Shown here piece after piece: positions 1-64,000 of a stretch of DNA of 64,000 nucleotides. How positions within the stretch are numbered: position 1 is the first letter of the stretch; the number at the start of each line of letters is the position of its first letter. Under the pieces are notes generated by a model, which was not told the DNA's origin, searched no databases, and saw nothing but the letters and a program-made list of their open reading frames with translations. Location: the NCBI RefSeq assembly GCF_001887355.1, contig NZ_MPIN01000011.1, positions 1 through 64,000 of the forward strand, written 5' to 3'. The stretch is from Cystobacter ferrugineus. GTDB lineage: Bacteria; Myxococcota; Myxococcia; Myxococcales; Myxococcaceae. The translations under genes and the position numbers were made by a program.

Positions 1-137
1 GAGGGGAGCTTCCCCTCCTTCACGTACTTGCGTGCCGTCTTGCGGTCCATCCCCGCCCGGGCCGACGCCAGCCCGAGGCGACCGTGCTTCGCCATCTCTT
101 CCATCAGCTTCCTCACCTGGGCATCCGTCGTCCTCAC
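1..137 (-). CDS. istA: IS21 transposase IstA, N-terminal fragment (runs off window)
   Basis: Reading from a GTG at 137 towards base 1 gives about 45 residues without a stop. They include KHGRLGLASARAGMDRKTAR and then KYVKEGKLP, which is the N-terminal helix-turn-helix typical of IS21 IstA proteins (the AGMDRKTARKY pattern). IstA is the transposase that binds the repeated end sequences and works with the AAA+ helper IstB. The frame is open to the window edge, so the fragment is cut by the window and is not visibly damaged. No ATG in frame was found upstream, so GTG is the likely start. Confidence 0.7.
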   Translation of the reverse strand, partial: MRTTDAQVRKLMEEMAKHGRLGLASARAGMDRKTARKYVKEGKLP

Positions 138-194
138 CCGCCCATCCGAACCTCGGAAGTCACCGGGTTTCTACCGACGGCTGCCGTCACTCTG

Positions 195-238
195 GATGGG
201 GAGGTGTAGTTGTCGTTGATGGGGAGGTGTAGTTGTCG
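195..238. repeat. Two tandem 21-bp direct repeats at the IS21 end
   Basis: An identical 21-bp unit starting GATGGGGAGG and ending TAGTTGTCG occurs at 195-215 and again at 218-238, giving a 23-bp period. It sits between the istA start and the outer end of the element, where IS21-type elements carry their repeated transposase binding sites. Confidence 0.8.
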
Positions 239-542
239 CTGAGCAGGCGTTGGTGCGACGGGGACGGTGCTTCAACTCCGGGCATCTTCACCGCCCGTGC
301 CGCATCACCGCCCGCTGGTGCTCGGCCAGCCCGATCAAGAGGCCGCTGCCACCCGGAGGGTGAGCGGTGAGGCGGCCAGCTCCTTCACGGCACCCAGCAT
401 CGTCTTCACCTCCCTTCTCCAGGTACTCCAGGCGTCAACTCCCCTGACACAGGGGGGGCGACGCTGCGCAGCAAGGGGCGCCAGTTCTGGTTGAAGTGTG
501 CGTCTGGACGTTGAAACGGCCCGCCGCTTGCGGGCCTAACAG

Positions 543-671
543 TGCGGCACCGAGGTGGCGGCCCTCTTCTACTCCCTGATGAGACGGCCCGCCTACACGG
601 TGAGGATCCGGGGCTCTGCCTGCCTGCGTGCCACGCTCGCCGCCATCGAGAATCCCGGCCCGGAGGGATAG
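543..671 (+). pseudogene. IS66-family transposase, C-terminal remnant with frameshifts
   Basis: The plus strand encodes CGTEVAALFYSL, which matches the IS66 transposase C-terminal pattern (G-x-E-x-A-A-x-x-Y-S/T-L). A shift of frame follows, with ETARLHGEDPG readable in another frame, and then a return to the first frame for LRATLAAIENPGPEG and a TAG stop at 669-671. In working IS66 transposases these three pieces are continuous (ETA-LNG-P-YLR). Compensating frameshifts and the absence of the rest of the gene show that it is dead. No orfA/orfB partners or terminal repeats were found nearby. Confidence 0.6.
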
Positions 672-853
672 CCCCGTGCTGTCCAGCCGCAGCGCAGCGA
701 GCCGTTACCGTTACGATGCAGCGCCTTTGGAATGCCCCGGCATGTGTGCTGACAGCTTGGCTGCCGACTGTAAGACCCTTGACCCACAACGTAGGCCTCT
801 GCCCGTCTGCCTGCTACTCGGGCATTCGTCAGCCTAGCCTCTCTAACCCCTTG

Positions 854-867
854 AAAGTACGTACTTT
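854..867. repeat. 14-bp perfect palindrome upstream of abiE operon
   Basis: AAAGTACGTACTTT at 854-867 is a perfect palindrome without spacer. It lies 127 bp before the abiEi start and 68 bp before the abiE operator. It may be a second protein-binding site or the edge of an old mobile element; the sequence alone does not decide. Confidence 0.45.
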
Positions 868-934
868 GAGCAGTCCCCTTTGGGCATCAGCTTGCCTCTT
901 AGGTGAACCTTGGGTCCAAATGAGGTTGCACCTT

Positions 935-960
935 GTCAGAAATCGACTTACGTTTCTGAC
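935..960. promoter_or_regulatory. Inverted-repeat operator of the abiE operon
   Basis: GTCAGAAA at 935-942 and TTTCTGAC at 953-960 are perfect 8-bp inverted arms with a 10-bp spacer, ending 33 bp before the abiEi start codon. AbiEi antitoxins of studied systems bind inverted repeats in their own promoter and repress the operon, so this is the expected place for such an operator. A weak promoter (TTGCAC at 926-931, TACGTT at 949-954, 17-bp spacing) would be covered by the repeat; that promoter is only a suggestion. Confidence 0.6.
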
Positions 961-993
961 GGAGGTTACCCTATTCTGATGGAGGTTCCCCAA

Positions 994-1587
994 ATGGCGA
1001 CCCTTGCCGAATCCATCATGAAGGAGGCATCGAAGCGTGCCGAAGGCACGCCTTTGCTTGCGAAGGAGTTCCTCCACCTTGGAAGCCGGGCCGCTGTCGA
1101 CCAAGCGCTGTCGCGCCTCGCTCGGCAAGGGCGCCTGATGCGCGCGAGCCGGGGCGTTTACGTGCGCCCCGTCGAGACGAGGTTTGGCGTACGCCCACCC
1201 TCAGTTCCAAAGGTGGTCGAAGCGCTCGCGCAGTTGAAGGGCGAGCAATTGGCTCCGCACGGAGCTGCCACCGCCAACGCACTAGGCATGACGACGCAGG
1301 TGCCAGTTCGTACGGTGTACCTGACCTCAGGACGCAGTCGGCGCCTGCGGCTCGGTGCGCAGGAAGTCGAGCTGCGACATGCCCCTGCTTGGCAGTTGGC
1401 ACTACCGAATCAGACCGCAGGCCAAATCATCCGTGCCCTGGCATGGCTCGGCCCCAAGGAGGGGCGCGAACGGCTTTCATCCCTTGGAAAGAAGCTCTCG
1501 CCAAGTGAACTCCAGGAACTCGCCGCTGCACGCGCACAGCTTCCGGCGTGGATGGCTCAGCAGGTAGGGGCGTTCGTAAATGCCTGA
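994..1587 (+). CDS. abiEi: AbiEi-type antitoxin (type IV toxin-antitoxin system)
   Basis: This 197-residue protein is the antitoxin half of an AbiE system. Residues 1-60 form a winged helix-turn-helix with the usual pattern of this family (LAKEFLHLGSRAAVDQALSRL followed by RGRLMRASRGVYVRP is seen in pieces), and the remainder matches the DUF6088/AbiEi C-terminal region. AbiEi proteins counteract the AbiEii nucleotidyltransferase without direct binding and repress their own promoter. The ATG at 994 was chosen over in-frame starts at 910 and 979 because GGAGG at 981-985 sits 8 bp in front of it and because the operator at 935-960 must lie upstream. The gene overlaps abiEii by 8 bp, so the two are translationally coupled. 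Confidence 0.8.
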   Translation: MATLAESIMKEASKRAEGTPLLAKEFLHLGSRAAVDQALSRLARQGRLMRASRGVYVRPVETRFGVRPPSVPKVVEALAQLKGEQLAPHGAATANALGMTTQVPVRTVYLTSGRSRRLRLGAQEVELRHAPAWQLALPNQTAGQIIRALAWLGPKEGRERLSSLGKKLSPSELQELAAARAQLPAWMAQQVGAFVNA

Positions 1588-2605
1588 GGCATTCCTGCAG
1601 CTTGAGTCGCAAGACCGTCGGGATGCTCTTGAGGTCGTAGCAAATAAGTCTGTGCGCCCTGTCCACCTGCTTGAGAAGGACGTCTGGGTCGTCTGGGCCT
1701 TGAACGTGATGTTCTCCGCGCACCTTGGGCAGCATCTCGTCTTTAAGGGCGGGACCTCACTGTCTAAGGCCTACGGCGCCATCCGCCGCTTCTCTGAAGA
1801 TGTGGACCTCACCTATGACATTCGGACGATTGCTCCCGACTTGACAGGCGACCAGACGAATCCGCTGCCAAGCTCCGGAAGCCAACAGAAGAAGTGGACG
1901 AAGGAAATCAGGGAGCGTCTGAAGCAGTGGGTCGGGAACACGGCCTTGCACACTATCAGCGCGGCGATTAGCGCGGAGCGCGTGCCAGCGACGGTAGCAG
2001 TTAAGCCGGATGACCACTCTGCCATCCAGATTTCGTACCAGAGCGTCTCAGAAGGCTCGGGCTATGTTGGCCCTGTCGTGCTGCTGGAGTTTGGTGCGCG
2101 CTCAACGGGCGAGCCCTCCGAAGAGCGGTTGGTGCAGTGTGATGCAGCATCGTACTTGCCTGAGCTTGAGTTCCCTACGGCCAAACCCCGCGTCATGCGG
2201 GTCGAACGGACCTTCTGGGAGAAGGCAACCGCCATCCACGTGATGTGTTCGGGCGCCAAAATTCGAACGGACCGTTTCTCGCGGCACTGGTACGACTTGG
2301 TCCAACTCGACAAGACCGGACATGCTGCCTCAGCGCTAGCGGACAGGCCTCTCGCACTTCAAGTGGCTGAGCACAAGAGTTGGTTCTTCGAGGAGAAGGT
2401 GGACGGGAAGCCCATCGATTACAAGGCAACCGTCACTGGCGGGCTCCGGTTGGTGCCAGAGGGCGCTGTCCTAGAGGCGCTCAGGGATGACTACCAGAAG
2501 ATGGTCAACGATGGGCTTCTGCTCGACGCAGCCGAGCCCTTCGAAACGCTCCTTGAGCAGTGTCGCCAGCTCCAAGACCGCGCGAATGCTGCAGCCCAGA
2601 CCTAA
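1580..2605 (+). CDS. abiEii: AbiEii-type nucleotidyltransferase toxin
   Basis: This 341-residue protein is the toxin half. It has the DUF1814/AbiEii nucleotidyltransferase signature: a GGTSLSK motif at residues 57-63 followed by EDVDL with the metal-binding Asp74 and Asp76, then a VERTFWEKATAIH motif near residue 215 and a SRHWYDL motif near residue 235. AbiEii toxins are GTP-binding nucleotidyltransferases; related toxins of the family modify the 3' ends of tRNAs and stop growth, and the systems can give abortive phage resistance. All four family motifs are present, so the enzyme is probably active. Its ATG lies inside the end of abiEi (8-bp overlap). Location beside a tRNA and transposon remnants suggests horizontal gain. 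Confidence 0.85.
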   Translation: MPEAFLQLESQDRRDALEVVANKSVRPVHLLEKDVWVVWALNVMFSAHLGQHLVFKGGTSLSKAYGAIRRFSEDVDLTYDIRTIAPDLTGDQTNPLPSSGSQQKKWTKEIRERLKQWVGNTALHTISAAISAERVPATVAVKPDDHSAIQISYQSVSEGSGYVGPVVLLEFGARSTGEPSEERLVQCDAASYLPELEFPTAKPRVMRVERTFWEKATAIHVMCSGAKIRTDRFSRHWYDLVQLDKTGHAASALADRPLALQVAEHKSWFFEEKVDGKPIDYKATVTGGLRLVPEGAVLEALRDDYQKMVNDGLLLDAAEPFETLLEQCRQLQDRANAAAQT

Positions 2606-2960
2606 CGCGAGAAGTCCAGCCTAACAAAGAGGCGCGTGAGGAACCCTCACGGTCGCCCATTCCCAGGTAAGTTGGGTGATGTAAATCGCGTTTGGCGAAG
2701 CGCGGAGCCGCAGGCTTTTTCGCAGAGATAGCCAGCGCACCAATCGGCTGAAGATCCTGATGCCGGTGGTTCATTTCCGCCCTTTTAAACTGGATCTTGC
2801 CCATCGCGCCTCCTCGTTGGAGGTGAACTGAGAAAGAACGGTTCTTCACCGCAAGGTGGGGAGAACGTGCGGGGAGTTGTCCATATTTTGCCCATGAACT
2901 TCGCGGGCAAAAAGAAAGGGCGTCAGACCGAAGCCTGACGCCCTCGAACTCTTTACTCTG
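2606..2960. other. Gene-free stretch between abiEii and tRNA-Phe
   Basis: About 355 bases. A short hairpin (GTGAGG/CCTCAC near 2635-2650) follows abiEii and could act as its terminator, but no T-run follows. On the minus strand an ATG at 2805 is preceded by GGAGG and opens a frame beginning MGKIQFKRAEMNHRHQD; the product is not recognised and runs antisense into abiEii, so it is not called as a gene. The tRNA terminator at 2906-2943 fills the right end. Confidence 0.5.
2906..2943 (-). terminator. Rho-independent terminator of tRNA-Phe
   Basis: On the minus strand, GGGCGTCAG and CTGACGCCC form a perfect 9-bp stem around an 8-base loop, followed by a T-rich run (plus strand A-rich at 2909-2917). 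It lies 18 bp beyond the tRNA 3' end and is oriented to stop its transcription. Confidence 0.85.
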
Positions 2961-3033
2961 TGCCCAGGGGCGGAATCGAACCACCGACACGGGGATTTTC
3001 AGTCCCCTGCTCTACCAACTGAGCTACCTGGGC
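2961..3033 (-). tRNA. tRNA-Phe (anticodon GAA)
   Basis: The minus strand starts GCCCAGGTAGCTCAG and ends CCTGGGCA, pairing the 7-bp acceptor stem. The D-arm (GAGCTC), anticodon loop CTGAAAA within a GGGGA/TCCCC stem, and T-loop GGTTCGATTCC are all present, and the anticodon is GAA. The length is 73 nt without CCA; CCA is not encoded. The 3' end faces the abiE/IS region, the orientation in which integrating elements usually insert at tRNA genes, but no duplicated 3' end was found. Confidence 0.95.
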
Positions 3034-3213
3034 GTGCCTCGCGGCCGCGTGAAGCGAGGGGCGGTTTACGGGGACTCGGCCCTCACGTCAAGCGGCTTCT
3101 TCAACTCCCCTCTTCCTTCCCCCTCTTCTCCCTCGCCCCCCCTCCTTGCTTCTCCCTCCCCACCGCCCACACGCTTGCCTCCTCCCGCCCCCTCCACCCG
3201 GCAGGCCCCTCCC

Positions 3214-4107
3214 GTGAGCTGGCTCAACTACCACCACCTCCTCTACTTCTGGACCGTCGCCCGCTCCGGCTCCATCGCCAAGGCCAGCCAGGAGCTCCAC
3301 CTCGCCCAGCCCACCATCAGCGCCCAGCTCAAGCTCCTCGAGGAGTCGCTCGGTCACAAGCTCCTCGAGCGCCAGGGCCGCCGCCTCGTCCTCACCGACG
3401 TCGGCCGCACCGTCCTGCGCTACGCCGATGACATCTTCCGCCTCGGCAACGAGCTCAAGAACGCCATCCATGGCCTGCCCTCCGGCCAGCTCCGCGTCGC
3501 CGTCGGCGTCACCGACGTCGTCCCCAAGCTCGTCGCCGAGCGCCTCCTCCAACCCGCCTTCGACGCCTTCCCCAACATCCACATCACCTGCCGCGAAGGC
3601 TCCCTCCCCCAGCTCCTCGCCTCCCTCGCCCTGCACGAGCTCGACGTCGTCCTCGCCGACACCCCCTCCTCCGAGCCCGTCAGCATCCGCTCCTTCAACC
3701 ACCTGCTCGGCACCTGCGGCCTCTCCTTCTTCGCCGCCCCCCGCCTCGCCCACCTCGCGCGCGGCTTCCCCCGCTCGCTCGAGGGCGCTCCCCTCCTGCT
3801 CCCCTCCGAGGTCTCCTCCCTCCGGCGCGCCCTCACCGCCTGGTTCGACTCCCAGGACATCCACCCGCGCGTCGTCGGCGACTTCGACGACAGCGCCCTG
3901 CTCGAGGCCTTCGGGCAGCGCGGCCACGGCGTCTTCGCCGCCCCCTCCATCATCGAGGCCGAGGTCTGCCGCCAGTTCAATGTCTCCGTCCTCGGCCGCA
4001 CCGAGGACATCGAAACCGGCTTCTACGCCATCTCCGTCGAGCGCCGGCTGCGCCACCCCGCCGTCGTCGCCATCGCCGAGAGCGCTCGCGCCCAGCTCTT
4101 CGGCTGA
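3214..4107 (+). CDS. nhaR: LysR-family regulator of the NhaR type
   Basis: A 297-residue LysR-type transcription regulator. The N-terminus (SWLNYHHLLYFWTVA, then GSIAKASQELHLAQPTISAQ) is the distinctive NhaR winged helix, followed by the LysR effector-binding domain. NhaR in enteric bacteria activates the Na+/H+ antiporter gene nhaA in response to sodium; no antiporter gene is near here, so the target is unknown. The open frame extends 60 codons upstream, but that part is Pro/Ser-rich and unlike the family, and GTG at 3214 gives the standard NhaR start (SWLNYHHL). It is convergent with the amidohydrolase gene, 14 bp away. Confidence 0.8.
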   Translation: MSWLNYHHLLYFWTVARSGSIAKASQELHLAQPTISAQLKLLEESLGHKLLERQGRRLVLTDVGRTVLRYADDIFRLGNELKNAIHGLPSGQLRVAVGVTDVVPKLVAERLLQPAFDAFPNIHITCREGSLPQLLASLALHELDVVLADTPSSEPVSIRSFNHLLGTCGLSFFAAPRLAHLARGFPRSLEGAPLLLPSEVSSLRRALTAWFDSQDIHPRVVGDFDDSALLEAFGQRGHGVFAAPSIIEAEVCRQFNVSVLGRTEDIETGFYAISVERRLRHPAVVAIAESARAQLFG

Positions 4108-4121
4108 GCGCCCCCCCCGCG

Positions 4122-5816
4122 TCACGGCGCCCGGAACACCTCGCGGCCGTCCACCACCGTGGCCACCACCCGCGCGTCCACCAGCGCCCGCGGCGCGTCC
4201 TCCACCGGGTCCACCGACAGCGCCGTGAAGTCCGCCTCCATCCCCACCTTCAGCCGCCCCCGGCGCGCTTCCGCGAACGACGCCCACGCCGGCCCCACCG
4301 TGAAGCCCTCCAGCGCCTCCTCTCCCGTCAGCCGCTCCTCGGGCCTCCAGCCGCCCTCGGGCCGGCCCGCCGCGTCCTGGCGCGTCCTCGCCGCGTAGAG
4401 CCCCGCCAGCACGTCCGGGCTCTCGATGGGGAAGTCGCTGCCCAGCGCCAGCACCGCCCCCGCCTCCTTCAGGCTCTTCCACGCGTACGCGCCCTTCAGC
4501 CGCTCCGCCCCCAGCCGCGCCTCCGCCCACCCCATGTCGCTCGTCGCGTGCGTCGGCTGCACGCTCGCCACCAGCCCCGCCGCCCCCAGCTTCTGGATGT
4601 CCTCGGGCCGCAATATCTGCGCGTGCTCCACCCGGTGCCGCAGCCCCTGCGTCTTCGTCTCCGCCGCCTCGCGGATGAGCGTGTCCACCACCAGCGTGTT
4701 CGCCCGGTCTCCAATCGCGTGCACGCACACCTGGAAGCCCCGCTCCATGAAGGCCTCCGTACGCGCCGCCAGTTCCTCGGGCTCCATCAACAACAGCCCC
4801 GTCTCCCCCGGCGCGTCGCTGTAGGCCGTGTGCAGCGCCGCGCCCCGCGAGCCCAGCGCCCCGTCCAGCAGGAACTTCACCGACTTCATCTCCAGCATCC
4901 GCCCGCCATACGTCCCCAGCTCCAGGTACGTCCGCCGCGACTCCCCCTGCCCGTCCGCCATCGCGTACACCCGCACCGGCAGCCGCCCCGCCATGTCCCA
5001 GCGCTGAAGCAGCCGGAACGTGCGCAGGTCCATCCCCGCGTCGTGCACGCCCGTCAGCCCCACCTGGGCACACCGCTCCAGCGCCGCGGACAGCCGAGCC
5101 TCGAGCTGCTCGTCCGTGGGCGGCGGCACCCGGGGCACCACCAGCTCCATGGCGTTGTCCACCAGCACCCCCGTGGGCTCGCCCCGCTCGTCCCGGAGGA
5201 TTCGTCCCCCGGCCGGATCCGGCGTGTCCCGGGTGATGCCCGCGCGCCGCAGCGCCTCGCCGTTCACCCACGCCGCGTGGTGGTCCACCCGCGTGAGGTA
5301 CACCGGCGTCGTGGGGAAGCGCGCATCCAGCTCGGACCGGCCCGGGAACCCGCCCCCCGGCCACCCGTTCTGATCCCACCCCTTGCCGATGAGCCAGTCG
5401 CCCTGGAAGCTCGTGGCCGGTGCGTTGGCGAGCCGCCGCACCACCTCGTCCACCGAGCGCGCGCCCTCCAACCGGGCCACCGTCAGGCTCAGCCCCAGCC
5501 CCGCCAGGTGCGCGTGCGCGTCCACCAGCCCGGGCACCACCACGGCCCCGCCCAGGTCGACGACCCGCGCCCCCTCGCCCGCCGCCTCCAGCACCTCCCG
5601 CCTCGACCCCACCGCCACCAACTGCCCCCGGCGCACCGCCAGGGCCTCGGCCTCCGGCCGCTCCGCGTCCAACGTGCGGATGCGGCGTGCCACGTAGACT
5701 GTCGTCTCCACTCGCGCGTCCTCGGGTACCCGGCGCGCACAGCCTGCCCCCAGCGCGAACAAGGCCGCCCCCAAGAGGGCGAGCCGCGCCGCGCCTCGGG
5801 CCCGGGCACCATTCAT
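4122..5816 (-). CDS. Amidohydrolase-family lipoprotein (YtcJ-like)
   Basis: A metal-dependent hydrolase of the amidohydrolase_3/YtcJ family, about 564 residues. The N-terminus MNGARARG...LFALGAGC is a lipoprotein signal peptide with a lipobox, so the enzyme should sit on the envelope facing the periplasm. The metal-binding motif is DAHAHL near residue 99; further family motifs are HAIGDRA, HRVEHAQIL and GSDFPIESP, which supply the remaining His and Asp ligands. Members hydrolyse amide-type bonds in varied small molecules; the substrate cannot be read from sequence. The ATG at 5816 was chosen because it gives the correct signal peptide; the frame continues upstream without adding family sequence. 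It is divergent from the MerR gene. Confidence 0.8.
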   Translation of the reverse strand: MNGARARGAARLALLGAALFALGAGCARRVPEDARVETTVYVARRIRTLDAERPEAEALAVRRGQLVAVGSRREVLEAAGEGARVVDLGGAVVVPGLVDAHAHLAGLGLSLTVARLEGARSVDEVVRRLANAPATSFQGDWLIGKGWDQNGWPGGGFPGRSELDARFPTTPVYLTRVDHHAAWVNGEALRRAGITRDTPDPAGGRILRDERGEPTGVLVDNAMELVVPRVPPPTDEQLEARLSAALERCAQVGLTGVHDAGMDLRTFRLLQRWDMAGRLPVRVYAMADGQGESRRTYLELGTYGGRMLEMKSVKFLLDGALGSRGAALHTAYSDAPGETGLLLMEPEELAARTEAFMERGFQVCVHAIGDRANTLVVDTLIREAAETKTQGLRHRVEHAQILRPEDIQKLGAAGLVASVQPTHATSDMGWAEARLGAERLKGAYAWKSLKEAGAVLALGSDFPIESPDVLAGLYAARTRQDAAGRPEGGWRPEERLTGEEALEGFTVGPAWASFAEARRGRLKVGMEADFTALSVDPVEDAPRALVDARVVATVVDGREVFRAP

Positions 5817-5980
5817 GTTTTGGGATGACTCTCCCCGCATCGGCGGGCCTGCTCTCCCTGCGTGAAACAGCGCGGCGCACCGTAGTCCCGCGACCCCCGC
5901 CCCGCCCACCCTCCGCTGCCCCCTCGCTCCCCGAGCCACCTTCCCAGGCAACGTGACAGTGGCGACTCGCCAGCGGCTTC

Positions 5981-6009
5981 TTGACACTTCATGTGTCGAG
6001 TTCTACTGT
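5981..6009 (+). promoter_or_regulatory. Sigma70-like promoter with internal operator palindrome (MerR gene)
   Basis: TTGACA at 5981-5986 and TACTGT at 6004-6009 are separated by 17 bp. GACAC-TTCAT-GTGTC (5983-5997) is an inverted repeat between and over the -35 box, and a second pair, TGACAGT (5954-5960) and ACTGTCA (6005-6011), flanks the promoter. MerR-family proteins commonly bind such sites in the promoter spacer, so autoregulation is likely. The predicted transcription start near 6016 would fall at the start codon. Confidence 0.6.
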
Positions 6010-6010
6010 C

Positions 6011-6514
6011 ATGTTCGTGAGTCAGGCGAAAACATCCCGGGAGTGGAAGCTCTCGGAGCTGGCCGAGGCGGTGGGGGTGACCCCGAGGACCGTGCGCTAC
6101 TACGTGCAACGGGGTCTGCTGCCCGCTCCGCCCTTCAAGGGTCCCGACACCGTCTATGGCGAGGAGCACCTGCTGCGCCTCAAGGCCATCCGCGTCCTCC
6201 AGGCCCGCTTCCTCCCGCTCGATGCCATCCAGGTGGAGCTGGCGCGGCTCACCCCCGAGGCCCTCCAGGCGCTCGCCGAGGCCGAGCCGTCCGCACCGCC
6301 CGCCGCGTCGCCCTCCGTGCCATCCCCGGCGGGGCCTGGGCCGGCCCCCGCTTCCCCGCCCGAATCGGCCTCCCCTTCCGCCGCCCCGACGAGCTGGCGA
6401 CGATGGGAGCTGGCACCGGGACTCGAGCTGCACCTCGCCGACACGGCGGATGCGAAGACCCGGGCGCTCGCGGAGCACCTGCGCGCCCTCCTCCAGAAGT
6501 CCCAGGAAAGGTAG
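6011..6514 (+). CDS. MerR-family transcription regulator
   Basis: A 167-residue protein with an N-terminal MerR winged helix (WKLSELAEAVGVTPRTVRYY, then VQRGLLPAPPFKGPDTVY), a dimerisation helix and a Pro/Ala/Ser-rich linker of about 45 residues before a short C-terminal domain. No cluster of metal-binding cysteines is present, so metal sensing is unlikely. It is followed after 4 bp by the VIT-vWA gene and is presumably its regulator. Start choice is uncertain: ATG 6011 lies upstream of the predicted transcription start, while GTG 6017 would coincide with it and give a leaderless mRNA. Confidence 0.8.
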   Translation: MFVSQAKTSREWKLSELAEAVGVTPRTVRYYVQRGLLPAPPFKGPDTVYGEEHLLRLKAIRVLQARFLPLDAIQVELARLTPEALQALAEAEPSAPPAASPSVPSPAGPGPAPASPPESASPSAAPTSWRRWELAPGLELHLADTADAKTRALAEHLRALLQKSQER

Positions 6515-6518
6515 AGCC

Positions 6519-9068
6519 ATGCACGACGAGAAGGCAGGTCTGTACACGCGCGGCGGGACACGGGTGGCCTTGCAGGGGGTGGAGGTCTCGGGGGAACTGC
6601 TCGGAGGCCATGCCCGGGTGCGCGTGTGCCAGCGCTACCGCAACACCGAGTCGCGGCCCATCGAGGCCGTGTATGTCTTTCCCCTGCCCTCGGACGCCAC
6701 CCTCACCGCCTTCTCGCTCGAGTGCGCCGGGCGGCGCGTGCAGGCCGTCCTCCAGGAGCGGGAGAAGGCCTTCCACACCTATGACGACGCGGTGACGGCG
6801 GGCCATGGCGCCGCGCTGCTCGACCAGGAGCGCCCCAACGTCTTCACCGCCCAGGTGGGCAACCTGCTGCCCGGGGAGGAGACGCGCGTGGAGGTGGAGT
6901 TCCTCCAGGTCCTCCAGGTGGAAGAGGGCTGCCTGTGCTGGGTGCTGCCCACGCTCGTCGCCCCCCGCTACATCCCCGGCACACCCACGGGAGACCGCAC
7001 CTCGCACGGCGTGGCCGAGCCCACCCACCGGGTGCCCGACGCGGACCGCATCACCCCGCCCGTGGGCCACGCGCCCTATGGCCTCACGCTCGAGCTGCTC
7101 GTGTCCCTGGGGCGCGAGGTGGTGGTGGAGAGCCCCTCGCACGGGCTCCAGCTCACGCGCACCGAGGGCGGCACGCGCGTGACGCTCGCCCAGCCGGGCG
7201 TGGCGCTGGATCGGGATGTCGTGCTGAACATCCGCGGCCCGGACGCGGACGCGGCCTTCACCCCGCTCGTCACCCACCGCCAGGGCGACGCGCCGGGCAC
7301 CTTCGCCCTCACCGTGGTGCCGGACCTGCTGGGCCTGGCCGGCGCGCCCCGGCGGCAGGAGGTGGTGTTCGTGGTGGACACCTCGGGCTCCATGGATGGA
7401 GAGAGCCTGCCCCAGGCCCAGGGCGCGCTGCGGCTGTGCCTGCGCCACCTGCGCGAGGGGGACCGCTTCAACATCATCGCCTTCGAGAATGACTTCCGTC
7501 TCTTCTCGCCCCAGCCGGTGCCCTTCACCCAGAAGACGCTGGAGCAGGCGGACCGATGGGTGGCGGCGCTGCAGGCCCACGGCGGCACGGAGCTGCTCGA
7601 GCCCCTGCGCGCCGCGGTGGAGGCCATGCCGGAGGGCGTGGTGGTGCTCCTCACGGATGGGCAGGTGGGCAACGAGTCGGAGATCCTCCAGGCGGTGCTG
7701 GCCGCACGCCAGACGGCGCGCATCTACTCCTTCGGCATCGGCACCAACGTGAGCGACGCGCTGCTCGAGGATCTGGCGCGGCAGACGGGCGGCGCGGTGG
7801 AGTTCATCCACCCGGGCGAGCGCATCGACGACAAGGTGGTGGCCCAGTTCTCACGGGCGCTCGCCCCGCGCGTCACGGACGTGCAGGTGCGCTTCGAGGG
7901 CGTGGAGGCCACGGAGCTGGCGCCCGCCGAGCCCCCGCCCCTCGTGGATGGCATGCCGTGGAGCCTCTTTGGCCGGTACACCACACCGGGCACGGGCACG
8001 GTGGTGCTCAAGGGCCGCTCGGGGACGGAGCCCTTCACCCTCGCCATCGCCGTGAACCTCCCCGCGACGAGCGACCGGCCCGCGGTGGAGAAGTTGTGGG
8101 CCGCCGAGCGCATCCGCGGGTGGCAGGCCGCCTCGCTCGTGGGCCGGCGCGCCGAGTCGCTCAAGGAGCGCATCATCCAGCTCGCGCTCGCGCACGGCCT
8201 CGTGACGCCCTACACCTCCTTCGTCGTGGTGGAGGAGCGCACGGGCGAGCGCCGGGCCTCGGGCCCACCCGAGACGCGCGTCATCCCCGTCCACGCGCCC
8301 CACGGCTGGGCCATGTTCGGCACGGACGCGGGCACGGCGAAGCAGGAGCAGAGCAAGCCAGGCATGCTCCGAAGGGCCATCGCCCTCCCTCCCTCCGCCG
8401 CCCGCACGCGCGGGGCTCCGGCTCCCGACCTGGCCGCGCCACCACCGCCCCCGAGGGCCCCCGCGCCGGCCGCCCCCCTCGCCTCCCTGTCCATGCGCGA
8501 GGGCCCGGCGAAGAAGAGCCGGAGCGGCGCGGTCTACGGCCCGCCCGGCGAAGAGGAGATCACCGGTTCCAGGTTGATGCGTGTGGAGGAGGCGGCCGCG
8601 TCCCTCCAGGAGGCACTGAGCGCCCCTCCGTCCGAGCCAGACATGGCGCTGGAGGACGAGGGGGCCGCGGAGGGGGCCACGCTCCGGGGAACCCCCGTGG
8701 AGCTGCTCGGCCGGCAGCTCGCCAATGGCTTGTGGGCGGGCACCGGTCCGGGGAGCGAGCCCGTGCGGCAGGCGCGTGCCACCGCGCTCGCCTTGTTGGA
8801 GTTGCTACGCCAGGGCATCACCAGCGGCCATGCACTGCATGGGAGCCAGGTGAAGAAGGCCGTGGAGGCGCTGCTCGCGCTGCTGCCCTCGTTGGGCCAT
8901 GCCCCCGAGGTGACCGAGCTCGCCCTGGGCGTGGCGTGGCTCGTGTCCGCGGGCCCTCGCACCCGGGGGCGCATCTCCCAGGCGGCGCGGCCGCTCGCGG
9001 GGCTCAGCGCCCGGTTGGAGGACGAGGCGAAATTGCGCCAGCACGTGGACACCCTGGCCACGCGCTGA
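6519..9068 (+). CDS. VIT and von Willebrand factor A domain protein
   Basis: An 849-residue protein. Residues about 5-140 form a VIT domain (vault/inter-alpha-trypsin type, YRNTESRPIEAVYVFPLP). A vWA domain at about 280-450 has an intact metal-ion-dependent adhesion site (DTSGSM from Asp287). A Pro/Ala-rich linker of about 90 residues and a helical C-terminal region follow. No signal peptide or membrane segment is evident, so the protein may be cytoplasmic. VIT-vWA proteins in animals are secreted binding proteins; the bacterial role is not known. Start ATG 6519 follows AGGAAAGG, 4 bp after the MerR stop, so the pair forms an operon. Confidence 0.85.
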   Translation: MHDEKAGLYTRGGTRVALQGVEVSGELLGGHARVRVCQRYRNTESRPIEAVYVFPLPSDATLTAFSLECAGRRVQAVLQEREKAFHTYDDAVTAGHGAALLDQERPNVFTAQVGNLLPGEETRVEVEFLQVLQVEEGCLCWVLPTLVAPRYIPGTPTGDRTSHGVAEPTHRVPDADRITPPVGHAPYGLTLELLVSLGREVVVESPSHGLQLTRTEGGTRVTLAQPGVALDRDVVLNIRGPDADAAFTPLVTHRQGDAPGTFALTVVPDLLGLAGAPRRQEVVFVVDTSGSMDGESLPQAQGALRLCLRHLREGDRFNIIAFENDFRLFSPQPVPFTQKTLEQADRWVAALQAHGGTELLEPLRAAVEAMPEGVVVLLTDGQVGNESEILQAVLAARQTARIYSFGIGTNVSDALLEDLARQTGGAVEFIHPGERIDDKVVAQFSRALAPRVTDVQVRFEGVEATELAPAEPPPLVDGMPWSLFGRYTTPGTGTVVLKGRSGTEPFTLAIAVNLPATSDRPAVEKLWAAERIRGWQAASLVGRRAESLKERIIQLALAHGLVTPYTSFVVVEERTGERRASGPPETRVIPVHAPHGWAMFGTDAGTAKQEQSKPGMLRRAIALPPSAARTRGAPAPDLAAPPPPPRAPAPAAPLASLSMREGPAKKSRSGAVYGPPGEEEITGSRLMRVEEAAASLQEALSAPPSEPDMALEDEGAAEGATLRGTPVELLGRQLANGLWAGTGPGSEPVRQARATALALLELLRQGITSGHALHGSQVKKAVEALLALLPSLGHAPEVTELALGVAWLVSAGPRTRGRISQAARPLAGLSARLEDEAKLRQHVDTLATR

Positions 9069-9107
9069 ACGCCCGCTCCCCACGGGCGAGGGGCGGTGCC
9101 CCGTGCT

Positions 9108-9404
9108 TCAGCGCTGCTCGAGTGGAGGCGAGCCCGTGCGAGGCCCCTCCACCGGAGTGGGCCAGCCCATGGGCTCGGGCCGGTAGTGCTCCAGCTCCCG
9201 TTTCATGAACCAGGCCACCCCGGCCAGCACCCCGATGTCGTCCAGCCAGCCCAGCAGGGGCAGGAAGTCCGGCACCACATCCACGGGGAAGAGGAAGTAG
9301 GCCACGGCGAACACCCCCAGCAGCCGCCGCCACCGCGGCACGCGAGGATCTCGCACGTAACGGAAGAACCGCGTTCCCATGACTCGAAGACCGGCGACGT
9401 TCAT
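9108..9404 (-). CDS. DUF1232 (YkvA-like) membrane protein
   Basis: A short protein of 98 residues with the DUF1232 core: a hydrophobic segment LLGVFAVAYFLFPVDVVPD followed by FLPLLGWLDDIG, matching the family's YLLSPIDLIPDFIPVLGYLDD pattern. Members are small membrane proteins of unknown function. The ATG at 9404 was preferred because the upstream residues are not family-like; ATG 9380 is a possible alternative. It lies downstream of gyrA on the same strand, beyond a hairpin. Confidence 0.75.
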   Translation of the reverse strand: MNVAGLRVMGTRFFRYVRDPRVPRWRRLLGVFAVAYFLFPVDVVPDFLPLLGWLDDIGVLAGVAWFMKRELEHYRPEPMGWPTPVEGPRTGSPPLEQR

Positions 9405-9481
9405 GCCCCTGCTTACGCAAAGGGGCGTGAAATCATTGCGCGGCCCGGTCGTAGGAAGGGCGGGCCGCTCGTACACCGAGC

Positions 9482-9521
9482 AGCCCGCCCTCACCTTCCT
9501 TCACACCTCAGCGTGCGGGCT
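9482..9521 (-). terminator. Hairpin at the end of gyrA
   Basis: AGCCCGC (9482-9488) and GCGGGCT (9515-9521) are perfect inverted arms with a 26-base loop, beginning at the gyrA stop codon. No T-run follows. It may serve as a transcription stop but is weaker than the other hairpins in the window. Confidence 0.3.
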
Positions 9522-12265
9522 CAGCCCTGCTCGGGCTCGGAGCCCTCGGGCGACTCGGAGCCCTCTGCGGCCTCGGACGGCTCGGCGGCCTCGGGCTTCG
9601 CGGACTCGCCCGCCACCGCCTCGGCCGTCTCGCTCTCGTCCTCCTCGGACTCGGGCAGCTTGGAGATGCCCGTCACCTTCTCATCGGCGCTCTCCAGGGC
9701 GATGAGCCGCACGCCCTGCGTGTTGCGGCCGATGACGGAGATTTCCTTGGCCTTCATGCGGATGAGCATGCCGCCGTTGGTCACCAGCATCACCTCGTCC
9801 TTGTCCGTCACCGGCACGAGGCCCACCACCTTGCCGTTTCGCTCGGTGGTCTTGATGTCGATGATGCCCTTGCCGCCACGGCCCTGCTGCCGGTACTCCG
9901 ACTCCTGGGTGCGCTTGCCGTAGCCGTTCTCCGTCACCGTGAGGATGGTGGTGTCCTTCTCCACCACGTCGGCGCCCACCACCTCGTCGCCGTCCTCCAG
10001 GGTGATGCCCTTGACGCCGTAGGCCTGGCGGCCCATGGAGCGCACTTCCTGCTCGGGGAAGCGGATGCTCATGCCGAGCGCGGTGGACAGGAGGATGTCC
10101 TTGGAGCCGTCGGTGATCTTCACCGCGACGAGCTCGTCCCCCTCGTCGATGCCCAGCGCGATGATGCCGCTGGAGCGCACGTTGGCGAACGCCGACAGGT
10201 CCGTGCGCTTGACCACGCCCTTCTTCGTCACGAAGAAGACGAACTGGTTCTCACCGAACTCGCGCGTCACCAGCACCTGCGCGAGCCGCTCGCCCTCGCC
10301 GAACTGCACCAGGTTCACCATGGCCTTGCCGCGCGAGGTGCGGCCGGCGAGCGGCAGCTCGTGCACCTTGAGCGAGTAGAGCCGGCCCTTGTTGGTGATG
10401 GGCATGAGGAAGGCGTGGGTGCTGGCCACGAACATGTCGGTGACGAAGTCGTCCTCCTTCGTCGTCGCCCCCGTCTTGCCGCGTCCACCGCGCTTCTGAG
10501 CCCGGTACTCGGACAGCGGCGAGCGCTTGACGTAGCCGGTGTGCGAGAGCGTCACCACCATGGTCTCCTCGGCGATGAGGTCCTCGCTGGTGATTTCCTC
10601 CACCGAGCCGGTGATCTCCGTGCGCCGCTTGTCGGCGTAGCGCTCGCGGACCTCCCTGAGCTCCGTCTTGATGACGTTGAGCAGGCTGGACTCGTGGGCG
10701 AGGATGTCCTCCAGGCGGAGGATCTCCCGCACCAGGTCCACCAGCTCGCGGAACAGCTCCTCGCGCTGCAGGCCGGTGAGCCGCTGCAGGCGCATCTCGA
10801 GGATGTTCTTGGCCTGATCCTCGCTGAAGCCGGCGCCCTCGTAGCGGTGCTCCAGGCCCGAGTAGTTCGGCTCCTCGGCGCGCGCGCGCGACTCGAGCAG
10901 CGCCATCTGCGCCTTGGCCTGCGCGTAGTCGATGCGCTGCAGGTCCTTGAAGCGCTCGCGCTCGTAGAGCGCCGGGGAGAGGATGTGCATGAGGCCCCAG
11001 CGAGCCTCGTCCGGGTCGCGCGAGGCGCGAATCAGGCTGACCACCAGGTCGATGAGATCCTGCGCGACGAGCAAGCCCTCGACGATGTGGCGGCGGGCGC
11101 GCGCCTTGCGCAGCTCGAAGCGGCTGCGGCGCGTCACCACGTCGCGGCGGTGGGAGATGAACCGGTCGAGCAGCTCCTTGAGGTTGAGCGTGCGCGGCTG
11201 GCCGCCGTCGATGGCGAGCATCACCGCCCCGAAGGTGGTCTCCATGGGGGTGTTGGCGTACAGGTTGTTGAGCACCACCCCGGCGATGGCATCGCGCTTG
11301 AGCTCCACCACGATGCGCATGCCATGGCGGTCGCTCTCGTCGCGGATGTCGCTGATGCCCTCGAGCTTCTTCTCGCGCACCAGGTCGGCGATCTTCTCGA
11401 TGAGCCGCGCCTTGTTCACCTGGTAGGGGATTTCCGTGACGATGATGCTCTCGCGGTCGCCCTTCTTGGAGGTTTCGATCTCCGTGCGCGCCCGGATGGT
11501 GATCTGCCCGCGGCCCGTCTCGTAGGCGCGGACGATGCCCTCGCGGCCGGTGATGATGCCGGAGGTGGGGAAGTCCGGACCGGTGATGAACTGCATCAGG
11601 TCGCGGACGGTGGCCTCGGGATGGTCGATGAGGTGCAGCGTGCCGTCGACCACCTCGCCCAGGTTGTGGGGCGGCACGTTGGTGGTCATACCCACGGCGA
11701 TGCCGGAGCTGCCGTTGACCAGGAGGTTGGGGAACTTGGTGGGCAGGACGAGCGGCTCGAGCAGCGAGTCGTCGTAGTTGGGACCGAAGTCGATGGTCTC
11801 CTTCTCGATGTCGGCGAGCATCTCCTCGGCCAGCCGCTCCATGCGCACTTCCGTGTAGCGCATGGCCGCGGGGGAATCGCCGTCCACCGAGCCGAAGTTG
11901 CCCTGGCCGTCCACGAGCAGGTAGCGCAGGGACCAGTCCTGCGCGAGCCGCACCATGGCGTCGTAGACGGAGGCGTCGCCGTGGGGGTGGTACTTACCGA
12001 TGACGTCGCCCACCACGCGCGCGCTCTTCTTGTAGGCGCGGTTGTGGAAGTTGCCCAGGTCGTTCATCGCGTAGAGCACGCGGCGGTGCACGGGCTTGAG
12101 GCCATCGCGCACGTCGGGCAGGGCGCGCCCGATGATGACGGACATCGAGTAGTCGAGATACGAGCGGCGCATCTCGTCTTCGATGTTGACGTGGATGAGT
12201 TCTCCCACGCCGCCCGAAGGAGGCGCGGGGGGCGTTGCCGGCTTGTCGGTGGTGTCGTCGGCCAT
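9521..12265 (-). CDS. gyrA: DNA gyrase subunit A
   Basis: The 914-residue protein is the DNA-cutting subunit of gyrase, which with GyrB introduces negative supercoils using ATP. The N-terminal winged-helix and tower domains contain the active-site Tyr137 in AMRYTEVRM. The C-terminal beta-pinwheel holds a GyrA box (QKRGGRGK near residue 588), which separates it from ParC, and the protein ends in a long acidic Glu/Ser tail. In the quinolone-binding region ([10 protein letters not shown]) the position matching E. coli Ser83 is Ala98, while the Asp87 equivalent is kept (Asp102). The gene is not next to gyrB and appears to be transcribed alone or with the DUF1232 gene. Confidence 0.97.
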
Positions 12266-12399
12266 GAATTTCTGGATCGGTGGAGAGGCCCGCCCGAGGG
12301 GGCCTCCGCATGGGAATGGGTGTACGTAACCCCCGGATTTTCCAGCGTCAACAATGCTGATGCCCGGGGTGTGGAGAGGAGCCAGAAAGAGGACCCGGA

Positions 12400-12418
12400 G
12401 CCCGCCCGGTTGGCGGGC
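12400..12418 (-). terminator. Hairpin after the 12426-13580 gene
   Basis: GCCCGCC (12400-12406) and GGCGGGC (12412-12418) form a 7-bp perfect stem with a 5-base loop, 8 bp past the stop codon of the unassigned gene on the minus strand. There is no T-run. The position fits a terminator separating that operon from gyrA. Confidence 0.45.
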
Positions 12419-12425
12419 ATTGAAC

Positions 12426-13580
12426 TCAACCCAGGACCTCGCGGGCCTGTTCTACCAGCCGGGTCAGACGCGAGGGCGCCCACCAGCCGCGCGCCACCCG
12501 GGTGCCTATTGCATGCCGTTGGATCAACTCCCGGAGTGCCTCGCACACGCGCTCGCCGTCCGGGCCATGACGGCCTTCATCCGCCTGCCCGGCGAGCTTG
12601 TCCAACCGGGCCCAGCGCGCGGGCGTCCAGCGCTCGTCCTCGGGAATATCCGGCCGCTGCGCGTCCCAGAGTTCATAGGCCACCTCGAACAGCGCCGCCC
12701 GGGCGTCCCCCAGCAGCCCGGGGGCATGCAGGCGCATGTGGGGCGCGTATTCCCGGTCGAAGAGCCACCACATCACCGCCAGACACTCGGCCGCGTCGGG
12801 CGAGAGCGGGGCGAGCCGCAGCCGCGCCATGTGCACCAGCCGACTCCGGGCCTCCTGGTACCAGTACTCGGCGTGAAGCAGACGCTCGGTCCCGGTGCCC
12901 GGCGGGCGGCGCGGCACGAGGGTGGCGCGCTGGCGCAGCTCCGCCACCATGAAGCCCCGCGCGTCCACGCCGGACAGGCGGCGCCAGAGCGAGGCCAGCG
13001 CCGCCTCTCCCCGGGCCCACCCCAGCGCCAGCTCCTCGCGCTGCAGGCTCGAGAAGGGCAGCCGCCCGGAGAGCAGCACCGGGTGCGCGAAGAGCGGCTC
13101 GAGGCGCCCGGCGAACAGCACGGCCTCGCGCAGCGCGGGCAGCGTGTCCGGCAACAGCTCCGCCGCGGTCTGCTCGCGCAGGTGGGCGGGCACCTCGCGG
13201 GGCAGGGTGATGAGCCAATCCTCCAGGGAGCTCATCAGGCTGCCCAGCGACTCCTGGGCGCTGCGTCCGAGCTTGCGCGCCACGTCCCGGGAGAGCTGCT
13301 CGCGCAGCGAGTGCACTTCCCACAAGGTCCGCACGGTCGGGTGATTCGTGGGCCAGTCCTCGGCCTGGGCACGGCGCAGCGCGGGGCCGAGCAGGGCGTC
13401 CAGCGCGTCCTGATGGGCCCGCACCTCGCGCAAGAGGGGCAGTTCCTGCCGCAGACGCTCCTGCCATCGGGACTCGGCCAGCGCGAGCACCAGGCGGTAG
13501 TAGCGCTCCCGGGCGGGCGCGAGCAGAACGGACTGGCCCTCCAGACGGACCTGGAATTCGTCGTCGATGGGCGCGGCCAT
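12426..13580 (-). CDS. Unassigned protein, mainly helical
   Basis: A 384-residue protein rich in Leu, Ala, Arg and Glu, predicted by eye to be almost wholly helical and soluble. No known domain, signal peptide or membrane segment was recognised. Aromatic-rich stretches ([28 protein letters not shown]) may be the conserved core. The ATG at 13580 ([11 protein letters not shown]) was chosen; the upstream part of the frame is low-complexity and overlaps the preceding gene. It starts 22 bp after the TPR gene and is probably in the same operon. Confidence 0.7.
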
Positions 13581-13602
13581 GGGGACGAGTATAGCGCCGG
13601 AC

Positions 13603-14424
13603 TCAAGCCGTCTGGGCGGTGACGTCCTTGGGCCGCAGCGGGGCGGCGAGCCGCTCGGCCTCGACGCCCAGGGGGCCTTCGGGATCCAACGCCTTGGCAC
13701 GCTCGAAGGCGGCGAGCGCGGCCTCGCGATCTCCCTTCAGCTTGAGGGCAACCCCCACGTTGAGGTGCGCGCCAACGTTGTCCCGGTCCATGGAGAGCGC
13801 CTCGCGGAAGGCGGCGAGCGCCTCGTCCAGGTCTCCGGCGAGCAGGGCCTCCTTGCCGGCCTGCACGCGCTTGTCCGCGTCGTTGACGAGTTCCACCTGG
13901 AGCAGGCTGCCCCCGGCCACGGTGAAGATGAGCGCGCGCAGGATGCCGCCCCAGTAGAAGGTCAGGCCCTCGGCGGCCGCCACGGCGGCGATGGGCAGAT
14001 CCGGCAGCAGTTGCTTGCCGCGGAACTTGAAGCGCACCTTCGTGTAGCGGCCCTTGTTCGCCCAGTGGACGACCTCCGCGCGCAGCTTGTTCAAGCCCTC
14101 CTCGATGCGCTTGGGATCGATCTCGAAGGGGAACGCGACGCCGCCCACGGGCTCGCCCGCGGGCAGGGCCTTCTGCTCGGGCACGGACTCCGCCACGGGT
14201 TCGGCGACGAGCCCGGCGAAGGAGGAGGCGGGGGGAAGCACGTCCACCGGAACAGGCGGCGGCACTGGGGCCCGGGCCTTCTTCTTCGCCGCGGGCGGCC
14301 GCGCCTGGGCCACCGGATTCTTCACGGACGAGGGGCGCTTCTTCGCGGCAGCGGCGCTCTTCTTCGGAGCCGCGACGGCCTTCTTCGGGCTCGCCGGGGC
14401 CTTGCGGGGTGAGGTCTTCGCCAT
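13603..14424 (-). CDS. Protein with histone H1-like tail and C-terminal TPR
   Basis: A 273-residue protein in two parts. Residues 1-52 are almost only Lys, Ala, Pro and Ser (PKKAVAAPKKSAAAAKK), like the basic tail of histone H1 or bacterial H1-like proteins, and suggest nucleic-acid binding. After a Pro/Val linker, residues about 95-170 form an unrecognised domain (FEIDPKRIEEGLNKLRAE). Residues about 185-255 are two TPR repeats (AGKEALLAGDLDEALAAFRE, then AHLNVGVALKLKGDREAALA). The role is not known. It is followed after 22 bp by the helical protein gene. Confidence 0.75.
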   Translation of the reverse strand: MAKTSPRKAPASPKKAVAAPKKSAAAAKKRPSSVKNPVAQARPPAAKKKARAPVPPPVPVDVLPPASSFAGLVAEPVAESVPEQKALPAGEPVGGVAFPFEIDPKRIEEGLNKLRAEVVHWANKGRYTKVRFKFRGKQLLPDLPIAAVAAAEGLTFYWGGILRALIFTVAGGSLLQVELVNDADKRVQAGKEALLAGDLDEALAAFREALSMDRDNVGAHLNVGVALKLKGDREAALAAFERAKALDPEGPLGVEAERLAAPLRPKDVTAQTA

Positions 14425-14476
14425 GGTGAGGGGACTCTAACCAGTCGCGAGGCAACGCGCTCGCGGGGGGCGCCCC

Positions 14477-15163
14477 TCACCCGGGCAGCCGCCAATCCAC
14501 GGGCGCGCGCCCGCGCTTCTCCAGCTCCGCGTTGGCGAGGCTGAAGGGCTTGCTGCCGAAGAAGCCCCGCTTGGCCGACAGCGGCGAGGGGTGCGGACCC
14601 TTGATCACCGCATGCCGGCGCTCGTCGATGAGCGCCTCCTTCTTCTGGGCATAGCTGCCCCACAACACGAACACGACCGGCTCCGGCTGCTCGTTCACCG
14701 CCCGGATGACCGCGTCCGTGAAGGCTTCCCAGCCGCGTCCCGCGTGGGAGTTGGGCTCGCTCTCGCGCACCGTCAGCACCGCGTTGAGCAGCAGCACGCC
14801 CCGCTCGGCCCACGGCACCAGCGAGCCCTCCTTCGGCCGGGGCAACCCCAGGTCCGACTGGAGCTCCTTGAAGATGTTCACCAGCGAGGGCGGAGGCTTG
14901 ACGCCCGGCCGCACCGAGAACGCCAGCCCGTGCGCCTGTCCCGCCCCGTGATACGGATCCTGCCCGAGGATGAGGACCTTCACCTGGCCATACGGCGTCA
15001 ACCGGAAGGCCGAGAACAGATCCTCCTCGGGCGGATACACCGTGTGCTGCTGGCGCTCGCGCGCCACGAACTCCTCCAGTTGCCGGAACCCCGGGCTCGC
15101 CAGGACGTCCCGCAGCGCCTCGCGCCACTCCTCCGGGAGCAGGCTCTTCAACGAACTCATCAT
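14477..15163 (-). CDS. ung: Uracil-DNA glycosylase
   Basis: A 228-residue family 1 uracil-DNA glycosylase, which removes uracil from DNA in base-excision repair. The catalytic water-activating motif GQDPYHG is at residues 67-73 (Asp69), and the C-terminal [14 protein letters not shown] loop has the catalytic His191. The length is normal for the family. Two adjacent ATGs (15163 and 15160) are possible starts. No partner repair genes are adjacent. Confidence 0.97.
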
Positions 15164-15286
15164 GCCTCCACGACTCGCGTGTCGATGAGACCCCCTCTAC
15201 CCGACTCACGCGGTCAACTCGCGCCCGAGTGCCTGAAAAGTCGGATGGAGGACCCTCGGCGCCCCAGGCGGGCCCCAGAACACGAC

Positions 15287-15316
15287 GGGCCCGGAGAGGA
15301 AATTCCTCCCGGGCCC
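15287..15316. terminator. Strong hairpin between ung and the 15342-15767 gene
   Basis: GGGCCCGGAGAGGAA is followed directly by TTCCTCCCGGGCCC, which pairs with it along 14 bp with a single bulged base. It lies 26 bp past the stop codon of the small minus-strand gene. The lack of a T-run leaves it as a probable, not certain, terminator. Confidence 0.55.
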
Positions 15317-15341
15317 GCGGGTGCGAAGGCTGGCGTCTGGA

Positions 15342-15767
15342 TTACTGCAGCAGCATCTGCGCCATGCGCTGGGCGGCGAGCTCCGTCGCGTTGTTCAGGC
15401 CGAGCTGGCTCAGGCCCTTCTGGGCGAAGTTGCCCATGAGCTGGCCCAGCACGTCCGTCACGCCCTTCTTGCCGGTGGCCAGGTTGAGCGCGGAGCTCAG
15501 GATGCTGTTGCCGCCCGCGCCGTCCAGGAACCCCGCGGCCCCGCCGAACTTGCCCAGGAGGTTGCCGAACACGCCGGCTCCGCCGCCACCACCGGGGATG
15601 AGGCTGGACGCCGCGCTGAACAGCGACTGGGTCAGGCTCTTACCGCTCGCGAGGTTGCCCGCGAAGCCCAGGGCCGCGCCCGCCAGCGGGTTGACCATGG
15701 AGACGATAGGGGCCGCGAAGCTGGCAACCTTTCCAAGAGCCTTACCGATTCCGCCGAGGAAACCCAT
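15342..15767 (-). CDS. Small Gly/Ala-rich hydrophobic protein
   Basis: A 141-residue protein not recognised as any family. It begins MGFLGGIGKALGKVASFAAP and has several moderately hydrophobic Gly/Ala-rich helices, a GGGGGAG hinge near residue 60, and a Gln/Leu-rich end (AAQRMAQMLLQ). There is no classical signal peptide and few charged residues. The look is of an amphipathic, possibly pore- or assembly-forming small protein, but this is a guess. An AAGGAT sequence lies before the ATG. The gene is bounded by hairpins on both sides, suggesting a single-gene transcript. Confidence 0.65.
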   Translation of the reverse strand: MGFLGGIGKALGKVASFAAPIVSMVNPLAGAALGFAGNLASGKSLTQSLFSAASSLIPGGGGGAGVFGNLLGKFGGAAGFLDGAGGNSILSSALNLATGKKGVTDVLGQLMGNFAQKGLSQLGLNNATELAAQRMAQMLLQ

Positions 15768-15859
15768 GATGTGATCCTTTTCGAGGGGCCGCCGCAGCGG
15801 CCGTGAGTGCTACCGACAAAAGGATTCTCGCACGTCGTGATTATTTGTTTCCTGATCCC

Positions 15860-15893
15860 CCGAGAATTTTTCCATTCTTGGAAATGCTCGGGA
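15860..15893. terminator. Nested inverted repeat between two minus-strand genes
   Basis: Outer arms CCCGAG (15860-15865) and CTCGGG (15888-15893) enclose inner arms TTTCCA (15870-15875) and TGGAAA (15880-15885) around a TTCT loop. It lies 33 bp past the stop codon of the 15927-16391 gene and 92 bp upstream of the next gene start. It could end the first transcript or be a regulatory site for the second. No T-run follows on the minus strand. Confidence 0.4.
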
Positions 15894-15926
15894 AATCAAG
15901 AGGATGGGATCGCTCCCGCGAGAAGC

Positions 15927-16391
15927 TCAGGGCTTGAATTTGGGCTTGGGGCGCTGGAGTTCCAGTTCCTGAGACAGTTCCTTGGAAGCGGCATCGCTCT
16001 TCGGGGGAACCTTGTAGGGGATGGACTCCTCGGAGCCGAGCGTCCGCTGGTACTGCGCCGGCGTGGGGCCCTTGGTGAAGCCATCCTGCGCCTGGCCCGG
16101 GACGATGGGGATCTCCCCCTTGGCCAGCTTCTGCAGATGGTTCTCGACCTCGGTGACGGTCGGAATGCTGGGGTCCTCCTTCTTGAGCGCCTCGTCCGGG
16201 ACGATCATGATCGCGGGCGGCTTCTCCGGATGGGAGGCGTAGTCGAGGATCTTCTCCACGTACTGCTCCACCGGGATCTGGAGCAGACGGGCCTGCTCCT
16301 TCACATCCGCGTCCTTCAACAGCTCTTCGCGAACGTCGTCGATGGGGCGCCGCAGCTTCTTGCCTTCCGCCTTGCTCTTCTCATCGGACAT
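15927..16391 (-). CDS. Unassigned small charged protein
   Basis: A 154-residue soluble protein beginning MSDEKSKAEGKKLRRPIDD. It is rich in Lys, Glu and Pro, ends in a proline/lysine tail (RPKPKFKP), and has no recognised domain, signal peptide or membrane segment. A Val-Glu-Gln-Tyr helix (LLQIPVEQYVEKILDYA) may be its structured core. Codon use is like neighbouring core genes. ATG 16391 was chosen because the 20 upstream codons of the open frame resemble leader DNA. It is divergent from the WGR gene. Confidence 0.7.
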   Translation of the reverse strand: MSDEKSKAEGKKLRRPIDDVREELLKDADVKEQARLLQIPVEQYVEKILDYASHPEKPPAIMIVPDEALKKEDPSIPTVTEVENHLQKLAKGEIPIVPGQAQDGFTKGPTPAQYQRTLGSEESIPYKVPPKSDAASKELSQELELQRPKPKFKP

Positions 16392-16573
16392 AACGAGGGA
16401 TCTCCAGGGGGGAATGAGGGCCAGAGCAGGGTCGAGCGTGAGTCGCCGCATCCAGGCCCGGTCGCAAAGCCATATTGCTAGCCCAGTCGCCCCCTGGATT
16501 GCAAAAAGGCCTCCCTTGTCCGTCCGCGGGGTGGGGGTGGTGCGCTACGGTCCGGGTTCCCGCGGAGACTGCA

Positions 16574-19500
16574 ATGCGTCGCTTCGAATTGGTCGAGGGC
16601 TCGTCGAGGAAGTTCTGGGAGATTGAAGCGCAGGACACCGGCTTCACCGTGCGCTGGGGGCGCATCGGCACGAGCGGGCAGACCCAGCAGAAGTCCTTCC
16701 CCACCGCCGAGAAGGCCCGGGCCGAGCAGGACAAGCTCATCGCCGAGAAGCAGAAGAAGGGCTATGCGGAGGTGGGCAGCGCCGCCAGCGCCGAGGCACC
16801 GCCCCCCGCGAGTCCGCCTCCGCCCGCGCCCGCGAAGAAGGCCAGGAGCGCCACACCCCCTCCCGAGGCACCCGTCTCCACCGCCCCCGAGGCCCCCATC
16901 CCGCCCCCACCCGCCGCCGACCCGGACGCGCCCATCGCCTGGAGCGAGTCCGTCCTGCGCCGCGTGCATCCACGCCGGGGTGGCGTCGCCGTCCCGGTGC
17001 GTCCGCTCCCGCCCGTGAAGAAGTCCTGGGCCCTGGTGCGCGAGGACTTCCTCGAGCGCGTCCCCCCCGGGCTCATCCCCGAGGACACGCACAAGAACAA
17101 CCTCACCACCGAGACTCGCGCCGTCGCCGAGCGCATCAGCCGCCCCGAGCCCTCCCTCGGCACGCCCGAGGAGGACGCCGTCCTGGTCATCTTCCTCCAG
17201 TACCAGGAGTCCTGGAACAAGGTCCCCCGCCACGAGCCCATCATCGATCTGCTCTTCGCCCTGGGCGGGCCCGTCCACGCCACGCGCGCCATGCTCCTGT
17301 CCCTGGATCTGTATCTGGCGGGTAACAAGGCGCTCCATGCCCGGCGGGGCGTGAACACCAATGCCCATCACCAGCATTACAACCTGCTGTCGCGCGGCCA
17401 CCTGCGCGGCCTGCCCCGCCTGCGGGCCCTGCTCGCCACCCAGACGGATGACGCGGGCTACCAGGCCGCTCGCGACGCCGCCGCCCTCCTGCTCGACTCC
17501 GAGGCGCGCCGCGCCGCCTCCGCCTTCCTCTTCCCCACGGAGACCGCCTGGGTGCGCGCCCAGGCCGAGGAGTTCGTCGCGGCCCAGGAGCCAGGAGTCC
17601 CCTTCCTCCTGAGCAGCGTCTCGGAGCCCGACACGCTCTCCCTGCTCATCCCCAAGGTGGACACCTGGAGTCTGATGCGCGAGCCGAATGGCCACCTGGC
17701 CTCGCTGCTCGATGGCGTGGGGGTGCACGGCCTCGCGCTCCTGCGCGAACTCCAGCCCAAGTCCATTGGAGCCGAAGCGGTGCGGGCCTGGGCCGAACTC
17801 ACCGCGAGCATCAACACGGATGAGGCGATGCGGCTGCTGCTCGAAGCCGAGAAGGAGGCCCTCCCGTTCCTCATCGAGGCGACCGTGCGCTGGCCCCACC
17901 GCGCGCTGCGGCTCATCACCCCCCGGGCCGCCCTCCGGGGCAAGGAAGGCGATCAGGCGCGCTCCATCCTCGGCCACCTGCTGCGCCGCGAGCCCGACGC
18001 CGTGCGAGCCTCCCTCCCCCTCCTGTCCGACGAGGCGCGCGAGGTGGTGGCCCGCCTCCAATCCCAGCTCGGCCCCGACGTCCCCGACGCGACCCCCGAG
18101 CAGCTCCCCCCCGTCCTCGCGAGTCCCCCCTGGCGCGCGAGCCGCAAGCCCGAGGCGCTCCCCGTGCTCGACGGCGTGGTGCCCCCGGCGCTTCCCGATG
18201 CGCTCGTGTGGCGCGAGGGCGAACAGGTGGAATGGTCGCGGCGCAAGGGCTGGGAGTACAAGCCCTACGGCAGCGGGCCGGAAGAGCAGGCGCTGCTGAG
18301 CGGAAAGGTGGACCTCGCCCGCTTCAACGGGCGGATGGACATCCGGTTCTTCTCCTACGCGCCGGAAGCGCTCGCCCTCGCCCACCTCGGCAAGCTGCTC
18401 CAGCCCAACCGCTACGAGGAGGACTGGCTCCCCCCCATCATCGCGCGGCTGGGACTCGCCGCGCTCCCGGTCATCACCGACTACGTCACCACGCACGGCT
18501 CCGAGACCTACGCCCTGCTCGCGCCCTATGCCGTGACCCGGCTCGCCCCCCAGGTGGCCGATGCCTTCCACCGCACCAAGAAGGCCCGCCCCGCCGCCCG
18601 CGCGTGGCTCCTGCGCCACCCCGAGCACGCCTCCGCCGGACTGCTCGTCCCCGCGCTCGGCAAGCCCGGCAAGGCCAAGGACGCCGCCTGCGCCGCCCTG
18701 CGCATGCTCGCCTCCAACGGCCAGGAAGCCACCGTGCTCGACGTGGCCGGCCGCGTGTCCCCCCAGGTGCACGAGGCCGTGCGGCGCGTCCTCGCCTTCG
18801 ATCCGATCAACCTCTTTCCCGCGAAGCTCCCCACCCTGCCCGAGAACCTCGGCCTCGATGGGCTGCCCCGGCCCCTGCTCCGGGACCGCTCCGCGAAGTT
18901 GCCCCTCCCGGCCGTCCGGGAACTCACGACCCTGCTCGCCTTCTCCTCCCTGGATGCGCCCTACGCGGGCCTGGAGCAGGTGAAGACCGCGTGCGACCCC
19001 GCCAGCCTCGCCCGCTTCGCCTGGGGCCTCTTCGAGGCCTGGATGACGGTGGGCGCTCCGAGCAAGGAGTCCTGGGCCTTCCAGGCGCTCGGCCTGCTCG
19101 GCGATGACGACACCGCGCGCAAGCTCGCCCCGCTCATCCGCGTGTGGCCCGGCGAGGGCGCTCACGCCCGCGCCGTCATGGGCCTCGACGTGCTGGCCAC
19201 CCTCGGCACCGACGTGACGCTCATCTACCTCAACGGCATCGCCGAGAAGGTGAAGTTCAAGGGCCTGCAGCAGAAGGCCCAGGAGAAGATCGAGCAGATC
19301 GCCGAGGCGCGCGGCCTCACCCGCCAGGAGCTGGCCGACCGGCTCGTGCCCGACCTCGGACTGGACGAGAGCGGCTCGCTCTCCCTGGACTTCGGCGGGC
19401 GCACCTTCACCGTGGGCTTCGACGAGCAGCTCAAGCCCTTCGTCAAGGACGCCTCCGGCGCCCGGCTCAAGGACCTGCCCAAGCCCGGCCAGAAGGATGA

Positions 19501-20269
19501 CGCGCAGAAGGCGAACGCCGCGGTGGAGCAGTGGAAGGCGCTCAAGAAGGACGCCAAGACGGCCGCGAGCATCCAGATCCTCCGCCTGGAGCTGGCCATG
19601 TGCGCCCGGCGCCGCTGGAGTCCGGAGGTCTTCCGCCGCTTCTTCGTCGAGCACCCGCTGCTCATCCACGTGGTGCGCCGGCTGGTGTGGGGCACGTACT
19701 CGCCCGAGGGCGCGCTGAAGGACACCTTCCGCGTCGCCGAGGACCGCACCTTCGCCGACCCGAACGAGGACACCTGGACGCTGCCCGAGGACGCCCTCGT
19801 GGGCCTGCCCCATGCGCTGGAGCTGGACGGGAAGACGGCGGGCGAGTGGGGGCAGATCCTCGCCGACTACCAACTGCTACAACCCTTCGCGCAGCTCGGC
19901 CGCTCCACCTTCGCGATGGAACCGGCGGAGCGCGAGGCCAGGACGCTCGAACGGGTGAAGGGACTCAAGGTGCCCACGGGCAAGGTACTGGGCCTGGAGA
20001 CGCGCGGCTGGCGGCGCGGCACTCCCCAGGACGCCGGCGTGACGTGCTGGATGGAGAAGCCGCTGGGCGATGACCGCACGGCCGAGCTCGACCTCGAGCC
20101 GGGCCTCTACACGGGAGCTCTCTCCGGGTCTCCCGAGCAGGAGCTCGGCGGGGTGAAGGTGCGCCAGGCCAACACCTGGAGCGACGAGGGTCTCCAGACC
20201 TGGGGCACGCTGGATGCCATCCTCTTTTCCGAGCTGGTGAGAGACCTCGAGGGCCTGCGTCCGGCGTGA
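16574..20269 (+). CDS. WGR and DUF4132 domain protein (YehI-like)
   Basis: A 1231-residue protein. Residues 1-75 are a WGR domain (FWEIEAQDTGFTVRWGRIGTSG), a nucleic-acid-binding module known from PARP enzymes, followed by a Pro/Ala-rich linker to about residue 125. A long helical repeat-like middle region and a DUF4132 domain at about 975-1155 (containing LQPFAQLGRSTFAM and GLETRGWRRGTPQDAGVTCW) complete it. This is the architecture of E. coli YehI, which is of similar length and unknown function. It heads a same-strand cluster with AAA+, DUF5682, vWA and SWIM genes, matching E. coli yehI-yehL-yehM-yehP-yehQ. The ATG at 16574 fits the WGR start. It is probably cytoplasmic. Confidence 0.85.
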   Translation: MRRFELVEGSSRKFWEIEAQDTGFTVRWGRIGTSGQTQQKSFPTAEKARAEQDKLIAEKQKKGYAEVGSAASAEAPPPASPPPPAPAKKARSATPPPEAPVSTAPEAPIPPPPAADPDAPIAWSESVLRRVHPRRGGVAVPVRPLPPVKKSWALVREDFLERVPPGLIPEDTHKNNLTTETRAVAERISRPEPSLGTPEEDAVLVIFLQYQESWNKVPRHEPIIDLLFALGGPVHATRAMLLSLDLYLAGNKALHARRGVNTNAHHQHYNLLSRGHLRGLPRLRALLATQTDDAGYQAARDAAALLLDSEARRAASAFLFPTETAWVRAQAEEFVAAQEPGVPFLLSSVSEPDTLSLLIPKVDTWSLMREPNGHLASLLDGVGVHGLALLRELQPKSIGAEAVRAWAELTASINTDEAMRLLLEAEKEALPFLIEATVRWPHRALRLITPRAALRGKEGDQARSILGHLLRREPDAVRASLPLLSDEAREVVARLQSQLGPDVPDATPEQLPPVLASPPWRASRKPEALPVLDGVVPPALPDALVWREGEQVEWSRRKGWEYKPYGSGPEEQALLSGKVDLARFNGRMDIRFFSYAPEALALAHLGKLLQPNRYEEDWLPPIIARLGLAALPVITDYVTTHGSETYALLAPYAVTRLAPQVADAFHRTKKARPAARAWLLRHPEHASAGLLVPALGKPGKAKDAACAALRMLASNGQEATVLDVAGRVSPQVHEAVRRVLAFDPINLFPAKLPTLPENLGLDGLPRPLLRDRSAKLPLPAVRELTTLLAFSSLDAPYAGLEQVKTACDPASLARFAWGLFEAWMTVGAPSKESWAFQALGLLGDDDTARKLAPLIRVWPGEGAHARAVMGLDVLATLGTDVTLIYLNGIAEKVKFKGLQQKAQEKIEQIAEARGLTRQELADRLVPDLGLDESGSLSLDFGGRTFTVGFDEQLKPFVKDASGARLKDLPKPGQKDDAQKANAAVEQWKALKKDAKTAASIQILRLELAMCARRRWSPEVFRRFFVEHPLLIHVVRRLVWGTYSPEGALKDTFRVAEDRTFADPNEDTWTLPEDALVGLPHALELDGKTAGEWGQILADYQLLQPFAQLGRSTFAMEPAEREARTLERVKGLKVPTGKVLGLETRGWRRGTPQDAGVTCWMEKPLGDDRTAELDLEPGLYTGALSGSPEQELGGVKVRQANTWSDEGLQTWGTLDAILFSELVRDLEGLRPA

Positions 20270-20341
20270 GGCGCCCGGGGTGCGCGAGGAGAAACATCAC
20301 CTGGACGCGGACAGAGGCACATGCGAAGCGTCACCAGGAAC

Positions 20342-21580
20342 ATGGAACACAAAAGAACCTCGTTCTTCCTCCGCCTGCTCACGTTGATGTCCCTGGCGGG
20401 GTGCACCCCCGAGAACCCTCCCCCGGCGCAACAGCCCACCCTCCACGGCGAGTCGATCCTTTCCGCCGATGAGACCTGGCGCGCCGCCGACAACCCCCAC
20501 ATCGTGACGGGTCCCTTGACGGTGGGAGGCACCAAGACCCCAACGCTCACCCTGGAAGCGGGAGTGGTGGTGCGCTTCGAACCGAATGCGTCGTTGAGCA
20601 TCGGCGTCTCGCCGAACCATCCCGGGGAGCTGCGCGTGGAAGGAACGGAGAACGCCCCCGTCCTCCTGACCGCCCGGTCGGACAATCCCCAACCCGGTCA
20701 TTGGAAAGGGGTGATGGTGGGCGATTACTCGTCCGATGCCAGCCGGCTGGCGCATGTCACGATCGAGTACGCGACCGGCGTCATCGAACGAGAACACTGC
20801 GTGCAAGGGAGTCTGACCGTCGGAGCCACTCCGCGCACTCCCCACGCCTTCGCCGTGGCCGACCACGTCACCGTCCAGAAGAGCAGGGAATGTGGCGTGG
20901 TGATGTATGGCGACCTCGGTCCAGGCTCGACCCGGTTGATTGCCCGCGACAATGGCGGGGTGGCCATCTCCGTGGAAGCCGACTCGGTGGGCTCCATTCC
21001 CGAAAACAGCCTCATGAGCGGCAACGCGCTCGATGCCGTCCAGGTCCACGCGGGAGCGATCTGGAAGACCCAGACGTGGCCACGGCTCGGCGTGCCCTAT
21101 CTGGTCGAGCAACTGTCCATCTACGACGTCGATGCGGCCCTCACGCTCCCGCCAGGCACGGAGCTCCACATGCGGCCCGAGGCCATCATCGGTATCTATG
21201 GAGTGGGGCGGCTCATCGCCCAGGGAGAAGCACAGGCTCCCATCCGGTTCGTCCCGGATACCACCACGCCCAGCAAGGAACACTGGAAGGGATTGATGTT
21301 GGTCGCCTCGTCCCAGAGCAGGCTCGACCATGTCTTGATTTCCCACGCGGGAAGCACGACCACGGGAAGCCTGTTCGTGGCTCCCGCGCACGATGGAACA
21401 CCAGGACCCTTCGTGACCCACAGCACGTTTCGAGACTCGGTGGGATGTGGAATCACGACGAGCACCTCTTCCACGGGCGTGCCCCTGGATTACACCCTCG
21501 CGGAGTACGGCAACACCTTCCTCGACAATGAGCTGGGGGCACAGTGCTATCGCACCGAGGAACCCGGCGACGGTGACTGA
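20342..21580 (+). CDS. Unassigned lipoprotein inside the yeh-like cluster
   Basis: A lipoprotein of 412 residues. MEHKRTSFFLRLLTLMSLAGC is a signal peptide with the lipobox SLAGC. The mature part contains repeated beta-rich segments with G-V-V-V-R-F and similar (LTLEAGVVVRFEPNASLSIG, and PPGTELHMRPEAIIGIYG), suggesting a right-handed beta-helix such as those of surface or pectin-lyase-like proteins. No catalytic motif was seen. The start at 20342 is preceded by AGGAA; ATG 20321 is also possible. E. coli yeh clusters do not place such a gene between yehI and yehL, so its membership of the system is inferred from position only (72 bp after the WGR gene, 45 bp before the ATPase). Confidence 0.75.
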   Translation: MEHKRTSFFLRLLTLMSLAGCTPENPPPAQQPTLHGESILSADETWRAADNPHIVTGPLTVGGTKTPTLTLEAGVVVRFEPNASLSIGVSPNHPGELRVEGTENAPVLLTARSDNPQPGHWKGVMVGDYSSDASRLAHVTIEYATGVIEREHCVQGSLTVGATPRTPHAFAVADHVTVQKSRECGVVMYGDLGPGSTRLIARDNGGVAISVEADSVGSIPENSLMSGNALDAVQVHAGAIWKTQTWPRLGVPYLVEQLSIYDVDAALTLPPGTELHMRPEAIIGIYGVGRLIAQGEAQAPIRFVPDTTTPSKEHWKGLMLVASSQSRLDHVLISHAGSTTTGSLFVAPAHDGTPGPFVTHSTFRDSVGCGITTSTSSTGVPLDYTLAEYGNTFLDNELGAQCYRTEEPGDGD

Positions 21581-21625
21581 GCGTCCGCGCCACCAGGCGC
21601 GCCGGGTGCCATACTCCTGGACATC

Positions 21626-22744
21626 ATGGCAACGACCCGGAAGAAGAACGCGCCGGTGACGGCGGCGGAGATCCAACGGCCTCCCGCGGAAGTGCTCCAC
21701 GCGGAAGAGCTCGCGCGGCTGCGTGACGCGGACACCGCACCCCGGCCCCCGGGCTGGAGCCTGTCGCTGCACGCCGTGCGCCGCTTCATCCTCGGAGACG
21801 AGGCGCTGGGCGTGCAGCGCAAGTTCGTGGGCAACCCGAGCCTCGTGGACCGGGCCATGGTGACGCTCGCCACCAACCGCGGGTTGATGCTCGTGGGCGA
21901 GCCCGGCACCGCCAAGAGCCTCCTGTCCGAGCTGCTCGCCGCCGCCATCTCCGGCACCTCCACCCTCACCATCCAGGGCGGCGCGTCCGTCACCGAGGAT
22001 CAGATCAAATACTCGTGGAACTACGCGCTGCTCGTCTCCGAGGGCCCCACGCCCCGCGCGCTCGTGCCCGCCCCGCTCTACACCGGCATGAAGGAGGGCC
22101 GGGTGGTGCGCTTCGAGGAGATCTCCCGCTGCCCCATCGAGGTGCAGGACTCGCTGCTGTCCATGCTGTCGGACCGGGTGCTCGCGGTGCCGGAGCTCAA
22201 GGACGCGGATGCCATGGTGTTCGCCCGCGAGGGCTTCAACATCATCGCCACCGCCAACACGCGCGACCGGGGCGTCAACGAGATGAGCGCGGCGCTCAAG
22301 CGGCGCTTCAACTTCGAGACGGTGTTCCCCATCGGCGACTTCGCCACCGAGCTGGCGCTCGTGCGCGACGAGACGGCGCGGCTGCTCCAGCGCTCGGGCG
22401 TGCCGGTGACACCGCCGGAGGACTTGCTGGAGGTGCTCGTCACCACCTTCCGCGAGCTGCGCTCGGGCGAGACGCGCGAGGGCCAGGCCCTGGAGCGGCT
22501 CAGCTCGGTGCTCTCCACCGCGGAGGCCGTGTCCGTGGCCCACGCGGTGGGCGTGCGCGGCTACTACCTGCGCGGCGACGGCGGCTCGGCGGCGGACCTC
22601 GTCGAGTGTCTGGCCGGCACCGCGGCCAAGGACAACGCCGAGGACCTCAAGCGGCTGCGCGTCTACCTGGAGCAGCGGGTGTCGCGCCGCACCGGCTCCC
22701 ACTGGCGCGCCCTGTACGACGCCCGCCACCTGCTGCCAGGGTGA
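21626..22744 (+). CDS. MoxR-like AAA+ ATPase (YehL-like)
   Basis: A 372-residue AAA+ ATPase of the MoxR/YehL type. Walker A is GEPGTAKS at residues 91-98, a Walker B-like stretch is VVRFEEISR near residue 160, and the sensor region is IATANTRDRGVNEMSAALKR with the arginine-finger segment KRRFNFE. MoxR proteins act as chaperone-like ATPases that remodel or load a vWA partner. Such a partner is encoded two genes downstream. The stop codon lies 4 bp before the GTG of the DUF5682 gene. Confidence 0.88.
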   Translation: MATTRKKNAPVTAAEIQRPPAEVLHAEELARLRDADTAPRPPGWSLSLHAVRRFILGDEALGVQRKFVGNPSLVDRAMVTLATNRGLMLVGEPGTAKSLLSELLAAAISGTSTLTIQGGASVTEDQIKYSWNYALLVSEGPTPRALVPAPLYTGMKEGRVVRFEEISRCPIEVQDSLLSMLSDRVLAVPELKDADAMVFAREGFNIIATANTRDRGVNEMSAALKRRFNFETVFPIGDFATELALVRDETARLLQRSGVPVTPPEDLLEVLVTTFRELRSGETREGQALERLSSVLSTAEAVSVAHAVGVRGYYLRGDGGSAADLVECLAGTAAKDNAEDLKRLRVYLEQRVSRRTGSHWRALYDARHLLPG

Positions 22745-22748
22745 ACGC

Positions 22749-25076
22749 GTGAGCGGGCGGAACGACTCCCGGCTCCACGTCGTCGGCGTGCGCCACCACA
22801 GCCCGGCCTGCGCCCGGCTCGTGGCCCACACCCTCGAGACCGTGCGGCCCCGCCATGTGCTCATCGAGGGGCCCGTGGACATGAATCCCCGGCTGGAGGA
22901 GCTGCTCCTGCCGCACGAGCCGCCCCTCGCCGTCTTCAGCGCCTACCGCGACGAGGAGCGCACCCATGCGTCGTGGACACCCTTCTGCGCGTACTCGCCG
23001 GAGTGGGTGGCGCTGACGAAGGGGCACGCGGCCGGCGCCCAGGTGCGCTTCATGGACCTGCCCGCCTGGGACAAGGCCTTCGAGGGCGTGCGCAACCGTT
23101 ACTCGGACGGGGAGCGCCGCACCGCCCGGGCCATCGACGCGCTCTGCCAGAAGCTGGGCCTGGAGGGCATGGACGCCCTGTGGGATCACCTCTTCGAGCA
23201 ACCGCTCGGAATGGACGTGCTCGCCGAACGGCTGCGCGTCTACTTCGACTCCCTGCGCGGCGAGGAGGAGGCCTCCGAACGCGACACCCAGCGCGAGTCC
23301 TTCATGCTCGCCCACGTGGAGGCGGCGCTCGCGCGAGACGAGGGCCCCGTGGTGGTGGTGTGCGGCGGCTTCCATGCCCCCGTGCTCGCGCGAGCCCAGG
23401 CGCGGCCCGGAGCCAGCTTTCCCCCCGCGCCGAGCCACCCCTCCGCCAGGAGCTACCTCGTCCCCTACAGCTTCCGCCGCCTGGATTCCTTCGCCGGGTA
23501 CGAGTCCGGAATGCCCTCGCCCGCCTTCTACCAGGCGCTCTGGGAGTCCGGCGCCGAGGCCGCTCCCGGGATTCTGCTGCGTGAGGCCGTCGGACGGCTG
23601 CGTGCGCGCGGCCAGCACGTGTCATCGGCGGATCTCATCGCCGCCTCCGTCATGGCCGAGGGCCTCGCCCGGCTGCGCGGCCACGCGGTGCTCTCGCGCA
23701 CGGACCTGCTGGATGGACTCGCCTCCGCCCTGGTGAAGGAGTCGTTGGACGTGGCCCTGCCATGGACGAGCCGGGGCGTGCCCTCGCCCGACACGCACCC
23801 GCTGCTCGCCGAGGTGCTGCGCGCCTTCAGCGGCGAGCGCACCGGACGGCTCAGCCCCCTCACGCCCCGCCCTCCCCTGCTCACCGACGTCGAGCACACC
23901 CTGCACGCCCATGGCCTCACCCCCAGCCCGAGCCCACGCACGGTGCGCCTGGAGCTGCGTGAGCCCGGCGACGTGGAGCGCGGCCGGGTGCTCCATCGCC
24001 TGCGGGTGCTCGGCATCCCCGGCTTCACCCGGAACGCGGGCCCCACCTTCCCCACCGAGCCCGTGCTCCAGGAGTCCTGGACGGTGGCCCCCTCGGAGGA
24101 CTTCCTCTCCTGGGTCATCGAGGCCTCGGGCTGGGGCGCCACCCTGGAGCAGGCCGCCACCAGCCGTCTGGAGGAAGCCCTCCTCCAGGCGGGGCCGAAC
24201 CTGGAGCGGCTCACGCTGCTGCTGGCCGAGAGCTTCTTCATCGGCGCGAAGCACCTGGCCCGGCGCGTCCTCTCCGCGGTGGCCACTCAGGCGGGCAACG
24301 AGCCAGACCTCGCGCGGCTGGGCGCGGCCCTGGAGCGGCTGCTCGCCATCTGGCGGCATGACGTGCTGCTCGGTGCCCAGGGCTCCGCCGAGGTGGGACA
24401 GTTGCTCGCGGCCGCCGTCGAGCGGGGGCTGTGGTTGCTCGAGCAGCTCGACGGCCCCACGCTCCCCGCCGACGAGGGACACCTCCGGGCCATGGCCGCG
24501 CTGCGCGACACGCTGCGCTTCGCCGCCCAGCCCCTCGCGCTCGACATGGTCCGGGCCAGTGCCGTGTTCGAGCGTCGGCTCGCGTCCCTCCATGCGCCAC
24601 CCGCGGTGCGTGGGGCCTCGCTCGGGGCGCTCTGGTCCCTGTCGCGCTTCCCCGACGAGGCGAGCGCCGAGGCCACGGCCCTGCGCGCCACTCGCGCCGC
24701 CGCGCGCCCCTCCACCCTCGGGGACTTCCTCGCCGGGCTGTTCCGGCTCGCCCGCGAGCAGGTGGTGCACACGCCCGCCCTCACCTCGGTGCTGGACGAG
24801 CTCATCCGCCAGCTCACGGAGGAGGACTTCCTCGTCGCGCTCCCGGCGCTGCGGCTGGCCTTCGGGTTCTTCCCGCCCCGGGAGAAGGAGGGCATCGCCC
24901 GGCTCCTGCTGCCGCTGCACGGACAGGACGCCTCGGGTGCGCGGGCCCTGGTGCGCCTCGACGTGGACCCCGCCGTCATCCTCGCCGGCGCGGCGCTGGA
25001 TGACGAGGTGGAGCAGGTGCTCGAACGCTTCGGCCTGCATGGGCCCGATAGGAAGGAGGAGCGCGATGCCCCTTGA
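22749..25076 (+). CDS. DUF5682 family protein (YehM-like)
   Basis: A 775-residue protein of the DUF5682/YehM family, recognised by the N-terminal pattern VVGVRHHSPACARLV, then HVLIEGPVDMNPRLEELL and the stretch VVCGGFHAPVLA. The N-terminal half may be a TraB- or EreA-like alpha/beta fold (HHSP and EGP-type motifs), while the second half is helical. Its biochemical role is not known. The GTG at 22749 fits the family start; it lies 4 bp after the ATPase stop. The end overlaps the vWA gene by 11 bp. Conserved pairing with MoxR-like, vWA and SWIM genes in many bacteria suggests it is the effector or adaptor of the complex, an inference. Confidence 0.82.
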   Translation: MSGRNDSRLHVVGVRHHSPACARLVAHTLETVRPRHVLIEGPVDMNPRLEELLLPHEPPLAVFSAYRDEERTHASWTPFCAYSPEWVALTKGHAAGAQVRFMDLPAWDKAFEGVRNRYSDGERRTARAIDALCQKLGLEGMDALWDHLFEQPLGMDVLAERLRVYFDSLRGEEEASERDTQRESFMLAHVEAALARDEGPVVVVCGGFHAPVLARAQARPGASFPPAPSHPSARSYLVPYSFRRLDSFAGYESGMPSPAFYQALWESGAEAAPGILLREAVGRLRARGQHVSSADLIAASVMAEGLARLRGHAVLSRTDLLDGLASALVKESLDVALPWTSRGVPSPDTHPLLAEVLRAFSGERTGRLSPLTPRPPLLTDVEHTLHAHGLTPSPSPRTVRLELREPGDVERGRVLHRLRVLGIPGFTRNAGPTFPTEPVLQESWTVAPSEDFLSWVIEASGWGATLEQAATSRLEEALLQAGPNLERLTLLLAESFFIGAKHLARRVLSAVATQAGNEPDLARLGAALERLLAIWRHDVLLGAQGSAEVGQLLAAAVERGLWLLEQLDGPTLPADEGHLRAMAALRDTLRFAAQPLALDMVRASAVFERRLASLHAPPAVRGASLGALWSLSRFPDEASAEATALRATRAAARPSTLGDFLAGLFRLAREQVVHTPALTSVLDELIRQLTEEDFLVALPALRLAFGFFPPREKEGIARLLLPLHGQDASGARALVRLDVDPAVILAGAALDDEVEQVLERFGLHGPDRKEERDAP

Positions 25077-26184
25077 ACCCCTGGCGCGCTGGCGCCTCGT
25101 GTTGGGTGAAGCCTCGGACGGGGCGCTCGGCAACTGCCTGGACGAGCGGGGACGGGCGATGGACTCGGCGCTCTCGTGGCTCTACGGCCGGGAGGGAGAG
25201 CTCTCCGAGCGCGGCGTGCGCCAGGGAGGCTCGGGCGAGTCCGTGCTCAGCGTTCCGGAGTGGATCAACGACGTCCACACGCTCTTTCCCAAGGAGACCA
25301 TCGAGCGGCTCGAGCAGGATGCCGTCGAGCGCTATCAAATCGACGAGGTGGTGACGCGCGCCGACGTGCTCGAGCGCGTGGAGCCCAACGAGACGCTGCT
25401 GCGCGCGGTGCTGCGCACCAAGCACCTGATGAATCCCGAGGTGCTCGCGGTGGCCCGCCGCATCGTGCAGCGGGTGGTGAACGAGCTGATGGAGAAGCTG
25501 GCCCGGGAGGTGCGCCGCACGTTCTCGGGGGTGCTCGACCGGCGCAGGCGCTCGCCGCTGAAGGTGGCGCGCAACTTCGACTTCCGGCGCACCCTGCGCG
25601 AGAACCTGCGCCGCTACTCCCCCGCCGAGCGGCGGATCGCCATCGAGCGCGCCGCGTTCTACTCGCGCACCCGCCGCCACGTGGACCGCTGGCAGGTCAT
25701 CCTCCTGGTGGACCAGTCCGGCAGCATGGCGTCCTCGGTCATCCACTCGGCCGTCACCGCGGCGTGTCTGTGGGGACTGCCCGGCATCCAGACGCACCTC
25801 GTCGCCTTCGACACCGCCGTGGTGGACCTCACCCGGGACGTGACGGACCCGGTGGAGCTGTTGATGAAGGTACAGCTCGGCGGCGGCACGGACATCCAGC
25901 TCGCGGTGGCCTATGCCGCGGGGCTCATCGAGACCCCCCGGCGCACCCTCGTCGTCCTCATCACCGACTTCTTCGAGGGCGGCTCCCCGGGGATGCTCGT
26001 GCGCCGGGTGAAGGAGCTGTGTGATCAGGGCACGAAGGTGCTGGGGCTCGCGGCGCTCGAACCGGACGCCACGCCGAACTACGACCGCGACTGCGCCCGG
26101 CGGCTGGTGGACGTGGGCGCGCACGTGGCGGCGATGACTCCCGGAGAGCTGGCCGCGTGGATCGCCGAGAAGGTGCGCGCATGA
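25066..26184 (+). CDS. vWA domain protein (YehP-like)
   Basis: A 372-residue cytoplasmic protein with a C-terminal vWA domain at about residues 210-350. Its metal-binding site is intact: DQSGSM from Asp216, a Thr in GGGTDIQLA, and an Asp in LITDFFEGG. The N-terminal 200 residues are helical and Arg-rich (EVRRTFSGVLDRRRRSPLK), resembling MoxR-associated vWA partners. ATG 25066 was chosen because AGGAGG lies at 25054-25059, just upstream; the longer open frame seen above it is a shadow of the DUF5682 gene. It overlaps both neighbours (11 bp and 4 bp), which suggests tightly coupled production. Confidence 0.88.
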   Translation: MPLEPLARWRLVLGEASDGALGNCLDERGRAMDSALSWLYGREGELSERGVRQGGSGESVLSVPEWINDVHTLFPKETIERLEQDAVERYQIDEVVTRADVLERVEPNETLLRAVLRTKHLMNPEVLAVARRIVQRVVNELMEKLAREVRRTFSGVLDRRRRSPLKVARNFDFRRTLRENLRRYSPAERRIAIERAAFYSRTRRHVDRWQVILLVDQSGSMASSVIHSAVTAACLWGLPGIQTHLVAFDTAVVDLTRDVTDPVELLMKVQLGGGTDIQLAVAYAAGLIETPRRTLVVLITDFFEGGSPGMLVRRVKELCDQGTKVLGLAALEPDATPNYDRDCARRLVDVGAHVAAMTPGELAAWIAEKVRA

Positions 26185-28199
26185 GCCGGGCGGATCTCCT
26201 CGCGCTCACGCCCCAGGCCATCGCGAGCCTGTCCAATCCGGGGCTCGTCAAGCGCGCCCAGAAGGAGCTGGAGCAGGGCAAGGGGCCGCGCCTGGAGGAG
26301 CTGGCGGACGGCACGGTGGTGGGCACCTTCGAGGACGGTGTCATCGCCCGGCTCGTTCCGGGCAAGGCCTTCAAGGACAGTCCCTGCTCCTGCAACGCCA
26401 CCGCCGTGTGCCGCCACCGCGTGGCCACGGCCCTCGCCTATCCGTCGTTCATCGCGTCGAGCGCCGCACCGCCCGTCGCCGAGGTGAAGGCGGAGGCGCC
26501 CTGGTCCCCGGCGGCCGTGGACGACGCGGAGCTGGCGCGAGTGCTGCCCCGCCGGGCCCTGGAGCGGGCCGAGGGCCTCCGGGAGCGCGGCTATCTCGCG
26601 CAGGTGCGGCGCGGGACCTTCGAGGGAGAGGACCTGCCCTCGGTGGCGCTCGCCACGTGCACGGTGCGCTTCCTGGTGCCGAGGGACTTGAGCTACGCGC
26701 GCTGTGACTGCTCGCTCGGCACGGGCTGCGAGCACCTGCCTCTGGCCATCTGGGCCTTCCGTGCCGCCGACGAGAAGGATCCCACGCGCCGCGAGGTCTC
26801 CGTCGAGGTGGCCCGGGGCTCCGTCACCTCCACCGTGGGGGGAGCGGCGCTGGACACGGCGGGGGACCTCGTGCGCTATCTCGTGTTGGAGGGAGTCCAG
26901 CACGCCAGCCAGGGGCTCGCGGGGCGCTTCGCCGTGGCCCGCGCGGGCCTGGAGGAGGCGCGCATGACGTGGCCGCTCCTGGCGCTCGAGGAGCTGGAAG
27001 AGCTGCTCGGTGCCTACGTGAGCCGGGGTGCCCGCTATGACGCCCCGCGCTTCACCTCCGTGCTGACGGAGCTCTTCGCGCGCATGAGGGCCTCCCGGAC
27101 GCCGGGCCCGGTGCCGCCCCGGGCGGTGCTGGGCATGGACGAGGCGCCGGAGACGAAGCTCGACTACGTGCGGCTGGTGTCGCTGGGCCTCCGGCTCTTC
27201 GCCGAGGGCCGGGAGCGCCGCGCGGAGGTGGTGCTCGCGGACCCGGCCACCGCGGGCCTGCTCGTGGTGCGCCGCGCCTTCACCTACGCGGAGGACCAGA
27301 CGCCCGAGGACGGGGCCTGGCTCGGACGCCGGCAGGGCGCCCCCGGTGCCACCCTGGAGGCGCTCGCGCGCGGGCAGGTGCTGACGTCGGGCGCCACGCG
27401 GCGCACCAACCGCCTCATCCTCTTCTCCACCCAGGGATTGCAGCGCACCTCGGTGACGCCACAGTCCGGGGACTGGAGCCCGCTGCCCGAGCCCCTGCTC
27501 GTGAAGGACGTGCGCGCGCTGGAGTCCGCCTGGCGCTCCCGCCCTCCGCGCTTCCTCCGGCCCCGGCTGCTCGCGGAGAACGTGCATGCCTTCGCCATCT
27601 CCCGCGTGGGAGAGGTGACATACGCCCCGGGTGCCCAGGAGGTGCACGCGGAGTTGGAGGACCCACGGGGCCACGGCTTCCGGGTCGAGCTGTCCCACCG
27701 CTCGGTGGCTCCCGGGGCGCTGGACGCGCTCGCCGGGGCGCTCACGGGCCAGCACGGACCGCCGCGCTACGTCTCGGGCGAGGTGCGCCGGACGGCCCGG
27801 GGGCTCGTCGTCGAGCCCATGGCCCTGTCCTGTGAGAAGGGCGTGGTGGCGCTCGACGTGCAGCCCGCCGTCACGACGGGCAAGCTGCGCACGGCGGCGG
27901 ACGCGCCCGCGCTTCCCCCGCTGGCGGCGGCCCTGACCGAGGTGGAGGGCTGCCTCGCGGAAGGGGTGCACCAGGGTCTGCGCCACGTGCCCCCCGCGTG
28001 GACCACCCGGCTCGACACCGTGGCGTCACGGGCCCGAGCGCTGGGCCTGAAGCGCCTGGCGGATGACCTGGGCGCGCTCGGCGCGACGCTCGCGAGGGCC
28101 CGGGCCTCGGGGGCCGCCGGGGACGAAGCCGCGCTCGCCGAGACCTGGGCCAGCGCCGCCCTGCGCACCCAGGTGGGACACGAGCAGCTCGGCGGATAG
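26181..28199 (+). CDS. Double SWIM zinc-finger protein (YehQ-like)
   Basis: A 672-residue protein with two SWIM-type zinc sites. The first is C69-S-C71 ... C77-R-H79 (PCSCNATAVCRHRVA), the second C175-D-C177 ... C183-E-H185 (RCDCSLGTGCEHLP). SWIM domains bind zinc and take part in DNA or protein contacts. The remainder is helical and unassigned. The ATG overlaps the vWA stop as ATGA, and no gene follows for 84 bp, so this closes the operon. The gene corresponds to E. coli yehQ in family and position. Confidence 0.85.
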   Translation: MSRADLLALTPQAIASLSNPGLVKRAQKELEQGKGPRLEELADGTVVGTFEDGVIARLVPGKAFKDSPCSCNATAVCRHRVATALAYPSFIASSAAPPVAEVKAEAPWSPAAVDDAELARVLPRRALERAEGLRERGYLAQVRRGTFEGEDLPSVALATCTVRFLVPRDLSYARCDCSLGTGCEHLPLAIWAFRAADEKDPTRREVSVEVARGSVTSTVGGAALDTAGDLVRYLVLEGVQHASQGLAGRFAVARAGLEEARMTWPLLALEELEELLGAYVSRGARYDAPRFTSVLTELFARMRASRTPGPVPPRAVLGMDEAPETKLDYVRLVSLGLRLFAEGRERRAEVVLADPATAGLLVVRRAFTYAEDQTPEDGAWLGRRQGAPGATLEALARGQVLTSGATRRTNRLILFSTQGLQRTSVTPQSGDWSPLPEPLLVKDVRALESAWRSRPPRFLRPRLLAENVHAFAISRVGEVTYAPGAQEVHAELEDPRGHGFRVELSHRSVAPGALDALAGALTGQHGPPRYVSGEVRRTARGLVVEPMALSCEKGVVALDVQPAVTTGKLRTAADAPALPPLAAALTEVEGCLAEGVHQGLRHVPPAWTTRLDTVASRARALGLKRLADDLGALGATLARARASGAAGDEAALAETWASAALRTQVGHEQLGG

Positions 28200-28283
28200 G
28201 GAGCGCCTCGCCCCCCTGCCCGGCCGCTTCCCGAGGCCGCTTCTTGGGCTTGGGGCCCTACTCGGGCTAGCCTCCAGGCCGCC

Positions 28284-30047
28284 ATGTCGATGTACAACGA
28301 GTCGCTCCGCGCCTTCCTCAAGCCCGTGCTGACCCATCTCGACGACCCCACGGTCTCCGAGATCATGATCAACGGGCCCACCGACATCTGGATCGAACGC
28401 AAGGGCAAGGTCACCAAGATCGACGCCGCGTTCACCGAGGAGGGCCTGCTGGGTGCCGCGCGCAACATGGCCCAGTTCGTGGGCCGTCTGCTCAACGACG
28501 AGCGTCCGCGCCTGGACGCGCGCCTGCCCGACGGCAGCCGCATCCACGTCGTCATCCCGCCCATCGCCCGCAAGGGCACCACCATCTCCATCCGCAAGTT
28601 CTTCAAGGACAAGCTGACGGTCGACTCGCTCATCAAGTTCAAGTCGATGACGCCGCAGATGGCGCGCCTCATCGACGCCGGCATCCACACCAAGCTCAAC
28701 ATGCTGGTGTCCGGCGGAACGGGCTCGGGCAAGACGACGCTGCTCAACATCGTCTCCTCGCTCATCCCCGACGAGGAGCGCATCCTCACCATCGAGGACT
28801 CGGCCGAGCTCCAGCTCAACCAGTCCCACATCGTCCCCTTCGAGAGCCGGCCCCCGGACAAGTTCGGCAAGGGCGGCGTGGACATGGGAGACCTGCTCAA
28901 CTCCGCGCTGCGTCTGCGCCCGGACCGCATCGTGGTGGGCGAGGTGCGCGGCGGCGAGGCCTTCTACCTCGTGCAGGCGATGAACACGGGCCACGGCGGC
29001 TCGCTGGCCACCACCCACGCCAACACGCCCACGGACACGCTGCGGCGCATCGAGTCGCTCTGCCTCATGTCCGGCATCGAGCTGCCCCTGGTGGCCATCC
29101 GCGCCCAGGTGGCCAGCGCCATCAACTTCGTCATCTGCTGCGAGCGCCTGCACGACGGCAGCCGCAAGACGATCGCCCTGTCCGAGGTGCTCCCGCTCAG
29201 CGAGAAGGGCGAGTACCGCACCCAGGACATCTTCGTCTTCACGCCGGTGACCAAGGACGAGGAGGGCCACATCCTCGGCTACCACGCGCCCACCGGCATC
29301 ATCCCCACCTTCGTGGACCGGGCACGCGCCTACGGCTTCAACGACCTGGACGAGTCCTTCTTCGACCCGGCCACCTACGGCGTGCCCCCGCCGCCCTCCT
29401 TCCGCCTGGGCGAGTCGTACAACGTGCGCTGGGTGCCCTCGCTCAAGCACCGCGAGCGCGGCGAGCCGGATCCTTCCAGCTTCAAGAAGGAATGGTTGGC
29501 CTTCGAACAAAGACTCAAGGACGAGGCGCACGACGCCAAGGGAGACAAGCCCGCCGCGGCGCCCGCCGTGCAGGTGCAGGTGCCCGCCGCGCTGACGCCT
29601 CCGCCCGCGTCGATGGCGACCCCGCCGGCCCGGCCCGCGCTCCGTCCGAGCGCGCCCGCCCGTCCCCCGCCGCCCGTGGAGCCCGACGAGCTGCTCGGGG
29701 ACGACGACAAGACGCCGCCCCCCACGCCCAACCCCTTCGCCATGGACGGAGACGAGGGGCTGCCCCCCATGGACGAGCCCAAGGTGCAGGTCGCCGCGGA
29801 CTTGCAGGAGGAGATGGAGGCCACCCGGAACCGGGCCGCCCCACTGCCGCGTGCGTCGGCCCGGCCCACGCCGCCCGCCCGGCCCGCGGCGTCCGTGCCC
29901 CAGCGTCCCGCGTCGACGCCCGTGCGCCGTCCGCTCGCGTCCCGGCCGCCGCCGCCCGTGCCGGACGAGGACCTGGTGGATGACGCGTCACAGGACAATT
30001 CCGAGAAGACGGCCATCCGGGCCATGCCCGAGAAGCCGCGCCGCTGA
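28284..30047 (+). CDS. cpaF: CpaF/TadA-type secretion ATPase with Pro-rich tail
   Basis: A 587-residue ATPase of the CpaF family of type II/IV secretion motors, which power pilus assembly or secretion from the cytoplasmic side of the membrane. Walker A is SGGTGSGKTT (Lys150), followed by the Asp-box region ILTIEDSAEL, Walker B-type RLRPDRIVVGEVRGGEA and the His-box ATTHANTP. The catalytic core ends near residue 365. The last 180 residues or so are Pro/Ala-rich with acidic patches and are unlike canonical CpaF. No tad or pilin genes are adjacent, so the partner machine is elsewhere or absent. Confidence 0.9.
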   Translation: MSMYNESLRAFLKPVLTHLDDPTVSEIMINGPTDIWIERKGKVTKIDAAFTEEGLLGAARNMAQFVGRLLNDERPRLDARLPDGSRIHVVIPPIARKGTTISIRKFFKDKLTVDSLIKFKSMTPQMARLIDAGIHTKLNMLVSGGTGSGKTTLLNIVSSLIPDEERILTIEDSAELQLNQSHIVPFESRPPDKFGKGGVDMGDLLNSALRLRPDRIVVGEVRGGEAFYLVQAMNTGHGGSLATTHANTPTDTLRRIESLCLMSGIELPLVAIRAQVASAINFVICCERLHDGSRKTIALSEVLPLSEKGEYRTQDIFVFTPVTKDEEGHILGYHAPTGIIPTFVDRARAYGFNDLDESFFDPATYGVPPPPSFRLGESYNVRWVPSLKHRERGEPDPSSFKKEWLAFEQRLKDEAHDAKGDKPAAAPAVQVQVPAALTPPPASMATPPARPALRPSAPARPPPPVEPDELLGDDDKTPPPTPNPFAMDGDEGLPPMDEPKVQVAADLQEEMEATRNRAAPLPRASARPTPPARPAASVPQRPASTPVRRPLASRPPPPVPDEDLVDDASQDNSEKTAIRAMPEKPRR

Positions 30048-30119
30048 CTCGCGCCCCATGGGGCCGGGCATCCGGATCCCGACCTCACGGAGAGGCCGTG
30101 TCCTTGCGGCAAGCACGAC

Positions 30120-31055
30120 ATGAGGGGAAAGTGGCACCCCGTGTTCCTCTCCCTTCTCACCACGCTCGTTGTGCTCGGCCAGGCCCCCGCCACCATCCCC
30201 AGCGCCTCGCCACTCACCGTGCTGATCGCCCCACCCGATGCCGCGGGAGTGCCGTCCCACATCGTCTCCTTCGCCCAGGAGCACGTGTACGAGCAGCTCA
30301 AGACCGAGGGCCTGCAGGTGATCCGCGCCTCGGAGCTGTCCCAGGGGCTGCCACCCGCGCAACGCAAGGCGGTGCTCGGCTGCAACCGCCTGGAGGCCGC
30401 CTGCCGCATCACACTCGGGGAAGCAGCCGTGGCCGACGTGGTGATGATCGCCGAGCTGGTGCAATTCCTCAGCGGCTACCGGGTGGGGCTCAAGGCCTAC
30501 GCCACGCGCGACGGAGAGCTGCTCGCCGAGTACTACGTGCCGGGCGTGCACGAGGATCAGCTCCTCGACGCCTTCACGGAGGCGAGCAACAAGGTGCTGC
30601 CGCCGGTGCTGCGCGCGCTGCGCCCCTCGCAGGAGCCCGTGGCCCAGACCCCCGCCGTGACGCCGACGCCGGTGCCGGGCGCGACCGGGCCCCTGACTCC
30701 CGGGGTGGCCACCGTCCGCCAGGGCACGCCGGAGTGGGCGTGGATGCCCGCCGCGGGAGGCGCGGTGATGCTGGGCCTGGGGACGTTCTTCACCATCCAG
30801 GCGGGCAACAACCACTACCGGCTGACGAATACGAAGTTCGACAATGCCATGGACGCCCGGAGCGAGCGGGACGCGGGCATCCGCAACCAGGCGCTGGGCA
30901 CGACGGCCTTCGTGCTGGGCGCGGCCGGGGTGGCGACGACGGGCGCCCTCTATCTGCTGAAGGGCAAGAGCCCGCTGGACTACCTCCCCGTGCGGCCCAC
31001 CGCGTCGGTGGGGCCCTCGGGCGGCTCGGTGGGACTGGTGGGAACGCTGCCGTGA
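30120..31055 (+). CDS. Unassigned exported protein
   Basis: A 311-residue protein with a signal peptide (GKWHPVFLSLLTTLVVLGQAPA). The mature N-terminal domain (PLTVLIAPPDAAGVPS...VIRASELSQGLP) resembles proteins that build a periplasmic alpha/beta domain. A Thr/Pro linker follows, then two hydrophobic segments (AGGAVMLGLGTFFTIQAG and GTTAFVLGAAGVATTGALYLL). Such N-terminal domains with C-terminal membrane helices occur in exported myxobacterial proteins of unknown role. It is followed after 8 bp by the Gly-rich lipoprotein gene, probably in one transcript. Confidence 0.7.
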   Translation: MRGKWHPVFLSLLTTLVVLGQAPATIPSASPLTVLIAPPDAAGVPSHIVSFAQEHVYEQLKTEGLQVIRASELSQGLPPAQRKAVLGCNRLEAACRITLGEAAVADVVMIAELVQFLSGYRVGLKAYATRDGELLAEYYVPGVHEDQLLDAFTEASNKVLPPVLRALRPSQEPVAQTPAVTPTPVPGATGPLTPGVATVRQGTPEWAWMPAAGGAVMLGLGTFFTIQAGNNHYRLTNTKFDNAMDARSERDAGIRNQALGTTAFVLGAAGVATTGALYLLKGKSPLDYLPVRPTASVGPSGGSVGLVGTLP

Positions 31056-31063
31056 GAGAGCAC

Positions 31064-32614
31064 ATGCGAGACAACAAGAGCTTGTGGATCCTGGGCGCCG
31101 TGGCGGCCCTGGCGGCGGCCTGGGGCTGCTTCGACTTCAACGGCGCCTTCCAGCAGTGTGTGGAGCGGGGCGACTGTCCGGTGGATCCCGGCACGTGTGA
31201 CCCGAGCTACCGGGACGTGCCGGATGACAATTTCGCGGATGCCAACTGCGATGGCATCGACGGCACGGAGCAGGAGGCCATCTTCGTCGACGCGAACAAG
31301 GGGGAGGACGAGCGTCTCAACGTGGGCGAGAAGATGACCCCCTTCCGCACGCTCGGGGCGGCGCTGGCCCAGGCCGCCCAGTCCGGCAAGTCGTCCATCT
31401 ACCTGGCCCAGGGGGACTACACCGAGCCGAGCATCCAGTTGGACCGGCCCGTCTCCCTCTATGGCGGCTACTCGGGCACGGACGGGAGCTGGGCGCGCGG
31501 CCCGCAGTACACGACGCGCATCACCGTGGGCGGCATTGGCCTGACGCTGGCGAACCTGGGCGAGGACGCGGGCGTCACCCTGGACCGGCTCACCGTTCGC
31601 GCCACGACCCCGCCGGGTGAGGCGGGCGCCCCGTGCATTGGCGTGCGGGTGTTGAATTCGGGTGGGGTGCGGCTGCGCAACCTGGCGGTGACGGCGGCCG
31701 CGGGCAGCCCGGGAACCTCGGCCCCCAGCACCCCTCCCGCCGCGGACGGCGGGGCGGGCTTCCCCGGAGACGATGGAGTGGATGGTGCCGAGGGAGGCCT
31801 GCCCGGCACGAGTGACTGCAACCCACCCGGGTTCGGGCAGGGGGGAAAAGGAGGCACCAACGAGAGCCGCTCGGCACCAGGACAGGCCGGCGCGCCGGGC
31901 GTGGATGGCGGAACCGCCGGCGAGTACGGCTGTAGCGGCGGCACCAGCTGTGAATTGGGACTGCCGGGCGGACCGGGGCAGAACGGCCTGAATGGTGACG
32001 CCGGAACCCCCGGCATGGAAGGCGATGGCGTGGGGAGCGTGACGCAGGGCCTGTGGAACGCGAGTGTCGGCCAGCAGGGCAAGCCGGGCGAGGCGGGAAC
32101 CCAGGGCGGCGGCGGCGGCGGCGGCGCGGTGGCCCTGAGTGCCGGCGCGTTGAACGGCGGGGGCGGCGGCGGGGGCGGCGGCGGCGGCTGTGGAGGACAG
32201 GGTGGACTGGGTGGCCAGGGAGGAGGTGCCTCCATCGCCCTGCTGATCATCAACGGGCAGGTCTCCGTGGAACACTGCGCCCTGCGCACGGCGGGAGGAG
32301 GACAGGGAGGAACGGGCGCACCGGGAGGCGAGGGCGGCCAGGGAGGACCCGGAGGTCCGGGTGGAGCCGGCATCACCTCGGGTGGCTCCAAGTCCGGCAA
32401 CGGCGGCAACGGGGGTGACGGAGGAAAGGGCGGCAACGGCGGTAACGGCGGCAACGGGGGAGGCGGGCCGTCCGTGGGCGTCTGGTGCCAGGACTCGTCC
32501 GTCAGCACCACCCAGGATTCCACCATCACCCTGGGCGACGGCGGCGTACCGGGCGCGCTCCCTGGCCAACCGGGGCTGCGCAAGGACTACCACCAGTGTC
32601 CGGGCTTCCCATGA
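31064..32614 (+). CDS. Lipoprotein with collagen-like Gly-rich repeats
   Basis: A 516-residue lipoprotein. The signal peptide ends in a lipobox-like AAAWGC. Residues about 65-180 carry a DUF1565-like opening (FVDANKGEDERLNVGEKMTP then FRTLGAALAQAAQ) typical of right-handed beta-helix proteins. From residue about 210 to 490 nearly every third residue is Gly (GGPGGPGGAG, GNGGNGGDGGKGGNGGNGG), interrupted by a short beta-rich segment. Collagen-like triple helix or polyglycine-II folding is possible. GTG 31052 is an alternative start in frame. It ends in a Cys-containing tail (KDYHQCPGFP). It is presumably on the cell surface. Confidence 0.75.
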   Translation: MRDNKSLWILGAVAALAAAWGCFDFNGAFQQCVERGDCPVDPGTCDPSYRDVPDDNFADANCDGIDGTEQEAIFVDANKGEDERLNVGEKMTPFRTLGAALAQAAQSGKSSIYLAQGDYTEPSIQLDRPVSLYGGYSGTDGSWARGPQYTTRITVGGIGLTLANLGEDAGVTLDRLTVRATTPPGEAGAPCIGVRVLNSGGVRLRNLAVTAAAGSPGTSAPSTPPAADGGAGFPGDDGVDGAEGGLPGTSDCNPPGFGQGGKGGTNESRSAPGQAGAPGVDGGTAGEYGCSGGTSCELGLPGGPGQNGLNGDAGTPGMEGDGVGSVTQGLWNASVGQQGKPGEAGTQGGGGGGGAVALSAGALNGGGGGGGGGGGCGGQGGLGGQGGGASIALLIINGQVSVEHCALRTAGGGQGGTGAPGGEGGQGGPGGPGGAGITSGGSKSGNGGNGGDGGKGGNGGNGGNGGGGPSVGVWCQDSSVSTTQDSTITLGDGGVPGALPGQPGLRKDYHQCPGFP

Positions 32615-32701
32615 CAGCGGAGGGGGACCAACCCTCCCCCCGAACGCCCGCCCGCTTGTGGGAATCCGGCTCAGGTCTGATAACCTGGGAATAACTCCCC
32701 A

Positions 32702-34474
<1,773 letters not shown>

Positions 34475-34493
34475 CAACGGGGCGGCGAGCCCG

Positions 34494-35267
34494 CTAGTGG
34501 CAGGTGACGGGCTGGGCCATGGCGTTGCGGGCCCGCTCCACGCTCACCAGCTTGTAGTCGGCCAGGTCCGCCAGCAGCACGTCCCGGTTCTGGCGGATCA
34601 GGCTCTCGTTGCGGCACTGCACGGCGTCCGCGTAGAAGCCGTGCGGCGGCAGGGTGAGCGACAGCTCGGCGAGCTGCGACAGCTCGAGCGCGTCCAGCTC
34701 CTTGCCGAAGAGCTTGTACGCCGCGTCATCCACCCCGACGACGCCCCGCTCGAAGTACATGCTGGCCAGGTCATAGGCGATGAGCTGATCCTTCTGGAGG
34801 AAGGTGTGCAGGCGGTGGGCGGCCACGGCCTGCTGCAGCGGCTCCTCGATGCCCAGCGCCATGGCGAGCCGCATGGCCAGCTTGCGCTCGCACGAGCCAT
34901 CCCCCGCGAGGTTGGCGCCCACGGCCACCTTCGCCAGCAGGCGCCAGGCCCACTTCGGTCCATCCTCGCGCGGCGTCTGGAAGAAGGTGGGACAGCCGAG
35001 CTGGGAGATGTAGAGGGCGACCAGATCCTTGGGCAGCCGGGAGAAGTCCGGCCGGACGAACTCCACGGAACGGCCTTGCTCGAAGGTGCCGGCGCGGATG
35101 CTCATGCGCTCGCCCTCGATGGAGTGCCGTAGCTGCTTCTCCAGATCGAACTCGGTCTCCAACTGCGGCAACTTGCTGGCCGCATGGAGGTAGGCGGCGG
35201 GTAGCGCCACGCCCACCATCCCGATGAGGAACAACACCAACCAGAGCAGGGTCTTCACCCCCCGCAC
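34494..35267 (-). CDS. GT51-like protein, probably lacking catalytic residues
   Basis: A 257-residue protein with an N-terminal membrane anchor (TLLWLVLFLIGMVGVALPAAYLHA). Residues about 105-230 resemble the transglycosylase (GT51) domain of penicillin-binding proteins: LASMYFERGVVGVDDAAYKL then FGKELDALELSQLAELSLT match the C-terminal part of that fold. The hallmark Ser-Thr-Ile-Thr-Gln-Gln motif is replaced by the unrelated LAGDGSCERKLAMRLA, and no transpeptidase domain is present. It is therefore likely non-catalytic, perhaps a peptidoglycan-synthesis regulator; this is an inference from missing residues. It is divergent from the oxidoreductase gene by 50 bp. Confidence 0.65.
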   Translation of the reverse strand: MRGVKTLLWLVLFLIGMVGVALPAAYLHAASKLPQLETEFDLEKQLRHSIEGERMSIRAGTFEQGRSVEFVRPDFSRLPKDLVALYISQLGCPTFFQTPREDGPKWAWRLLAKVAVGANLAGDGSCERKLAMRLAMALGIEEPLQQAVAAHRLHTFLQKDQLIAYDLASMYFERGVVGVDDAAYKLFGKELDALELSQLAELSLTLPPHGFYADAVQCRNESLIRQNRDVLLADLADYKLVSVERARNAMAQPVTCH

Positions 35268-35317
35268 GCTATCAAAGGGAGACGGCGGGACGGGTCCAGG
35301 TTAAACCTTCTTCTCAC

Positions 35318-36010
35318 ATGAACGACTGGCACCCCACCACCGTGGCGGCCGTGCTCCCCGCCGCGGAGGATCTCACGGAGCTCGTCCTGGACATCTCGGG
35401 CACCCCCCTGGTGGGGCAGCACCGGATGCCCGGGCAATACGTGCGCCTGTCGTTGCCGGAGGTGGGTGAGGGCATGTTCGCCATCGCCTCGGCGCCCGAG
35501 CCCTCCGGCACCCGGTGGGAGTTCCTCCTCAAGGGGGGCAGTCCCCTGCCCGAGCGGCTCATCACGCTCGAGCCAGGGGCGCGGGTGTACAGCAAGCAGC
35601 CCGAGGGCAAGGGTTTTCCCATGCCCCTGGCACGTGGGCGGGGGTTGCTGCTCTTCGCCGTCGGCTCGGGCATCTCCCCCATCCGCTCCGTCATCGAGAG
35701 CATCCGCCGGGAGCGCGAGGCCTACGGGCGGGTGACGCTCTACTTCGGGGCACGCACGCCGCGCGCGTTCGCCTACGAGGACGAGCTGCGCCACTGGGAG
35801 CAGGCCGGCATCCGCGTGGTGCGCACGGTGAGCCAACCGGGAGACAGTGACTGGCAGGGGCTCACCGGCTACGTCCAGGCGCACCTGAACGAGGAGCCGG
35901 TGGAGGACACCGTGGCCTTCCTCTGTGGCCAGTCGAACATGGTGAAGGGCGTCATCGAGGCGCTGTGCGCCCGGGGGCTGCCGCGCGAGGCCATCCACCT
36001 CAACTACTAG
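35318..36010 (+). CDS. FAD/NAD(P)-binding oxidoreductase (ferredoxin reductase-like)
   Basis: A 230-residue flavoprotein reductase. It has the FAD-binding beta-barrel (GQYVRLSLPEVGEGMFAIAS, the Arg-x-Tyr-Ser equivalent region) and an NAD(P) domain with GSGISPIRSVIES and the C-terminal CGQSNMVKGVIEAL motif. Unlike many relatives it carries no [2Fe-2S] domain, so a separate electron carrier is needed. The donor and acceptor cannot be identified. It meets the WD40 lipoprotein gene tail to tail, and their stop codons overlap in a CTAG. Confidence 0.85.
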   Translation: MNDWHPTTVAAVLPAAEDLTELVLDISGTPLVGQHRMPGQYVRLSLPEVGEGMFAIASAPEPSGTRWEFLLKGGSPLPERLITLEPGARVYSKQPEGKGFPMPLARGRGLLLFAVGSGISPIRSVIESIRREREAYGRVTLYFGARTPRAFAYEDELRHWEQAGIRVVRTVSQPGDSDWQGLTGYVQAHLNEEPVEDTVAFLCGQSNMVKGVIEALCARGLPREAIHLNY

Positions 36011-37611
36011 CGCCGCTGGACGCTGGGAGCGGCGTAGCGCACGGAGAAGAGGGCCGCGGAGGGATCGCTCTGCTGATCGCCCGTCACCTTCTGCGGCGTC
36101 CACGCGGCCACGCCCACGAGTCGCCCGTCCGGGCCGAAGCGCGCCCGGCGCACGGACCAGCCCAGACGCCGCTCGGCCACGGGAGCCTCCTGGCCCTCGC
36201 GCCAGAGCAGCAGCCGCTTGTCCCAGCTTCCACTCACGAGCGCGCGCCCGTCGGGGGAGATGCCCGCGGAGGCCACCACGCCCTCATGGCCCGTCCACTT
36301 GCGCAGCACCTGGCCCGAGCCCGCGTCCACCACCGCCGCGGCGTTCCAGGCGGAGGGCGGCTCGGCGAGCCCCTTCTTCTCCCGCTCGTACACGGCGCGG
36401 GTGCGCTCGGCCTTCGCCGCCGAGAAGGCCACTCCCAGGCGCCGCCCGGCCGCGTCGACGGTGACGTCGTTGACGTGCGCCTCGAAGGAGAACGTGGCGC
36501 GCGGGGCGAACACCAGCACGCGCTCCTCCACGGCGGCCGGAGGCGCGGGGGCCTCGAGGGTGAGGACGGCCTCGGCCGTGGCCTCGTCGAACGCCACGTC
36601 CACGCGCTCGGCGAAGGGCGCGCCCAACACCCCCGCCACGTCCGCGGGGAGGCACGCGTCACACACCGCCACGTCCACGCCCTCGAGCACCAGGCCCTTG
36701 AAGCGCAGGCGCTGGGCGCGCACGAGCCGCGCCAGGGTGGAGCCGAGCGCGGTGGGCAGGGACACCGTCTCCTGGACGAAGGCCGTGTCGATGCCCGCGT
36801 CGCGCGCCGCCGCCGCGCCGAGCACGAGGGCGGGCGTGCGCGCATCCAGCGCGAAGCGCACCGGGGGCCCGCCGTTGACGGTGCCCACCACCACCGCGTG
36901 GCCCGAGCGCCGCTCGAAGCGCACCCGCGCGCCGTCGCGCCGGGGCGCCTCCTCGCGCGTGTCGAGGACGTGGATGCGCTTGTCCCAACCGCCCGAGTAC
37001 AGCGTCCCATCCGGCGCGAAGGCGAGCGCGCTCACCCGGTCCGCATGGGGCCGCGCCTCGAAGGAGAAGCCCAGGTCCGCCGCGCGCAGCACGGTGACGA
37101 GCCCCCGGGCACTGCCCACCGCCAGGTAGCCGCCCGCCGGGTGGAAGGCCACGGCGGTGAGGGGCTCCTCGGTGCGCAGGCTCGCCCGGGGCGCTCCGGT
37201 GGCCGCGTCGAACAGGCGCACCACGCCATCCCACCCCGCGCTCGCCAGGAGCGCGCCGTCGGCGGAGAAGGCCAGCGCCTCCACGTCGAACTCGGAGGGG
37301 TTGAGCGAGGCGTCCACCACGCGCGCTGGCGAGGGCCCCAGGGACCAGAGCCCGAGCCGGTAGTCCTGCCCGGCCAGGTGGGTGAAGGCCACGTGCGCGC
37401 CGTCCGGCGAGAAGTCGAGCGTCCAGACGAAGTCGCGGCGCTCCAACACGGCCGCGTCCTCCAGGCCCACCGCGTCTCCCGCGAGATAGCCGCCCGGCGT
37501 GGACTCGAGCCGGGCGGAGACGTCGGGAGCGAGTACGGGCGCGGCGTGACGGCAGGCCGCGAGCAGCAGGACGCCCGCGGCCCACCAGGCCCGCGGCGTG
37601 CCCCGGCTCAC
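36007..37611 (-). CDS. WD40-like lipoprotein with inserted retropepsin-like domain
   Basis: A 534-residue lipoprotein (lipobox LLLAAC). Residues about 60-230 and 370-515 hold WD40-type blades (LDFSPDGAHVAFTH, LAFSADGALLASAGWDG, ALVSGSWDKRLLLW). Between them, residues about 240-365 look like a clan AA aspartic protease (retropepsin) fold: VNGGPPVRFALDART at Asp256, an RxxGID segment and the C-terminal GVLGAPF. The usual Asp-Thr-Gly is Asp-Ala-Arg here, so catalysis is doubtful. It starts with GTG overlapping the LpoA-like stop by 4 bp, so the two are translationally coupled. Confidence 0.75.
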   Translation of the reverse strand: MSRGTPRAWWAAGVLLLAACRHAAPVLAPDVSARLESTPGGYLAGDAVGLEDAAVLERRDFVWTLDFSPDGAHVAFTHLAGQDYRLGLWSLGPSPARVVDASLNPSEFDVEALAFSADGALLASAGWDGVVRLFDAATGAPRASLRTEEPLTAVAFHPAGGYLAVGSARGLVTVLRAADLGFSFEARPHADRVSALAFAPDGTLYSGGWDKRIHVLDTREEAPRRDGARVRFERRSGHAVVVGTVNGGPPVRFALDARTPALVLGAAAARDAGIDTAFVQETVSLPTALGSTLARLVRAQRLRFKGLVLEGVDVAVCDACLPADVAGVLGAPFAERVDVAFDEATAEAVLTLEAPAPPAAVEERVLVFAPRATFSFEAHVNDVTVDAAGRRLGVAFSAAKAERTRAVYEREKKGLAEPPSAWNAAAVVDAGSGQVLRKWTGHEGVVASAGISPDGRALVSGSWDKRLLLWREGQEAPVAERRLGWSVRRARFGPDGRLVGVAAWTPQKVTGDQQSDPSAALFSVRYAAPSVQRR

Positions 37612-39755
37612 ATGTCCCCCACGGAAGCCCTCTGCTCGGGGGTCACCTCGGTGACACCCTTGTTGCTCACGGACAGGAGGAACAGGGGCTTGCGCGCCTC
37701 GCGCTTGTCGTCGAAGGACGTCTTGCCGGTGGCACCGTCGAAGTCCTTGAGGTTGGCCAGCGCCTCGCGCAATTCCGCGCGGCTCTTCGGCGCCTGCTTG
37801 CTCTCGAGGAGCTGCCGCAGCATGCGCGCCGAGTCATAGCCGTAGGCCTCCAGGAGGCTCGGGTCTCCGTTGTACGCCTGGCGGTAGGCCTTCACGAAGC
37901 GCTGCGTGGCCGGGCGCTGCGAGTCCACGAAGAAGCCATCCACGTACACCGAGCAGTTGACGAACTTGCCCCCGCGCTCGACGAGCTCGGGCAGGCCGCT
38001 GGCCCCCTTGGCGCTGCTCCACGCGTTGCTGCCCAGCAGCATGACCGTCTTGAGGCTCTTCTTGCCCGTCGTCTTGCGGATGCGCTCCAGGTCGCGCGCG
38101 TCGCACGCGTTGGTGATGATGTCCTCCACGGCGAGCGCCGGGGCCACCAGGCTCACCCGCCGCCACTCGTCCGGGATGAAGATGGCCTCGAAGTCGATGA
38201 TGGGCTCCACGCTGCCCTTCATCTTCTCCATGGCCTTGCGCTTGCGGAACGCGTCCTGGCCACTCGTCTGCTCCTGCACCTCGCGCACGCCCTCGACGTA
38301 GTCGCCCCGGTCCTCCAGGTAGTAGCGGCCCACGAGCTTCTTGGCCTCGGAGGTGAAGGTCGTCTGATCATGCGCGTACGTCTCGGCGCCGCGCACCTGG
38401 CCACCGTTGGCCACCACCTGGTCCCAGAAGTCGTTGGCCAGCTCCACGCCGTAGGTCATGTTCGGGTAGAGCACGGCGAAGCTGCGCAACCCCTTCTCCT
38501 TCATGGCGTAGTCGGCGATGGCGCGCGCCTGGGCCGAGTTGGTGAGCATGTTGCGGAAGACGTACGGCCCGATGGCGGTGATGTCCTCCTGGCGCGAGAA
38601 CGTGAGCAGCGGCACCTGGAGCTCCTCGGACAGGAGCGCCGCGCGCCGCGAGTCCTCGGAGGCGATGGGGCCGAGCACCGCGATGGCGCCCTCGTCATAG
38701 GCGAGCTGCTCCATCGCCTGGCCGGTGAGGTTCACATCGCCCTGGGTGTCCTTGACGATGAGCTCCACGTCGCTGCCGGACAGGGCCAGCTTCACGCCCC
38801 GCAGCACCGCCTCGCCCCAGGCCTTGTACTTGCCCGTCATGGGCAGGAGCAACCCCACCGTCCGGGGCTGAACCTCCACGCGCCGCGTGGCGCGCGCGAG
38901 CAGCTCACGGGCCTGGGGCGCGAAGGAATGGGAGGGGGCCTCGGCGAGGAAGCGGTTGAGCGTCTCCTCCAGGCGTGTCCAGTCGCGCAGGTGGTAGTGG
39001 ATGCGCGCCAGCTTGAAGGTGAGCACCGGCCAGGCGGGATGGGAGGCGGGCAGGTCCTCCACCACCCGGGCCACGTCCACGAAGCCCGCGCGGCCCTCCA
39101 CCAGTTGCTGCACCCGGGCCACCGCGGCCTGTTGCTCCTCGGGCGTCTGCGCGCGGCCGGCCAGGTCCACGGCGATCTGCAGCGCCTGGCCATAGAGGCC
39201 CGCCTTCTCCGCGGCCTTGGCGGAGTCCTGCAGCAGCCGCACCTGCTCGGCGCCCTCGGCGCGCTCGGCGAGGCTGGAGAGCATCAGGTAGGCGTCGCGG
39301 TAGGCGCCCACCTCGAGCGCGGCGCGGCCCAGCCGGAGCTTGGCGTCCGCGGCCTCGGGATGGAGCGGGTTCTCGAAGAGCAGCTCGTTGAAGGACTTGC
39401 GCGCGTTGGCGTAGTCCTGGGACTCGTAGAAGAGCACGCCGGCGCGGTAGAGCGCCTCCTGGCCCGCGGTCGTCTCGGGGTAGGCCTTGCGCACCGCGAG
39501 GAAGAGCTCCGCGCCCTTCTTGCCCGGCGTCGACTGGGCCTGCTGGGCCGCCTGCGCGAGCGCCGCGTCCGCCGCGGAGTCCGGGCGCGCCTTCACGGTG
39601 GGCTTGGTCGGGAAGGGGTTTTCCTGGGTGACTTCACCCGGCGAAGGAGGGGTGGAGTCGGTGCCGGAGCTCGTGGCGGAGGGCGTCTTGCAGGCGGCAA
39701 GCAGCATCGTCAGCGCGAGCAACAGGGCGCGGCACGGAGAAAGGCGGGCATCCAT
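37608..39755 (-). CDS. LpoA-like outer-membrane lipoprotein (PBP activator family)
   Basis: A 715-residue lipoprotein with signal peptide (lipobox LLAAC), an N-terminal helical TPR-like region (residues about 60-270), and a periplasmic-binding-protein-like C-terminal domain starting at RTVGLLLPMTGKYKAWGEAVLRG. The architecture matches the LpoA/LppC family, outer-membrane activators of penicillin-binding protein 1A, though related binding-protein lipoproteins with other ligands exist. Starts at 39755 and 39770 are both plausible; 39755 gives the more standard signal peptide. It is coupled to the downstream WD40 lipoprotein gene. Confidence 0.8.
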   Translation of the reverse strand: MDARLSPCRALLLALTMLLAACKTPSATSSGTDSTPPSPGEVTQENPFPTKPTVKARPDSAADAALAQAAQQAQSTPGKKGAELFLAVRKAYPETTAGQEALYRAGVLFYESQDYANARKSFNELLFENPLHPEAADAKLRLGRAALEVGAYRDAYLMLSSLAERAEGAEQVRLLQDSAKAAEKAGLYGQALQIAVDLAGRAQTPEEQQAAVARVQQLVEGRAGFVDVARVVEDLPASHPAWPVLTFKLARIHYHLRDWTRLEETLNRFLAEAPSHSFAPQARELLARATRRVEVQPRTVGLLLPMTGKYKAWGEAVLRGVKLALSGSDVELIVKDTQGDVNLTGQAMEQLAYDEGAIAVLGPIASEDSRRAALLSEELQVPLLTFSRQEDITAIGPYVFRNMLTNSAQARAIADYAMKEKGLRSFAVLYPNMTYGVELANDFWDQVVANGGQVRGAETYAHDQTTFTSEAKKLVGRYYLEDRGDYVEGVREVQEQTSGQDAFRKRKAMEKMKGSVEPIIDFEAIFIPDEWRRVSLVAPALAVEDIITNACDARDLERIRKTTGKKSLKTVMLLGSNAWSSAKGASGLPELVERGGKFVNCSVYVDGFFVDSQRPATQRFVKAYRQAYNGDPSLLEAYGYDSARMLRQLLESKQAPKSRAELREALANLKDFDGATGKTSFDDKREARKPLFLLSVSNKGVTEVTPEQRASVGDM

Positions 39756-40011
39756 GGTAGGGGCGTGCATAGCAGTGGGGCGCTTCTGCGTCGACAGCCG
39801 AGCGGGGGGAAGATTCCCCGAGCAGAAGGACCCGCCGTGCACTCAACGTGCCGCCGCGCGCCCCCTCTGAATCCACCCGGAAGGGAGGAAGGGGTGTGGA
39901 GCGGGGACCACGTGGGTGTGGGCTCCCGGACTCGCCCGCCAGGACGGCGAGGAGGAGGGCGAACCCCAGGGAAGGAGGAGACCCGCGAGGGGCGCGCTCC
40001 GCCCTGGGGGC

Positions 40012-42273
40012 TCAGGACGAGGCGACGGTCGCGGGGCTCGCGTGGGCGGAGAGGGGCCCCGGGGCCCGGACGCCGTTGGACTCGGCGAGCACCCCGGAGA
40101 GGGCCTCCAGAGCGGGAGTCGGCAGCCGTCCAGCCGCACGCAGCCGGACGAGGACCTGGGACGCATCCGACGCCCCGAGTGGGATCGGACCCGCTTCCTC
40201 CAGGAAGGCCACCGCGGTGGCCAGGGCCAGCACGGCCTTGGGGGCGGTCGCCAGGGGAGGCGGCGCGTTCCGGGCGCAGACGTCGATGAGACCCGCCAGC
40301 TCCTCCGAGTCCCGGCCCAGGATGGCGCGCACGGCCTCGCACGAGGGCCGCGCGAAGCGCCCACCGGACTCCTGGAAGGCCGCGAGCGCCAGGGCATACG
40401 CCACCGCCGAGGCGCTCTCGGCCTCCGAGGGAGCCGCGCCCAGCCGGCCCGCCACATCCCGCGCCAGACTGGCGAGCACGGAGCCCCATGCCCCCGCCCC
40501 TCCCAGCATCGCGAGCGCCGCGTCCACCACGCGTGAGTGCCACCGTGCCGCGCGGCTCGAGGACCCGGCCTCCTGTCCGAGCACCCCGGCCATCGAGGGA
40601 CCGCTGGAGGTGGCGCCCTCCTGACGCGGCTCCAAGCCCGCCGGCGGCAACCGCTGGAACGACTCCCCGGCCCGCTCCACGGCCTCGCCCCGGTAGAAGC
40701 GGCCGATGGCGTGGCGCAGGGCGCTCTGGGTGGCGTAGATGCCGCGCACGGCGTGCCCGGTGATGAGCTTCAGCTCGTCCAGACGCGCCGGGTCGCGAGG
40801 CTCGCGCATGGCGCACACCAGCTCTCCGGCCTGCTGCGACACCGGGATCGCCTCCAGCCGCTCGGCCTTCTCCAATGGCAGCAGGGGCAGCAGCAGGCGG
40901 GGCACGGGCATGGTGCGCAGCATCCGATCCGAGATGAAGGGGGTGCCGCTCTGCTCGCTCAGGGCGCGCACCACGTCCTCCTCGGAGAGCAGCCCCTCGG
41001 CGACGAGCAGCTCGCCGATGCGCCCACCGGTGCTCCGCTGCCGCTCCAGCGCGCCCTGGAGCTGCGGCTCCGACACCTTGCCGAACACCAGGAGCATCTC
41101 GCCCAGCTTGCGGCGCGCCGGACGCATCACCCGCGTGGCCATCTCCAGGATGCTCGTGCTGGAGGGAGGGGCCGCGACTGGAACGCGGCCCGGCTCCGTC
41201 TGCGCGCGCGCGGGAGCGGGCGTGCCCGGCCGGGGCCCTCCGAGGAACGGCGGGCGCGAGCGCACCGAGGTGAGCGGCGTCGGGCGCTGCAGCCCCACCT
41301 CCGCGCCCAGGCGGATCTCCTCCCCGAGCGCCTCGGGGGAGCCGCCGTCAACGCCCTCCAGCAGCGAGCGGCGTCCCGGGAAGCAGCGCTGGAAGAGCAC
41401 CGCCACGTCCTGGGTCCCCACGCGCAACCGGTGCTCGAAGAGGAAGTCGCGCAGCGCGTCCGAGAGCTCTCGCGCCTGGTGGAAGCGCGCCGCGGGCTCG
41501 GGCGCCAGCGCCCGGGTGATGATGCTCCAGAGCGCCGCCGGCACGCCGGGCAGCGGCACGAGGCGCTTCACGTCGAACTGGGCGATGGCGCGCAGCGTCT
41601 GGAAGTAGTCCGTCCCCTGGAAGAGCTGCCGACCCGCGAGCAGCTCGTAGAGCAGCAGGCCGGTGAGGAAGAGGTCCGCGCGCTGATCCACCTCGGCGCC
41701 CTTCACCTGCTCGGGGGCGAGGTAGCCCGCCCTGCCCTTCACCACCCCCACCTGGGTGCCACTCTGCGCGTTGATGGCCTTGGCGATGCCGAAGTCGGCG
41801 AGCTTCACCTCGCCGCGGCTGGACACCAGCACGTTGGACGGATTGACGTCGCGGTGGATGATGTTGAGCGGCCGGCCCGCCGCGTCCACGCGGCCATGCG
41901 CGTAGGCGAGCCCCTCGGCGATCTGCTGGACGATGAAGCACACCTCGCGCAGTCCGAGCAGCAGGCCCCGCGCCGCCGCGCGGCGCTGGAGGGCGCGCAG
42001 GTTCTCCCCGTCCACCAACTCCATCACCATGTAGTACTGGCCCTCGAGCGCCCCGAGGTCGAACACCTGCGCCACGTTGGGGTGCTGGAGGCAGACGGTG
42101 AGCCGGGCCTCGCGCAGGAAGAGCTCCACGAACTCCCGATCCCTCGCCATGGACGGCAGGAGGCGCTTGACGGCCACGGGTTTCTCGGACCCCTCCGCGC
42201 CCACCACCTTGGCGAGAAACACTTCCGCCATTCCGCCGGCCGCCAGTTTGCGGATGAGTCGGTACGTGGCCAT
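40012..42273 (-). CDS. Ser/Thr protein kinase fused to MshEN-type domain
   Basis: A 753-residue protein. The kinase domain spans residues 1-280 or so, with LAAGGMAEVFLAK, catalytic loop HRDVNPSN (Asp142), a DFG motif (ADFGIAK) and APEQ. Residues about 385-525 match the MshEN/GspE-N fold: two tandem motifs LGEMLLVFGKVSEPQLQGAL-x-x-Q and IGELLVAEGLLSEEDVVRAL-x-x-Q, the pattern known to bind cyclic di-GMP in secretion ATPases. The C-terminal 200 residues are helical and unassigned. No membrane helix was seen. The ATG at 42273 has a GGAGG just upstream. The kinase may respond to c-di-GMP; this is an inference from the motif. Confidence 0.85.
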   Translation of the reverse strand: MATYRLIRKLAAGGMAEVFLAKVVGAEGSEKPVAVKRLLPSMARDREFVELFLREARLTVCLQHPNVAQVFDLGALEGQYYMVMELVDGENLRALQRRAAARGLLLGLREVCFIVQQIAEGLAYAHGRVDAAGRPLNIIHRDVNPSNVLVSSRGEVKLADFGIAKAINAQSGTQVGVVKGRAGYLAPEQVKGAEVDQRADLFLTGLLLYELLAGRQLFQGTDYFQTLRAIAQFDVKRLVPLPGVPAALWSIITRALAPEPAARFHQARELSDALRDFLFEHRLRVGTQDVAVLFQRCFPGRRSLLEGVDGGSPEALGEEIRLGAEVGLQRPTPLTSVRSRPPFLGGPRPGTPAPARAQTEPGRVPVAAPPSSTSILEMATRVMRPARRKLGEMLLVFGKVSEPQLQGALERQRSTGGRIGELLVAEGLLSEEDVVRALSEQSGTPFISDRMLRTMPVPRLLLPLLPLEKAERLEAIPVSQQAGELVCAMREPRDPARLDELKLITGHAVRGIYATQSALRHAIGRFYRGEAVERAGESFQRLPPAGLEPRQEGATSSGPSMAGVLGQEAGSSSRAARWHSRVVDAALAMLGGAGAWGSVLASLARDVAGRLGAAPSEAESASAVAYALALAAFQESGGRFARPSCEAVRAILGRDSEELAGLIDVCARNAPPPLATAPKAVLALATAVAFLEEAGPIPLGASDASQVLVRLRAAGRLPTPALEALSGVLAESNGVRAPGPLSAHASPATVASS

Positions 42274-42546
42274 GCCCCCTCCCCTTCCCCGGGTTGAAGG
42301 CTCCGTATGCACACGCGCCGAGGCGTTGGTGAGTGTCCTTCTCCCGGGGACGCCATGAACGTCCAGACCCGGGCACTGCAACCTGGGGAGGCACGGCCCT
42401 TTCGTTCACCGATGGCCAGCGCGACACGACTCAGGTCCAGTGGGGTGAGCCGCGCCCAATGCGGACACCCCAACACATGCTCCCGCACCGCCCCCTCTCC
42501 CCGAATCCCGTCCGTTTGAAGGATTCGAGGAGGGAGGAAAAGGCGG

Positions 42547-43671
42547 CTAGCCGAACAGCTCGCGCACCTTCTCGAAGAAGTTCTTCGACTGCGGGTGCGC
42601 TTCCTCGCCGCTGGCCTCGGCGAACTTCTCGAGCAGCTCGCGCTGCTTCTGGGTGAGCCCGGTGGGCGTCTCCACGACGACGCGCACGTGCTGGTCGCCG
42701 CGCTGGCCGCTGTGCAGGTGCGGAACGCCCTTGCCCTTGAGGCGGAACACCTTGCCCGACTGGGTGCCCTCGGGGAGCGTCATCTTCACCTTGCCGTCGA
42801 GCGTGGGCACGTCGATCTTCGCGCCCAGCGCCGCCTGGGTGAAGGAGATGGGCACCTCGCAGAAGACGTCGTAGTCCTCGCGCTGGAAGAGCGGGTGCTC
42901 GCGCACGATGACCGTCACGTACAGGTCGCCCGCGGGGCCGCCCCGGTCTCCCGGCTCGCCCATGCCCGTGAGCCGCACCCGCGTGCCGTTGTCCACGCCC
43001 GGCGGGATGTTGACCTCGATGACCTCGTCACTGGGCACCTTGCCCGAGCCCTTGCACTTGGTGCACGGATCCGGCACCACCGCGCCCGTCCCGCCGCACT
43101 CGGTGCACGGCCGCGACACGGCGAAGAAGCCCTGGGTGAAGCGCACCTCTCCGGCGCCGCCGCACGTGCCGCACGTCTTGGGCGCCGAGGCGCTCTTGCT
43201 GCCCGTGCCCGAGCACGTGTCGCACTTCTTCGGCCGCGGAATCGGCACCTTCGGACGGCAGCCGAACGCCGCCTCCTCGAAGGAAATCTCCAGGTTGAAG
43301 CGCAGATCCGCGCCCCGGTTGCTCGCCCGGCGGCCCCCGCGTCCACCAAAGATGTCTCCGAAGATCTCCCCGAAGATGTCGTTGATGTTGACGCCCTGGA
43401 ACCCCCCGAACGGGTCTCCCCCGGCCGCCCCGCCCACCCCCGCATGACCGAAACGGTCGTAGCGGTTGCGGCGATCCGGATCACTCAGGACCTCGTAGGC
43501 CTCCGAGGCTTCCTTGAACTTCTCCTCGGCCTCCGCGTTCCCGGGGTTGCGGTCCGGGTGATACTGCAAGGCCACCTTGCGAAAGGCGCTCTTGAGTTCC
43601 TGCGCCGAGACGGTCTTCTGGACCCCCAGCACCTCGTAATAGTCCCGCTTCTGGCCCGAAACCGCTGGCAT
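42547..43671 (-). CDS. dnaJ: Chaperone DnaJ
   Basis: A 374-residue full-length DnaJ (Hsp40), which feeds unfolded protein to DnaK and stimulates its ATPase. The J-domain (residues about 9-73) has YHPDRN, followed by the Gly/Phe region, four CxxCxGxG-type zinc repeats between residues 149 and 211 ([32 protein letters not shown]) and the C-terminal substrate-binding domains. dnaK and grpE are not in the window. It is transcribed away from the promoter at 43727-43754. Confidence 0.97.
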
Positions 43672-43726
43672 TGCCTCAAACCCCTGGATTTATTGGACTT
43701 TATCCGCGCGTGGGAAATTCCGAGTC

Positions 43727-43754
43727 ACTATAACGCAGCGTTGGGGTCCAGCAA
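43727..43754 (-). promoter_or_regulatory. Sigma70-like promoter of dnaJ
   Basis: On the minus strand, TTGCTG (plus 43749-43754) and TATAGT (plus 43727-43732) are separated by 16 bp, 56 bp before the dnaJ start. The -10 box is good and the -35 box is only half-matched. No heat-shock (sigma32-type or CIRCE) signal was recognised. Confidence 0.4.
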
Positions 43755-43815
43755 TCCGCACCCGCCCCGGCAAGGGAGCGGGCGCATCTCGGGGAGGACG
43801 CCTGAGGACGAGCCC

Positions 43816-44262
43816 TCAGACGGTCCAGATGCGGTTGGCCGTCAGTTCCATGCGCGCCAGGCGGCGCTTGAGGATGGGGTCGATGACGCCCCGGCTGACC
43901 GACCACTTGGGAACCACGAAGTGGAGCTCCGCGTTGTAGAGCTTGGCGGCGCTCGACAGGAGGCTCCAGCGGTTCTCGGCGGCGGGCTCATCCACCATGG
44001 CCGGCGTGACGATCTCCAGGATGATGGGTGTCCGGGCCGAGTCGGACTGGCGGCAGGTGAAGTCCGGCCGGTGGTCCTCGATGGTACCCGAGAGGACCGG
44101 AGGTGGCAGGAATCCAGGCAGGCGGGCCTTGATGTCCGTGCAGCCGATGGTCCTGAAGTACTCCGCCATCAGCCACAGCAGTCGACGGCGCTCCTCGTCC
44201 TCGACCACCGGCTCACAGCCCGGGCTGCTCAGCAGTTCTTTCTCAGTGTTGTTCGTGTCCAT
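43816..44262 (-). CDS. Unassigned protein, possible PD-(D/E)XK-like fold
   Basis: A 148-residue protein beginning MDTNNTEKELLSS. The middle contains DHRPDFTCRQSDSARTPIIL then EIVTPAMVDEP, where a Pro-Asp is followed by a Glu in the spacing of a PD-(D/E)XK nuclease core; the Lys expected two residues later is replaced by Val. A second segment (LYNAELHFVVPKWS) resembles the same fold. The match is weak and could be chance. ATG 44262 was preferred over the upstream Met because upstream residues are Arg-rich leader DNA. It lies between dnaJ and the ABC exporter. Confidence 0.6.
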   Translation of the reverse strand: MDTNNTEKELLSSPGCEPVVEDEERRRLLWLMAEYFRTIGCTDIKARLPGFLPPPVLSGTIEDHRPDFTCRQSDSARTPIILEIVTPAMVDEPAAENRWSLLSSAAKLYNAELHFVVPKWSVSRGVIDPILKRRLARMELTANRIWTV

Positions 44263-44401
44263 GGCTAGCCGAAAGCTGTCCGTCCCGGACCGCTGAGGCA
44301 ATGAACGCACCTACATGGTGAGCTGGGACGGTCGTGGGGCAGGCGGCCAGGCGAGTCCCTTTGCCTGGGCCCCGGCGCGATGACACAGTGCGCACCTCGC
44401 C

Positions 44402-46165
44402 GTGGCGCCTCGTCCTTCCCCTCACGTCTATCGTCGGCTCCTGGGTTATGTGCGGCCCCATCGCCTGCTGCTCGCGGCGGGACTGGGCGCGTCGCTCGTG
44501 GCCGCCGCGGCGACCTCCACCTATGCGTGGCTCGTGGGGCCCCTGCTGCGCGCCGTGCTCACCGGCGGTCCCGTGGAGCTCGCGGGCGTGAAGCTGCCCG
44601 GAGAGCGCCTCCTCGGCGTGCTGCCCCTGATGGTGGTGGGCGTGGCGGTGCTCAAGGCGGGCGCGAACTACCTCCAGGGTGGGTGGATGCAGCGGCTGGG
44701 ACAGCGGGTGATGGCGGACCTGCGGGCGTCCCTCTACGCGCGCCTGCTCGCCTGGCCCCCCGCGTTCTTCGAGCGCCAGCACTCGGGAGAGCTCCTCACG
44801 CGCTTCACCGCGGACGTGCCCCTGGTGGAGTTCTCCGTCACCCAGGCGCTCTCCTCCTACGTGCGCGACGGGTTGCAGATCCTCGCGCTGCTCGTCACCT
44901 GCCTGCTCATCGACGCGAAGCTCTTCCTGCTCACCTTCGTGGTGATGCCGCTCACGGTGCTGCCGGTGCGGGCCTTCACGCGCTCGCTCAAGAAGGTGGC
45001 CCAGCGCTCGCAGACGAGCCTGGGCGCGCTCACCGCGTTGACGGCGGAGCAGTTGCAGACACTGCCGGTGGTGCGGGCCTATGGCGCCGGGCCCCGGGCG
45101 CTCGCGCGCTTCGAGGCCGAGGCGGCGCGCTACCTCGGGGAGATGCGCCGCTCGCTCCTGCTGCGCGGCGCGTACAGCCCCACCGTGGAGCTGATGGGCA
45201 TGGTGGGCGTGGCGGTGGCGGTGGCGTGGGGCGCGCGCGCCATCTCCGTGGACCCCTCGCTCTCCGGGCGGCTCCTGTCCTTCATCACCGCCACGCTCCT
45301 GCTCTACCAGCCGGTGAAGTCGCTCAGCGGCACGCTCTCCCAGGTGGTGACGGGTCTGGTGGGCGCCGAGCGCCTCTTCGCGCTCGCGGACCAGCCCGTG
45401 CCGCCGGATGAGGGGGACGACGCCCCGCCCCTCACCCAGGCCCTGACGCTCTCGGGGCTGCGCGCCACCTACCCCGACGGCCGCGAGGCCCTGCGCGGCG
45501 TGGACCTCACGGTGCCCGCGGGGGCCCGGGTGGCGCTGGTGGGCGCGTCCGGCGCGGGCAAGACGACGCTCTTCTCCGTGCTGCTGGGCTTTCTGCCCCC
45601 CAGCGGCGGCACGGTGAGCTGGGATGGCGTGCCCCTGTCACGGCTCAAGCCCTCGCGCGTGCGCGAGCGCCTGGCGTGGGTGCCCCAGGAGCCGGTGCTC
45701 TTCTCCGGCAGCGTGCGGCACAACGTGCTGCTCGGACGGCCGGACGCCTCGGACGCGGACCTCTGGGAGGCCTTGCGGCTCGCGCACGCCGAGGACTTCG
45801 TGCGCGCCCTGCCCGGGGGACTCGACGAGCCGGTGGGTGAGCGCGGCGCGCGCCTGTCGGGTGGACAACGCCAGCGCCTCGCCCTGGCGCGGGCCTTCCT
45901 GCGCCAGCCCTCCGTCCTCCTGCTGGACGAGCCCACCAGTGCCCTGGATGCCCAGAGCGAGGCGGCGGTGGGCGCGGGCCTCGCCACCCTCATGAAGGGG
46001 CGCACCGTGCTCGTCATCGCCCATCGGCTGTCCACCGTGCGGGACGCGGACCTCATCGTCGTCCTCGACGCCGGGCGCGTGGTGGAGGCGGGCACCCATG
46101 CCGAGCTGTCCACCCGGGGGGGCCGTTATGCCCAGCTCCTCGGTGAAGGGGCCGTCGCCGCCTAG
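44402..46165 (+). CDS. ABC exporter, fused permease and ATPase (MsbA-like)
   Basis: A 587-residue half-size ABC exporter. Residues about 10-320 form the six-helix membrane domain (for example LASLYARLLAWPP and FFERQHSGELLTRFTADV), and about 345-585 form the nucleotide-binding domain with Walker A GASGAGKTT (Lys387), the signature LSGGQRQRLALARA, Walker B LLLDEP (Asp509-Glu510) and the switch His in VIAHRLST. It is expected to work as a homodimer in lipid, drug or peptide export; substrate unknown. The start is GTG at 44402. Confidence 0.92.
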   Translation: MAPRPSPHVYRRLLGYVRPHRLLLAAGLGASLVAAAATSTYAWLVGPLLRAVLTGGPVELAGVKLPGERLLGVLPLMVVGVAVLKAGANYLQGGWMQRLGQRVMADLRASLYARLLAWPPAFFERQHSGELLTRFTADVPLVEFSVTQALSSYVRDGLQILALLVTCLLIDAKLFLLTFVVMPLTVLPVRAFTRSLKKVAQRSQTSLGALTALTAEQLQTLPVVRAYGAGPRALARFEAEAARYLGEMRRSLLLRGAYSPTVELMGMVGVAVAVAWGARAISVDPSLSGRLLSFITATLLLYQPVKSLSGTLSQVVTGLVGAERLFALADQPVPPDEGDDAPPLTQALTLSGLRATYPDGREALRGVDLTVPAGARVALVGASGAGKTTLFSVLLGFLPPSGGTVSWDGVPLSRLKPSRVRERLAWVPQEPVLFSGSVRHNVLLGRPDASDADLWEALRLAHAEDFVRALPGGLDEPVGERGARLSGGQRQRLALARAFLRQPSVLLLDEPTSALDAQSEAAVGAGLATLMKGRTVLVIAHRLSTVRDADLIVVLDAGRVVEAGTHAELSTRGGRYAQLLGEGAVAA

Positions 46166-46256
46166 CGAGCAGCCCGGAAGCCAGGCGGCCGCCTGCCCCC
46201 TCGCCCTCCGCACGGAGCGTTCACTGGCCGTCGGCTCTCCCATACTCGGGGGCAAA

Positions 46257-46286
46257 TTCATGATTTCATGGGATTCGGCTTATACT
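46257..46286 (+). promoter_or_regulatory. Possible promoter of the 46296 membrane-protein gene
   Basis: TATACT at 46281-46286 is a good -10 box, with TTCATG at 46257-46262 as a weak -35 at 18-bp spacing. The gene starts 9 bp after the -10 box, so if this is the promoter the 5' leader would be nearly absent and the mRNA leaderless. Confidence 0.3.
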
Positions 46287-46295
46287 CCTTAAACC

Positions 46296-47252
46296 ATGCT
46301 GACTCCCGTCAGATTCACGCCGCTCTCCGGACTGTTGCTCGCCGCGCTCCCCCTCATGGCGATGGGGAGCTTCGGGCTCGCGCTCCCCCCCCTGTTGGGT
46401 GGAGGCACCGAGGTGTGGCGGGTGGCGGGCGCGCCAGGGCCCTACAGCGTCTTGATGTGGGGGGGCATCGGGGGGGTGACCCTCGTGCTCTCGACGCTGT
46501 TGTGCAGGGGGGCCGCGGGCAGACATGCGCCGCTGGTGCTGCTGGTGGGGCTGGCCACCCTGCCCTGGCTGCTGGGCATCGCCGGCACGCAGGAGGCGAT
46601 GCGCCGGGTGCTGGCGGCGCTCCCGGAAGTGGGGGGACGGGACGCGCTGGCCATGCTGGCCGCGGGCACCGGCGAGGCGATGGTGACGCGCCGGATGGGG
46701 GCCTGGACGAGCGCGGCGCTGCTGGGCGCCGTCGCGGTGGGGCTCGTGCTGGTGCACAAGCACCGGCGCGTGGGCGAGGACTCCGAGCGGATGCTGGGCG
46801 CCGCGCTGGCGCTGGTGCTGGGCTTCAGCGCCCTGCTCGCGGCGCTCGAGGCCCACCTGCTCGTGGAGCTGCTCACCCCGCGGGCCACGCCCGACTCCGG
46901 GGACCGCGCCGCGCTGCTCGCCACGGACACCGCGCGGCTCGGCTCGCTGCAGGAGCTGCGCTGGGCGCTCCTGGGAGCTCTGTCAGTGCTCGGACTGGCG
47001 CTCGTCGGCTGGCGGTTCTTCCCCCGCCCGAAGGCCGTGGCCCAGTGGGCGGGAAGCCTCACGCTCATGGCGATCGCCGCGGCGGTGCTCGCGCTGGACA
47101 CGCGGCCCCTGCAACTCGCGGCCTGGGGCGCGTGGAGGGCGGATGCCTCGCGCATGTCACCGGCCTCGCGGCTGCCCCAGGTGCTGGCCGGCGCGCTGGG
47201 CTCGGTGCCCGCCTCGCACTGCGCGACCCCCGCCGTGCGGACCGTGCCCTGA
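46296..47252 (+). CDS. Unassigned membrane protein, about seven helices
   Basis: A 318-residue protein with about seven hydrophobic segments (for example LSGLLLAALPLMAMGSFGLA, VLMWGGIGGVTLVLSTLLC, MLGAALALVLGFSALLAALE). No recognised domain. Charged loops are short. It may be a sensor or transporter; nothing in the sequence identifies it. It is convergent with the downstream minus-strand gene. Confidence 0.7.
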   Translation: MLTPVRFTPLSGLLLAALPLMAMGSFGLALPPLLGGGTEVWRVAGAPGPYSVLMWGGIGGVTLVLSTLLCRGAAGRHAPLVLLVGLATLPWLLGIAGTQEAMRRVLAALPEVGGRDALAMLAAGTGEAMVTRRMGAWTSAALLGAVAVGLVLVHKHRRVGEDSERMLGAALALVLGFSALLAALEAHLLVELLTPRATPDSGDRAALLATDTARLGSLQELRWALLGALSVLGLALVGWRFFPRPKAVAQWAGSLTLMAIAAAVLALDTRPLQLAAWGAWRADASRMSPASRLPQVLAGALGSVPASHCATPAVRTVP

Positions 47253-47274
47253 GCGAAGCGCCCGTCCGAGCCCC

Positions 47275-47898
47275 TCAGAGGAGCCAGAACAACAGGGCCA
47301 CGCCCACCACGAGCCCCACCGCGAGCACGAGGAGCATGGTGAGCCCCTCGCGGCCCTGCCGGCGCTGCATCTCCGGGGTGATGGCGCTCGGGGGAATGAG
47401 GGGGGCGGGCACGGAGGCCACGTCCGCGGGAGCGCGAGCGGGAGCCGCCATGGGGGGCGGGGACATGGGAGCCGGCATCGCGTTGCCGGCGAGCGCGAGG
47501 CTCTGGCGCGCGAGCGCGAGCACGCGTTGGATGTGGAGGATGTAACGGTCCTCGCCCTGGTAGTCCTCGAGCGCGAGCGCGGCGCGCAGGAGCCGCTCGG
47601 GAACGGGCACCAGGTCGGGGTGGACGGCACTGGCCTCGGCGCGAGCGGCGTCCACCTGCTCCACGCGTCCGGTGCGCAGACCCACGCCGCTCGTCCAGAC
47701 ACAGTGCTCACCCAGCAGCGTCAGCTCCTGGCGTTGCACCCTTCCCTCGGAGTCCACGAAGGAGAGCAGCTCGGCGCCCTGGGCGGACAGGTGCCAGACC
47801 GAGCGTTGTCCGTCGTCGCCGGGAGGCCCCTCCACGGGGCGGGCCAGGGACAGCGCCTGGATGGCGAGCTTCACTTTCTGGGACGACGGTTCACTCAT
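47275..47898 (-). CDS. Unassigned tail-anchored protein
   Basis: A 207-residue protein with a soluble N-terminal domain (about 1-130), a Pro/Ala/Met-rich linker (NAMPAPMSPPPMAAPARAP) and a single C-terminal membrane helix (LTMLLVLAVGLVVGVALLFWLL) ending at the last residue. Its orientation should leave the domain in the cytoplasm. No motif was recognised. Confidence 0.7.
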   Translation of the reverse strand: MSEPSSQKVKLAIQALSLARPVEGPPGDDGQRSVWHLSAQGAELLSFVDSEGRVQRQELTLLGEHCVWTSGVGLRTGRVEQVDAARAEASAVHPDLVPVPERLLRAALALEDYQGEDRYILHIQRVLALARQSLALAGNAMPAPMSPPPMAAPARAPADVASVPAPLIPPSAITPEMQRRQGREGLTMLLVLAVGLVVGVALLFWLL

Positions 47899-48052
47899 GA
47901 GAGGCGGGGGAGCCTAGGGACGGAAGGGCGAAAACGGAAGGCGCTCGTGGCGGGAGAGGGGCCGCCCAGGACAGAACGGGTCGTTCAGTCCCCCGGCCCC
48001 CTGGTGGGTTCTGGGAAGGCAAGAGGCCCCGTCAGGGGCTACGGTGAGAGAT

Positions 48053-48817
48053 ATGAGCCGTTCCCGTTCCAAACAGATGGAGTTCGTCCACGAGTTCGAG
48101 GGCGCGCAGGTGCTCGATGGGCTGCTGGAGCTCGCGGGCGTCCCGCACGACAGCCTCACGGTGCTCTCCCACATGCGCCAGGCCCACGCCGAGGGACGCC
48201 CCTCGAGCGAGGTGATTCCCAGCCTCTTCGAGCGCGAGCCCCGCTTCGAGTCCCCGGAGCTCGCGCGCCGCTTCTTCCAGAACCTGCTGGGACTGTGGGA
48301 CCTGGTGCAGGAGGGCAAGCAGATCCGCCTGGAGGACGGCCCCCGTCCGCCGCGTCCGAAGAAGCAGAAGGGAGAACCCCCGCCCGCCTTCGCCCCGGGC
48401 GAGCCGGACTCGGCATTCGTGGAGGCCGCCTGGCGTTACCTGGAGGACGACGAGAAGGCGCGTACGCGACTGCACGATTCGTTCGAAAACCGGCAGGACT
48501 CGCTGCTGGGGGAGCTTGACGCGGCGGGGCTCACGGACGAAGGATATGCGGTTGCCCGTCATTTGCTCTTCGAGCTGCACGCCATGCTGGAGCTGGGGTG
48601 GCCGCGAGGAGTGGCGGGAGTGCCCCCCGAGGCATTGAGGGGGACGGGCACGGAGCTTCCGCCGGTGCCCACGGCGCTCGCCGCGTACGCGGACGAGGCC
48701 CTGTTCGAGGCGGAGCACGACGAGGAGCACCCCCTGGCGTCCGAGGAGCTGACACGCGTCCGTTCCCTGGTGACACGCGGCGTGGCGGCGCTGTGGGGGG
48801 CTCGCAAGGGGAAGTGA
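48053..48817 (+). CDS. Unassigned helical protein
   Basis: A 254-residue soluble protein beginning MSRSRSKQMEFVHEFEG. It has two helical parts separated by a Pro/Lys-rich linker (PRPPRPKKQKGEPPPA). No signal peptide, membrane segment or recognised domain. It is followed after 4 bp by the 48822 gene and presumably co-transcribed. Confidence 0.7.
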   Translation: MSRSRSKQMEFVHEFEGAQVLDGLLELAGVPHDSLTVLSHMRQAHAEGRPSSEVIPSLFEREPRFESPELARRFFQNLLGLWDLVQEGKQIRLEDGPRPPRPKKQKGEPPPAFAPGEPDSAFVEAAWRYLEDDEKARTRLHDSFENRQDSLLGELDAAGLTDEGYAVARHLLFELHAMLELGWPRGVAGVPPEALRGTGTELPPVPTALAAYADEALFEAEHDEEHPLASEELTRVRSLVTRGVAALWGARKGK

Positions 48818-48821
48818 CGCA

Positions 48822-49394
48822 ATGGCACGTGACAGGGATGACGATCGGGGCGGCGGCGGATTCTCCGGCAAGCGCACGAAGACGTGGCGGGAGCTGGACG
48901 CCCAGCGTGGCAAGGGCCGGGGCCACACCTCGCGGCAGGATGATCCGGCGCAGCAGCGCATCGAGCGCAGCGCCTCCTACGAGAAGTACAAGGCGGCCGC
49001 GGACGCGCTCTTCACCGGGGGCGAGCTGCCCGAGGGCCTGGCGAAGACCTTCGATCCGGAGGGCAAGCGCAAGGCGCAGAAGCAGGCCATGCAGAAGGTG
49101 CTGGAGAGCGCCGAGGACCCGCGCGCCTGGGCCCAGGGCGTGCTGGACTACCTGGAGAAGTACCCCGAGCTGCCCGACGATCCCTACTTCCTCGACAGCC
49201 TGCTGGGCCATCCCAAGGAGCGCATCGCGGACAAGGCGCTCGGCAAGCTGGAGGAGATGGAGGCCGAGGGCAAGCTGGTGAAGGGCAAGCTGCCCAAGAG
49301 CCTGGACCAGCGGCTCAAGGGCATCGAGATGACCCACTCGGATCCGGAGACGCAGGAGCGGGCCCGGGCGCTGCGCGAGAAGGTGCGCGCCTGA
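48822..49394 (+). CDS. Unassigned charged protein
   Basis: A 190-residue protein with a Gly/Arg/Asp-rich N-terminus (MARDRDDDRGGGGFSGKRTK) followed by a helical domain (EGKRKAQKQAMQKVLESA then EDPRAWAQGVLDYLEKYPEL and PDDPYFLDSLLGHPKERIA). Rich in Lys and Glu; no recognised fold and no membrane part. Close spacing to the preceding gene suggests a two-gene operon. The basic, disordered start could bind nucleic acid, an inference only. Confidence 0.7.
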   Translation: MARDRDDDRGGGGFSGKRTKTWRELDAQRGKGRGHTSRQDDPAQQRIERSASYEKYKAAADALFTGGELPEGLAKTFDPEGKRKAQKQAMQKVLESAEDPRAWAQGVLDYLEKYPELPDDPYFLDSLLGHPKERIADKALGKLEEMEAEGKLVKGKLPKSLDQRLKGIEMTHSDPETQERARALREKVRA

Positions 49395-49402
49395 GCCGGC
49401 AC

Positions 49403-49422
49403 CGGGGGGCGGCCCCCCCGGA
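49403..49422. terminator. Bidirectional terminator-like hairpin between convergent genes
   Basis: CCGGGGGG (49403-49410) and CCCCCCGG (49415-49422) form an 8-bp stem around a CGGC loop, between the ends of the 48822 gene and rapA, which face each other. No T-run follows in either direction, but the position and strength fit a shared terminator. Confidence 0.55.
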
Positions 49423-49433
49423 CACCGAGCCCC

Positions 49434-52400
49434 TCAGCGGTTGATGACGAAGCCGCAGGCCGAGTCGAGCACCACCTTGGCCCCGGCGAGCGCCTGGAGC
49501 AGCCGCTCGTAGTGCTCGTGCTCGGCGTCGAGCTGCGCCCGCACCGCCTTCTCCTCCAGTCCCTGGTGCGTGAGCGACAGCTTCATGCGCGCGAGCGCCG
49601 CGTCCCGCTCGGCCTCCACGGCCTTGCGCGCACGCGCCTGGAGCTTGCCCAGCTCCGCCTCGGCGGCCTTGAGCGCCACCGGCACACCCGCGTCCACGAA
49701 GGCCGCGAAGCCCGGGAAGGCGCGCGCCACCTCGTCGCCCTTGAGCGACTTGCCCTCCGCCTCCAGCGCGCCGAGCACCGCCGTGTCCACCTTGGGACCC
49801 GAGGGGCCCTCCACCACCGCCACGTGCACCAGCGTGCGCTCCAGGAAGCGCGCGAGCTGCCGGCTCGGCACCCGCGCGCCCGGCGAGGTGTCCTCGGGCT
49901 CGGGCAGTTGCACGTGGTAGAGCAGCTCCACGCCCCGCGCCTTGAGCGGCCCGCGCTTCTCGATGAACCGCGCCGCGCTGCGCCCGTACGGCCCGTCACG
50001 CAGGAAGCCGAAGAGCGACTCCACGATGGGGTGGCCCGTGGCGTAGTACTCCAGCTCCTCGGCCTCCACCGCCGTGTCGCGCCAGAAGGTGCCCAGCACC
50101 GTGCGGTCCTCGTTGATGTCGATGCCCGGCAGGCCCTCCACCTTGAGCGCGTGGCCGAACTGGAAGGCGCACTGGAAGGCATCCACCTGCTCGTCCGTGT
50201 CCACGCCGATGCCCACCCGGCGCGCCAGCTCCGTCACCGACTCCTCCAGCCGCTCGTCCAGGTCCCTCGCCACGCTCCACAGCCCCTCCTCCAGGCTCGG
50301 CGCGTCCTCCTCCTCGTCCTCCTCGTCCAACCCCATGCGCTCCTGCGCCCGCTTCACCAGCCGCGCCACCGCGTCCTTGTCGAACGAGCGGATGTCCAGC
50401 AGCGGATCATACGCGCGCTTCACCTGCGCCCGCGCCGCCTCCACCTTCGTCTTGAGCTCCGCGGCGTACGCCACGCGCGACTCGCGCGGCAGCAGCGCCA
50501 GCTCGGCCAGCCGCGGCTCCACCTCCTCCAGCACCGCGTCCAGGCCGCCCACCGTCTCGCCGAAGACGCCCACCGCGTCCGCCAGCAGCATCAACACGTC
50601 CGCGGCCAGCGTGCCCGCGGGATCGAAGACGTGGATCTCCACCGGGTGGTTCTGCCCGATGCGATCCAGGCGCCCGATGCGCTGCTCCACCATCGACGGG
50701 CTCCACGGCAGATCGTAGTGCACCAGGTGGTGCGCGAACTGGAAGTTGCGGCCCTCGCCGCCCACCTCGGTGCACAGGAGCACCAGCGGGCCCTCGGGGT
50801 CGCGGAAGCGCGCCACCTGCCTGTCCCGCTCCACCAGGGGCAGATCGCCATGGTAGGCGAGCGCCTCGGTGCCCTCGCGGCCCAGCTCCGTGCGCAGGGA
50901 CTCGAGCGTGTCGCGGCTCTCGGTGAACACGAGCACCTTGGCCCGGGGCTCCGCGCTCCAGATGCCGCGCAGCACCTCCTGGAAGGCGCCGAACTTGGCG
51001 TCGCGCGCGGGCAGCTTGAGCGAGCCCGCCACGCTCGCCAGCGCCTTGTTGCCCTGGAGCGCCTCGGCGAAGGCCGCGGGGCTCGACTCCAGCCGGCGCA
51101 GGAGGTTGCCCAGCGGCGCGCCGCGCAGGGAAGAGGAGGCGAGCGCGGCCAGCGCGGCGTCGCGCGTGCGCAGCTCCTCGGCGGACAGCTTCACCGGATG
51201 CCGGTGCAGCCGGCGCGTGGAGAAACCGCCCACCACCGCGCGCCGGTTGCGCACCAGCCGGTCCGACAGGCTGTACGTCTCCGCCAGATGTTGCAGGAGC
51301 GCGTCCCGGTCCTTGAGCGCCGTGAGCCGGGTGTCGTCCGGGAAGCGCGCCGCCAGGGCCTTCACGGCGCCCTTGGCGTCCTGGCCCTCGAGCAGCCCGC
51401 GCACCGCCGCGCTCAGCTCCTCCTGCCGCGCCAGCCGCTGCTCGAAGCCCGCCACCGTGGGCGCCGTCGCCGCGTCGATGAGCGTGAGCAGCCCGTGGTA
51501 CTCGGCCGGATCCAACTGCATGGGCGTCGCCGTGAGCAAGAGCAGGCCCCAGCTATTGGCCGCCAGGCCCTCGGCGGCCGCGAAGGCCTTCTCGCCCTTG
51601 AGGTGGTGCGCCTCGTCGATGATGACCAGGTCCCAGAACGCGTCCTCGCCCGCCACGGCGCGCCGGTGCTCCTCGCCGCGCGCGAGCATCTCCAGGCTCG
51701 TCACCACCAGCGGGAAGCGCGCCCACGGGGACACCTGGGGCTGCTCCTTGAGCGAGCTCGCGTACCGGTCCGAGTCCATGAGCGTGAAGAGCTGGTTGAA
51801 CTTGTGGAACAGCTCCACCAGCCACTGCACGGTGAGGTGGCTGGGGGCCACCACCAGCACGCGCCGCGCGAGCCCGGACAGCCGCAGGGCGCTGAACACC
51901 ATGCCCGCTTCGATCGTCTTGCCCAGACCCACCTCGTCGGCGAGCACGAAGCGGGGCCGGCGCGCGCTGAGCACGCGCTGCACCACGCCCACCTGGTGCG
52001 GCTTCACCATCACCCGGCTGGCCAGCAGCGCACCGAGCGCATCACACCGCCGCTCGTCGTCCAGTTGCAGCGCCTGCTTGCGCAGCATGAAGGCGCGCGC
52101 CTCACCCACCCGGCCCTCGCGCAGCGTGGACAGCACGTCCGAGCGCGGGGCGAGCGCGTGCACCTCGGACTCGGGCAGCTCGTCCTCCTCGCCCGAGTCG
52201 GCATAGCGGATGACGTAGCGGCGCAGACCGCGCCCGCCCTCCTCCTCGCCCACCACGGTGGCGCGCCGGCCCCGGGCCGTCTTCACGGGCTCGCCCTTGG
52301 TCAGGCGATAGGGCACCAGGGCCCCCCCCTTGGTGGATACCAACACCGGCTCACCCTCCCGGGCGGGGAAGAGGACGAGCGCCTTGGCGCCCTCGTCCTG

Positions 52401-52475
52401 CAATTCGAGGAGATGCCCCACGCCCCACTCGGGCTGGGGGAGGTAGCGGACCTTGTTGCCTGAAACGAAGGACAT
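49434..52475 (-). CDS. rapA: SNF2-family helicase-like ATPase (RapA-type)
   Basis: A 1013-residue Swi2/Snf2 ATPase, matching RapA, which rides on RNA polymerase and aids its recycling. An N-terminal Tudor-like region precedes the ATPase lobes: Walker A DEVGLGKTIEAG (Lys186), DEAH box at residues 287-290, the TATPMQ motif III, and the C-terminal helicase motifs LLLCTEVGGEGRNFQFA-like and VEQRIGRLDRIGQ. A long C-terminal region follows. ATG 52475 is preferred; the frame extends upstream without family sequence. It is divergent from the small membrane protein gene, with two inverted repeats between them. Confidence 0.9.
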   Translation of the reverse strand: MSFVSGNKVRYLPQPEWGVGHLLELQDEGAKALVLFPAREGEPVLVSTKGGALVPYRLTKGEPVKTARGRRATVVGEEEGGRGLRRYVIRYADSGEEDELPESEVHALAPRSDVLSTLREGRVGEARAFMLRKQALQLDDERRCDALGALLASRVMVKPHQVGVVQRVLSARRPRFVLADEVGLGKTIEAGMVFSALRLSGLARRVLVVAPSHLTVQWLVELFHKFNQLFTLMDSDRYASSLKEQPQVSPWARFPLVVTSLEMLARGEEHRRAVAGEDAFWDLVIIDEAHHLKGEKAFAAAEGLAANSWGLLLLTATPMQLDPAEYHGLLTLIDAATAPTVAGFEQRLARQEELSAAVRGLLEGQDAKGAVKALAARFPDDTRLTALKDRDALLQHLAETYSLSDRLVRNRRAVVGGFSTRRLHRHPVKLSAEELRTRDAALAALASSSLRGAPLGNLLRRLESSPAAFAEALQGNKALASVAGSLKLPARDAKFGAFQEVLRGIWSAEPRAKVLVFTESRDTLESLRTELGREGTEALAYHGDLPLVERDRQVARFRDPEGPLVLLCTEVGGEGRNFQFAHHLVHYDLPWSPSMVEQRIGRLDRIGQNHPVEIHVFDPAGTLAADVLMLLADAVGVFGETVGGLDAVLEEVEPRLAELALLPRESRVAYAAELKTKVEAARAQVKRAYDPLLDIRSFDKDAVARLVKRAQERMGLDEEDEEEDAPSLEEGLWSVARDLDERLEESVTELARRVGIGVDTDEQVDAFQCAFQFGHALKVEGLPGIDINEDRTVLGTFWRDTAVEAEELEYYATGHPIVESLFGFLRDGPYGRSAARFIEKRGPLKARGVELLYHVQLPEPEDTSPGARVPSRQLARFLERTLVHVAVVEGPSGPKVDTAVLGALEAEGKSLKGDEVARAFPGFAAFVDAGVPVALKAAEAELGKLQARARKAVEAERDAALARMKLSLTHQGLEEKAVRAQLDAEHEHYERLLQALAGAKVVLDSACGFVINR

Positions 52476-52599
52476 GGTCGGAAACAGACCCTCACGGCAG
52501 AAGAAGCAGAAGAAGGGGTTTGGCTCATAACCCCGCCACACCCTCCGGGCCATTGTCTGGCGCCCCCAGGGGACATCCCGTGCGGATCCGGAGAGCACG

Positions 52600-52625
52600 A
52601 GCGCTGTCCTTTAACGGACAGCGCT
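52600..52625. promoter_or_regulatory. 10-bp perfect inverted repeat upstream of rapA
   Basis: AGCGCTGTCC (52600-52609) and GGACAGCGCT (52616-52625) are perfect inverted arms with a TTTAAC spacer, lying between the divergent rapA and 52723 genes. It could be an operator acting on one or both genes. No family of regulator can be named from the sequence. Confidence 0.5.
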
Positions 52626-52680
52626 CCATCCCACGAGGGTGATTTCCAGGCCGCGCCCCCACAACCAAGTTGGAACGACC

Positions 52681-52704
52681 AGCGGCTCCGCCCTGGGAGC
52701 CGCT
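52681..52704 (+). promoter_or_regulatory. 9-bp hairpin just before the ribosome-binding site of the 52723 gene
   Basis: AGCGGCTCC (52681-52689) and GGAGCCGCT (52696-52704) form a perfect stem with a 6-base loop GCCCTG, ending about 4 bp before the GGGGGGAG ribosome-binding site. It could be an attenuator-like or translation-masking structure, or chance in high-GC DNA. Confidence 0.4.
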
Positions 52705-52722
52705 GCGGGGGGAGACCAACCC

Positions 52723-53106
52723 ATGCCACCGCGTCATTCAAGCCGCCCACTGCTCGTGGGCGTGGGCCTGCTCGCGTTCATTCCCGTCACCCTCGCCGCC
52801 CTGGGACTCGCCGCCGGGTGGCCGGCCATCCCTCCCCTGGACAGCCTGGCCCCCACCGCGCTCGGGGTGCTCGCGGGCGTGTTGAGCGGGGGAGGCTTCC
52901 TCCTCGGCTACGCGCTGGGCTGGACGCTGCGCCCCCCGCTCCCCCCCCCACCGCCCACGCTTCCCATTCCCGTGCGGGTGGACCTCTCGCGGCTCTCCAC
53001 CGAGCAGCTCTACCTCGAGCTGGAGCGCATGAACCGGGAGGCCCTCCTCGCCGGGCCGACGCGCCGCGTGCTCGCCCCCTGGCCTGGTGCCGAGTCGGAA
53101 AAATGA
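52723..53106 (+). CDS. Unassigned small membrane protein
   Basis: A 127-residue protein with two hydrophobic segments (LLVGVGLLAFIPVTLAALGLA and ALGVLAGVLSGGGFLLGYALG) and a Pro-rich linker before a soluble C-terminal tail containing LSTEQLYLELERMNREALL. It is preceded by a GGGGGGAG ribosome-binding site. Function unknown. It is divergent from rapA. Confidence 0.7.
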   Translation: MPPRHSSRPLLVGVGLLAFIPVTLAALGLAAGWPAIPPLDSLAPTALGVLAGVLSGGGFLLGYALGWTLRPPLPPPPPTLPIPVRVDLSRLSTEQLYLELERMNREALLAGPTRRVLAPWPGAESEK

Positions 53107-53138
53107 CTTTTCAGCAGTGTGAATAATTCCCTTAGAAG

Positions 53139-53167
53139 TTGAAATCCCAAGGGGAAACCGCTCTAAT
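53139..53167 (+). promoter_or_regulatory. Sigma70-like promoter of the cytochrome/FIST operon
   Basis: TTGAAA (53139-53144) and TCTAAT (53162-53167) are separated by exactly 17 bp and each differs from consensus by one base. The start point would be near 53174, giving a 5' leader of about 145 bases before the cytochrome gene. This is the best promoter match seen in the window. Confidence 0.6.
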
Positions 53168-53318
53168 CTGTTCAGACGCGAATCTTCATGTTCCCCGGGA
53201 ATAGGGAAACGGACGGGATTTCGTGGGGCGCTGGGCTGGCAGGCAGGGCGAGGGTCTACGCGAGAACCAAAGCTGGTCGGGTGGCCCCCGCCACCCCACT
53301 GGGAAAAGAGGATCCGCC

Positions 53319-55124
53319 ATGAGCAGTCAGGTAGCACTGGGCGTGCCGGCGCAGGCGTCTGTCCTTTTGCGAAGCGTGGGTCTCGCGGCGCTCCTCTGGG
53401 GGGCGGGCTTCGCTCGACCGGCGGTGGCCTCCGAGGTGACGGCGGCGCAGAAGCCCGGGGAGGACGCGCGGGAGCTGGGGCGCCCTGGCAAGCCGGTCCC
53501 CCTGGCGCTCGAGGTGGGCTACGAGGGACTGCCTCCCGGCAAGGCCCAGCCGCTGCGGGTGAAGGCCGGGCAGAGCTACTACATCAACCAGATCGACCTG
53601 CGCGAAGTGGTGAAGTCCACCCGGGACGAGGGCGTGGACGGGCTGCGCCGCACGGGCCGCTTCGCGCAACTGCCCTGGCACGGACTCAAGCAGGCGGACG
53701 AGGAGCCCATCCTCCTGGCCAACGCGGACGGCACCTTCACCCGGCGCCGCTTCTACCGGCAGGCGCAGTGGATGGAGCAGCTGAGCATCATCACCGTGCT
53801 GCCCGTGGATGGGTGGGGCCGCCCCACTGGCCGCCCCATCCTGCTGAACATCGGCCGGGGAGATCGCCGCCTGCCCACGGACGCCTTCTTCATCCGCCGG
53901 CTGCGCGCGGTGCAGACCACCGCGGACTGCAAGAGCGTGAGTGACTGCTCCACCGCGCGCAACTTCACCGAGGAGGCCCTCGTCGAGGTGCGCAACGCGC
54001 GCACGGGCGCCATGTCCTTCACGCTCACGCGCAACACCCGGGCCCTGCGCCTGTTCTGGACGATGCGCCCCGGCGCGGACTTCTACACCATCCCCATCGA
54101 GCAGGAGGACAAGCCCGCCTACGCCTACGGCGCCTCGGTGGACATCAAGGCCCTCACCCCGCCGCGCCCCAATGGCACCTACGCGGCCGGCTCGAACATC
54201 ACCTTCCAGCTCACCCTGCGCGATGGGGCCGGCAAGCGCCTGCACCCCCAGGGCAGCCTGCCCACCTATAAGGAGTACACCTCGGGGCGGGTCGAGTCGG
54301 GCATCCAGTACTACCGGGCCTTCTTCGAGCCCACCACCACCTATTACCTGCGCAAGCACCGCGAGCGCATGCTGATGACGCAGATCATCGGCCCCGCGCA
54401 CAAGATCCAGCCCATCCGCAGCATCGTGGACCTGGACGCCTTCTTCGGCGCCGACGACGTGCAGACGGTGGGCACGATCGAGCGCGACGGCGTGTTCGCG
54501 CAGTTCCAGACCTTCCCGCCCGCCAATGACTTGTTCGGCGGCGCCTTCTTCCCGGAGAAGGGCGGCTGGGACGCGGCCGTGAGCGACACCTGGACGTACA
54601 CCCTGCCCGCCAACGCCGAGCCCGGCACCTACCTGGTGACGGTGAAGGGCCGCCGCGTCTACCTGGGCGAGGACATCCCCTTCAGCAAGACGATCAACAT
54701 CCAGGTGGAGTCCGCCCGGCCCACCCAGCCCGACCTCACCACCGGCCCGTGCAATAGCTGCCACAGCGATGGCGGCGAGCTGGTCAAGGTGCTGCACGCC
54801 AATGACAACCGCGCCGGGTGCAACGCCTGCCACGCGCCGCTGGGCTTCGAGCTGGAGGGCCCCATCGCCGTGCGCACCCACTTCATCCACTCGCGCTCGG
54901 GCCGCTACGACTCCCCCCTGCAGCAGTGCGACAAGTGCCACCTGACGGCCGAGAGCCTCGAGCGCACGAGCAAGGCCGCGTGTCTGTCCTGTCACAAGAG
55001 CTACCCGGACTCGCACGTGCAACAATTCGGTCCCATCGAGAGCATGTACGTGGGCGGCGGCCGCGAGTCCTTCCAGCAGTGCACGGATAGCTGTCACAAA
55101 ACCCACCCAGGCAGTAACCTGTAG
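53319..55124 (+). CDS. Exported multiheme (about five-heme) cytochrome c
   Basis: A 601-residue secreted protein with a signal peptide (SVLLRSVGLAALLWGAGFARPAVA). The first 470 residues are a mostly beta-rich domain. Residues about 478-593 hold four CxxCH heme sites (CNSCH, CNACH, CDKCH, CLSCH) and a fifth Cys-x3-Cys-His site (CTDSCH) near residue 588. The extra residue in the last motif is unusual but known in some multiheme proteins. It would carry electrons in the periplasm or outside the cell; partners are unknown. It heads an operon with the FIST sensor, 35 bp upstream of the next start. Confidence 0.88.
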   Translation: MSSQVALGVPAQASVLLRSVGLAALLWGAGFARPAVASEVTAAQKPGEDARELGRPGKPVPLALEVGYEGLPPGKAQPLRVKAGQSYYINQIDLREVVKSTRDEGVDGLRRTGRFAQLPWHGLKQADEEPILLANADGTFTRRRFYRQAQWMEQLSIITVLPVDGWGRPTGRPILLNIGRGDRRLPTDAFFIRRLRAVQTTADCKSVSDCSTARNFTEEALVEVRNARTGAMSFTLTRNTRALRLFWTMRPGADFYTIPIEQEDKPAYAYGASVDIKALTPPRPNGTYAAGSNITFQLTLRDGAGKRLHPQGSLPTYKEYTSGRVESGIQYYRAFFEPTTTYYLRKHRERMLMTQIIGPAHKIQPIRSIVDLDAFFGADDVQTVGTIERDGVFAQFQTFPPANDLFGGAFFPEKGGWDAAVSDTWTYTLPANAEPGTYLVTVKGRRVYLGEDIPFSKTINIQVESARPTQPDLTTGPCNSCHSDGGELVKVLHANDNRAGCNACHAPLGFELEGPIAVRTHFIHSRSGRYDSPLQQCDKCHLTAESLERTSKAACLSCHKSYPDSHVQQFGPIESMYVGGGRESFQQCTDSCHKTHPGSNL

Positions 55125-55159
55125 GCCGCACAGCCCTACTGCCCCCGCGGAGGTCCTGG

Positions 55160-56323
55160 TTGGCTCGAGTGAAGATGCAGACGGCGCGCAGCACGTTGGT
55201 GGAACCGGTCGCCGTGGCCGAGGATCTCCTCCGACAGCTCGAAGGCGGAGAAACCCCCAAGCTCGTCACCCTGTTCGCCTCGCGCAGCCGGGATCAGCTC
55301 GCCCTCAACCGTGCCGTGCGCGAGCGGCTGCCCCGGGGCACGCGCCTGGTGGGCGCCACCACCGCGGGCGAGCTGGACAACCGCGGCATCCACTCGGGCA
55401 GCGTCGTGATGGGCGCGCTCTCGGGCGACTTCGAGGTGGGGCTCGGGCTGGGCACGGGCCTGTCCGTGGACGCGGTGAACGCGGGCGCCATGGCCATGCA
55501 GCGCGCCGCCCAGGAGCTGGGCGTGCGCCAGGCGGACATCGATGCGCGCCGGTACGTGGGCCTCGTCATCGATGATGGCTTTCGCTACAAGAAGGAAGAG
55601 CTGCTGCTCGGCCTGCTCGAGAAGAACCAGGCGCTGATGCTCGTGGGCGGCGGCGCCGCCGACTCCGAGTCGGATCCCCAGTGCCAGTCCGCCGAGATCC
55701 ACGTGGACGGCGAGGTGACCACGGACAGCGTGCTGGTGGCGCTCTTCAAGACGAGCGCGCCCTGGGCCGCCCTGCGCTCCCACTGGTACCAGCCGCTGGG
55801 CGAGCGCCTCACCATCACCCGCGTGGACGACAGCGCCACGCGCGCCCTGGAGATCGACGGCAAGCCGGCCGCGCAGCGCTACGCGGACATGTTGGGCGTG
55901 TCGGTGGAGGACCTGGAGTTCGGCAAGCCCCGGGGCTTCGCCGCGCACCCCACCGCCCTCAAGGTGGGCCGCGAGTACTTCATCCGCGCTCCCTGGAAGG
56001 TCCTGCCCGACGGCTCCATCCTCTTCGCCAACCTCCTGGATGAGGGCACCGAGCTGGAGTTGATGAAGGCCGGGGACCTGGCTGGCATGACGCGCGCCTT
56101 CTTCCAGGAAGAACTGCCCCGCCGCGTCCACAACCCCCGGGCCACCCTGCTTTTCCATTGCAGTGGCCGCATGTGGTACGCGCAAGCAACCGGAGCGGCC
56201 GACGCCATCGCCGACTCCTTGCGTCACGCTCCCACTGCGGCTGGAATGAATGTGCACTTCGAGGTCTACTCGGGGTTTCACATCAACACGACGCTGACGG
56301 TCTTGGCGTTCGGGGAAAACTGA
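55160..56323 (+). CDS. FIST-domain sensor protein
   Basis: A 387-residue protein made of a FIST_N and FIST_C domain (for example LVGATTAGELDNRGIHSG and LMLVGGGAADSE). FIST domains are soluble small-ligand sensors that regulate signalling proteins; the ligand is often thought to be an amino acid or short peptide. The TTG at 55160 was chosen because GGAGG at 55149-55153 lies 6 bp upstream, while alternative GTG 55169 and ATG 55175 are badly spaced. The gene is 3 bp from the hybrid kinase gene, which is the probable partner. Confidence 0.85.
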   Translation: MARVKMQTARSTLVEPVAVAEDLLRQLEGGETPKLVTLFASRSRDQLALNRAVRERLPRGTRLVGATTAGELDNRGIHSGSVVMGALSGDFEVGLGLGTGLSVDAVNAGAMAMQRAAQELGVRQADIDARRYVGLVIDDGFRYKKEELLLGLLEKNQALMLVGGGAADSESDPQCQSAEIHVDGEVTTDSVLVALFKTSAPWAALRSHWYQPLGERLTITRVDDSATRALEIDGKPAAQRYADMLGVSVEDLEFGKPRGFAAHPTALKVGREYFIRAPWKVLPDGSILFANLLDEGTELELMKAGDLAGMTRAFFQEELPRRVHNPRATLLFHCSGRMWYAQATGAADAIADSLRHAPTAAGMNVHFEVYSGFHINTTLTVLAFGEN

Positions 56324-56326
56324 CGG

Positions 56327-59257
56327 ATGAGCATTCCGGCCCCTGCCGTGTCGGACACCAGGACACTGAAGTTGCTGTTGATCGCGGGAGAGCCCGAGGG
56401 TGCCCGCATCCTCGAGGTCCTGCGGCGCGCGAACTTCGAGCTCTCCGCCGAGCATCCCTCCACGCCCGAGGCGTTGAAGGCGGCGCTGGAGCGGGAGTGG
56501 GACGTGGCCGTGTGCGGCCCGGGCCTGCCCGGACTGGGCTTCCGCGAGGCCGCCCCGCCCATCCAGGAGCGCCATCCCCTGCTGCCGCTGATCGTCATCG
56601 GCGCCGTCTGGGACGAGGCGGAGGTGCTCGCGGCCCTGGATCAGGTGCGCGCCAACAGCTACCTGGAGATGGACCGCCTGGCGCTGCTCGCGCCGGTGGT
56701 GCGCCGCGAGCTCCAGCGCACCCTCGAGCGGCGCCAGCACCAGCAGGCCGAGCAGGAGCAGGCCCACTCGCGCTGGCTGCTCGAGCGCATCGTGGACAGC
56801 CTGCCCTTCGTCCTCTTCGTGAAGGACGCCGAGGAGCGCCGGCTGCGCGTGGCCAACCGCACCTTCGCCGACGCCTTCGGGGTGACCAAGGAGTGGTTGC
56901 TCGGCAAGCTCGACCACGACTACTTCCCCAAGGAGCAGGCCGACTCCTTCGTCGCCATCGACACGGAGATCCTCGAGACGGGCAAGCTCAAGACCTTCGA
57001 GGAGGTGGCGCGCACGGGCGGGCAGGATCGCGTCTACGCCACGCGCAAGCTGCCCCTCCTGGATGACTCGGGCCGGGCGCGCTACGTGCTCGGCATCACC
57101 GAGGACATCACCGAGCGCAAGGCCGCCGAGGAGAGCCTGCGCCGCTCCAAGGCCGAGCTGGAGCGGGCCAACCAGCGCCTGGCGGACAACCTCGAGGAGC
57201 TCAAGAAGAGCCGCGCCGTGTCCGCGCGCACGCTCGCCAGCTACCAGCAGCGCGCGCTGCAGATGGAGCTCATCCGGCAGCAGAACGAGGACCTGGACCG
57301 GCTGGCCACGGAGCTCGCCGCCGCCAAGCGCAACGAGGAGGAGCGGGCGCGCGAGGCGGAGAGCGCCTTCCGGCTGCGCAGCGAGTTCCTCGCCAACTTC
57401 AGCCACGAAATCCGCACGCCGCTCAACGGCATCATCGGCTACTGCGACCTGCTCATGCGCGAGGAGGGCAGCCGGCTCACCGCCCACGGCCGGCGCGACC
57501 TCAACGTGGTGAAGAAGAACGCGCAGACGCTGCTGGCGCTCATCAACGACATCCTCGACCTGTCGAAGATCGAAGCGGGCCGCGTCGAGGTCGTGGTGGA
57601 GCGGGTGGACCTGGCGGAGCTGGCCGAGGAGTGCACGGCCACGGTGAAGGAGTACCTCAAGGGCAAGGACGTGGAGCTGCGCACGGACATCGACGAGCGC
57701 GTGGCCCACGTGCGCACGGACGCGCTCAAGCTGCGGCAGATATTGCTCAACCTCCTGTCCAACGCGGCCAAGTTCACCGAGTCGGGCGAGGTGTCGCTCA
57801 CCGCGCGCGCCGAGCGCAACGAGGCCGTCTTCATCGTCGAGGACACGGGCATCGGCATCCCGCCGGACCAGCTCCCCTTCATCTTCGAGAAGTTCCGCCA
57901 GGTGGACGGCTCCACCACGCGCAAGGTGGGCGGCACGGGCCTGGGGCTCGCCATCGTGCGCGAGCTGAGCAAGATATTGGGCGGCGGCGTGGAGGTGGAG
58001 AGCACGCTGGGCCGGGGCACCACCTTCACGGTGCGGCTGGCGGGCGTGCTCGAGGGCGATGCCCTGGGCGAGTCGCGCGAGCTGGACAAGCCCGTGGCCG
58101 CCGAGGACGTGGGCGCCGTGCTGGCCCCCATGGTGCGCGGGGGCACCGTGCTGGTGGTGGATGACGACGTGCTCGTGCAGCAGCTCGTCGCCGGCCAGCT
58201 CGAGCCCTCGGGCTTCACCGTGGTGACGGCCTCGGACGGCATGGAGGCCTTGCGCAAGACGCGCGAGCTGCGCCCGCAGGCCATCGTGCTGGACATCCAC
58301 CTGCCGCGTCTGGACGGCTGGAGCGTGCTGTCCACGCTCAAGAGCGAGCCGGACCTCGCGCGCATCCCCGTCATCATCATCTCCGTGGAGGAGCAGCGCG
58401 CGCGGGGCTTCTCGCTCGGGGCGTGCGAGTACCTCGTCAAGCCCGTGGAGCCCGACCACCTGGTGGACGTGGTGCGCCGCAGCATCGGCTCCGCCGCGGG
58501 CGCCGGCGAGGTGCTCGTGGTGGACGACGACGCAGCCACGCGCGAGCTCGTCAGCCGCTCCCTGCGCCGCGCGGGCTTCTCCACCCACGAGGCCCACAAC
58601 GGCGAGGACGCCCTGCTCAAGGCGCGCGTCTCCCCGCCCACGCTCGTGGTGCTCGACTTGATGATGCCCAACCTGGACGGCTTCGAGGTCATCCGCCGCA
58701 TGCGCGCGGACAAGCTCCAGGTGCCCGTGGTGGTGCTCACCGGCAAGTCGCTCACCGCCGAGGAGCAGGCCGTGCTGCGCGACGGCTTCGCTGGCTTCGT
58801 GCAGAAGGGCGGCCACGCGCTGGAGGACGTCATCGGCCAGGCCAAGGGGCTGCTTCTCAAGCAGAGCGCCCAGCGCGCCAGCCGCCAGCCGCGCATCCTC
58901 TACGTGGAGGACAACCCGCAGAACCGCGACATCGTCCGCCGCTACCTCGGCGGCCTCTTCGAGGTGCTGGAGGCCGAGGACGGGGAGATGGGCGTGGAGC
59001 GCGCCACGCGCGAGGTGCCGGACCTCATCCTCATGGACCTGTCCCTGCCCCGCGTGGATGGCTGGGAAGCCACCCGGCGCCTGCGCCAGGTGCCCGCCGT
59101 GGCCAACGTCCCCGTCATCGCCGTGACGGCCCATGCCGGACGCGAGTACCAGGAGAAGGCCTCGGCCGCCGGCTGCAATGCCTATCTCACCAAGCCCTTG
59201 GACCGCGAGGTGCTCCTCGACACCATTCGCAAGCATTTGGGGAAGACCCATGGATGA
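56327..59257 (+). CDS. Hybrid histidine kinase with PAS and three receiver domains
   Basis: A 976-residue soluble kinase. Residues about 10-130 resemble a receiver that has lost its key residues (acidic pair replaced by AGE; no phospho-Asp). A PAS domain follows at about 150-265, a coiled linker at 265-345, then HisKA (His360 in FSHEIRTPLNG) and the ATPase domain with GTGLGLAI. Three C-terminal receivers keep their Asp: Asp656 (VLDIHLP), Asp777 (VLDLMMP) and Asp904 (LMDLSLP). No membrane helix is present, so signals are cytoplasmic, probably from the FIST protein. It overlaps the receiver gene by 8 bp. Confidence 0.92.
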   Translation: MSIPAPAVSDTRTLKLLLIAGEPEGARILEVLRRANFELSAEHPSTPEALKAALEREWDVAVCGPGLPGLGFREAAPPIQERHPLLPLIVIGAVWDEAEVLAALDQVRANSYLEMDRLALLAPVVRRELQRTLERRQHQQAEQEQAHSRWLLERIVDSLPFVLFVKDAEERRLRVANRTFADAFGVTKEWLLGKLDHDYFPKEQADSFVAIDTEILETGKLKTFEEVARTGGQDRVYATRKLPLLDDSGRARYVLGITEDITERKAAEESLRRSKAELERANQRLADNLEELKKSRAVSARTLASYQQRALQMELIRQQNEDLDRLATELAAAKRNEEERAREAESAFRLRSEFLANFSHEIRTPLNGIIGYCDLLMREEGSRLTAHGRRDLNVVKKNAQTLLALINDILDLSKIEAGRVEVVVERVDLAELAEECTATVKEYLKGKDVELRTDIDERVAHVRTDALKLRQILLNLLSNAAKFTESGEVSLTARAERNEAVFIVEDTGIGIPPDQLPFIFEKFRQVDGSTTRKVGGTGLGLAIVRELSKILGGGVEVESTLGRGTTFTVRLAGVLEGDALGESRELDKPVAAEDVGAVLAPMVRGGTVLVVDDDVLVQQLVAGQLEPSGFTVVTASDGMEALRKTRELRPQAIVLDIHLPRLDGWSVLSTLKSEPDLARIPVIIISVEEQRARGFSLGACEYLVKPVEPDHLVDVVRRSIGSAAGAGEVLVVDDDAATRELVSRSLRRAGFSTHEAHNGEDALLKARVSPPTLVVLDLMMPNLDGFEVIRRMRADKLQVPVVVLTGKSLTAEEQAVLRDGFAGFVQKGGHALEDVIGQAKGLLLKQSAQRASRQPRILYVEDNPQNRDIVRRYLGGLFEVLEAEDGEMGVERATREVPDLILMDLSLPRVDGWEATRRLRQVPAVANVPVIAVTAHAGREYQEKASAAGCNAYLTKPLDREVLLDTIRKHLGKTHG

Positions 59258-59627
59258 GCGCATCACCACCAGGGCCCGCGTCCTGGTGGTGGACGATGAC
59301 CCGGATCAACTGGATCTCGTCCGACGTACCCTGGCTCCCCACTTCGACGTGCAGACCCACGACTCGGCCCTGGGGGTGACCAACCTGGTGCGCCAGGGCG
59401 AGCCGGATCTCGTGTTGTTGGACGTGAACTTCCCCGCCCTCAAGGGTGACCAGGTGCTGAGTCTGGCACGCAGGTACGCGCCCCGAGGGACCAAGTTCAT
59501 CCTGTACTCGGCAACGGACGAGTCCCGCTTGCGCTCCCTGGCTCTCGCCGCGGGCGCGGATGGCTATCTCTCCAAGAGCATTCAAGGGGCCGAACTCATC
59601 CAGAAACTCAACGCCTTCCGCGGATAG
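59250..59627 (+). CDS. Single-domain response regulator receiver
   Basis: A 125-residue stand-alone receiver with phospho-Asp58 (LLLDVNFP), the acidic triad VVDDD and the Lys in YLSKS. It has no output domain and probably takes or passes phosphate for the hybrid kinase, whose gene it overlaps by 8 bp. It is very similar to the 62760 gene (shared THxSxLGVxNLVR and GADGYxSKSxQG). Confidence 0.9.
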   Translation: MDERITTRARVLVVDDDPDQLDLVRRTLAPHFDVQTHDSALGVTNLVRQGEPDLVLLDVNFPALKGDQVLSLARRYAPRGTKFILYSATDESRLRSLALAAGADGYLSKSIQGAELIQKLNAFRG

Positions 59628-59702
59628 GTCCCCCCGGCTCCTGTCCGAGGCGTCCGTGTCCTCGAAAAGGGCCCCTGTCCCGGATGCCCCCAGGAGGACA
59701 GC

Positions 59703-60518
59703 ATGGAACACATCCCCGAGGTCGTCAGTGCCGCCGAGCAGTTGAGGCGCCAATTGCAGGGCCCGTGGCTCAACCCACTGCTCAAGAAGTGGGTGGGCCA
59801 GGGCGAGCTGGACTACGAGAAGTACGTGCGCACCCCCGAGCTGCTCGCGCTCCAGACGCCCCGCGCCCAGCGGGTGACCCCCGACGAGCTGCTCTTCCAG
59901 GGCGTGCACCAGTCCCAGGAGCTGTGGCTCAAGATGCTCGCCCACGAGTCGGTGGAGGCCGTGGAGGAGCTGGACGCCAATGCCCTCTGGGAGGTCTCGG
60001 CGCGGCTGGAGCGCATGCCCCGCATCGCGCGCGTGCTCGCCGCGGAGCTGGGCGTGCTGGAAACCCTCACCCCGGACACGTATCAGATCATCCGCCGCAA
60101 CCTCGGCAACGGGAGCGGACAGGAGTCGCCGGGCTACAACTCCGTGAGCATCGCCGCCCGGGGCCTGGACGAGGCGCTGGAGCGGCTGCTGCGGCGGCGC
60201 AACGTCCAGCTCGCCGACGTGTACACGACGCGCCGCCACCCCGATCTCAAGCGCGTGTGCGAGCAATTGCTCGACTACGACGAGGCCTGGCAGCACTGGC
60301 TGTGCACGCACTTCCAACTGGTGCGCCGCACCATTGGCGTGGACGCCATGGTGAAGGCGCTCGATGGACTGCCCACGCGGGTGCTGCCCGGGCGCATGAC
60401 CCAGCCACTCTTCCCCGCGCTGTGGCGGGTGCGCGTGGAGATGACGGCCACCTGGCAGCGCGAGGGCGGCTACGCCCCCGGGGCGCCCCGGGACACGAGC
60501 GGAGCGGGCATCCCATGA
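59703..60518 (+). CDS. Divergent tryptophan 2,3-dioxygenase-like protein
   Basis: A 271-residue all-helical heme enzyme relative. Family motifs are DYEKYVRTPELLALQ, LFQGVHQSQELWLKML (His69), YQIIRRNLGNGSGQESPGYN and HWLCTHFQLVRRTIG (His203 as the likely heme ligand). The GTGGSSG active-site loop of true tryptophan 2,3-dioxygenases is missing; after RRTIG comes VDAMVKALDGLP. Standard dioxygenases open the indole ring of tryptophan to N-formylkynurenine; the loss suggests changed substrate or chemistry. A strong AGGAGG precedes the ATG. Its stop overlaps the methyltransferase gene in ATGA. Confidence 0.75.
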   Translation: MEHIPEVVSAAEQLRRQLQGPWLNPLLKKWVGQGELDYEKYVRTPELLALQTPRAQRVTPDELLFQGVHQSQELWLKMLAHESVEAVEELDANALWEVSARLERMPRIARVLAAELGVLETLTPDTYQIIRRNLGNGSGQESPGYNSVSIAARGLDEALERLLRRRNVQLADVYTTRRHPDLKRVCEQLLDYDEAWQHWLCTHFQLVRRTIGVDAMVKALDGLPTRVLPGRMTQPLFPALWRVRVEMTATWQREGGYAPGAPRDTSGAGIP

Positions 60519-61537
60519 GCGAGGCGCCCTCCGGGCCTCGCGCCCTGCTCCACCTGCTCTTCAACGGAGCACGTGCCGTGGACGTCGTGGAGACGGCACT
60601 GCGCCTGGGGCTGCTCGACGCGCTCGAGCCAGGACCGGTGACGCTCGCGGCCCTGAGCGAGCGCCATGGCCTCGTGCCCGCGCGCCTCGACAAGTTCCTC
60701 GACTGCCTGGAGAGCCTGGGACTCGTGCGGCGCGAGCCCCCTCCGGACGCGCACGGGGAGACGCGCTACGCGGCCGTACCGGGCCTGCGCGCCGCGGCCG
60801 AGGCCGTGCTGGGTCCCCGCTCACAGGAGCGGGATCGGGAGACGTACGCCTGGCGTGAGCTGTACGGCCATCTGCCCGAGGTGCTGCGCGGTGAGCGGAG
60901 CGTGTCCCCCCGGTCCTTCGACTGGCCTCCGCGCACGCCCGAGCAGGTGGCTGGCTTCGAGGCCAGCATGGCGGCGGGGCTCGGCCCCATCGTGGAGACC
61001 TTCCGCGCCCACGCCGACGCCCTCTTCCCCGCGGGCACGCGGCTGCTGGACGTGGGGGGCGGAGATGGCAGCCTCGCGGCGCACCTGCTGGAAGCCCGGC
61101 CCGGCCTGCACGTGGATGTCTACAACCTGCCCTCGTGCGAGCCCCTGGTGGAGCGGACCCGGCGGGCGCGCGGCCTCGAGGGCCGGCTCGGCTTCGTGGC
61201 CGGGGACTTCCTGCGCGAGCCCCTGCCCCGTGGCCATGATGCCCTGGCCTTCGTGCGCGTGCTCCATGACTGGCCCGAGGACACGGCTCTCGCCCTGCTG
61301 CGCGCCGCCTTCGAGGCCCTGCCTCCGGGCGGCCGGCTCCTCATCTGCGAGGAGTTCCGCACCCCGGAGCGGCTCGCCGCCCAGTTCTTCTGGTCCTACT
61401 TCCTCATGGGGGTGGACTCCTGCGGCAGCCGCCTGCGCGACGTCGCGTTCTACACGCGCGCCCTCCCGGCGTTGGACTTCCGCGAGGTGCGCGTCCTTCC
61501 CGGCCCCTTCGAGCTCGTCACCGCCCTGCGGCCCTGA
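60515..61537 (+). CDS. SAM-dependent O-methyltransferase (winged-helix type)
   Basis: A 340-residue methyltransferase with an N-terminal winged-helix dimerisation domain and a C-terminal Rossmann SAM site (LLDVGGGDGSLAAHLL near residue 177), plus HDWPEDTALALLRAAF with the catalytic His expected of O-methyltransferases. Small-molecule O-methyltransferases of this type act in natural-product pathways. It overlaps the dioxygenase-like gene by 4 bp, so the pair may modify a tryptophan-derived compound; this is inferred. Confidence 0.85.
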   Translation: MSEAPSGPRALLHLLFNGARAVDVVETALRLGLLDALEPGPVTLAALSERHGLVPARLDKFLDCLESLGLVRREPPPDAHGETRYAAVPGLRAAAEAVLGPRSQERDRETYAWRELYGHLPEVLRGERSVSPRSFDWPPRTPEQVAGFEASMAAGLGPIVETFRAHADALFPAGTRLLDVGGGDGSLAAHLLEARPGLHVDVYNLPSCEPLVERTRRARGLEGRLGFVAGDFLREPLPRGHDALAFVRVLHDWPEDTALALLRAAFEALPPGGRLLICEEFRTPERLAAQFFWSYFLMGVDSCGSRLRDVAFYTRALPALDFREVRVLPGPFELVTALRP

Positions 61538-61541
61538 GGCG

Positions 61542-62234
61542 CTACTTGGGAAACTCGGCCGGCTGCGGCTGCGGCGGCGGCGGGCGGGCGAAACCGCTCT
61601 GGTAGGCGATCATCGCCATCTCCACGCGGTTCTGCACGCCCATCTTCCGGTAGAGATTGGAGACGTGGGCCTTCACGGTGCGCTCGGTAATGCCCAGGCG
61701 CGCGGAGATCTGGAGGTTGTCCGAGCCGGCCGCCACCAGCTCCAGCACCTCGCGCTCGCGCTGGGTGAGCCGCTCCAGCGGGGAGGCGCGCACGTCCGAG
61801 GCGCCAGCGCCCGGGCTCACCAGCTCCGGAGGAACGAGCGACTCCCCGCGCGCCACCTGCTCGACGGCGGACAACAGCGCCGTGCCGCTCGCGTTGAGCT
61901 TGCACAGGTAGCCGGCCGCTCCCGCCTGGAAGCAGCGCTCCAGCAGGGAGGCCTCGCGATGGGCGGAGAACACGATCGCGCGGGTGTGGGGATAGCGCTC
62001 GCGCAGCACCTCCACCAGGCGCAGGCCATTGTCCACCGCCCAGTTCCCCGAGTTCTCCAGACGCAGATCCACGATGGCCACGTCCAGCGGCTTGTCCTGC
62101 ATCTGGGCCAGCAGGCTCTCCACGTCCCCGCCCGAAGCACACACCTCCATGCCAGAGCCCTCGAAGAGGGCGACCAGGCTCTCCCTCAGAACCGTCTGAT
62201 CCTCCAGGATGCCGACCCGAATACGTTCCCGCAT
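61542..62234 (-). CDS. NarL/FixJ-type response regulator
   Basis: A 230-residue response regulator. The receiver domain has phospho-Asp56 (VDLRLEN), and the C-terminus has a LuxR-type helix-turn-helix (LTQREREVLELVAAGSDNLQ, then ISARLGITERTVKAHVSNLYRKMG). A Gly/Pro linker separates them. No sensor kinase is adjacent. It is convergent with the methyltransferase gene (4 bp apart). The ATG at 62234 has GAGGAG upstream; the longer open frame has no family sequence before it. Confidence 0.92.
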   Translation of the reverse strand: MRERIRVGILEDQTVLRESLVALFEGSGMEVCASGGDVESLLAQMQDKPLDVAIVDLRLENSGNWAVDNGLRLVEVLRERYPHTRAIVFSAHREASLLERCFQAGAAGYLCKLNASGTALLSAVEQVARGESLVPPELVSPGAGASDVRASPLERLTQREREVLELVAAGSDNLQISARLGITERTVKAHVSNLYRKMGVQNRVEMAMIAYQSGFARPPPPQPQPAEFPK

Positions 62235-62759
62235 CACGCAACTCCTCGCTGAGTTTGGCCCCGCCGCCCGCTCGGCAACACCCATGGTCAAGTTGAACTC
62301 TACCACCCAAGATGCAACCACACCCCCCTGAGGCGGGACGGACCTGTTGTGTAGCGCCCAGAGTCCCGTGCGCCGCGCATCTCGCATGCCCGGGGGCGAA
62401 CGCCTCGCCGGGGAGCGGCGCGGCGGCCGGCGCGAAGGATTGTCCCGAGTCCCATGCCCCACTGCCCTGACGAGAGGCCGACGACAGCCTCCGGAGATGG
62501 TTGTCATTGGACGCCGCGACGCCCAGCCGCCTCTTGCCGCTTCCTGGCTTTTCGTCCCTGGACGGGTTCATTCCTGGAAGCTTTCGCTTGATTTACTCGC
62601 TTGACGGGGTTACAGGCGTTCGATTTCTGGCCTCCGGCGCGAGTTCCGGGAGGGTTGGGCCTCCCTGAGCGCGGACGGAGCGGTATTGTTCGGGTCGTGC
62701 AGCCCCCGCTGCCTCATGGGGAAGAGTCCCATCTCCGAACAGCCTCCGAAAGGGAGCCC
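62235..62759. other. 525-bp gene-free region between two divergent regulators
   Basis: This is the shared upstream region of the NarL-type regulator and the second receiver gene. It is less GC-rich near 62560-62640 and contains TTGACG and TTGATT matches to -35 boxes, but none has a convincing -10 partner. A short open frame at 62347-62604 on the plus strand lacks a ribosome-binding site and familiar sequence. No repeat or hairpin of note was seen. Confidence 0.4.
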
Positions 62760-63167
62760 ATGTCCGAGATCGAGAACAAGATTCGCGTGCTCGTGGTGGA
62801 CGACGACGTCGACCAGCTGATGCTGGTCGAGCGCACCCTGCACTCCTACGGCTTCGAGATCCGCACGCACCGCTCCTCGCTGGGCGTGTCCAACCTGGTG
62901 CGCACGGTGATGCCGGATCTCGTCCTGCTGGACGTGAACATCCCGGCGCTCAGCGGGGACAAGGTGCTGGCGCTCGCGCGCAACCAGGCGCCCTCCACCA
63001 CGCGATTCATCCTCTACTCGGCCTCGGACGAGGCCCGGCTGCGCTCGCTCTCCCTGGCGTCGGGCGCGGACGGCTACATCTCCAAGAGCGTCCAGGGCGA
63101 GTCGCTCGCCCGCAAGCTCATCAGCATCTACAAGAAGAGCCGGCTGCCCGCGGCGAGCGCGCGCTAG
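62760..63167 (+). CDS. Single-domain response regulator receiver, paralogue of 59250
   Basis: A 135-residue stand-alone receiver with Asp58 (LLLDVNIP), acidic VVDDD and Lys in YISKS. Almost every position of the core matches the 59250 receiver. An AGGGAG lies just before the ATG at 62760; the longer frame upstream lacks family sequence. No kinase gene is adjacent on this side. Confidence 0.9.
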   Translation: MSEIENKIRVLVVDDDVDQLMLVERTLHSYGFEIRTHRSSLGVSNLVRTVMPDLVLLDVNIPALSGDKVLALARNQAPSTTRFILYSASDEARLRSLSLASGADGYISKSVQGESLARKLISIYKKSRLPAASAR

Positions 63168-63194
63168 TCCCGCGCCCCCCCGCCGGCCGAGCGC

Positions 63195-64000
63195 TCACAG
63201 GAGCGCGGCGACCTCCTGGTACACCCGGGTGAAGTCGCCCTCCGCGCCGACCAGCCGCAGGTTCTGCACGAGCCCCCCGGTGGAGCGGAAGAACATGACC
63301 GCCTCGGCGGGCGGACGGATCTTCAGGAAGCGGGGCGCGTTGCGCGTGAAGTGCGAGCGCAGGTCGCGGGTGATGGAGCAGGTGGCGAAGTCGTACGGAG
63401 CCAGGCGCATGGGCCGGCCGACGATCTGGAACACCTCCTGGATGAGCGCGCTCCCCTCGTCGTCGGGCAGCTCGCAGGTGAAGCCCACCTCGCGGCTCAG
63501 GGCGAGGATGTCCATGGGCTCCTTGCGCATGGCGTGCAGGAACATGCGCCGGTTGGCGTCCACGAAGTGCGCGCTGAAGCGCTTGATGGAGCCGAAGTCG
63601 AGCACGCCCAGGCGCCCATCCTCCAGCACCATGAAGTTGCCCGGGTGGGGGTCGGCGTGCAGGTCGCCCACGGTGAAGAAGGGACCGTAGATGGCGAGGA
63701 TGAGCTGGCGCGCCACGCGGTAGCGCTCCTCGGCGGAAGGCTGGGAGAGGACCCAGTCCTTGAGGGTGCGGCCGCGCAAGAGCTCCAGGGTGAGCACACG
63801 CTGGGTGGTGAGCGAGGAGATGACCTCGGGCACCTTCAGGTCGGGCAGGCGCTCGACGCTCCGGGCGAAGGAGGCACACAGCGTGGCCTCGCGCAGGTAG
63901 TCCGTCTCCAGCAGCATCTCGTCGCGCAGCTCGCGGAAGTAGGCGGTGCCGTCGGTGAGCTTCGACGCCTTGGAGATCGTCTTCACCATGAGGCCCAGGT
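63195..64000 (-). CDS. UbiB/AarF (ABC1) family kinase-like protein, partial
   Basis: The C-terminal part of an ABC1/UbiB family protein; the frame is open to the window edge, so the start is outside. Conserved motifs are seen: ADPHPGNFMV (like the family's DxHPGN) and LDFGSIKRF (DFG-type). UbiB proteins are atypical kinase-like ATPases that support ubiquinone biosynthesis or lipid handling at the membrane. The last residues end VYQEVAALL. It is convergent with the receiver gene. Confidence 0.88.
   Translation of the reverse strand, partial: LGLMVKTISKASKLTDGTAYFRELRDEMLLETDYLREATLCASFARSVERLPDLKVPEVISSLTTQRVLTLELLRGRTLKDWVLSQPSAEERYRVARQLILAIYGPFFTVGDLHADPHPGNFMVLEDGRLGVLDFGSIKRFSAHFVDANRRMFLHAMRKEPMDILALSREVGFTCELPDDEGSALIQEVFQIVGRPMRLAPYDFATCSITRDLRSHFTRNAPRFLKIRPPAEAVMFFRSTGGLVQNLRLVGAEGDFTRVYQEVAALL

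Follow-up and report, generated by a model that had tools for sequence, protein, structure and literature searches.

What does a conserved set of five protein families do, and do these proteins work as one machine? This question is raised by a gene block of the soil bacterium Cystobacter ferrugineus (contig NZ_MPIN01000011.1), which lies within the analysed window, a stretch of 64,000 nucleotides. An earlier note had read the block as the myxobacterial version of the E. coli yehI-L-M-P-Q system and as a single five-part machine with a hint of a role in biological conflict.

The gene block and its E. coli counterpart

The order of the five families is as had been proposed, on the evidence of Pfam, BLASTP against E. 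coli K-12 and the gene order of NC_000913 (yehI, (yehK), yehL, yehM, yehP, yehQ). Profile searches recognised WGR (8e-19, residues 4-68) and DUF4132 (5.6e-53, residues 962-1146) in the first protein, and AAA_5 (1.7e-34), DUF5682 (3.5e-112) and VWA_CoxE (1.2e-58) in the next three family members. The expected assignment by profile did not extend to the SWIM gene, which gave no Pfam match at E<=0.01 and is instead assigned by two CxCx(n)CxH motifs and by homology to YehQ (29% over 626 aa, E 1.7e-64). The other proteins match YehL (66% identity over 358 aa), YehM (38% over 721 aa), YehP (62% identity over 367 aa) and, within a C-terminal stretch of 603 aa, YehI (37%).

Table 1. Genes of the C. 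ferrugineus block (window positions)
Feature	Position	Strand	Size and basis
WGR-DUF4132 protein, YehI-type partner	16574..20269	+	1231 aa; Pfam, BLASTP, predicted model
419-aa gene, lipoprotein-like by eye	20321..21580	+	probable insertion, outside the machine
MoxR AAA+ ATPase, YehL type	21626..22744	+	372 aa; AAA_5, YehL homology
DUF5682 protein, YehM type	22749..25076	+	775 aa, GTG start; Pfam, model, hhalign
CoxE-like vWA protein, YehP type	25066..26184	+	372 aa; VWA_CoxE, YehP homology
Double-SWIM zinc-finger protein, YehQ type	26181..28199	+	672 aa; motifs, YehQ homology

The MoxR, DUF5682, vWA and SWIM genes are contiguous and all have E. coli homologues. A gap of 4 bp separates MoxR from DUF5682; DUF5682 and vWA overlap by 11 bp if the vWA gene starts at the ATG at 25066, and the 4 bp ATGA are shared by vWA and SWIM provided that the SWIM gene, whose stop ends at 28199, starts at the ATG at 26181. 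The DUF4132 gene is close to this core, the DUF4132 and DUF5682 match starts being 3.4 kb apart. The earlier account, correct in its order, nonetheless overlooked the 419-aa gene between the DUF4132 and MoxR genes, i.e., in the place occupied by yehK in E. coli. No Pfam match was found for this gene, phmmer over the scanned loci recovered only itself, and the locus of a congener (L062) lacks block 20272-21624; it is probably an insertion and no part of the machine. Within 14000-31000, searches found no Rfam match and no sigma-70-like promoter, and terminators were at chance level.

The E. coli yehI-Q locus comprises the same families in the same order and falls within the same type I clade (see below). 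However, the C. ferrugineus YehI-like protein has an N-terminal WGR domain, whereas Pfam at E<=0.01 found DUF4132 and no WGR in E. coli YehI; the E. coli WGR resides in a separate protein, YehF.

The MoxR-vWA pair has the expected motifs (Walker A/B, arginine finger and MIDAS). In MoxR, Walker A lies at 91-98 and the Glu-Glu of Walker B at 164-165, and the tested motif residues are invariant across 55 sequences, except for one S98T and the variable position 166. The vWA MIDAS is intact (D216, S218, S220, T275, and D301), with D, S, S, and D present in 53/53 sequences and T in 52/53; all residue-conservation counts omit L034, L036, L037 and short or weak rows. The C. ferrugineus MoxR is the counterpart of YehL, listed in PMC3893208 as one of seven MoxR ATPase subfamilies. 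That subfamily name covers the ATPase; the types, the accessory exchange and the TIKI-like domain described below were not found in the literature matches listed. A MoxR ATPase with a vWA partner is also found in NorQ-NorD, RavA-ViaA, and CoxD-CoxE, but these are associated with respiratory or CO-dehydrogenase enzymes, whereas here the gene for a TIKI-like protein lies between the pair.

A constant core with exchangeable accessories

MoxR, DUF5682, and vWA occur in that order at every locus matched by the DUF5682 profile, except for three cut by contig ends (L040, L055, and L039, in which MoxR is absent from the stretch covered); in two rhizobial plasmids, DUF4132 is inserted between DUF5682 and vWA. 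The accessories, a SWIM protein and a second large protein that is predicted to form a helical repeat, differ. Type I loci (C. ferrugineus, E. coli, actinobacteria, and rhizobial plasmids) encode a long SWIM protein and DUF4132, type II loci (one of which is carried elsewhere in the C. ferrugineus genome) a short SWIM protein and DUF5691, and type III loci a SWIM-HEAT fusion. In type IV loci, no recognised SWIM or partner gene was found, and one of their accessory open frames (about 500-635 aa), scanned by Pfam, gave no match. The Proteus locus L100 is placed in type I from a weak SWIM score (72 bits) and is thus left out of the CxCx(n)CxH tally, which takes matches of at least 100 bits and counts the duplicates L034, L036, and L037.

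In a MoxR+vWA tree of 52 loci, the types defined by accessories are exact clades: type I with 20 loci (support 0.997), type II with 17 (0.967), and type III with 8 (1.0). The tree omits L034, L036, and L037 (the same loci as L068, L065, and L064), the cut loci L040 and L055, L076 (no DUF5682 match), L099 (a second E. coli copy), and L106 (vWA fragmented). Since SWIM and partner type co-segregate with the core phylogeny, the accessories can be argued to be integral. The SWIM-HEAT fusion profile matches DUF5691 (83.6%), long SWIM (97.1%), and short SWIM (100%, a value that is not independent, as the short SWIM profile recruited fusion sequences during building); long and short SWIM profiles compare at 44%. 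A common origin of DUF4132 and DUF5691 was considered and dropped, as profile-profile comparison gave nothing above 20%.

Among 195 Myxococcota genomes, presence is patchy (61 genomes), and 10 of the 12 type I (SWIM-type) DUF5682 places have the start of a DUF4132 domain no more than 12 kb away; at the eleventh it lies at 27 kb, and for the twelfth the nearest is on another contig. None of the 56 non-type-I places has DUF4132 within 30 kb (neighbourhoods were read for 27; the other 29 belong to the same genera as the type III loci read). For DUF5691, the distance to DUF5682 is at most 4 kb in 14/14 places above the cut-off. Left out of these place counts are a DUF5682 match in G147 that falls under the cut-off and the second fragments in G006 and, for DUF4132, in G092. 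The families therefore co-occur far beyond chance, as the earlier note had anticipated. The tight, fixed five-part set that it described does not hold, because most DUF4132 genes lie away from DUF5682 (for only 11 of 31 places does the same contig carry a DUF5682 at a distance of up to 20 kb); type II and type III loci likewise rule out a fixed five-gene set. The families co-occur across phyla, but the accessories vary. Judged by gene content, MoxR-DUF5682-vWA is the constant core, and the SWIM and predicted helical-repeat parts are exchangeable.

The same comparison bears on the WGR-DUF4132 protein. A general DNA-facing WGR subunit, as once suggested, is not supported: the YehI protein lacks WGR, and types II and III use DUF5691 or the HEAT fusion instead. 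An AlphaFold2 model of residues 560-1231 (5 sequences, pLDDT 67.7, pTM 0.42, i.e., low-confidence) is helical to about model residue 364 and mixed helix/strand beyond. The helical part has HEAT-type matches (Z up to 10.4), which may reflect only a common arrangement; a HEAT-like helical region is thus predicted to precede the DUF4132 domain. In an E. coli ST131 sublineage, the DUF4132/yeh region is reported to be transposon-disrupted (PMC9334617), so at least this part can be dispensed with there.

A predicted TIKI/TraB-like domain in DUF5682

The best clue to function is a domain that was missing from the earlier reading. The DUF5682 model (7 sequences, pLDDT 69.1, pTM 0.49) has an N-terminal TIKI/TraB-like domain (about 1-240) and a C-terminal helical repeat (about 375-760). 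In VIA-align, only three rows were confined to residues 2-221: HopBA1 (5t09; Z 8.8, 141 residues, 3.4 A), which PMC6254334 names as a TIKI protein, and, in two rows, a Tetrahymena complex IV subunit (8b6h_DQ and 7w5z_E; Z 10.3 and 10.2). A figure legend in PMC10060162 mentions a TraB-family subunit. That the two Tetrahymena chains are this subunit is inferred, as a search of PDB sequences with a TraB profile failed to bring up the Tetrahymena subunit. Foldseek of the model found no match at E<=0.001 in the PDB or in a viral library; rank 2 in the latter was a 'TraB family protein' (probability 1.00, E 0.044, TM 0.41, rmsd 12.0), and the 50 PDB matches listed were mostly helical-repeat and other large-complex chains. 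Among PDB sequences, neither phmmer with the single protein nor hmmsearch with the profile found a relative.

Profile comparison by hhalign matched DUF5682 to TraB at 79.7% (E 1.5e-5, over 74 columns only) and to ChaN at 68.0% (E 4.8e-5), with a repeat using a second, overlapping alignment pair giving 76.0%. As a reference, TraB and ChaN match each other at 85.8%, while four unrelated families of the same loci reached at most 0.23% and shuffled or reversed profiles at most 0.46%. Profile probabilities of 68-80% count as moderate. In a Pfam scan of 24 DUF5682 members, ChaN was matched in 3 (best 0.023) and TraB in 1 (0.012), neither of them better than a CBM46 match (0.0044) that looks like chance.

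Conserved positions in DUF5682 include H16, E40, D103, R182, M186, G206, and H209; H16 and E40 are present in 54/55 sequences, and H209 and D103 in 55/55, the exceptions being gaps. A 2His/2Glu site is common to active TIKI enzymes (PMC6254334); only three of its four positions have an obvious counterpart here (H16, E40, and H209). With the TIKI/TraB/ChaN/EreA superfamily, DUF5682 shares the predicted fold and the order of two His residues and one Glu; it differs in that the domain is joined to a long helical repeat and that its gene stands between those for MoxR and vWA. Predicted fold, profile and motif together support a resemblance of its N-terminal domain to the TIKI/TraB superfamily.

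Proposed mechanism and competing explanations

With about equal reason for and against, the C. ferrugineus locus can be regarded as a type I representative of a modular machine that is widely distributed and in which a MoxR-vWA chaperone would act on a TIKI-like hydrolase. A MoxR hexamer, coupled via the vWA protein as in NorQ-NorD (PMC13036017), would remodel DUF5682 so as to supply it with its metal or to open up the active site. The putative hydrolase would be used only once SWIM and helical-repeat adaptors deliver a substrate, which might be a protein or nucleic-acid bound. The roles of DUF5682 as client and of the SWIM and helical-repeat proteins as adaptors are inferred from gene order. 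The biological role is the weakest step; it might be quality control or maturation tied to stress, as opposed to defence against phages.

The main alternative is that the locus is a biological-conflict (anti-phage) system, in which the MoxR-vWA pair would act as a threshold switch, DUF5682 as effector or third component, and the SWIM and WGR proteins as detectors of foreign nucleic acid, on the model of the ternary systems of PMC7159879. We consider this reading unlikely. Four MoxR-vWA ternary conflict systems are described in PMC7159879, each with MoxR, vWA and a constant third protein, as here, and PMC10910872 describes a link between vWA-MoxR-VMAP genes and CRISPR in some genomes. However, the third protein here is DUF5682 instead of VMAP, iSTAND, FtsH, or a beta-propeller, none of which was found in the block by Pfam at E<=0.01 (bpMoxR scored 23.2 bits, under the cut-off of 27). 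Furthermore, the vWA domain reaches residue 366 of 372, which leaves no space for the variable C-terminal effectors of the systems in PMC7159879. Copies on conjugative plasmids (L096 and L098) indicate that the system also moves (the 'plasmid' records L095, L100, L102, and L105 are chromosome-sized); a copy on an Iodobacter plasmid (L097) adjoins a restriction-modification system, and a Hymenobacter copy (L103) a PDDEXK nuclease gene. These plasmid copies and the patchy occurrence in Myxococcota also fit a conflict system. The near-universal yehL-Q of E. coli (matched in 5301 of 5426 genomes, with 5320 of 5322 places on the chromosome) agrees with a role in housekeeping or stress.

The flanks give mixed evidence. 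A kinase gene (32702-34474), 4.5 kb downstream of the block, is picked up by PD-T4-6 models (1.4e-90), and BrxH models (3e-68) pick up a helicase (49434-52598), but both look like generic similarity, to kinases and to RapA-like helicases respectively (Pfam Pkinase; SNF2 and RapA_C). Beside them, the scanned neighbours (20 of 44 picked genes by Pfam, 10 of those by PADLOC) include the housekeeping genes gyrA, uracil-DNA glycosylase, and DnaJ. At E<=0.001, PADLOC matched none of the five proteins (the best hit was WGR_XIII, E 0.0092, to the WGR protein; the other four had none), and one viral-contig scan found no relative. Defence was therefore set aside, and the hint at conflict in the earlier note is not supported, given the PADLOC result, the core-genome distribution in E. 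coli and the empty viral scan.

It is also rather improbable that the locus encodes a DNA-damage or nucleic-acid repair helper, in which WGR and SWIM would bind nucleic acid, MoxR-vWA would remodel protein-DNA complexes, and DUF5682 would cleave or remove bound protein. According to PMC8533742, when DdrO is depleted in Deinococcus the operon of DRA0166, a DUF4132 gene, is strongly upregulated, and MolR, a WGR protein, has been described as LexA-regulated in E. coli; the C. ferrugineus WGR domain also matches PARP3 weakly (2eoc, E 0.016). Nonetheless, the absence of WGR from YehI and of a DUF4132 partner from types II and III argues against such a role. Finally, ordinary metallo-enzyme maturation, in which MoxR-vWA would supply metal to a single enzyme of its own, either DUF5682 or one encoded elsewhere, with SWIM and partner genes as loosely linked helpers, recalls CoxD (PMC3893208), NorQ (PMC13036017), the CoxE-like vWA and the metal dependence of some TIKI proteins (PMC6254334), but is quite improbable, as SWIM and partner type track the core phylogeny.

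Beyond the modular chaperone-hydrolase reading, it is conceivable, though doubtful, that the locus represents a further MoxR-vWA class, absent from the literature matches listed, in which an AAA+ chaperone pair would activate a protease or esterase of TIKI/TraB fold, and substrate recognition would change as whole SWIM-plus-helical-repeat adaptor cassettes are swapped. If true, nearly every E. coli would carry a novel form of ATP-gated hydrolysis that parallels Clp or FtsH with another ATPase family and another hydrolase fold.

That the set had no established role stands: no published function of a yehL-yehQ-type set was found among the literature matches listed, even though yehL-yehQ is matched in almost every complete E. 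coli genome. The superfamily assignment and the named candidate catalytic residues make this four-gene unknown directly testable in K-12, and the typing separates the constant parts (MoxR, DUF5682, and vWA) from the exchanged ones. It would also widen the known range of MoxR-vWA machines to include a putative hydrolase client.

Gene order at the window locus and the types of related loci

The window locus (16574-28199) comprises six genes, all on the plus strand. The earlier note had read the order of five of them as that of E. coli yehI-L-M-P-Q, which is borne out by the K-12 annotation together with BLASTP. The lipoprotein-like gene has probably been inserted, because the sequences flanking the 1.35-kb block that carries it, between the DUF4132 and MoxR genes, align with congener locus L062 (89% and 95% identity) and the block itself is missing there.

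Features of the window, with BLASTP identity to E. coli K-12 proteins
Feature	Position	Strand	E. coli K-12 protein (identity)
WGR-DUF4132	16574-20269	+	C-terminal stretch of YehI (37%)
block missing from L062	20272-21624		
lipoprotein-like gene	20321-21580	+	
MoxR AAA_5	21626-22744	+	YehL (66%)
DUF5682	22749-25076	+	YehM (38%)
CoxE-like vWA	25066-26184	+	YehP (62%)
double-SWIM protein	26181-28199	+	YehQ (29%)
Ser/Thr kinase	32702-34474		
WD40 and aspartyl-protease domain protein; periplasmic-binding/TPR protein; Ser/Thr kinase with MshEN domain	36007-42381	-	
RapA-like helicase	49434-52598		

The loci compared were 54 regions (each at most 20 kb long) from Myxococcota and control genomes, seven further loci from genome contigs (three of them identical to regions of the surveyed genomes), 12 plasmid-collection regions, one phage-collection contig, and E. 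coli K-12, all annotated with profiles built in the present analysis. At every DUF5682-profile match, MoxR precedes and vWA follows DUF5682, except at L039, L040, and L055, which are cut by contig ends. Within this frame, DUF4132 lies between DUF5682 and vWA on two rhizobial plasmids (L096 and L098), and small genes lie between MoxR and DUF5682 at L101 and L103.

Four types can be told apart by their accessory genes. Type I, to which the window locus belongs, has a long SWIM protein and DUF4132, and type II has a short SWIM protein and DUF5691. Type III has a SWIM-HEAT fusion, the C-terminal part of which matches DUF5691 (83.6% in a profile comparison). Type IV has no recognised SWIM or partner gene; in its five myxobacterial loci (L066, L067, L070, L071, and L072), a gene of approx. 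500-635 aa, with no recognised similarity to SWIM or DUF5691, precedes MoxR-DUF5682-vWA, and the sixth locus so typed, L107, lies on a short contig whose start falls just ahead of MoxR. This contig, from human faeces, carries MoxR-DUF5682-vWA at 283-4828 and was deposited as 'Bacteriophage sp.' in an unverified record, but it is possibly bacterial DNA. At a Fusobacterium locus (L105), a short SWIM gene is present but DUF5691 was not detected. The host genome also has a type II system (locus L041, contig C2:618001-638000), with genes for short SWIM, DUF5691, MoxR, DUF5682, and vWA. Among long SWIM matches, 24 of 25 have at least one SWIM motif and 21 of 25 at least two (three loci being counted twice); a single motif is found in 26/30 short SWIM matches, and a motif in all 26 SWIM-HEAT fusions, against a background of 2/1037 other frames of 400 aa or more with one motif and 0/1037 with two.

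Core history and the linkage of accessory genes

In a midpoint-rooted FastTree tree built from MoxR and vWA only (52 loci), type I forms an exact clade of 20 loci (local support 0.997), type II one of 17 (0.967), and type III one of eight (1.0). The six loci typed IV form no clade, because L107 groups with Fusobacterium. Accessory type thus tracks the history of the MoxR/vWA core. Type I probably moved between phyla, since membership of its clade, which spans E. coli, an Iodobacter plasmid, rhizobial plasmids, two actinobacteria (L038 and L095), and myxobacteria, runs against taxonomy.

Of 195 Myxococcota genomes, 61 have DUF5682, 23 have DUF4132, and 17 have DUF5691, the last above the cut-off in 14. 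As predicted, the pattern in 14 named control genomes agrees with the locus types: DUF5682 occurs in E. coli and Deinobacterium, DUF4132 in E. coli only, and DUF5691 in Deinobacterium only. The earlier note had pointed to co-conservation of its families in distant bacteria, and their co-occurrence in different phyla well exceeds chance. Seen from type I DUF5682, the start of a DUF4132 match is no more than 12 kb away at 10 of 12 places (at the other two, it lies 27 kb away or on another contig), compared with none within 30 kb at 56 non-type-I places, 27 of whose neighbourhoods were read and 29 not; DUF5691 and DUF5682 are no more than 4 kb apart at all 14 places above the cut-off. Seen from DUF4132, however, only 11 of 31 places share a contig with a DUF5682 no more than 20 kb away. 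In some genomes, DUF4132 is separated from MoxR by other genes (at L069, those for an FMN-dependent dehydrogenase and a histidine kinase), and at L060 and L040 the two are divergent. DUF4132 is therefore a separate module that also occurs alone.

Tandem DUF4132 genes are found 5' of the core in a congener (L088, 1660-11318), on the Iodobacter plasmid (L097, 2288-8842), and in E. coli (L003, 7300-13909), where they are the yehH pseudogene and yehI. A second DUF4132 protein of the host (L081, contig C40, 12143-13990) lies on a contig with no DUF5682 match, and similar short proteins are found in genomes G061, G062, G064, and G091.

Likeness of DUF5682 to the TIKI/TraB superfamily

DUF5682 looks TIKI/TraB-like, as judged from a predicted structure and profile comparisons. 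The AlphaFold2 model (7 sequences, pLDDT 69.1, pTM 0.49) has an N-terminal alpha/beta domain up to about residue 240, followed by a C-terminal helical repeat. Among the best 50 VIA-align rows, three were limited to the N-terminal domain: two chains of a Tetrahymena complex IV subunit, 8b6h_DQ (Z 10.3, 193 residues, 4.6 A) and 7w5z_E (Z 10.2, 195 residues, 4.7 A), and one of HopBA1 (5t09; Z 8.8, 141 residues, 3.4 A). HopBA1 has been placed in the TIKI superfamily (PMC6254334), and a figure legend names a TraB-family subunit of Tetrahymena complex IV (PMC10060162), which chain DQ would appear to be. Foldseek gave no DUF5682 match with E<=0.001 in PDB or a viral library, but in the viral library its rank 2 was a Marseillevirus TraB family protein (probability 1.00, E 0.044, TM 0.41, rmsd 12.0). 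No relative was found among PDB sequences.

In profile-profile comparison, the N-terminal domain (45 sequences) matched TraB (25 sequences) at 79.7% (E 1.5e-5, 74 columns) and ChaN (25 sequences) at 68.0% (E 4.8e-5, 172 columns). The known relatives TraB and ChaN matched each other at 85.8%, whereas MoxR, vWA, SWIM, and DUF4132 profiles reached at most 0.23%, and neither of two decoys (one profile with shuffled columns, one reversed) exceeded 0.46%. A second comparison, with an overlapping pair of alignments (24 and 12 sequences), gave 76.0%. A Pfam scan of 24 members matched ChaN/Tiki in three (best 0.023) and TraB in one (0.012); it says little by itself, because single members also matched 13 unrelated families (best CBM46, 0.0044). 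D103, R182, M186, G206, and H209 are identical in 55/55 DUF5682 sequences, and H16 and E40 in 54/55, with a gap in the last; no counterpart of the second catalytic Glu was identified in DUF5682. A literature search found DUF5682 in none of the papers covered, and it may have been recognised earlier within the Tiki superfamily.

Biological role and a proposed mechanism

The earlier note had hinted at a role in conflict or defence. Such a role would fit the patchy presence of the system in Myxococcota (61/195), its copies on conjugative plasmids, and a restriction-modification neighbour in Iodobacter. However, PADLOC gave no match at E<=0.001 for the five proteins of the set, one viral-contig scan found no relative, and the distribution in E. 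coli is a core-genome pattern: yehL-Q match in 5301 of 5426 genomes (5162 covering at least 80%), and 5320 of 5322 places are chromosomal. The defence lead is thus not supported by these searches and is a less likely reading. Genes flanking the locus in the window include gyrA, uracil-DNA glycosylase, DnaJ, and others of an ordinary kind. The kinase at 32702-34474 strongly matches the PD-T4-6 defence model (1.4e-90) and the helicase matches BrxH (3e-68) and DrmD/DpdE models, but these similarities are probably generic, since Pfam assigns Pkinase and SNF2/RapA_C. On an E. coli IncF plasmid (L099, 3371-17394), the yeh region lies between IS26 copies, beside resistance genes.

A YehL subfamily of MoxR is named in PMC3893208. 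Among the matches listed in the literature search on yehL-yehQ, yehI, DUF4132, DUF5691, and MoxR-vWA-SWIM sets, mostly titles and the beginnings of abstracts, none addressed the function of this operon; the terms 'SWIM', 'WGR', 'TraB', and 'YehP' are absent from the main text of PMC7159879. A link to damage is hinted at for DUF4132/WGR proteins of Deinococcus (PMC8533742). In an ST131 sublineage, a transposon interrupts the DUF4132/yeh region (PMC9334617), and this part is therefore dispensable there.

The Walker A, Walker B, and arginine finger of MoxR and the MIDAS residues of vWA are intact and nearly invariant. In NorQ-NorD, a finger of NorD inserts into the pore of NorQ, whose activity remodels a linker in NorD required for metal insertion (PMC13036017). 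By analogy with this pair, we propose that MoxR-vWA may act on DUF5682, which is encoded between the two. The partner protein is predicted to be a helical repeat: the DUF4132 model, of low confidence (pLDDT 67.7, pTM 0.42), is helical only before the DUF4132 domain, the type III fusion has HEAT matches, and for DUF5691 the prediction comes solely from similarity to that fusion. The SWIM protein and this partner would then be adaptors, and the chain might run from client through gating to substrate.

Follow-up and report, generated by a model that had tools for sequence, protein, structure and literature searches.

Whether a bacterial second messenger could act directly on Ser/Thr phosphorylation is the question raised by one gene in a 64,000-nucleotide stretch of Cystobacter ferrugineus DNA (the window, from contig NZ_MPIN01000011.1), the product of which carries both a Ser/Thr kinase domain and an MshEN domain, a type of domain associated with cyclic di-GMP (c-di-GMP) binding. 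Motility and fruiting-body development in Myxococcus xanthus are controlled by c-di-GMP. Myxobacterial genomes encode well over a hundred Ser/Thr kinases each, and the window protein suggests a probable signal for one such kinase. If c-di-GMP does control this kinase, a single protein would link the second messenger to Ser/Thr phosphorylation. The window protein is a directly testable case for such control. An earlier note on this DNA placed the gene at 40012-42273; these coordinates are correct, and the strand, which that note left unstated, is minus. The features considered are as follows.

40012..42273, minus strand: whole gene, 753 aa, Ser/Thr kinase, MshEN, and helical C-terminal domain; orthologues align from residue 1
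41431..42273, minus strand: protein kinase domain, residues 1-281 (Pfam PF00069, E 3.8e-37)
41122..41430, minus strand: Pro-rich, poorly conserved linker, residues 282-384 (alignment)
41038..41109, minus strand: MshEN motif I, residues 389-412, KLGEMLLVFGKVSEPQLQGALERQ (NF053729; alignment to 5HTL)
40951..41022, minus strand: MshEN motif II, residues 418-441, RIGELLVAEGLLSEEDVVRALSEQ (NF053729; alignment to 5HTL)
40669..40950, minus strand: MshEN C-terminal subdomain, residues 442-535 (Pfam PF05157 at 452-531; PilB/MshE structures align to ~530)
40069..40572, minus strand: helical C-terminal domain of unassigned family, residues 568-735 (alignment of relatives)
42547-43671: dnaJ, flanking the kinase-MshEN gene
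37608-39842: LppC/periplasmic-binding lipoprotein, flanking the kinase-MshEN gene and followed by genes for a WD40 protein and an NAD-binding oxidoreductase

The kinase and MshEN domains lie on one chain, as the earlier note had proposed. We detected Pfam matches to Pkinase (PF00069; residues 4-263, E 3.8e-37) and MshEN (PF05157; E 1.2e-15, 57.6 bits against a cut-off of 23.1), and the NCBIfam model NF053729, “cyclic di-GMP-binding domain, MshE-related,” matched residues 389-441 (61.5 bits against a cut-off of 38; E 4.9e-17). As sequence matches, those to the kinase and to the MshEN motifs are far beyond chance. The complete MshEN domain occupies residues 385-535, essentially the range of 385-525 given previously. 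Because the mean hydropathy of any 19-residue stretch is no higher than ~1.6, the protein is predicted to be soluble. A plus-strand frame over 40012-42273 is interrupted by a stop, and the long plus-strand frames in this interval are probably shadow frames of the kind that GC-rich genes commonly show.

We also observed the tandem 24-residue motifs that the earlier note had described, and both are present in the alignment. In VcMshE, one c-di-GMP molecule is gripped by two 24-residue motifs with 5 residues between them (PMC5013675), and the window protein has the same 24+5+24 layout, with motifs at residues 389-412 and 418-441 and the spacer RSTGG. We compared the protein with two copies of the motif RLGxx(L/V/I)(L/V/I)xxG(L/V/I)(L/V/I)xxxxLxxxLxxQ separated by a 5-residue spacer; it conforms to the relaxed form of PMC5013675 except at the eleventh position of motif I, which is Lys rather than a hydrophobic residue. 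A comparison with PDB structures matched the protein to MshE in complex with c-di-GMP (5HTL; E 3.4e-14). The ligand-contact residues expected of an MshEN c-di-GMP receptor domain were found: for the contacts reported in PMC5013675 (R9, L10, G11, L25, L29, Q32, R38, L39, G40, L54, L58, and Q61), the window protein reads K L G L L Q / R I G V L Q and MshE reads R L G L L Q / R L G L L Q. Positions 10, 11, 25, 29, 32, 38, 40, 58, and 61 are thus the same as in VcMshE, and the three substitutions, R to K at position 9, L to I at position 39, and L to V at position 54, are all conservative. Lys at position 9 also occurs in Thermus PilF-GSPIIB, the structures of which represent the c-di-GMP-bound state. 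With contacts kept or conservatively substituted, the sequence supports the earlier proposal that the MshEN domain senses c-di-GMP, and we consider it quite probable that this domain binds the ligand.

The earlier note had raised whether other myxobacteria possess the same fusion. Searching 145 genomes of the order with a profile of the MshEN part at a threshold of at least 160 bits, we found the family at 39 places in 35 genomes. Immediately below this tier was an inverted fusion at 144.5 bits, followed mostly by frames resembling pilus or secretion ATPases at ~131 bits or less. Thirty of the 39 loci were opened; a kinase lay upstream in the same frame in 29, and the remaining locus was truncated at a contig end. 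A kinase was also present at a further locus, in G110. Genomes sampled outside the order gave no match of family strength, and a scan of genome contigs returned two distant loci only. The genome of the window species has 16 MshEN matches and 156 kinase matches, and by comparison of positions the two domains coincide only at the window gene among the kinase matches listed.

Across 30 family members, Gly11, Leu29, Gln32, Gly40, and Gln61 are invariant. The mean entropy of contact positions was 0.54 bits versus 1.36 bits for the rest of the bundle (30 sequences; permutation p 0.00035), although part of this conservation reflects Leu and Gly residues that support the fold, which this comparison does not distinguish from ligand contacts; the diagnostic positions are only Gln32, Gln61, and those with basic residues. 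At position 9, 16 of the 30 sequences have R or K, 10 have Q, and 4 have P; binding strength may therefore vary across the family. A paralogue in G016 (L042:8636-10531:+) retains the kinase and the MshEN C-terminal subdomain, but motif I and a portion of motif II are gone, and it should therefore not bind c-di-GMP in the manner of MshE.

The kinase domain has most of the residues of a Hanks-type kinase, including the nucleotide-binding Lys36, the alpha-C Glu55, HRDVNPSN at 140-147 with the catalytic Asp142 and Asn147, DFG at 160-162, and APE at 186-188; conservation across the family extends to Lys36, Glu55, Asp142, Asn147, the Asp of DFG, and APE. The closest solved kinases are PknA and PknB. 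A Lys in the catalytic loop (HRDxK) is typical of Ser/Thr kinases. This position is Asn in the window protein and in all orthologues whose kinase domain is complete, whereas all 30 of the best-scoring kinases of the same genome have Lys. We therefore class the domain as Hanks-type by its fold and its other residues, and the description of the kinase as active-looking in the earlier note holds for those residues and needs a caveat for the catalytic loop. The nearest kinases without MshEN, found in other genomes, form a large myxobacterial group that mostly reads HRD[VI]SPQN, with Ser in place of Lys. Since these relatives also lack the Lys, its loss is a stable feature of the group and not a lesion reflecting decay of this gene. 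On these residues, the kinase is probably active.

The helical C-terminal domain beyond MshEN is conserved across 28 family members. None of the known families tested matched it, and it may represent a new type of domain. We considered a degenerate HD-GYP domain and rejected it, as hhalign gave a probability of 1.3% against 34 HD-GYP domains and the HD and GYP residues are absent. In most relatives that are probably Myxococcaceae, the protein is longer (900 to 1,100 residues): after the kinase, linker, and MshEN, the helical domain sits between two receiver-like modules. The second of these modules gave a Response_reg match in five of the relatives scanned, three of them over the cut-off. In the sequences examined, our reading of the alignment is that its phospho-acceptor position is not Asp, and the receiver-like modules of the relatives are accordingly read from the alignment as putative pseudo-receivers that would be dead to phosphorylation. 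Compared with each other, the two modules gave a homology probability of 5.9%.

Taken together, we lean slightly toward a model in which the window protein is a soluble Hanks-type Ser/Thr kinase switched by c-di-GMP through its C-terminal MshEN receptor. When c-di-GMP rises, one molecule would lodge between the paired 24-residue motifs in the four-helix bundle of MshEN. The bundle, made rigid, might then alter the packing of the MshEN and C-terminal helical regions on the kinase, or might alter kinase dimerization, and the packing change would be relayed through the flexible Pro-rich linker to switch substrate phosphorylation up or down. The coupling of ligand to kinase is what we infer here. 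A single-sequence AlphaFold model was too poor for domain contacts (mean pLDDT 37.7 for the full protein and 43.9 for residues 383-753); its moderately confident MshEN bundle had a Foldseek probability of 1.00 to c-di-GMP-bound MshEN structures, with every E-value > 0.1. More tentatively, and with somewhat less than even confidence, we suggest a wider model of a conserved myxobacterial HRDxN kinase family gated directly by c-di-GMP through MshEN, the full form of which would carry two phosphorylation-dead receiver modules that some lineages have discarded.

Alternatively, the MshEN domain might serve for docking to other proteins, with c-di-GMP binding lost or no longer required, as in XpsE/GspE, and might bring the kinase to a type IV pilus, a type II secretion system, or another partner. 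XpsE of Xcc17 provides a precedent in having the MshEN fold with binding lost (PMC5013675). The paralogue in G016 without motif I indicates that some of the family do without the pocket, and motif II is weakened in G024 and G027. We regard docking as unlikely, however, for the window protein: comparison of contact positions revealed none of the changes known to abolish binding in XpsE (G11V, L29R, R38G, G40L, L54H, L58C, and Q61V; PMC5013675), the two contact Gln residues do not vary among the 30 family members, and no pilus or secretion genes are adjacent to the gene. Doubt can also be directed at the kinase, which might be a pseudokinase or a very slow enzyme serving as an ATP-binding scaffold with a conformation set by c-di-GMP. 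The Asn in the HRDVNPSN loop of every complete orthologue, set against the Lys of the 30 same-genome kinases, is consistent with this idea, but the catalytic Asp, metal-binding Asn, DFG Asp, VAVK lysine, and alpha-C Glu are all intact, and the Ser of the closest relatives without MshEN marks the loss of Lys as a group feature. Tyrosine kinases also lack the catalytic-loop Lys, which further counts against a pseudokinase, and we find this reading rather improbable.

A different concern is that the functional device was the ancestral form with five parts and that constraint in the window species is relaxed, with the gene heading toward loss of function. The window species (G000) and its congeners G002 and G003 have neither receiver-like module, and congener G001 has both. 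With the reservation that dS in this GC-rich genome rests on few sites and the values are rough, whole-gene dN/dS within the window subclade was ~0.63 versus 0.08-0.41 for neighboring genes, the linker had the highest or nearly the highest value of any region in most comparisons, and the kinase domain had the lowest in most comparisons, with 0.24 to G001 and 0.34-0.41 within the subclade. Fast evolution together with the loss of two modules means that function may be relaxing in this subclade. We nevertheless judge this very unlikely, as the frame is intact in all three species, the kinase domain retains the dN/dS noted above, and the binding contacts are intact. Furthermore, G011, which belongs to another genus, also lacks both receiver-like modules, so that shortening is compatible with persistence of the protein.

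A c-di-GMP-switched kinase of this type would join a small set of related systems. The earlier note had regarded the coupling of MshEN with a kinase as notable if shown, but Wang et al. in 2016 had already listed Ser/Thr protein kinases among MshEN partner domains and counted 22 MshEN genes in M. xanthus (PMC5013675). What is new is the detail: the Asn of HRDVNPSN, the receiver-like modules of most relatives that are predicted to be phosphorylation-dead, and a separate MshEN-first fusion. The literature searched, which was thin on subscription papers, contained no functional study of an MshEN-Ser/Thr kinase protein. VcMshE and PilB/PilF (PMC5013675) resemble the window protein in their tandem 24-residue motifs, 5-residue spacer, both subdomains, and retained contacts, but they have a secretion or pilus ATPase C-terminal of MshEN, whereas the window protein has a kinase N-terminal of it, with Lys replacing the first Arg of MshE motif I. 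The nearest studied analogue in function is Pkn1 of M. xanthus, likewise a myxobacterial Ser/Thr kinase with a domain of c-di-GMP-receptor type; unlike in the window protein, this domain is PilZ rather than MshEN and is predicted not to bind c-di-GMP, and Pkn1 matters for development (PMC8316039, PMC8844925). SgmT of M. xanthus is also a kinase of the same order with a c-di-GMP-receptor domain, but it is a histidine kinase and its receptor is an inactive GGDEF domain (PMC3509222).

We also observed inverted fusions, with MshEN N-terminal and the kinase C-terminal, in three genomes opened (L098:1553-3934:+, L104:1646-3850:+, and L103:567-3242:-). These combine the same two domain families in one chain but differ from the window protein in placing MshEN first and in having a canonical HRDxKPxN loop, with an FHA domain in L103. 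Given this separate arrangement, fusion of the two domains probably occurred on more than one occasion within the order.

The gene order around the kinase-MshEN gene is shared across the genus and by parts of the family, and this conservation offers no clue to the substrate of the kinase. No Rfam element, such as a c-di-GMP riboswitch, was found in 34000-48000, and near the gene we detected neither a promoter nor a terminator consensus. Among the neighbors, the WD40 protein (36007-37611, minus strand) has an unusual arrangement in which an aspartyl-protease-like PF13650 domain (residues 242-333, E 2.6e-9) lies between two blocks of WD40 repeats. A 164-aa protein (43816-44310, minus strand) without a Pfam match is 96% identical in congeners, with a rough dN/dS of ~0.09, and adjoins dnaJ in the relatives that share the gene order. 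Elsewhere in the same genome, on contig C3, L066:808-2763:+ encodes MshEN, an HD-GYP-type HD_5 domain, and DUF4388 in one protein; MXAN_2807 is a similar MshEN and HD-GYP protein (PMC8844925).
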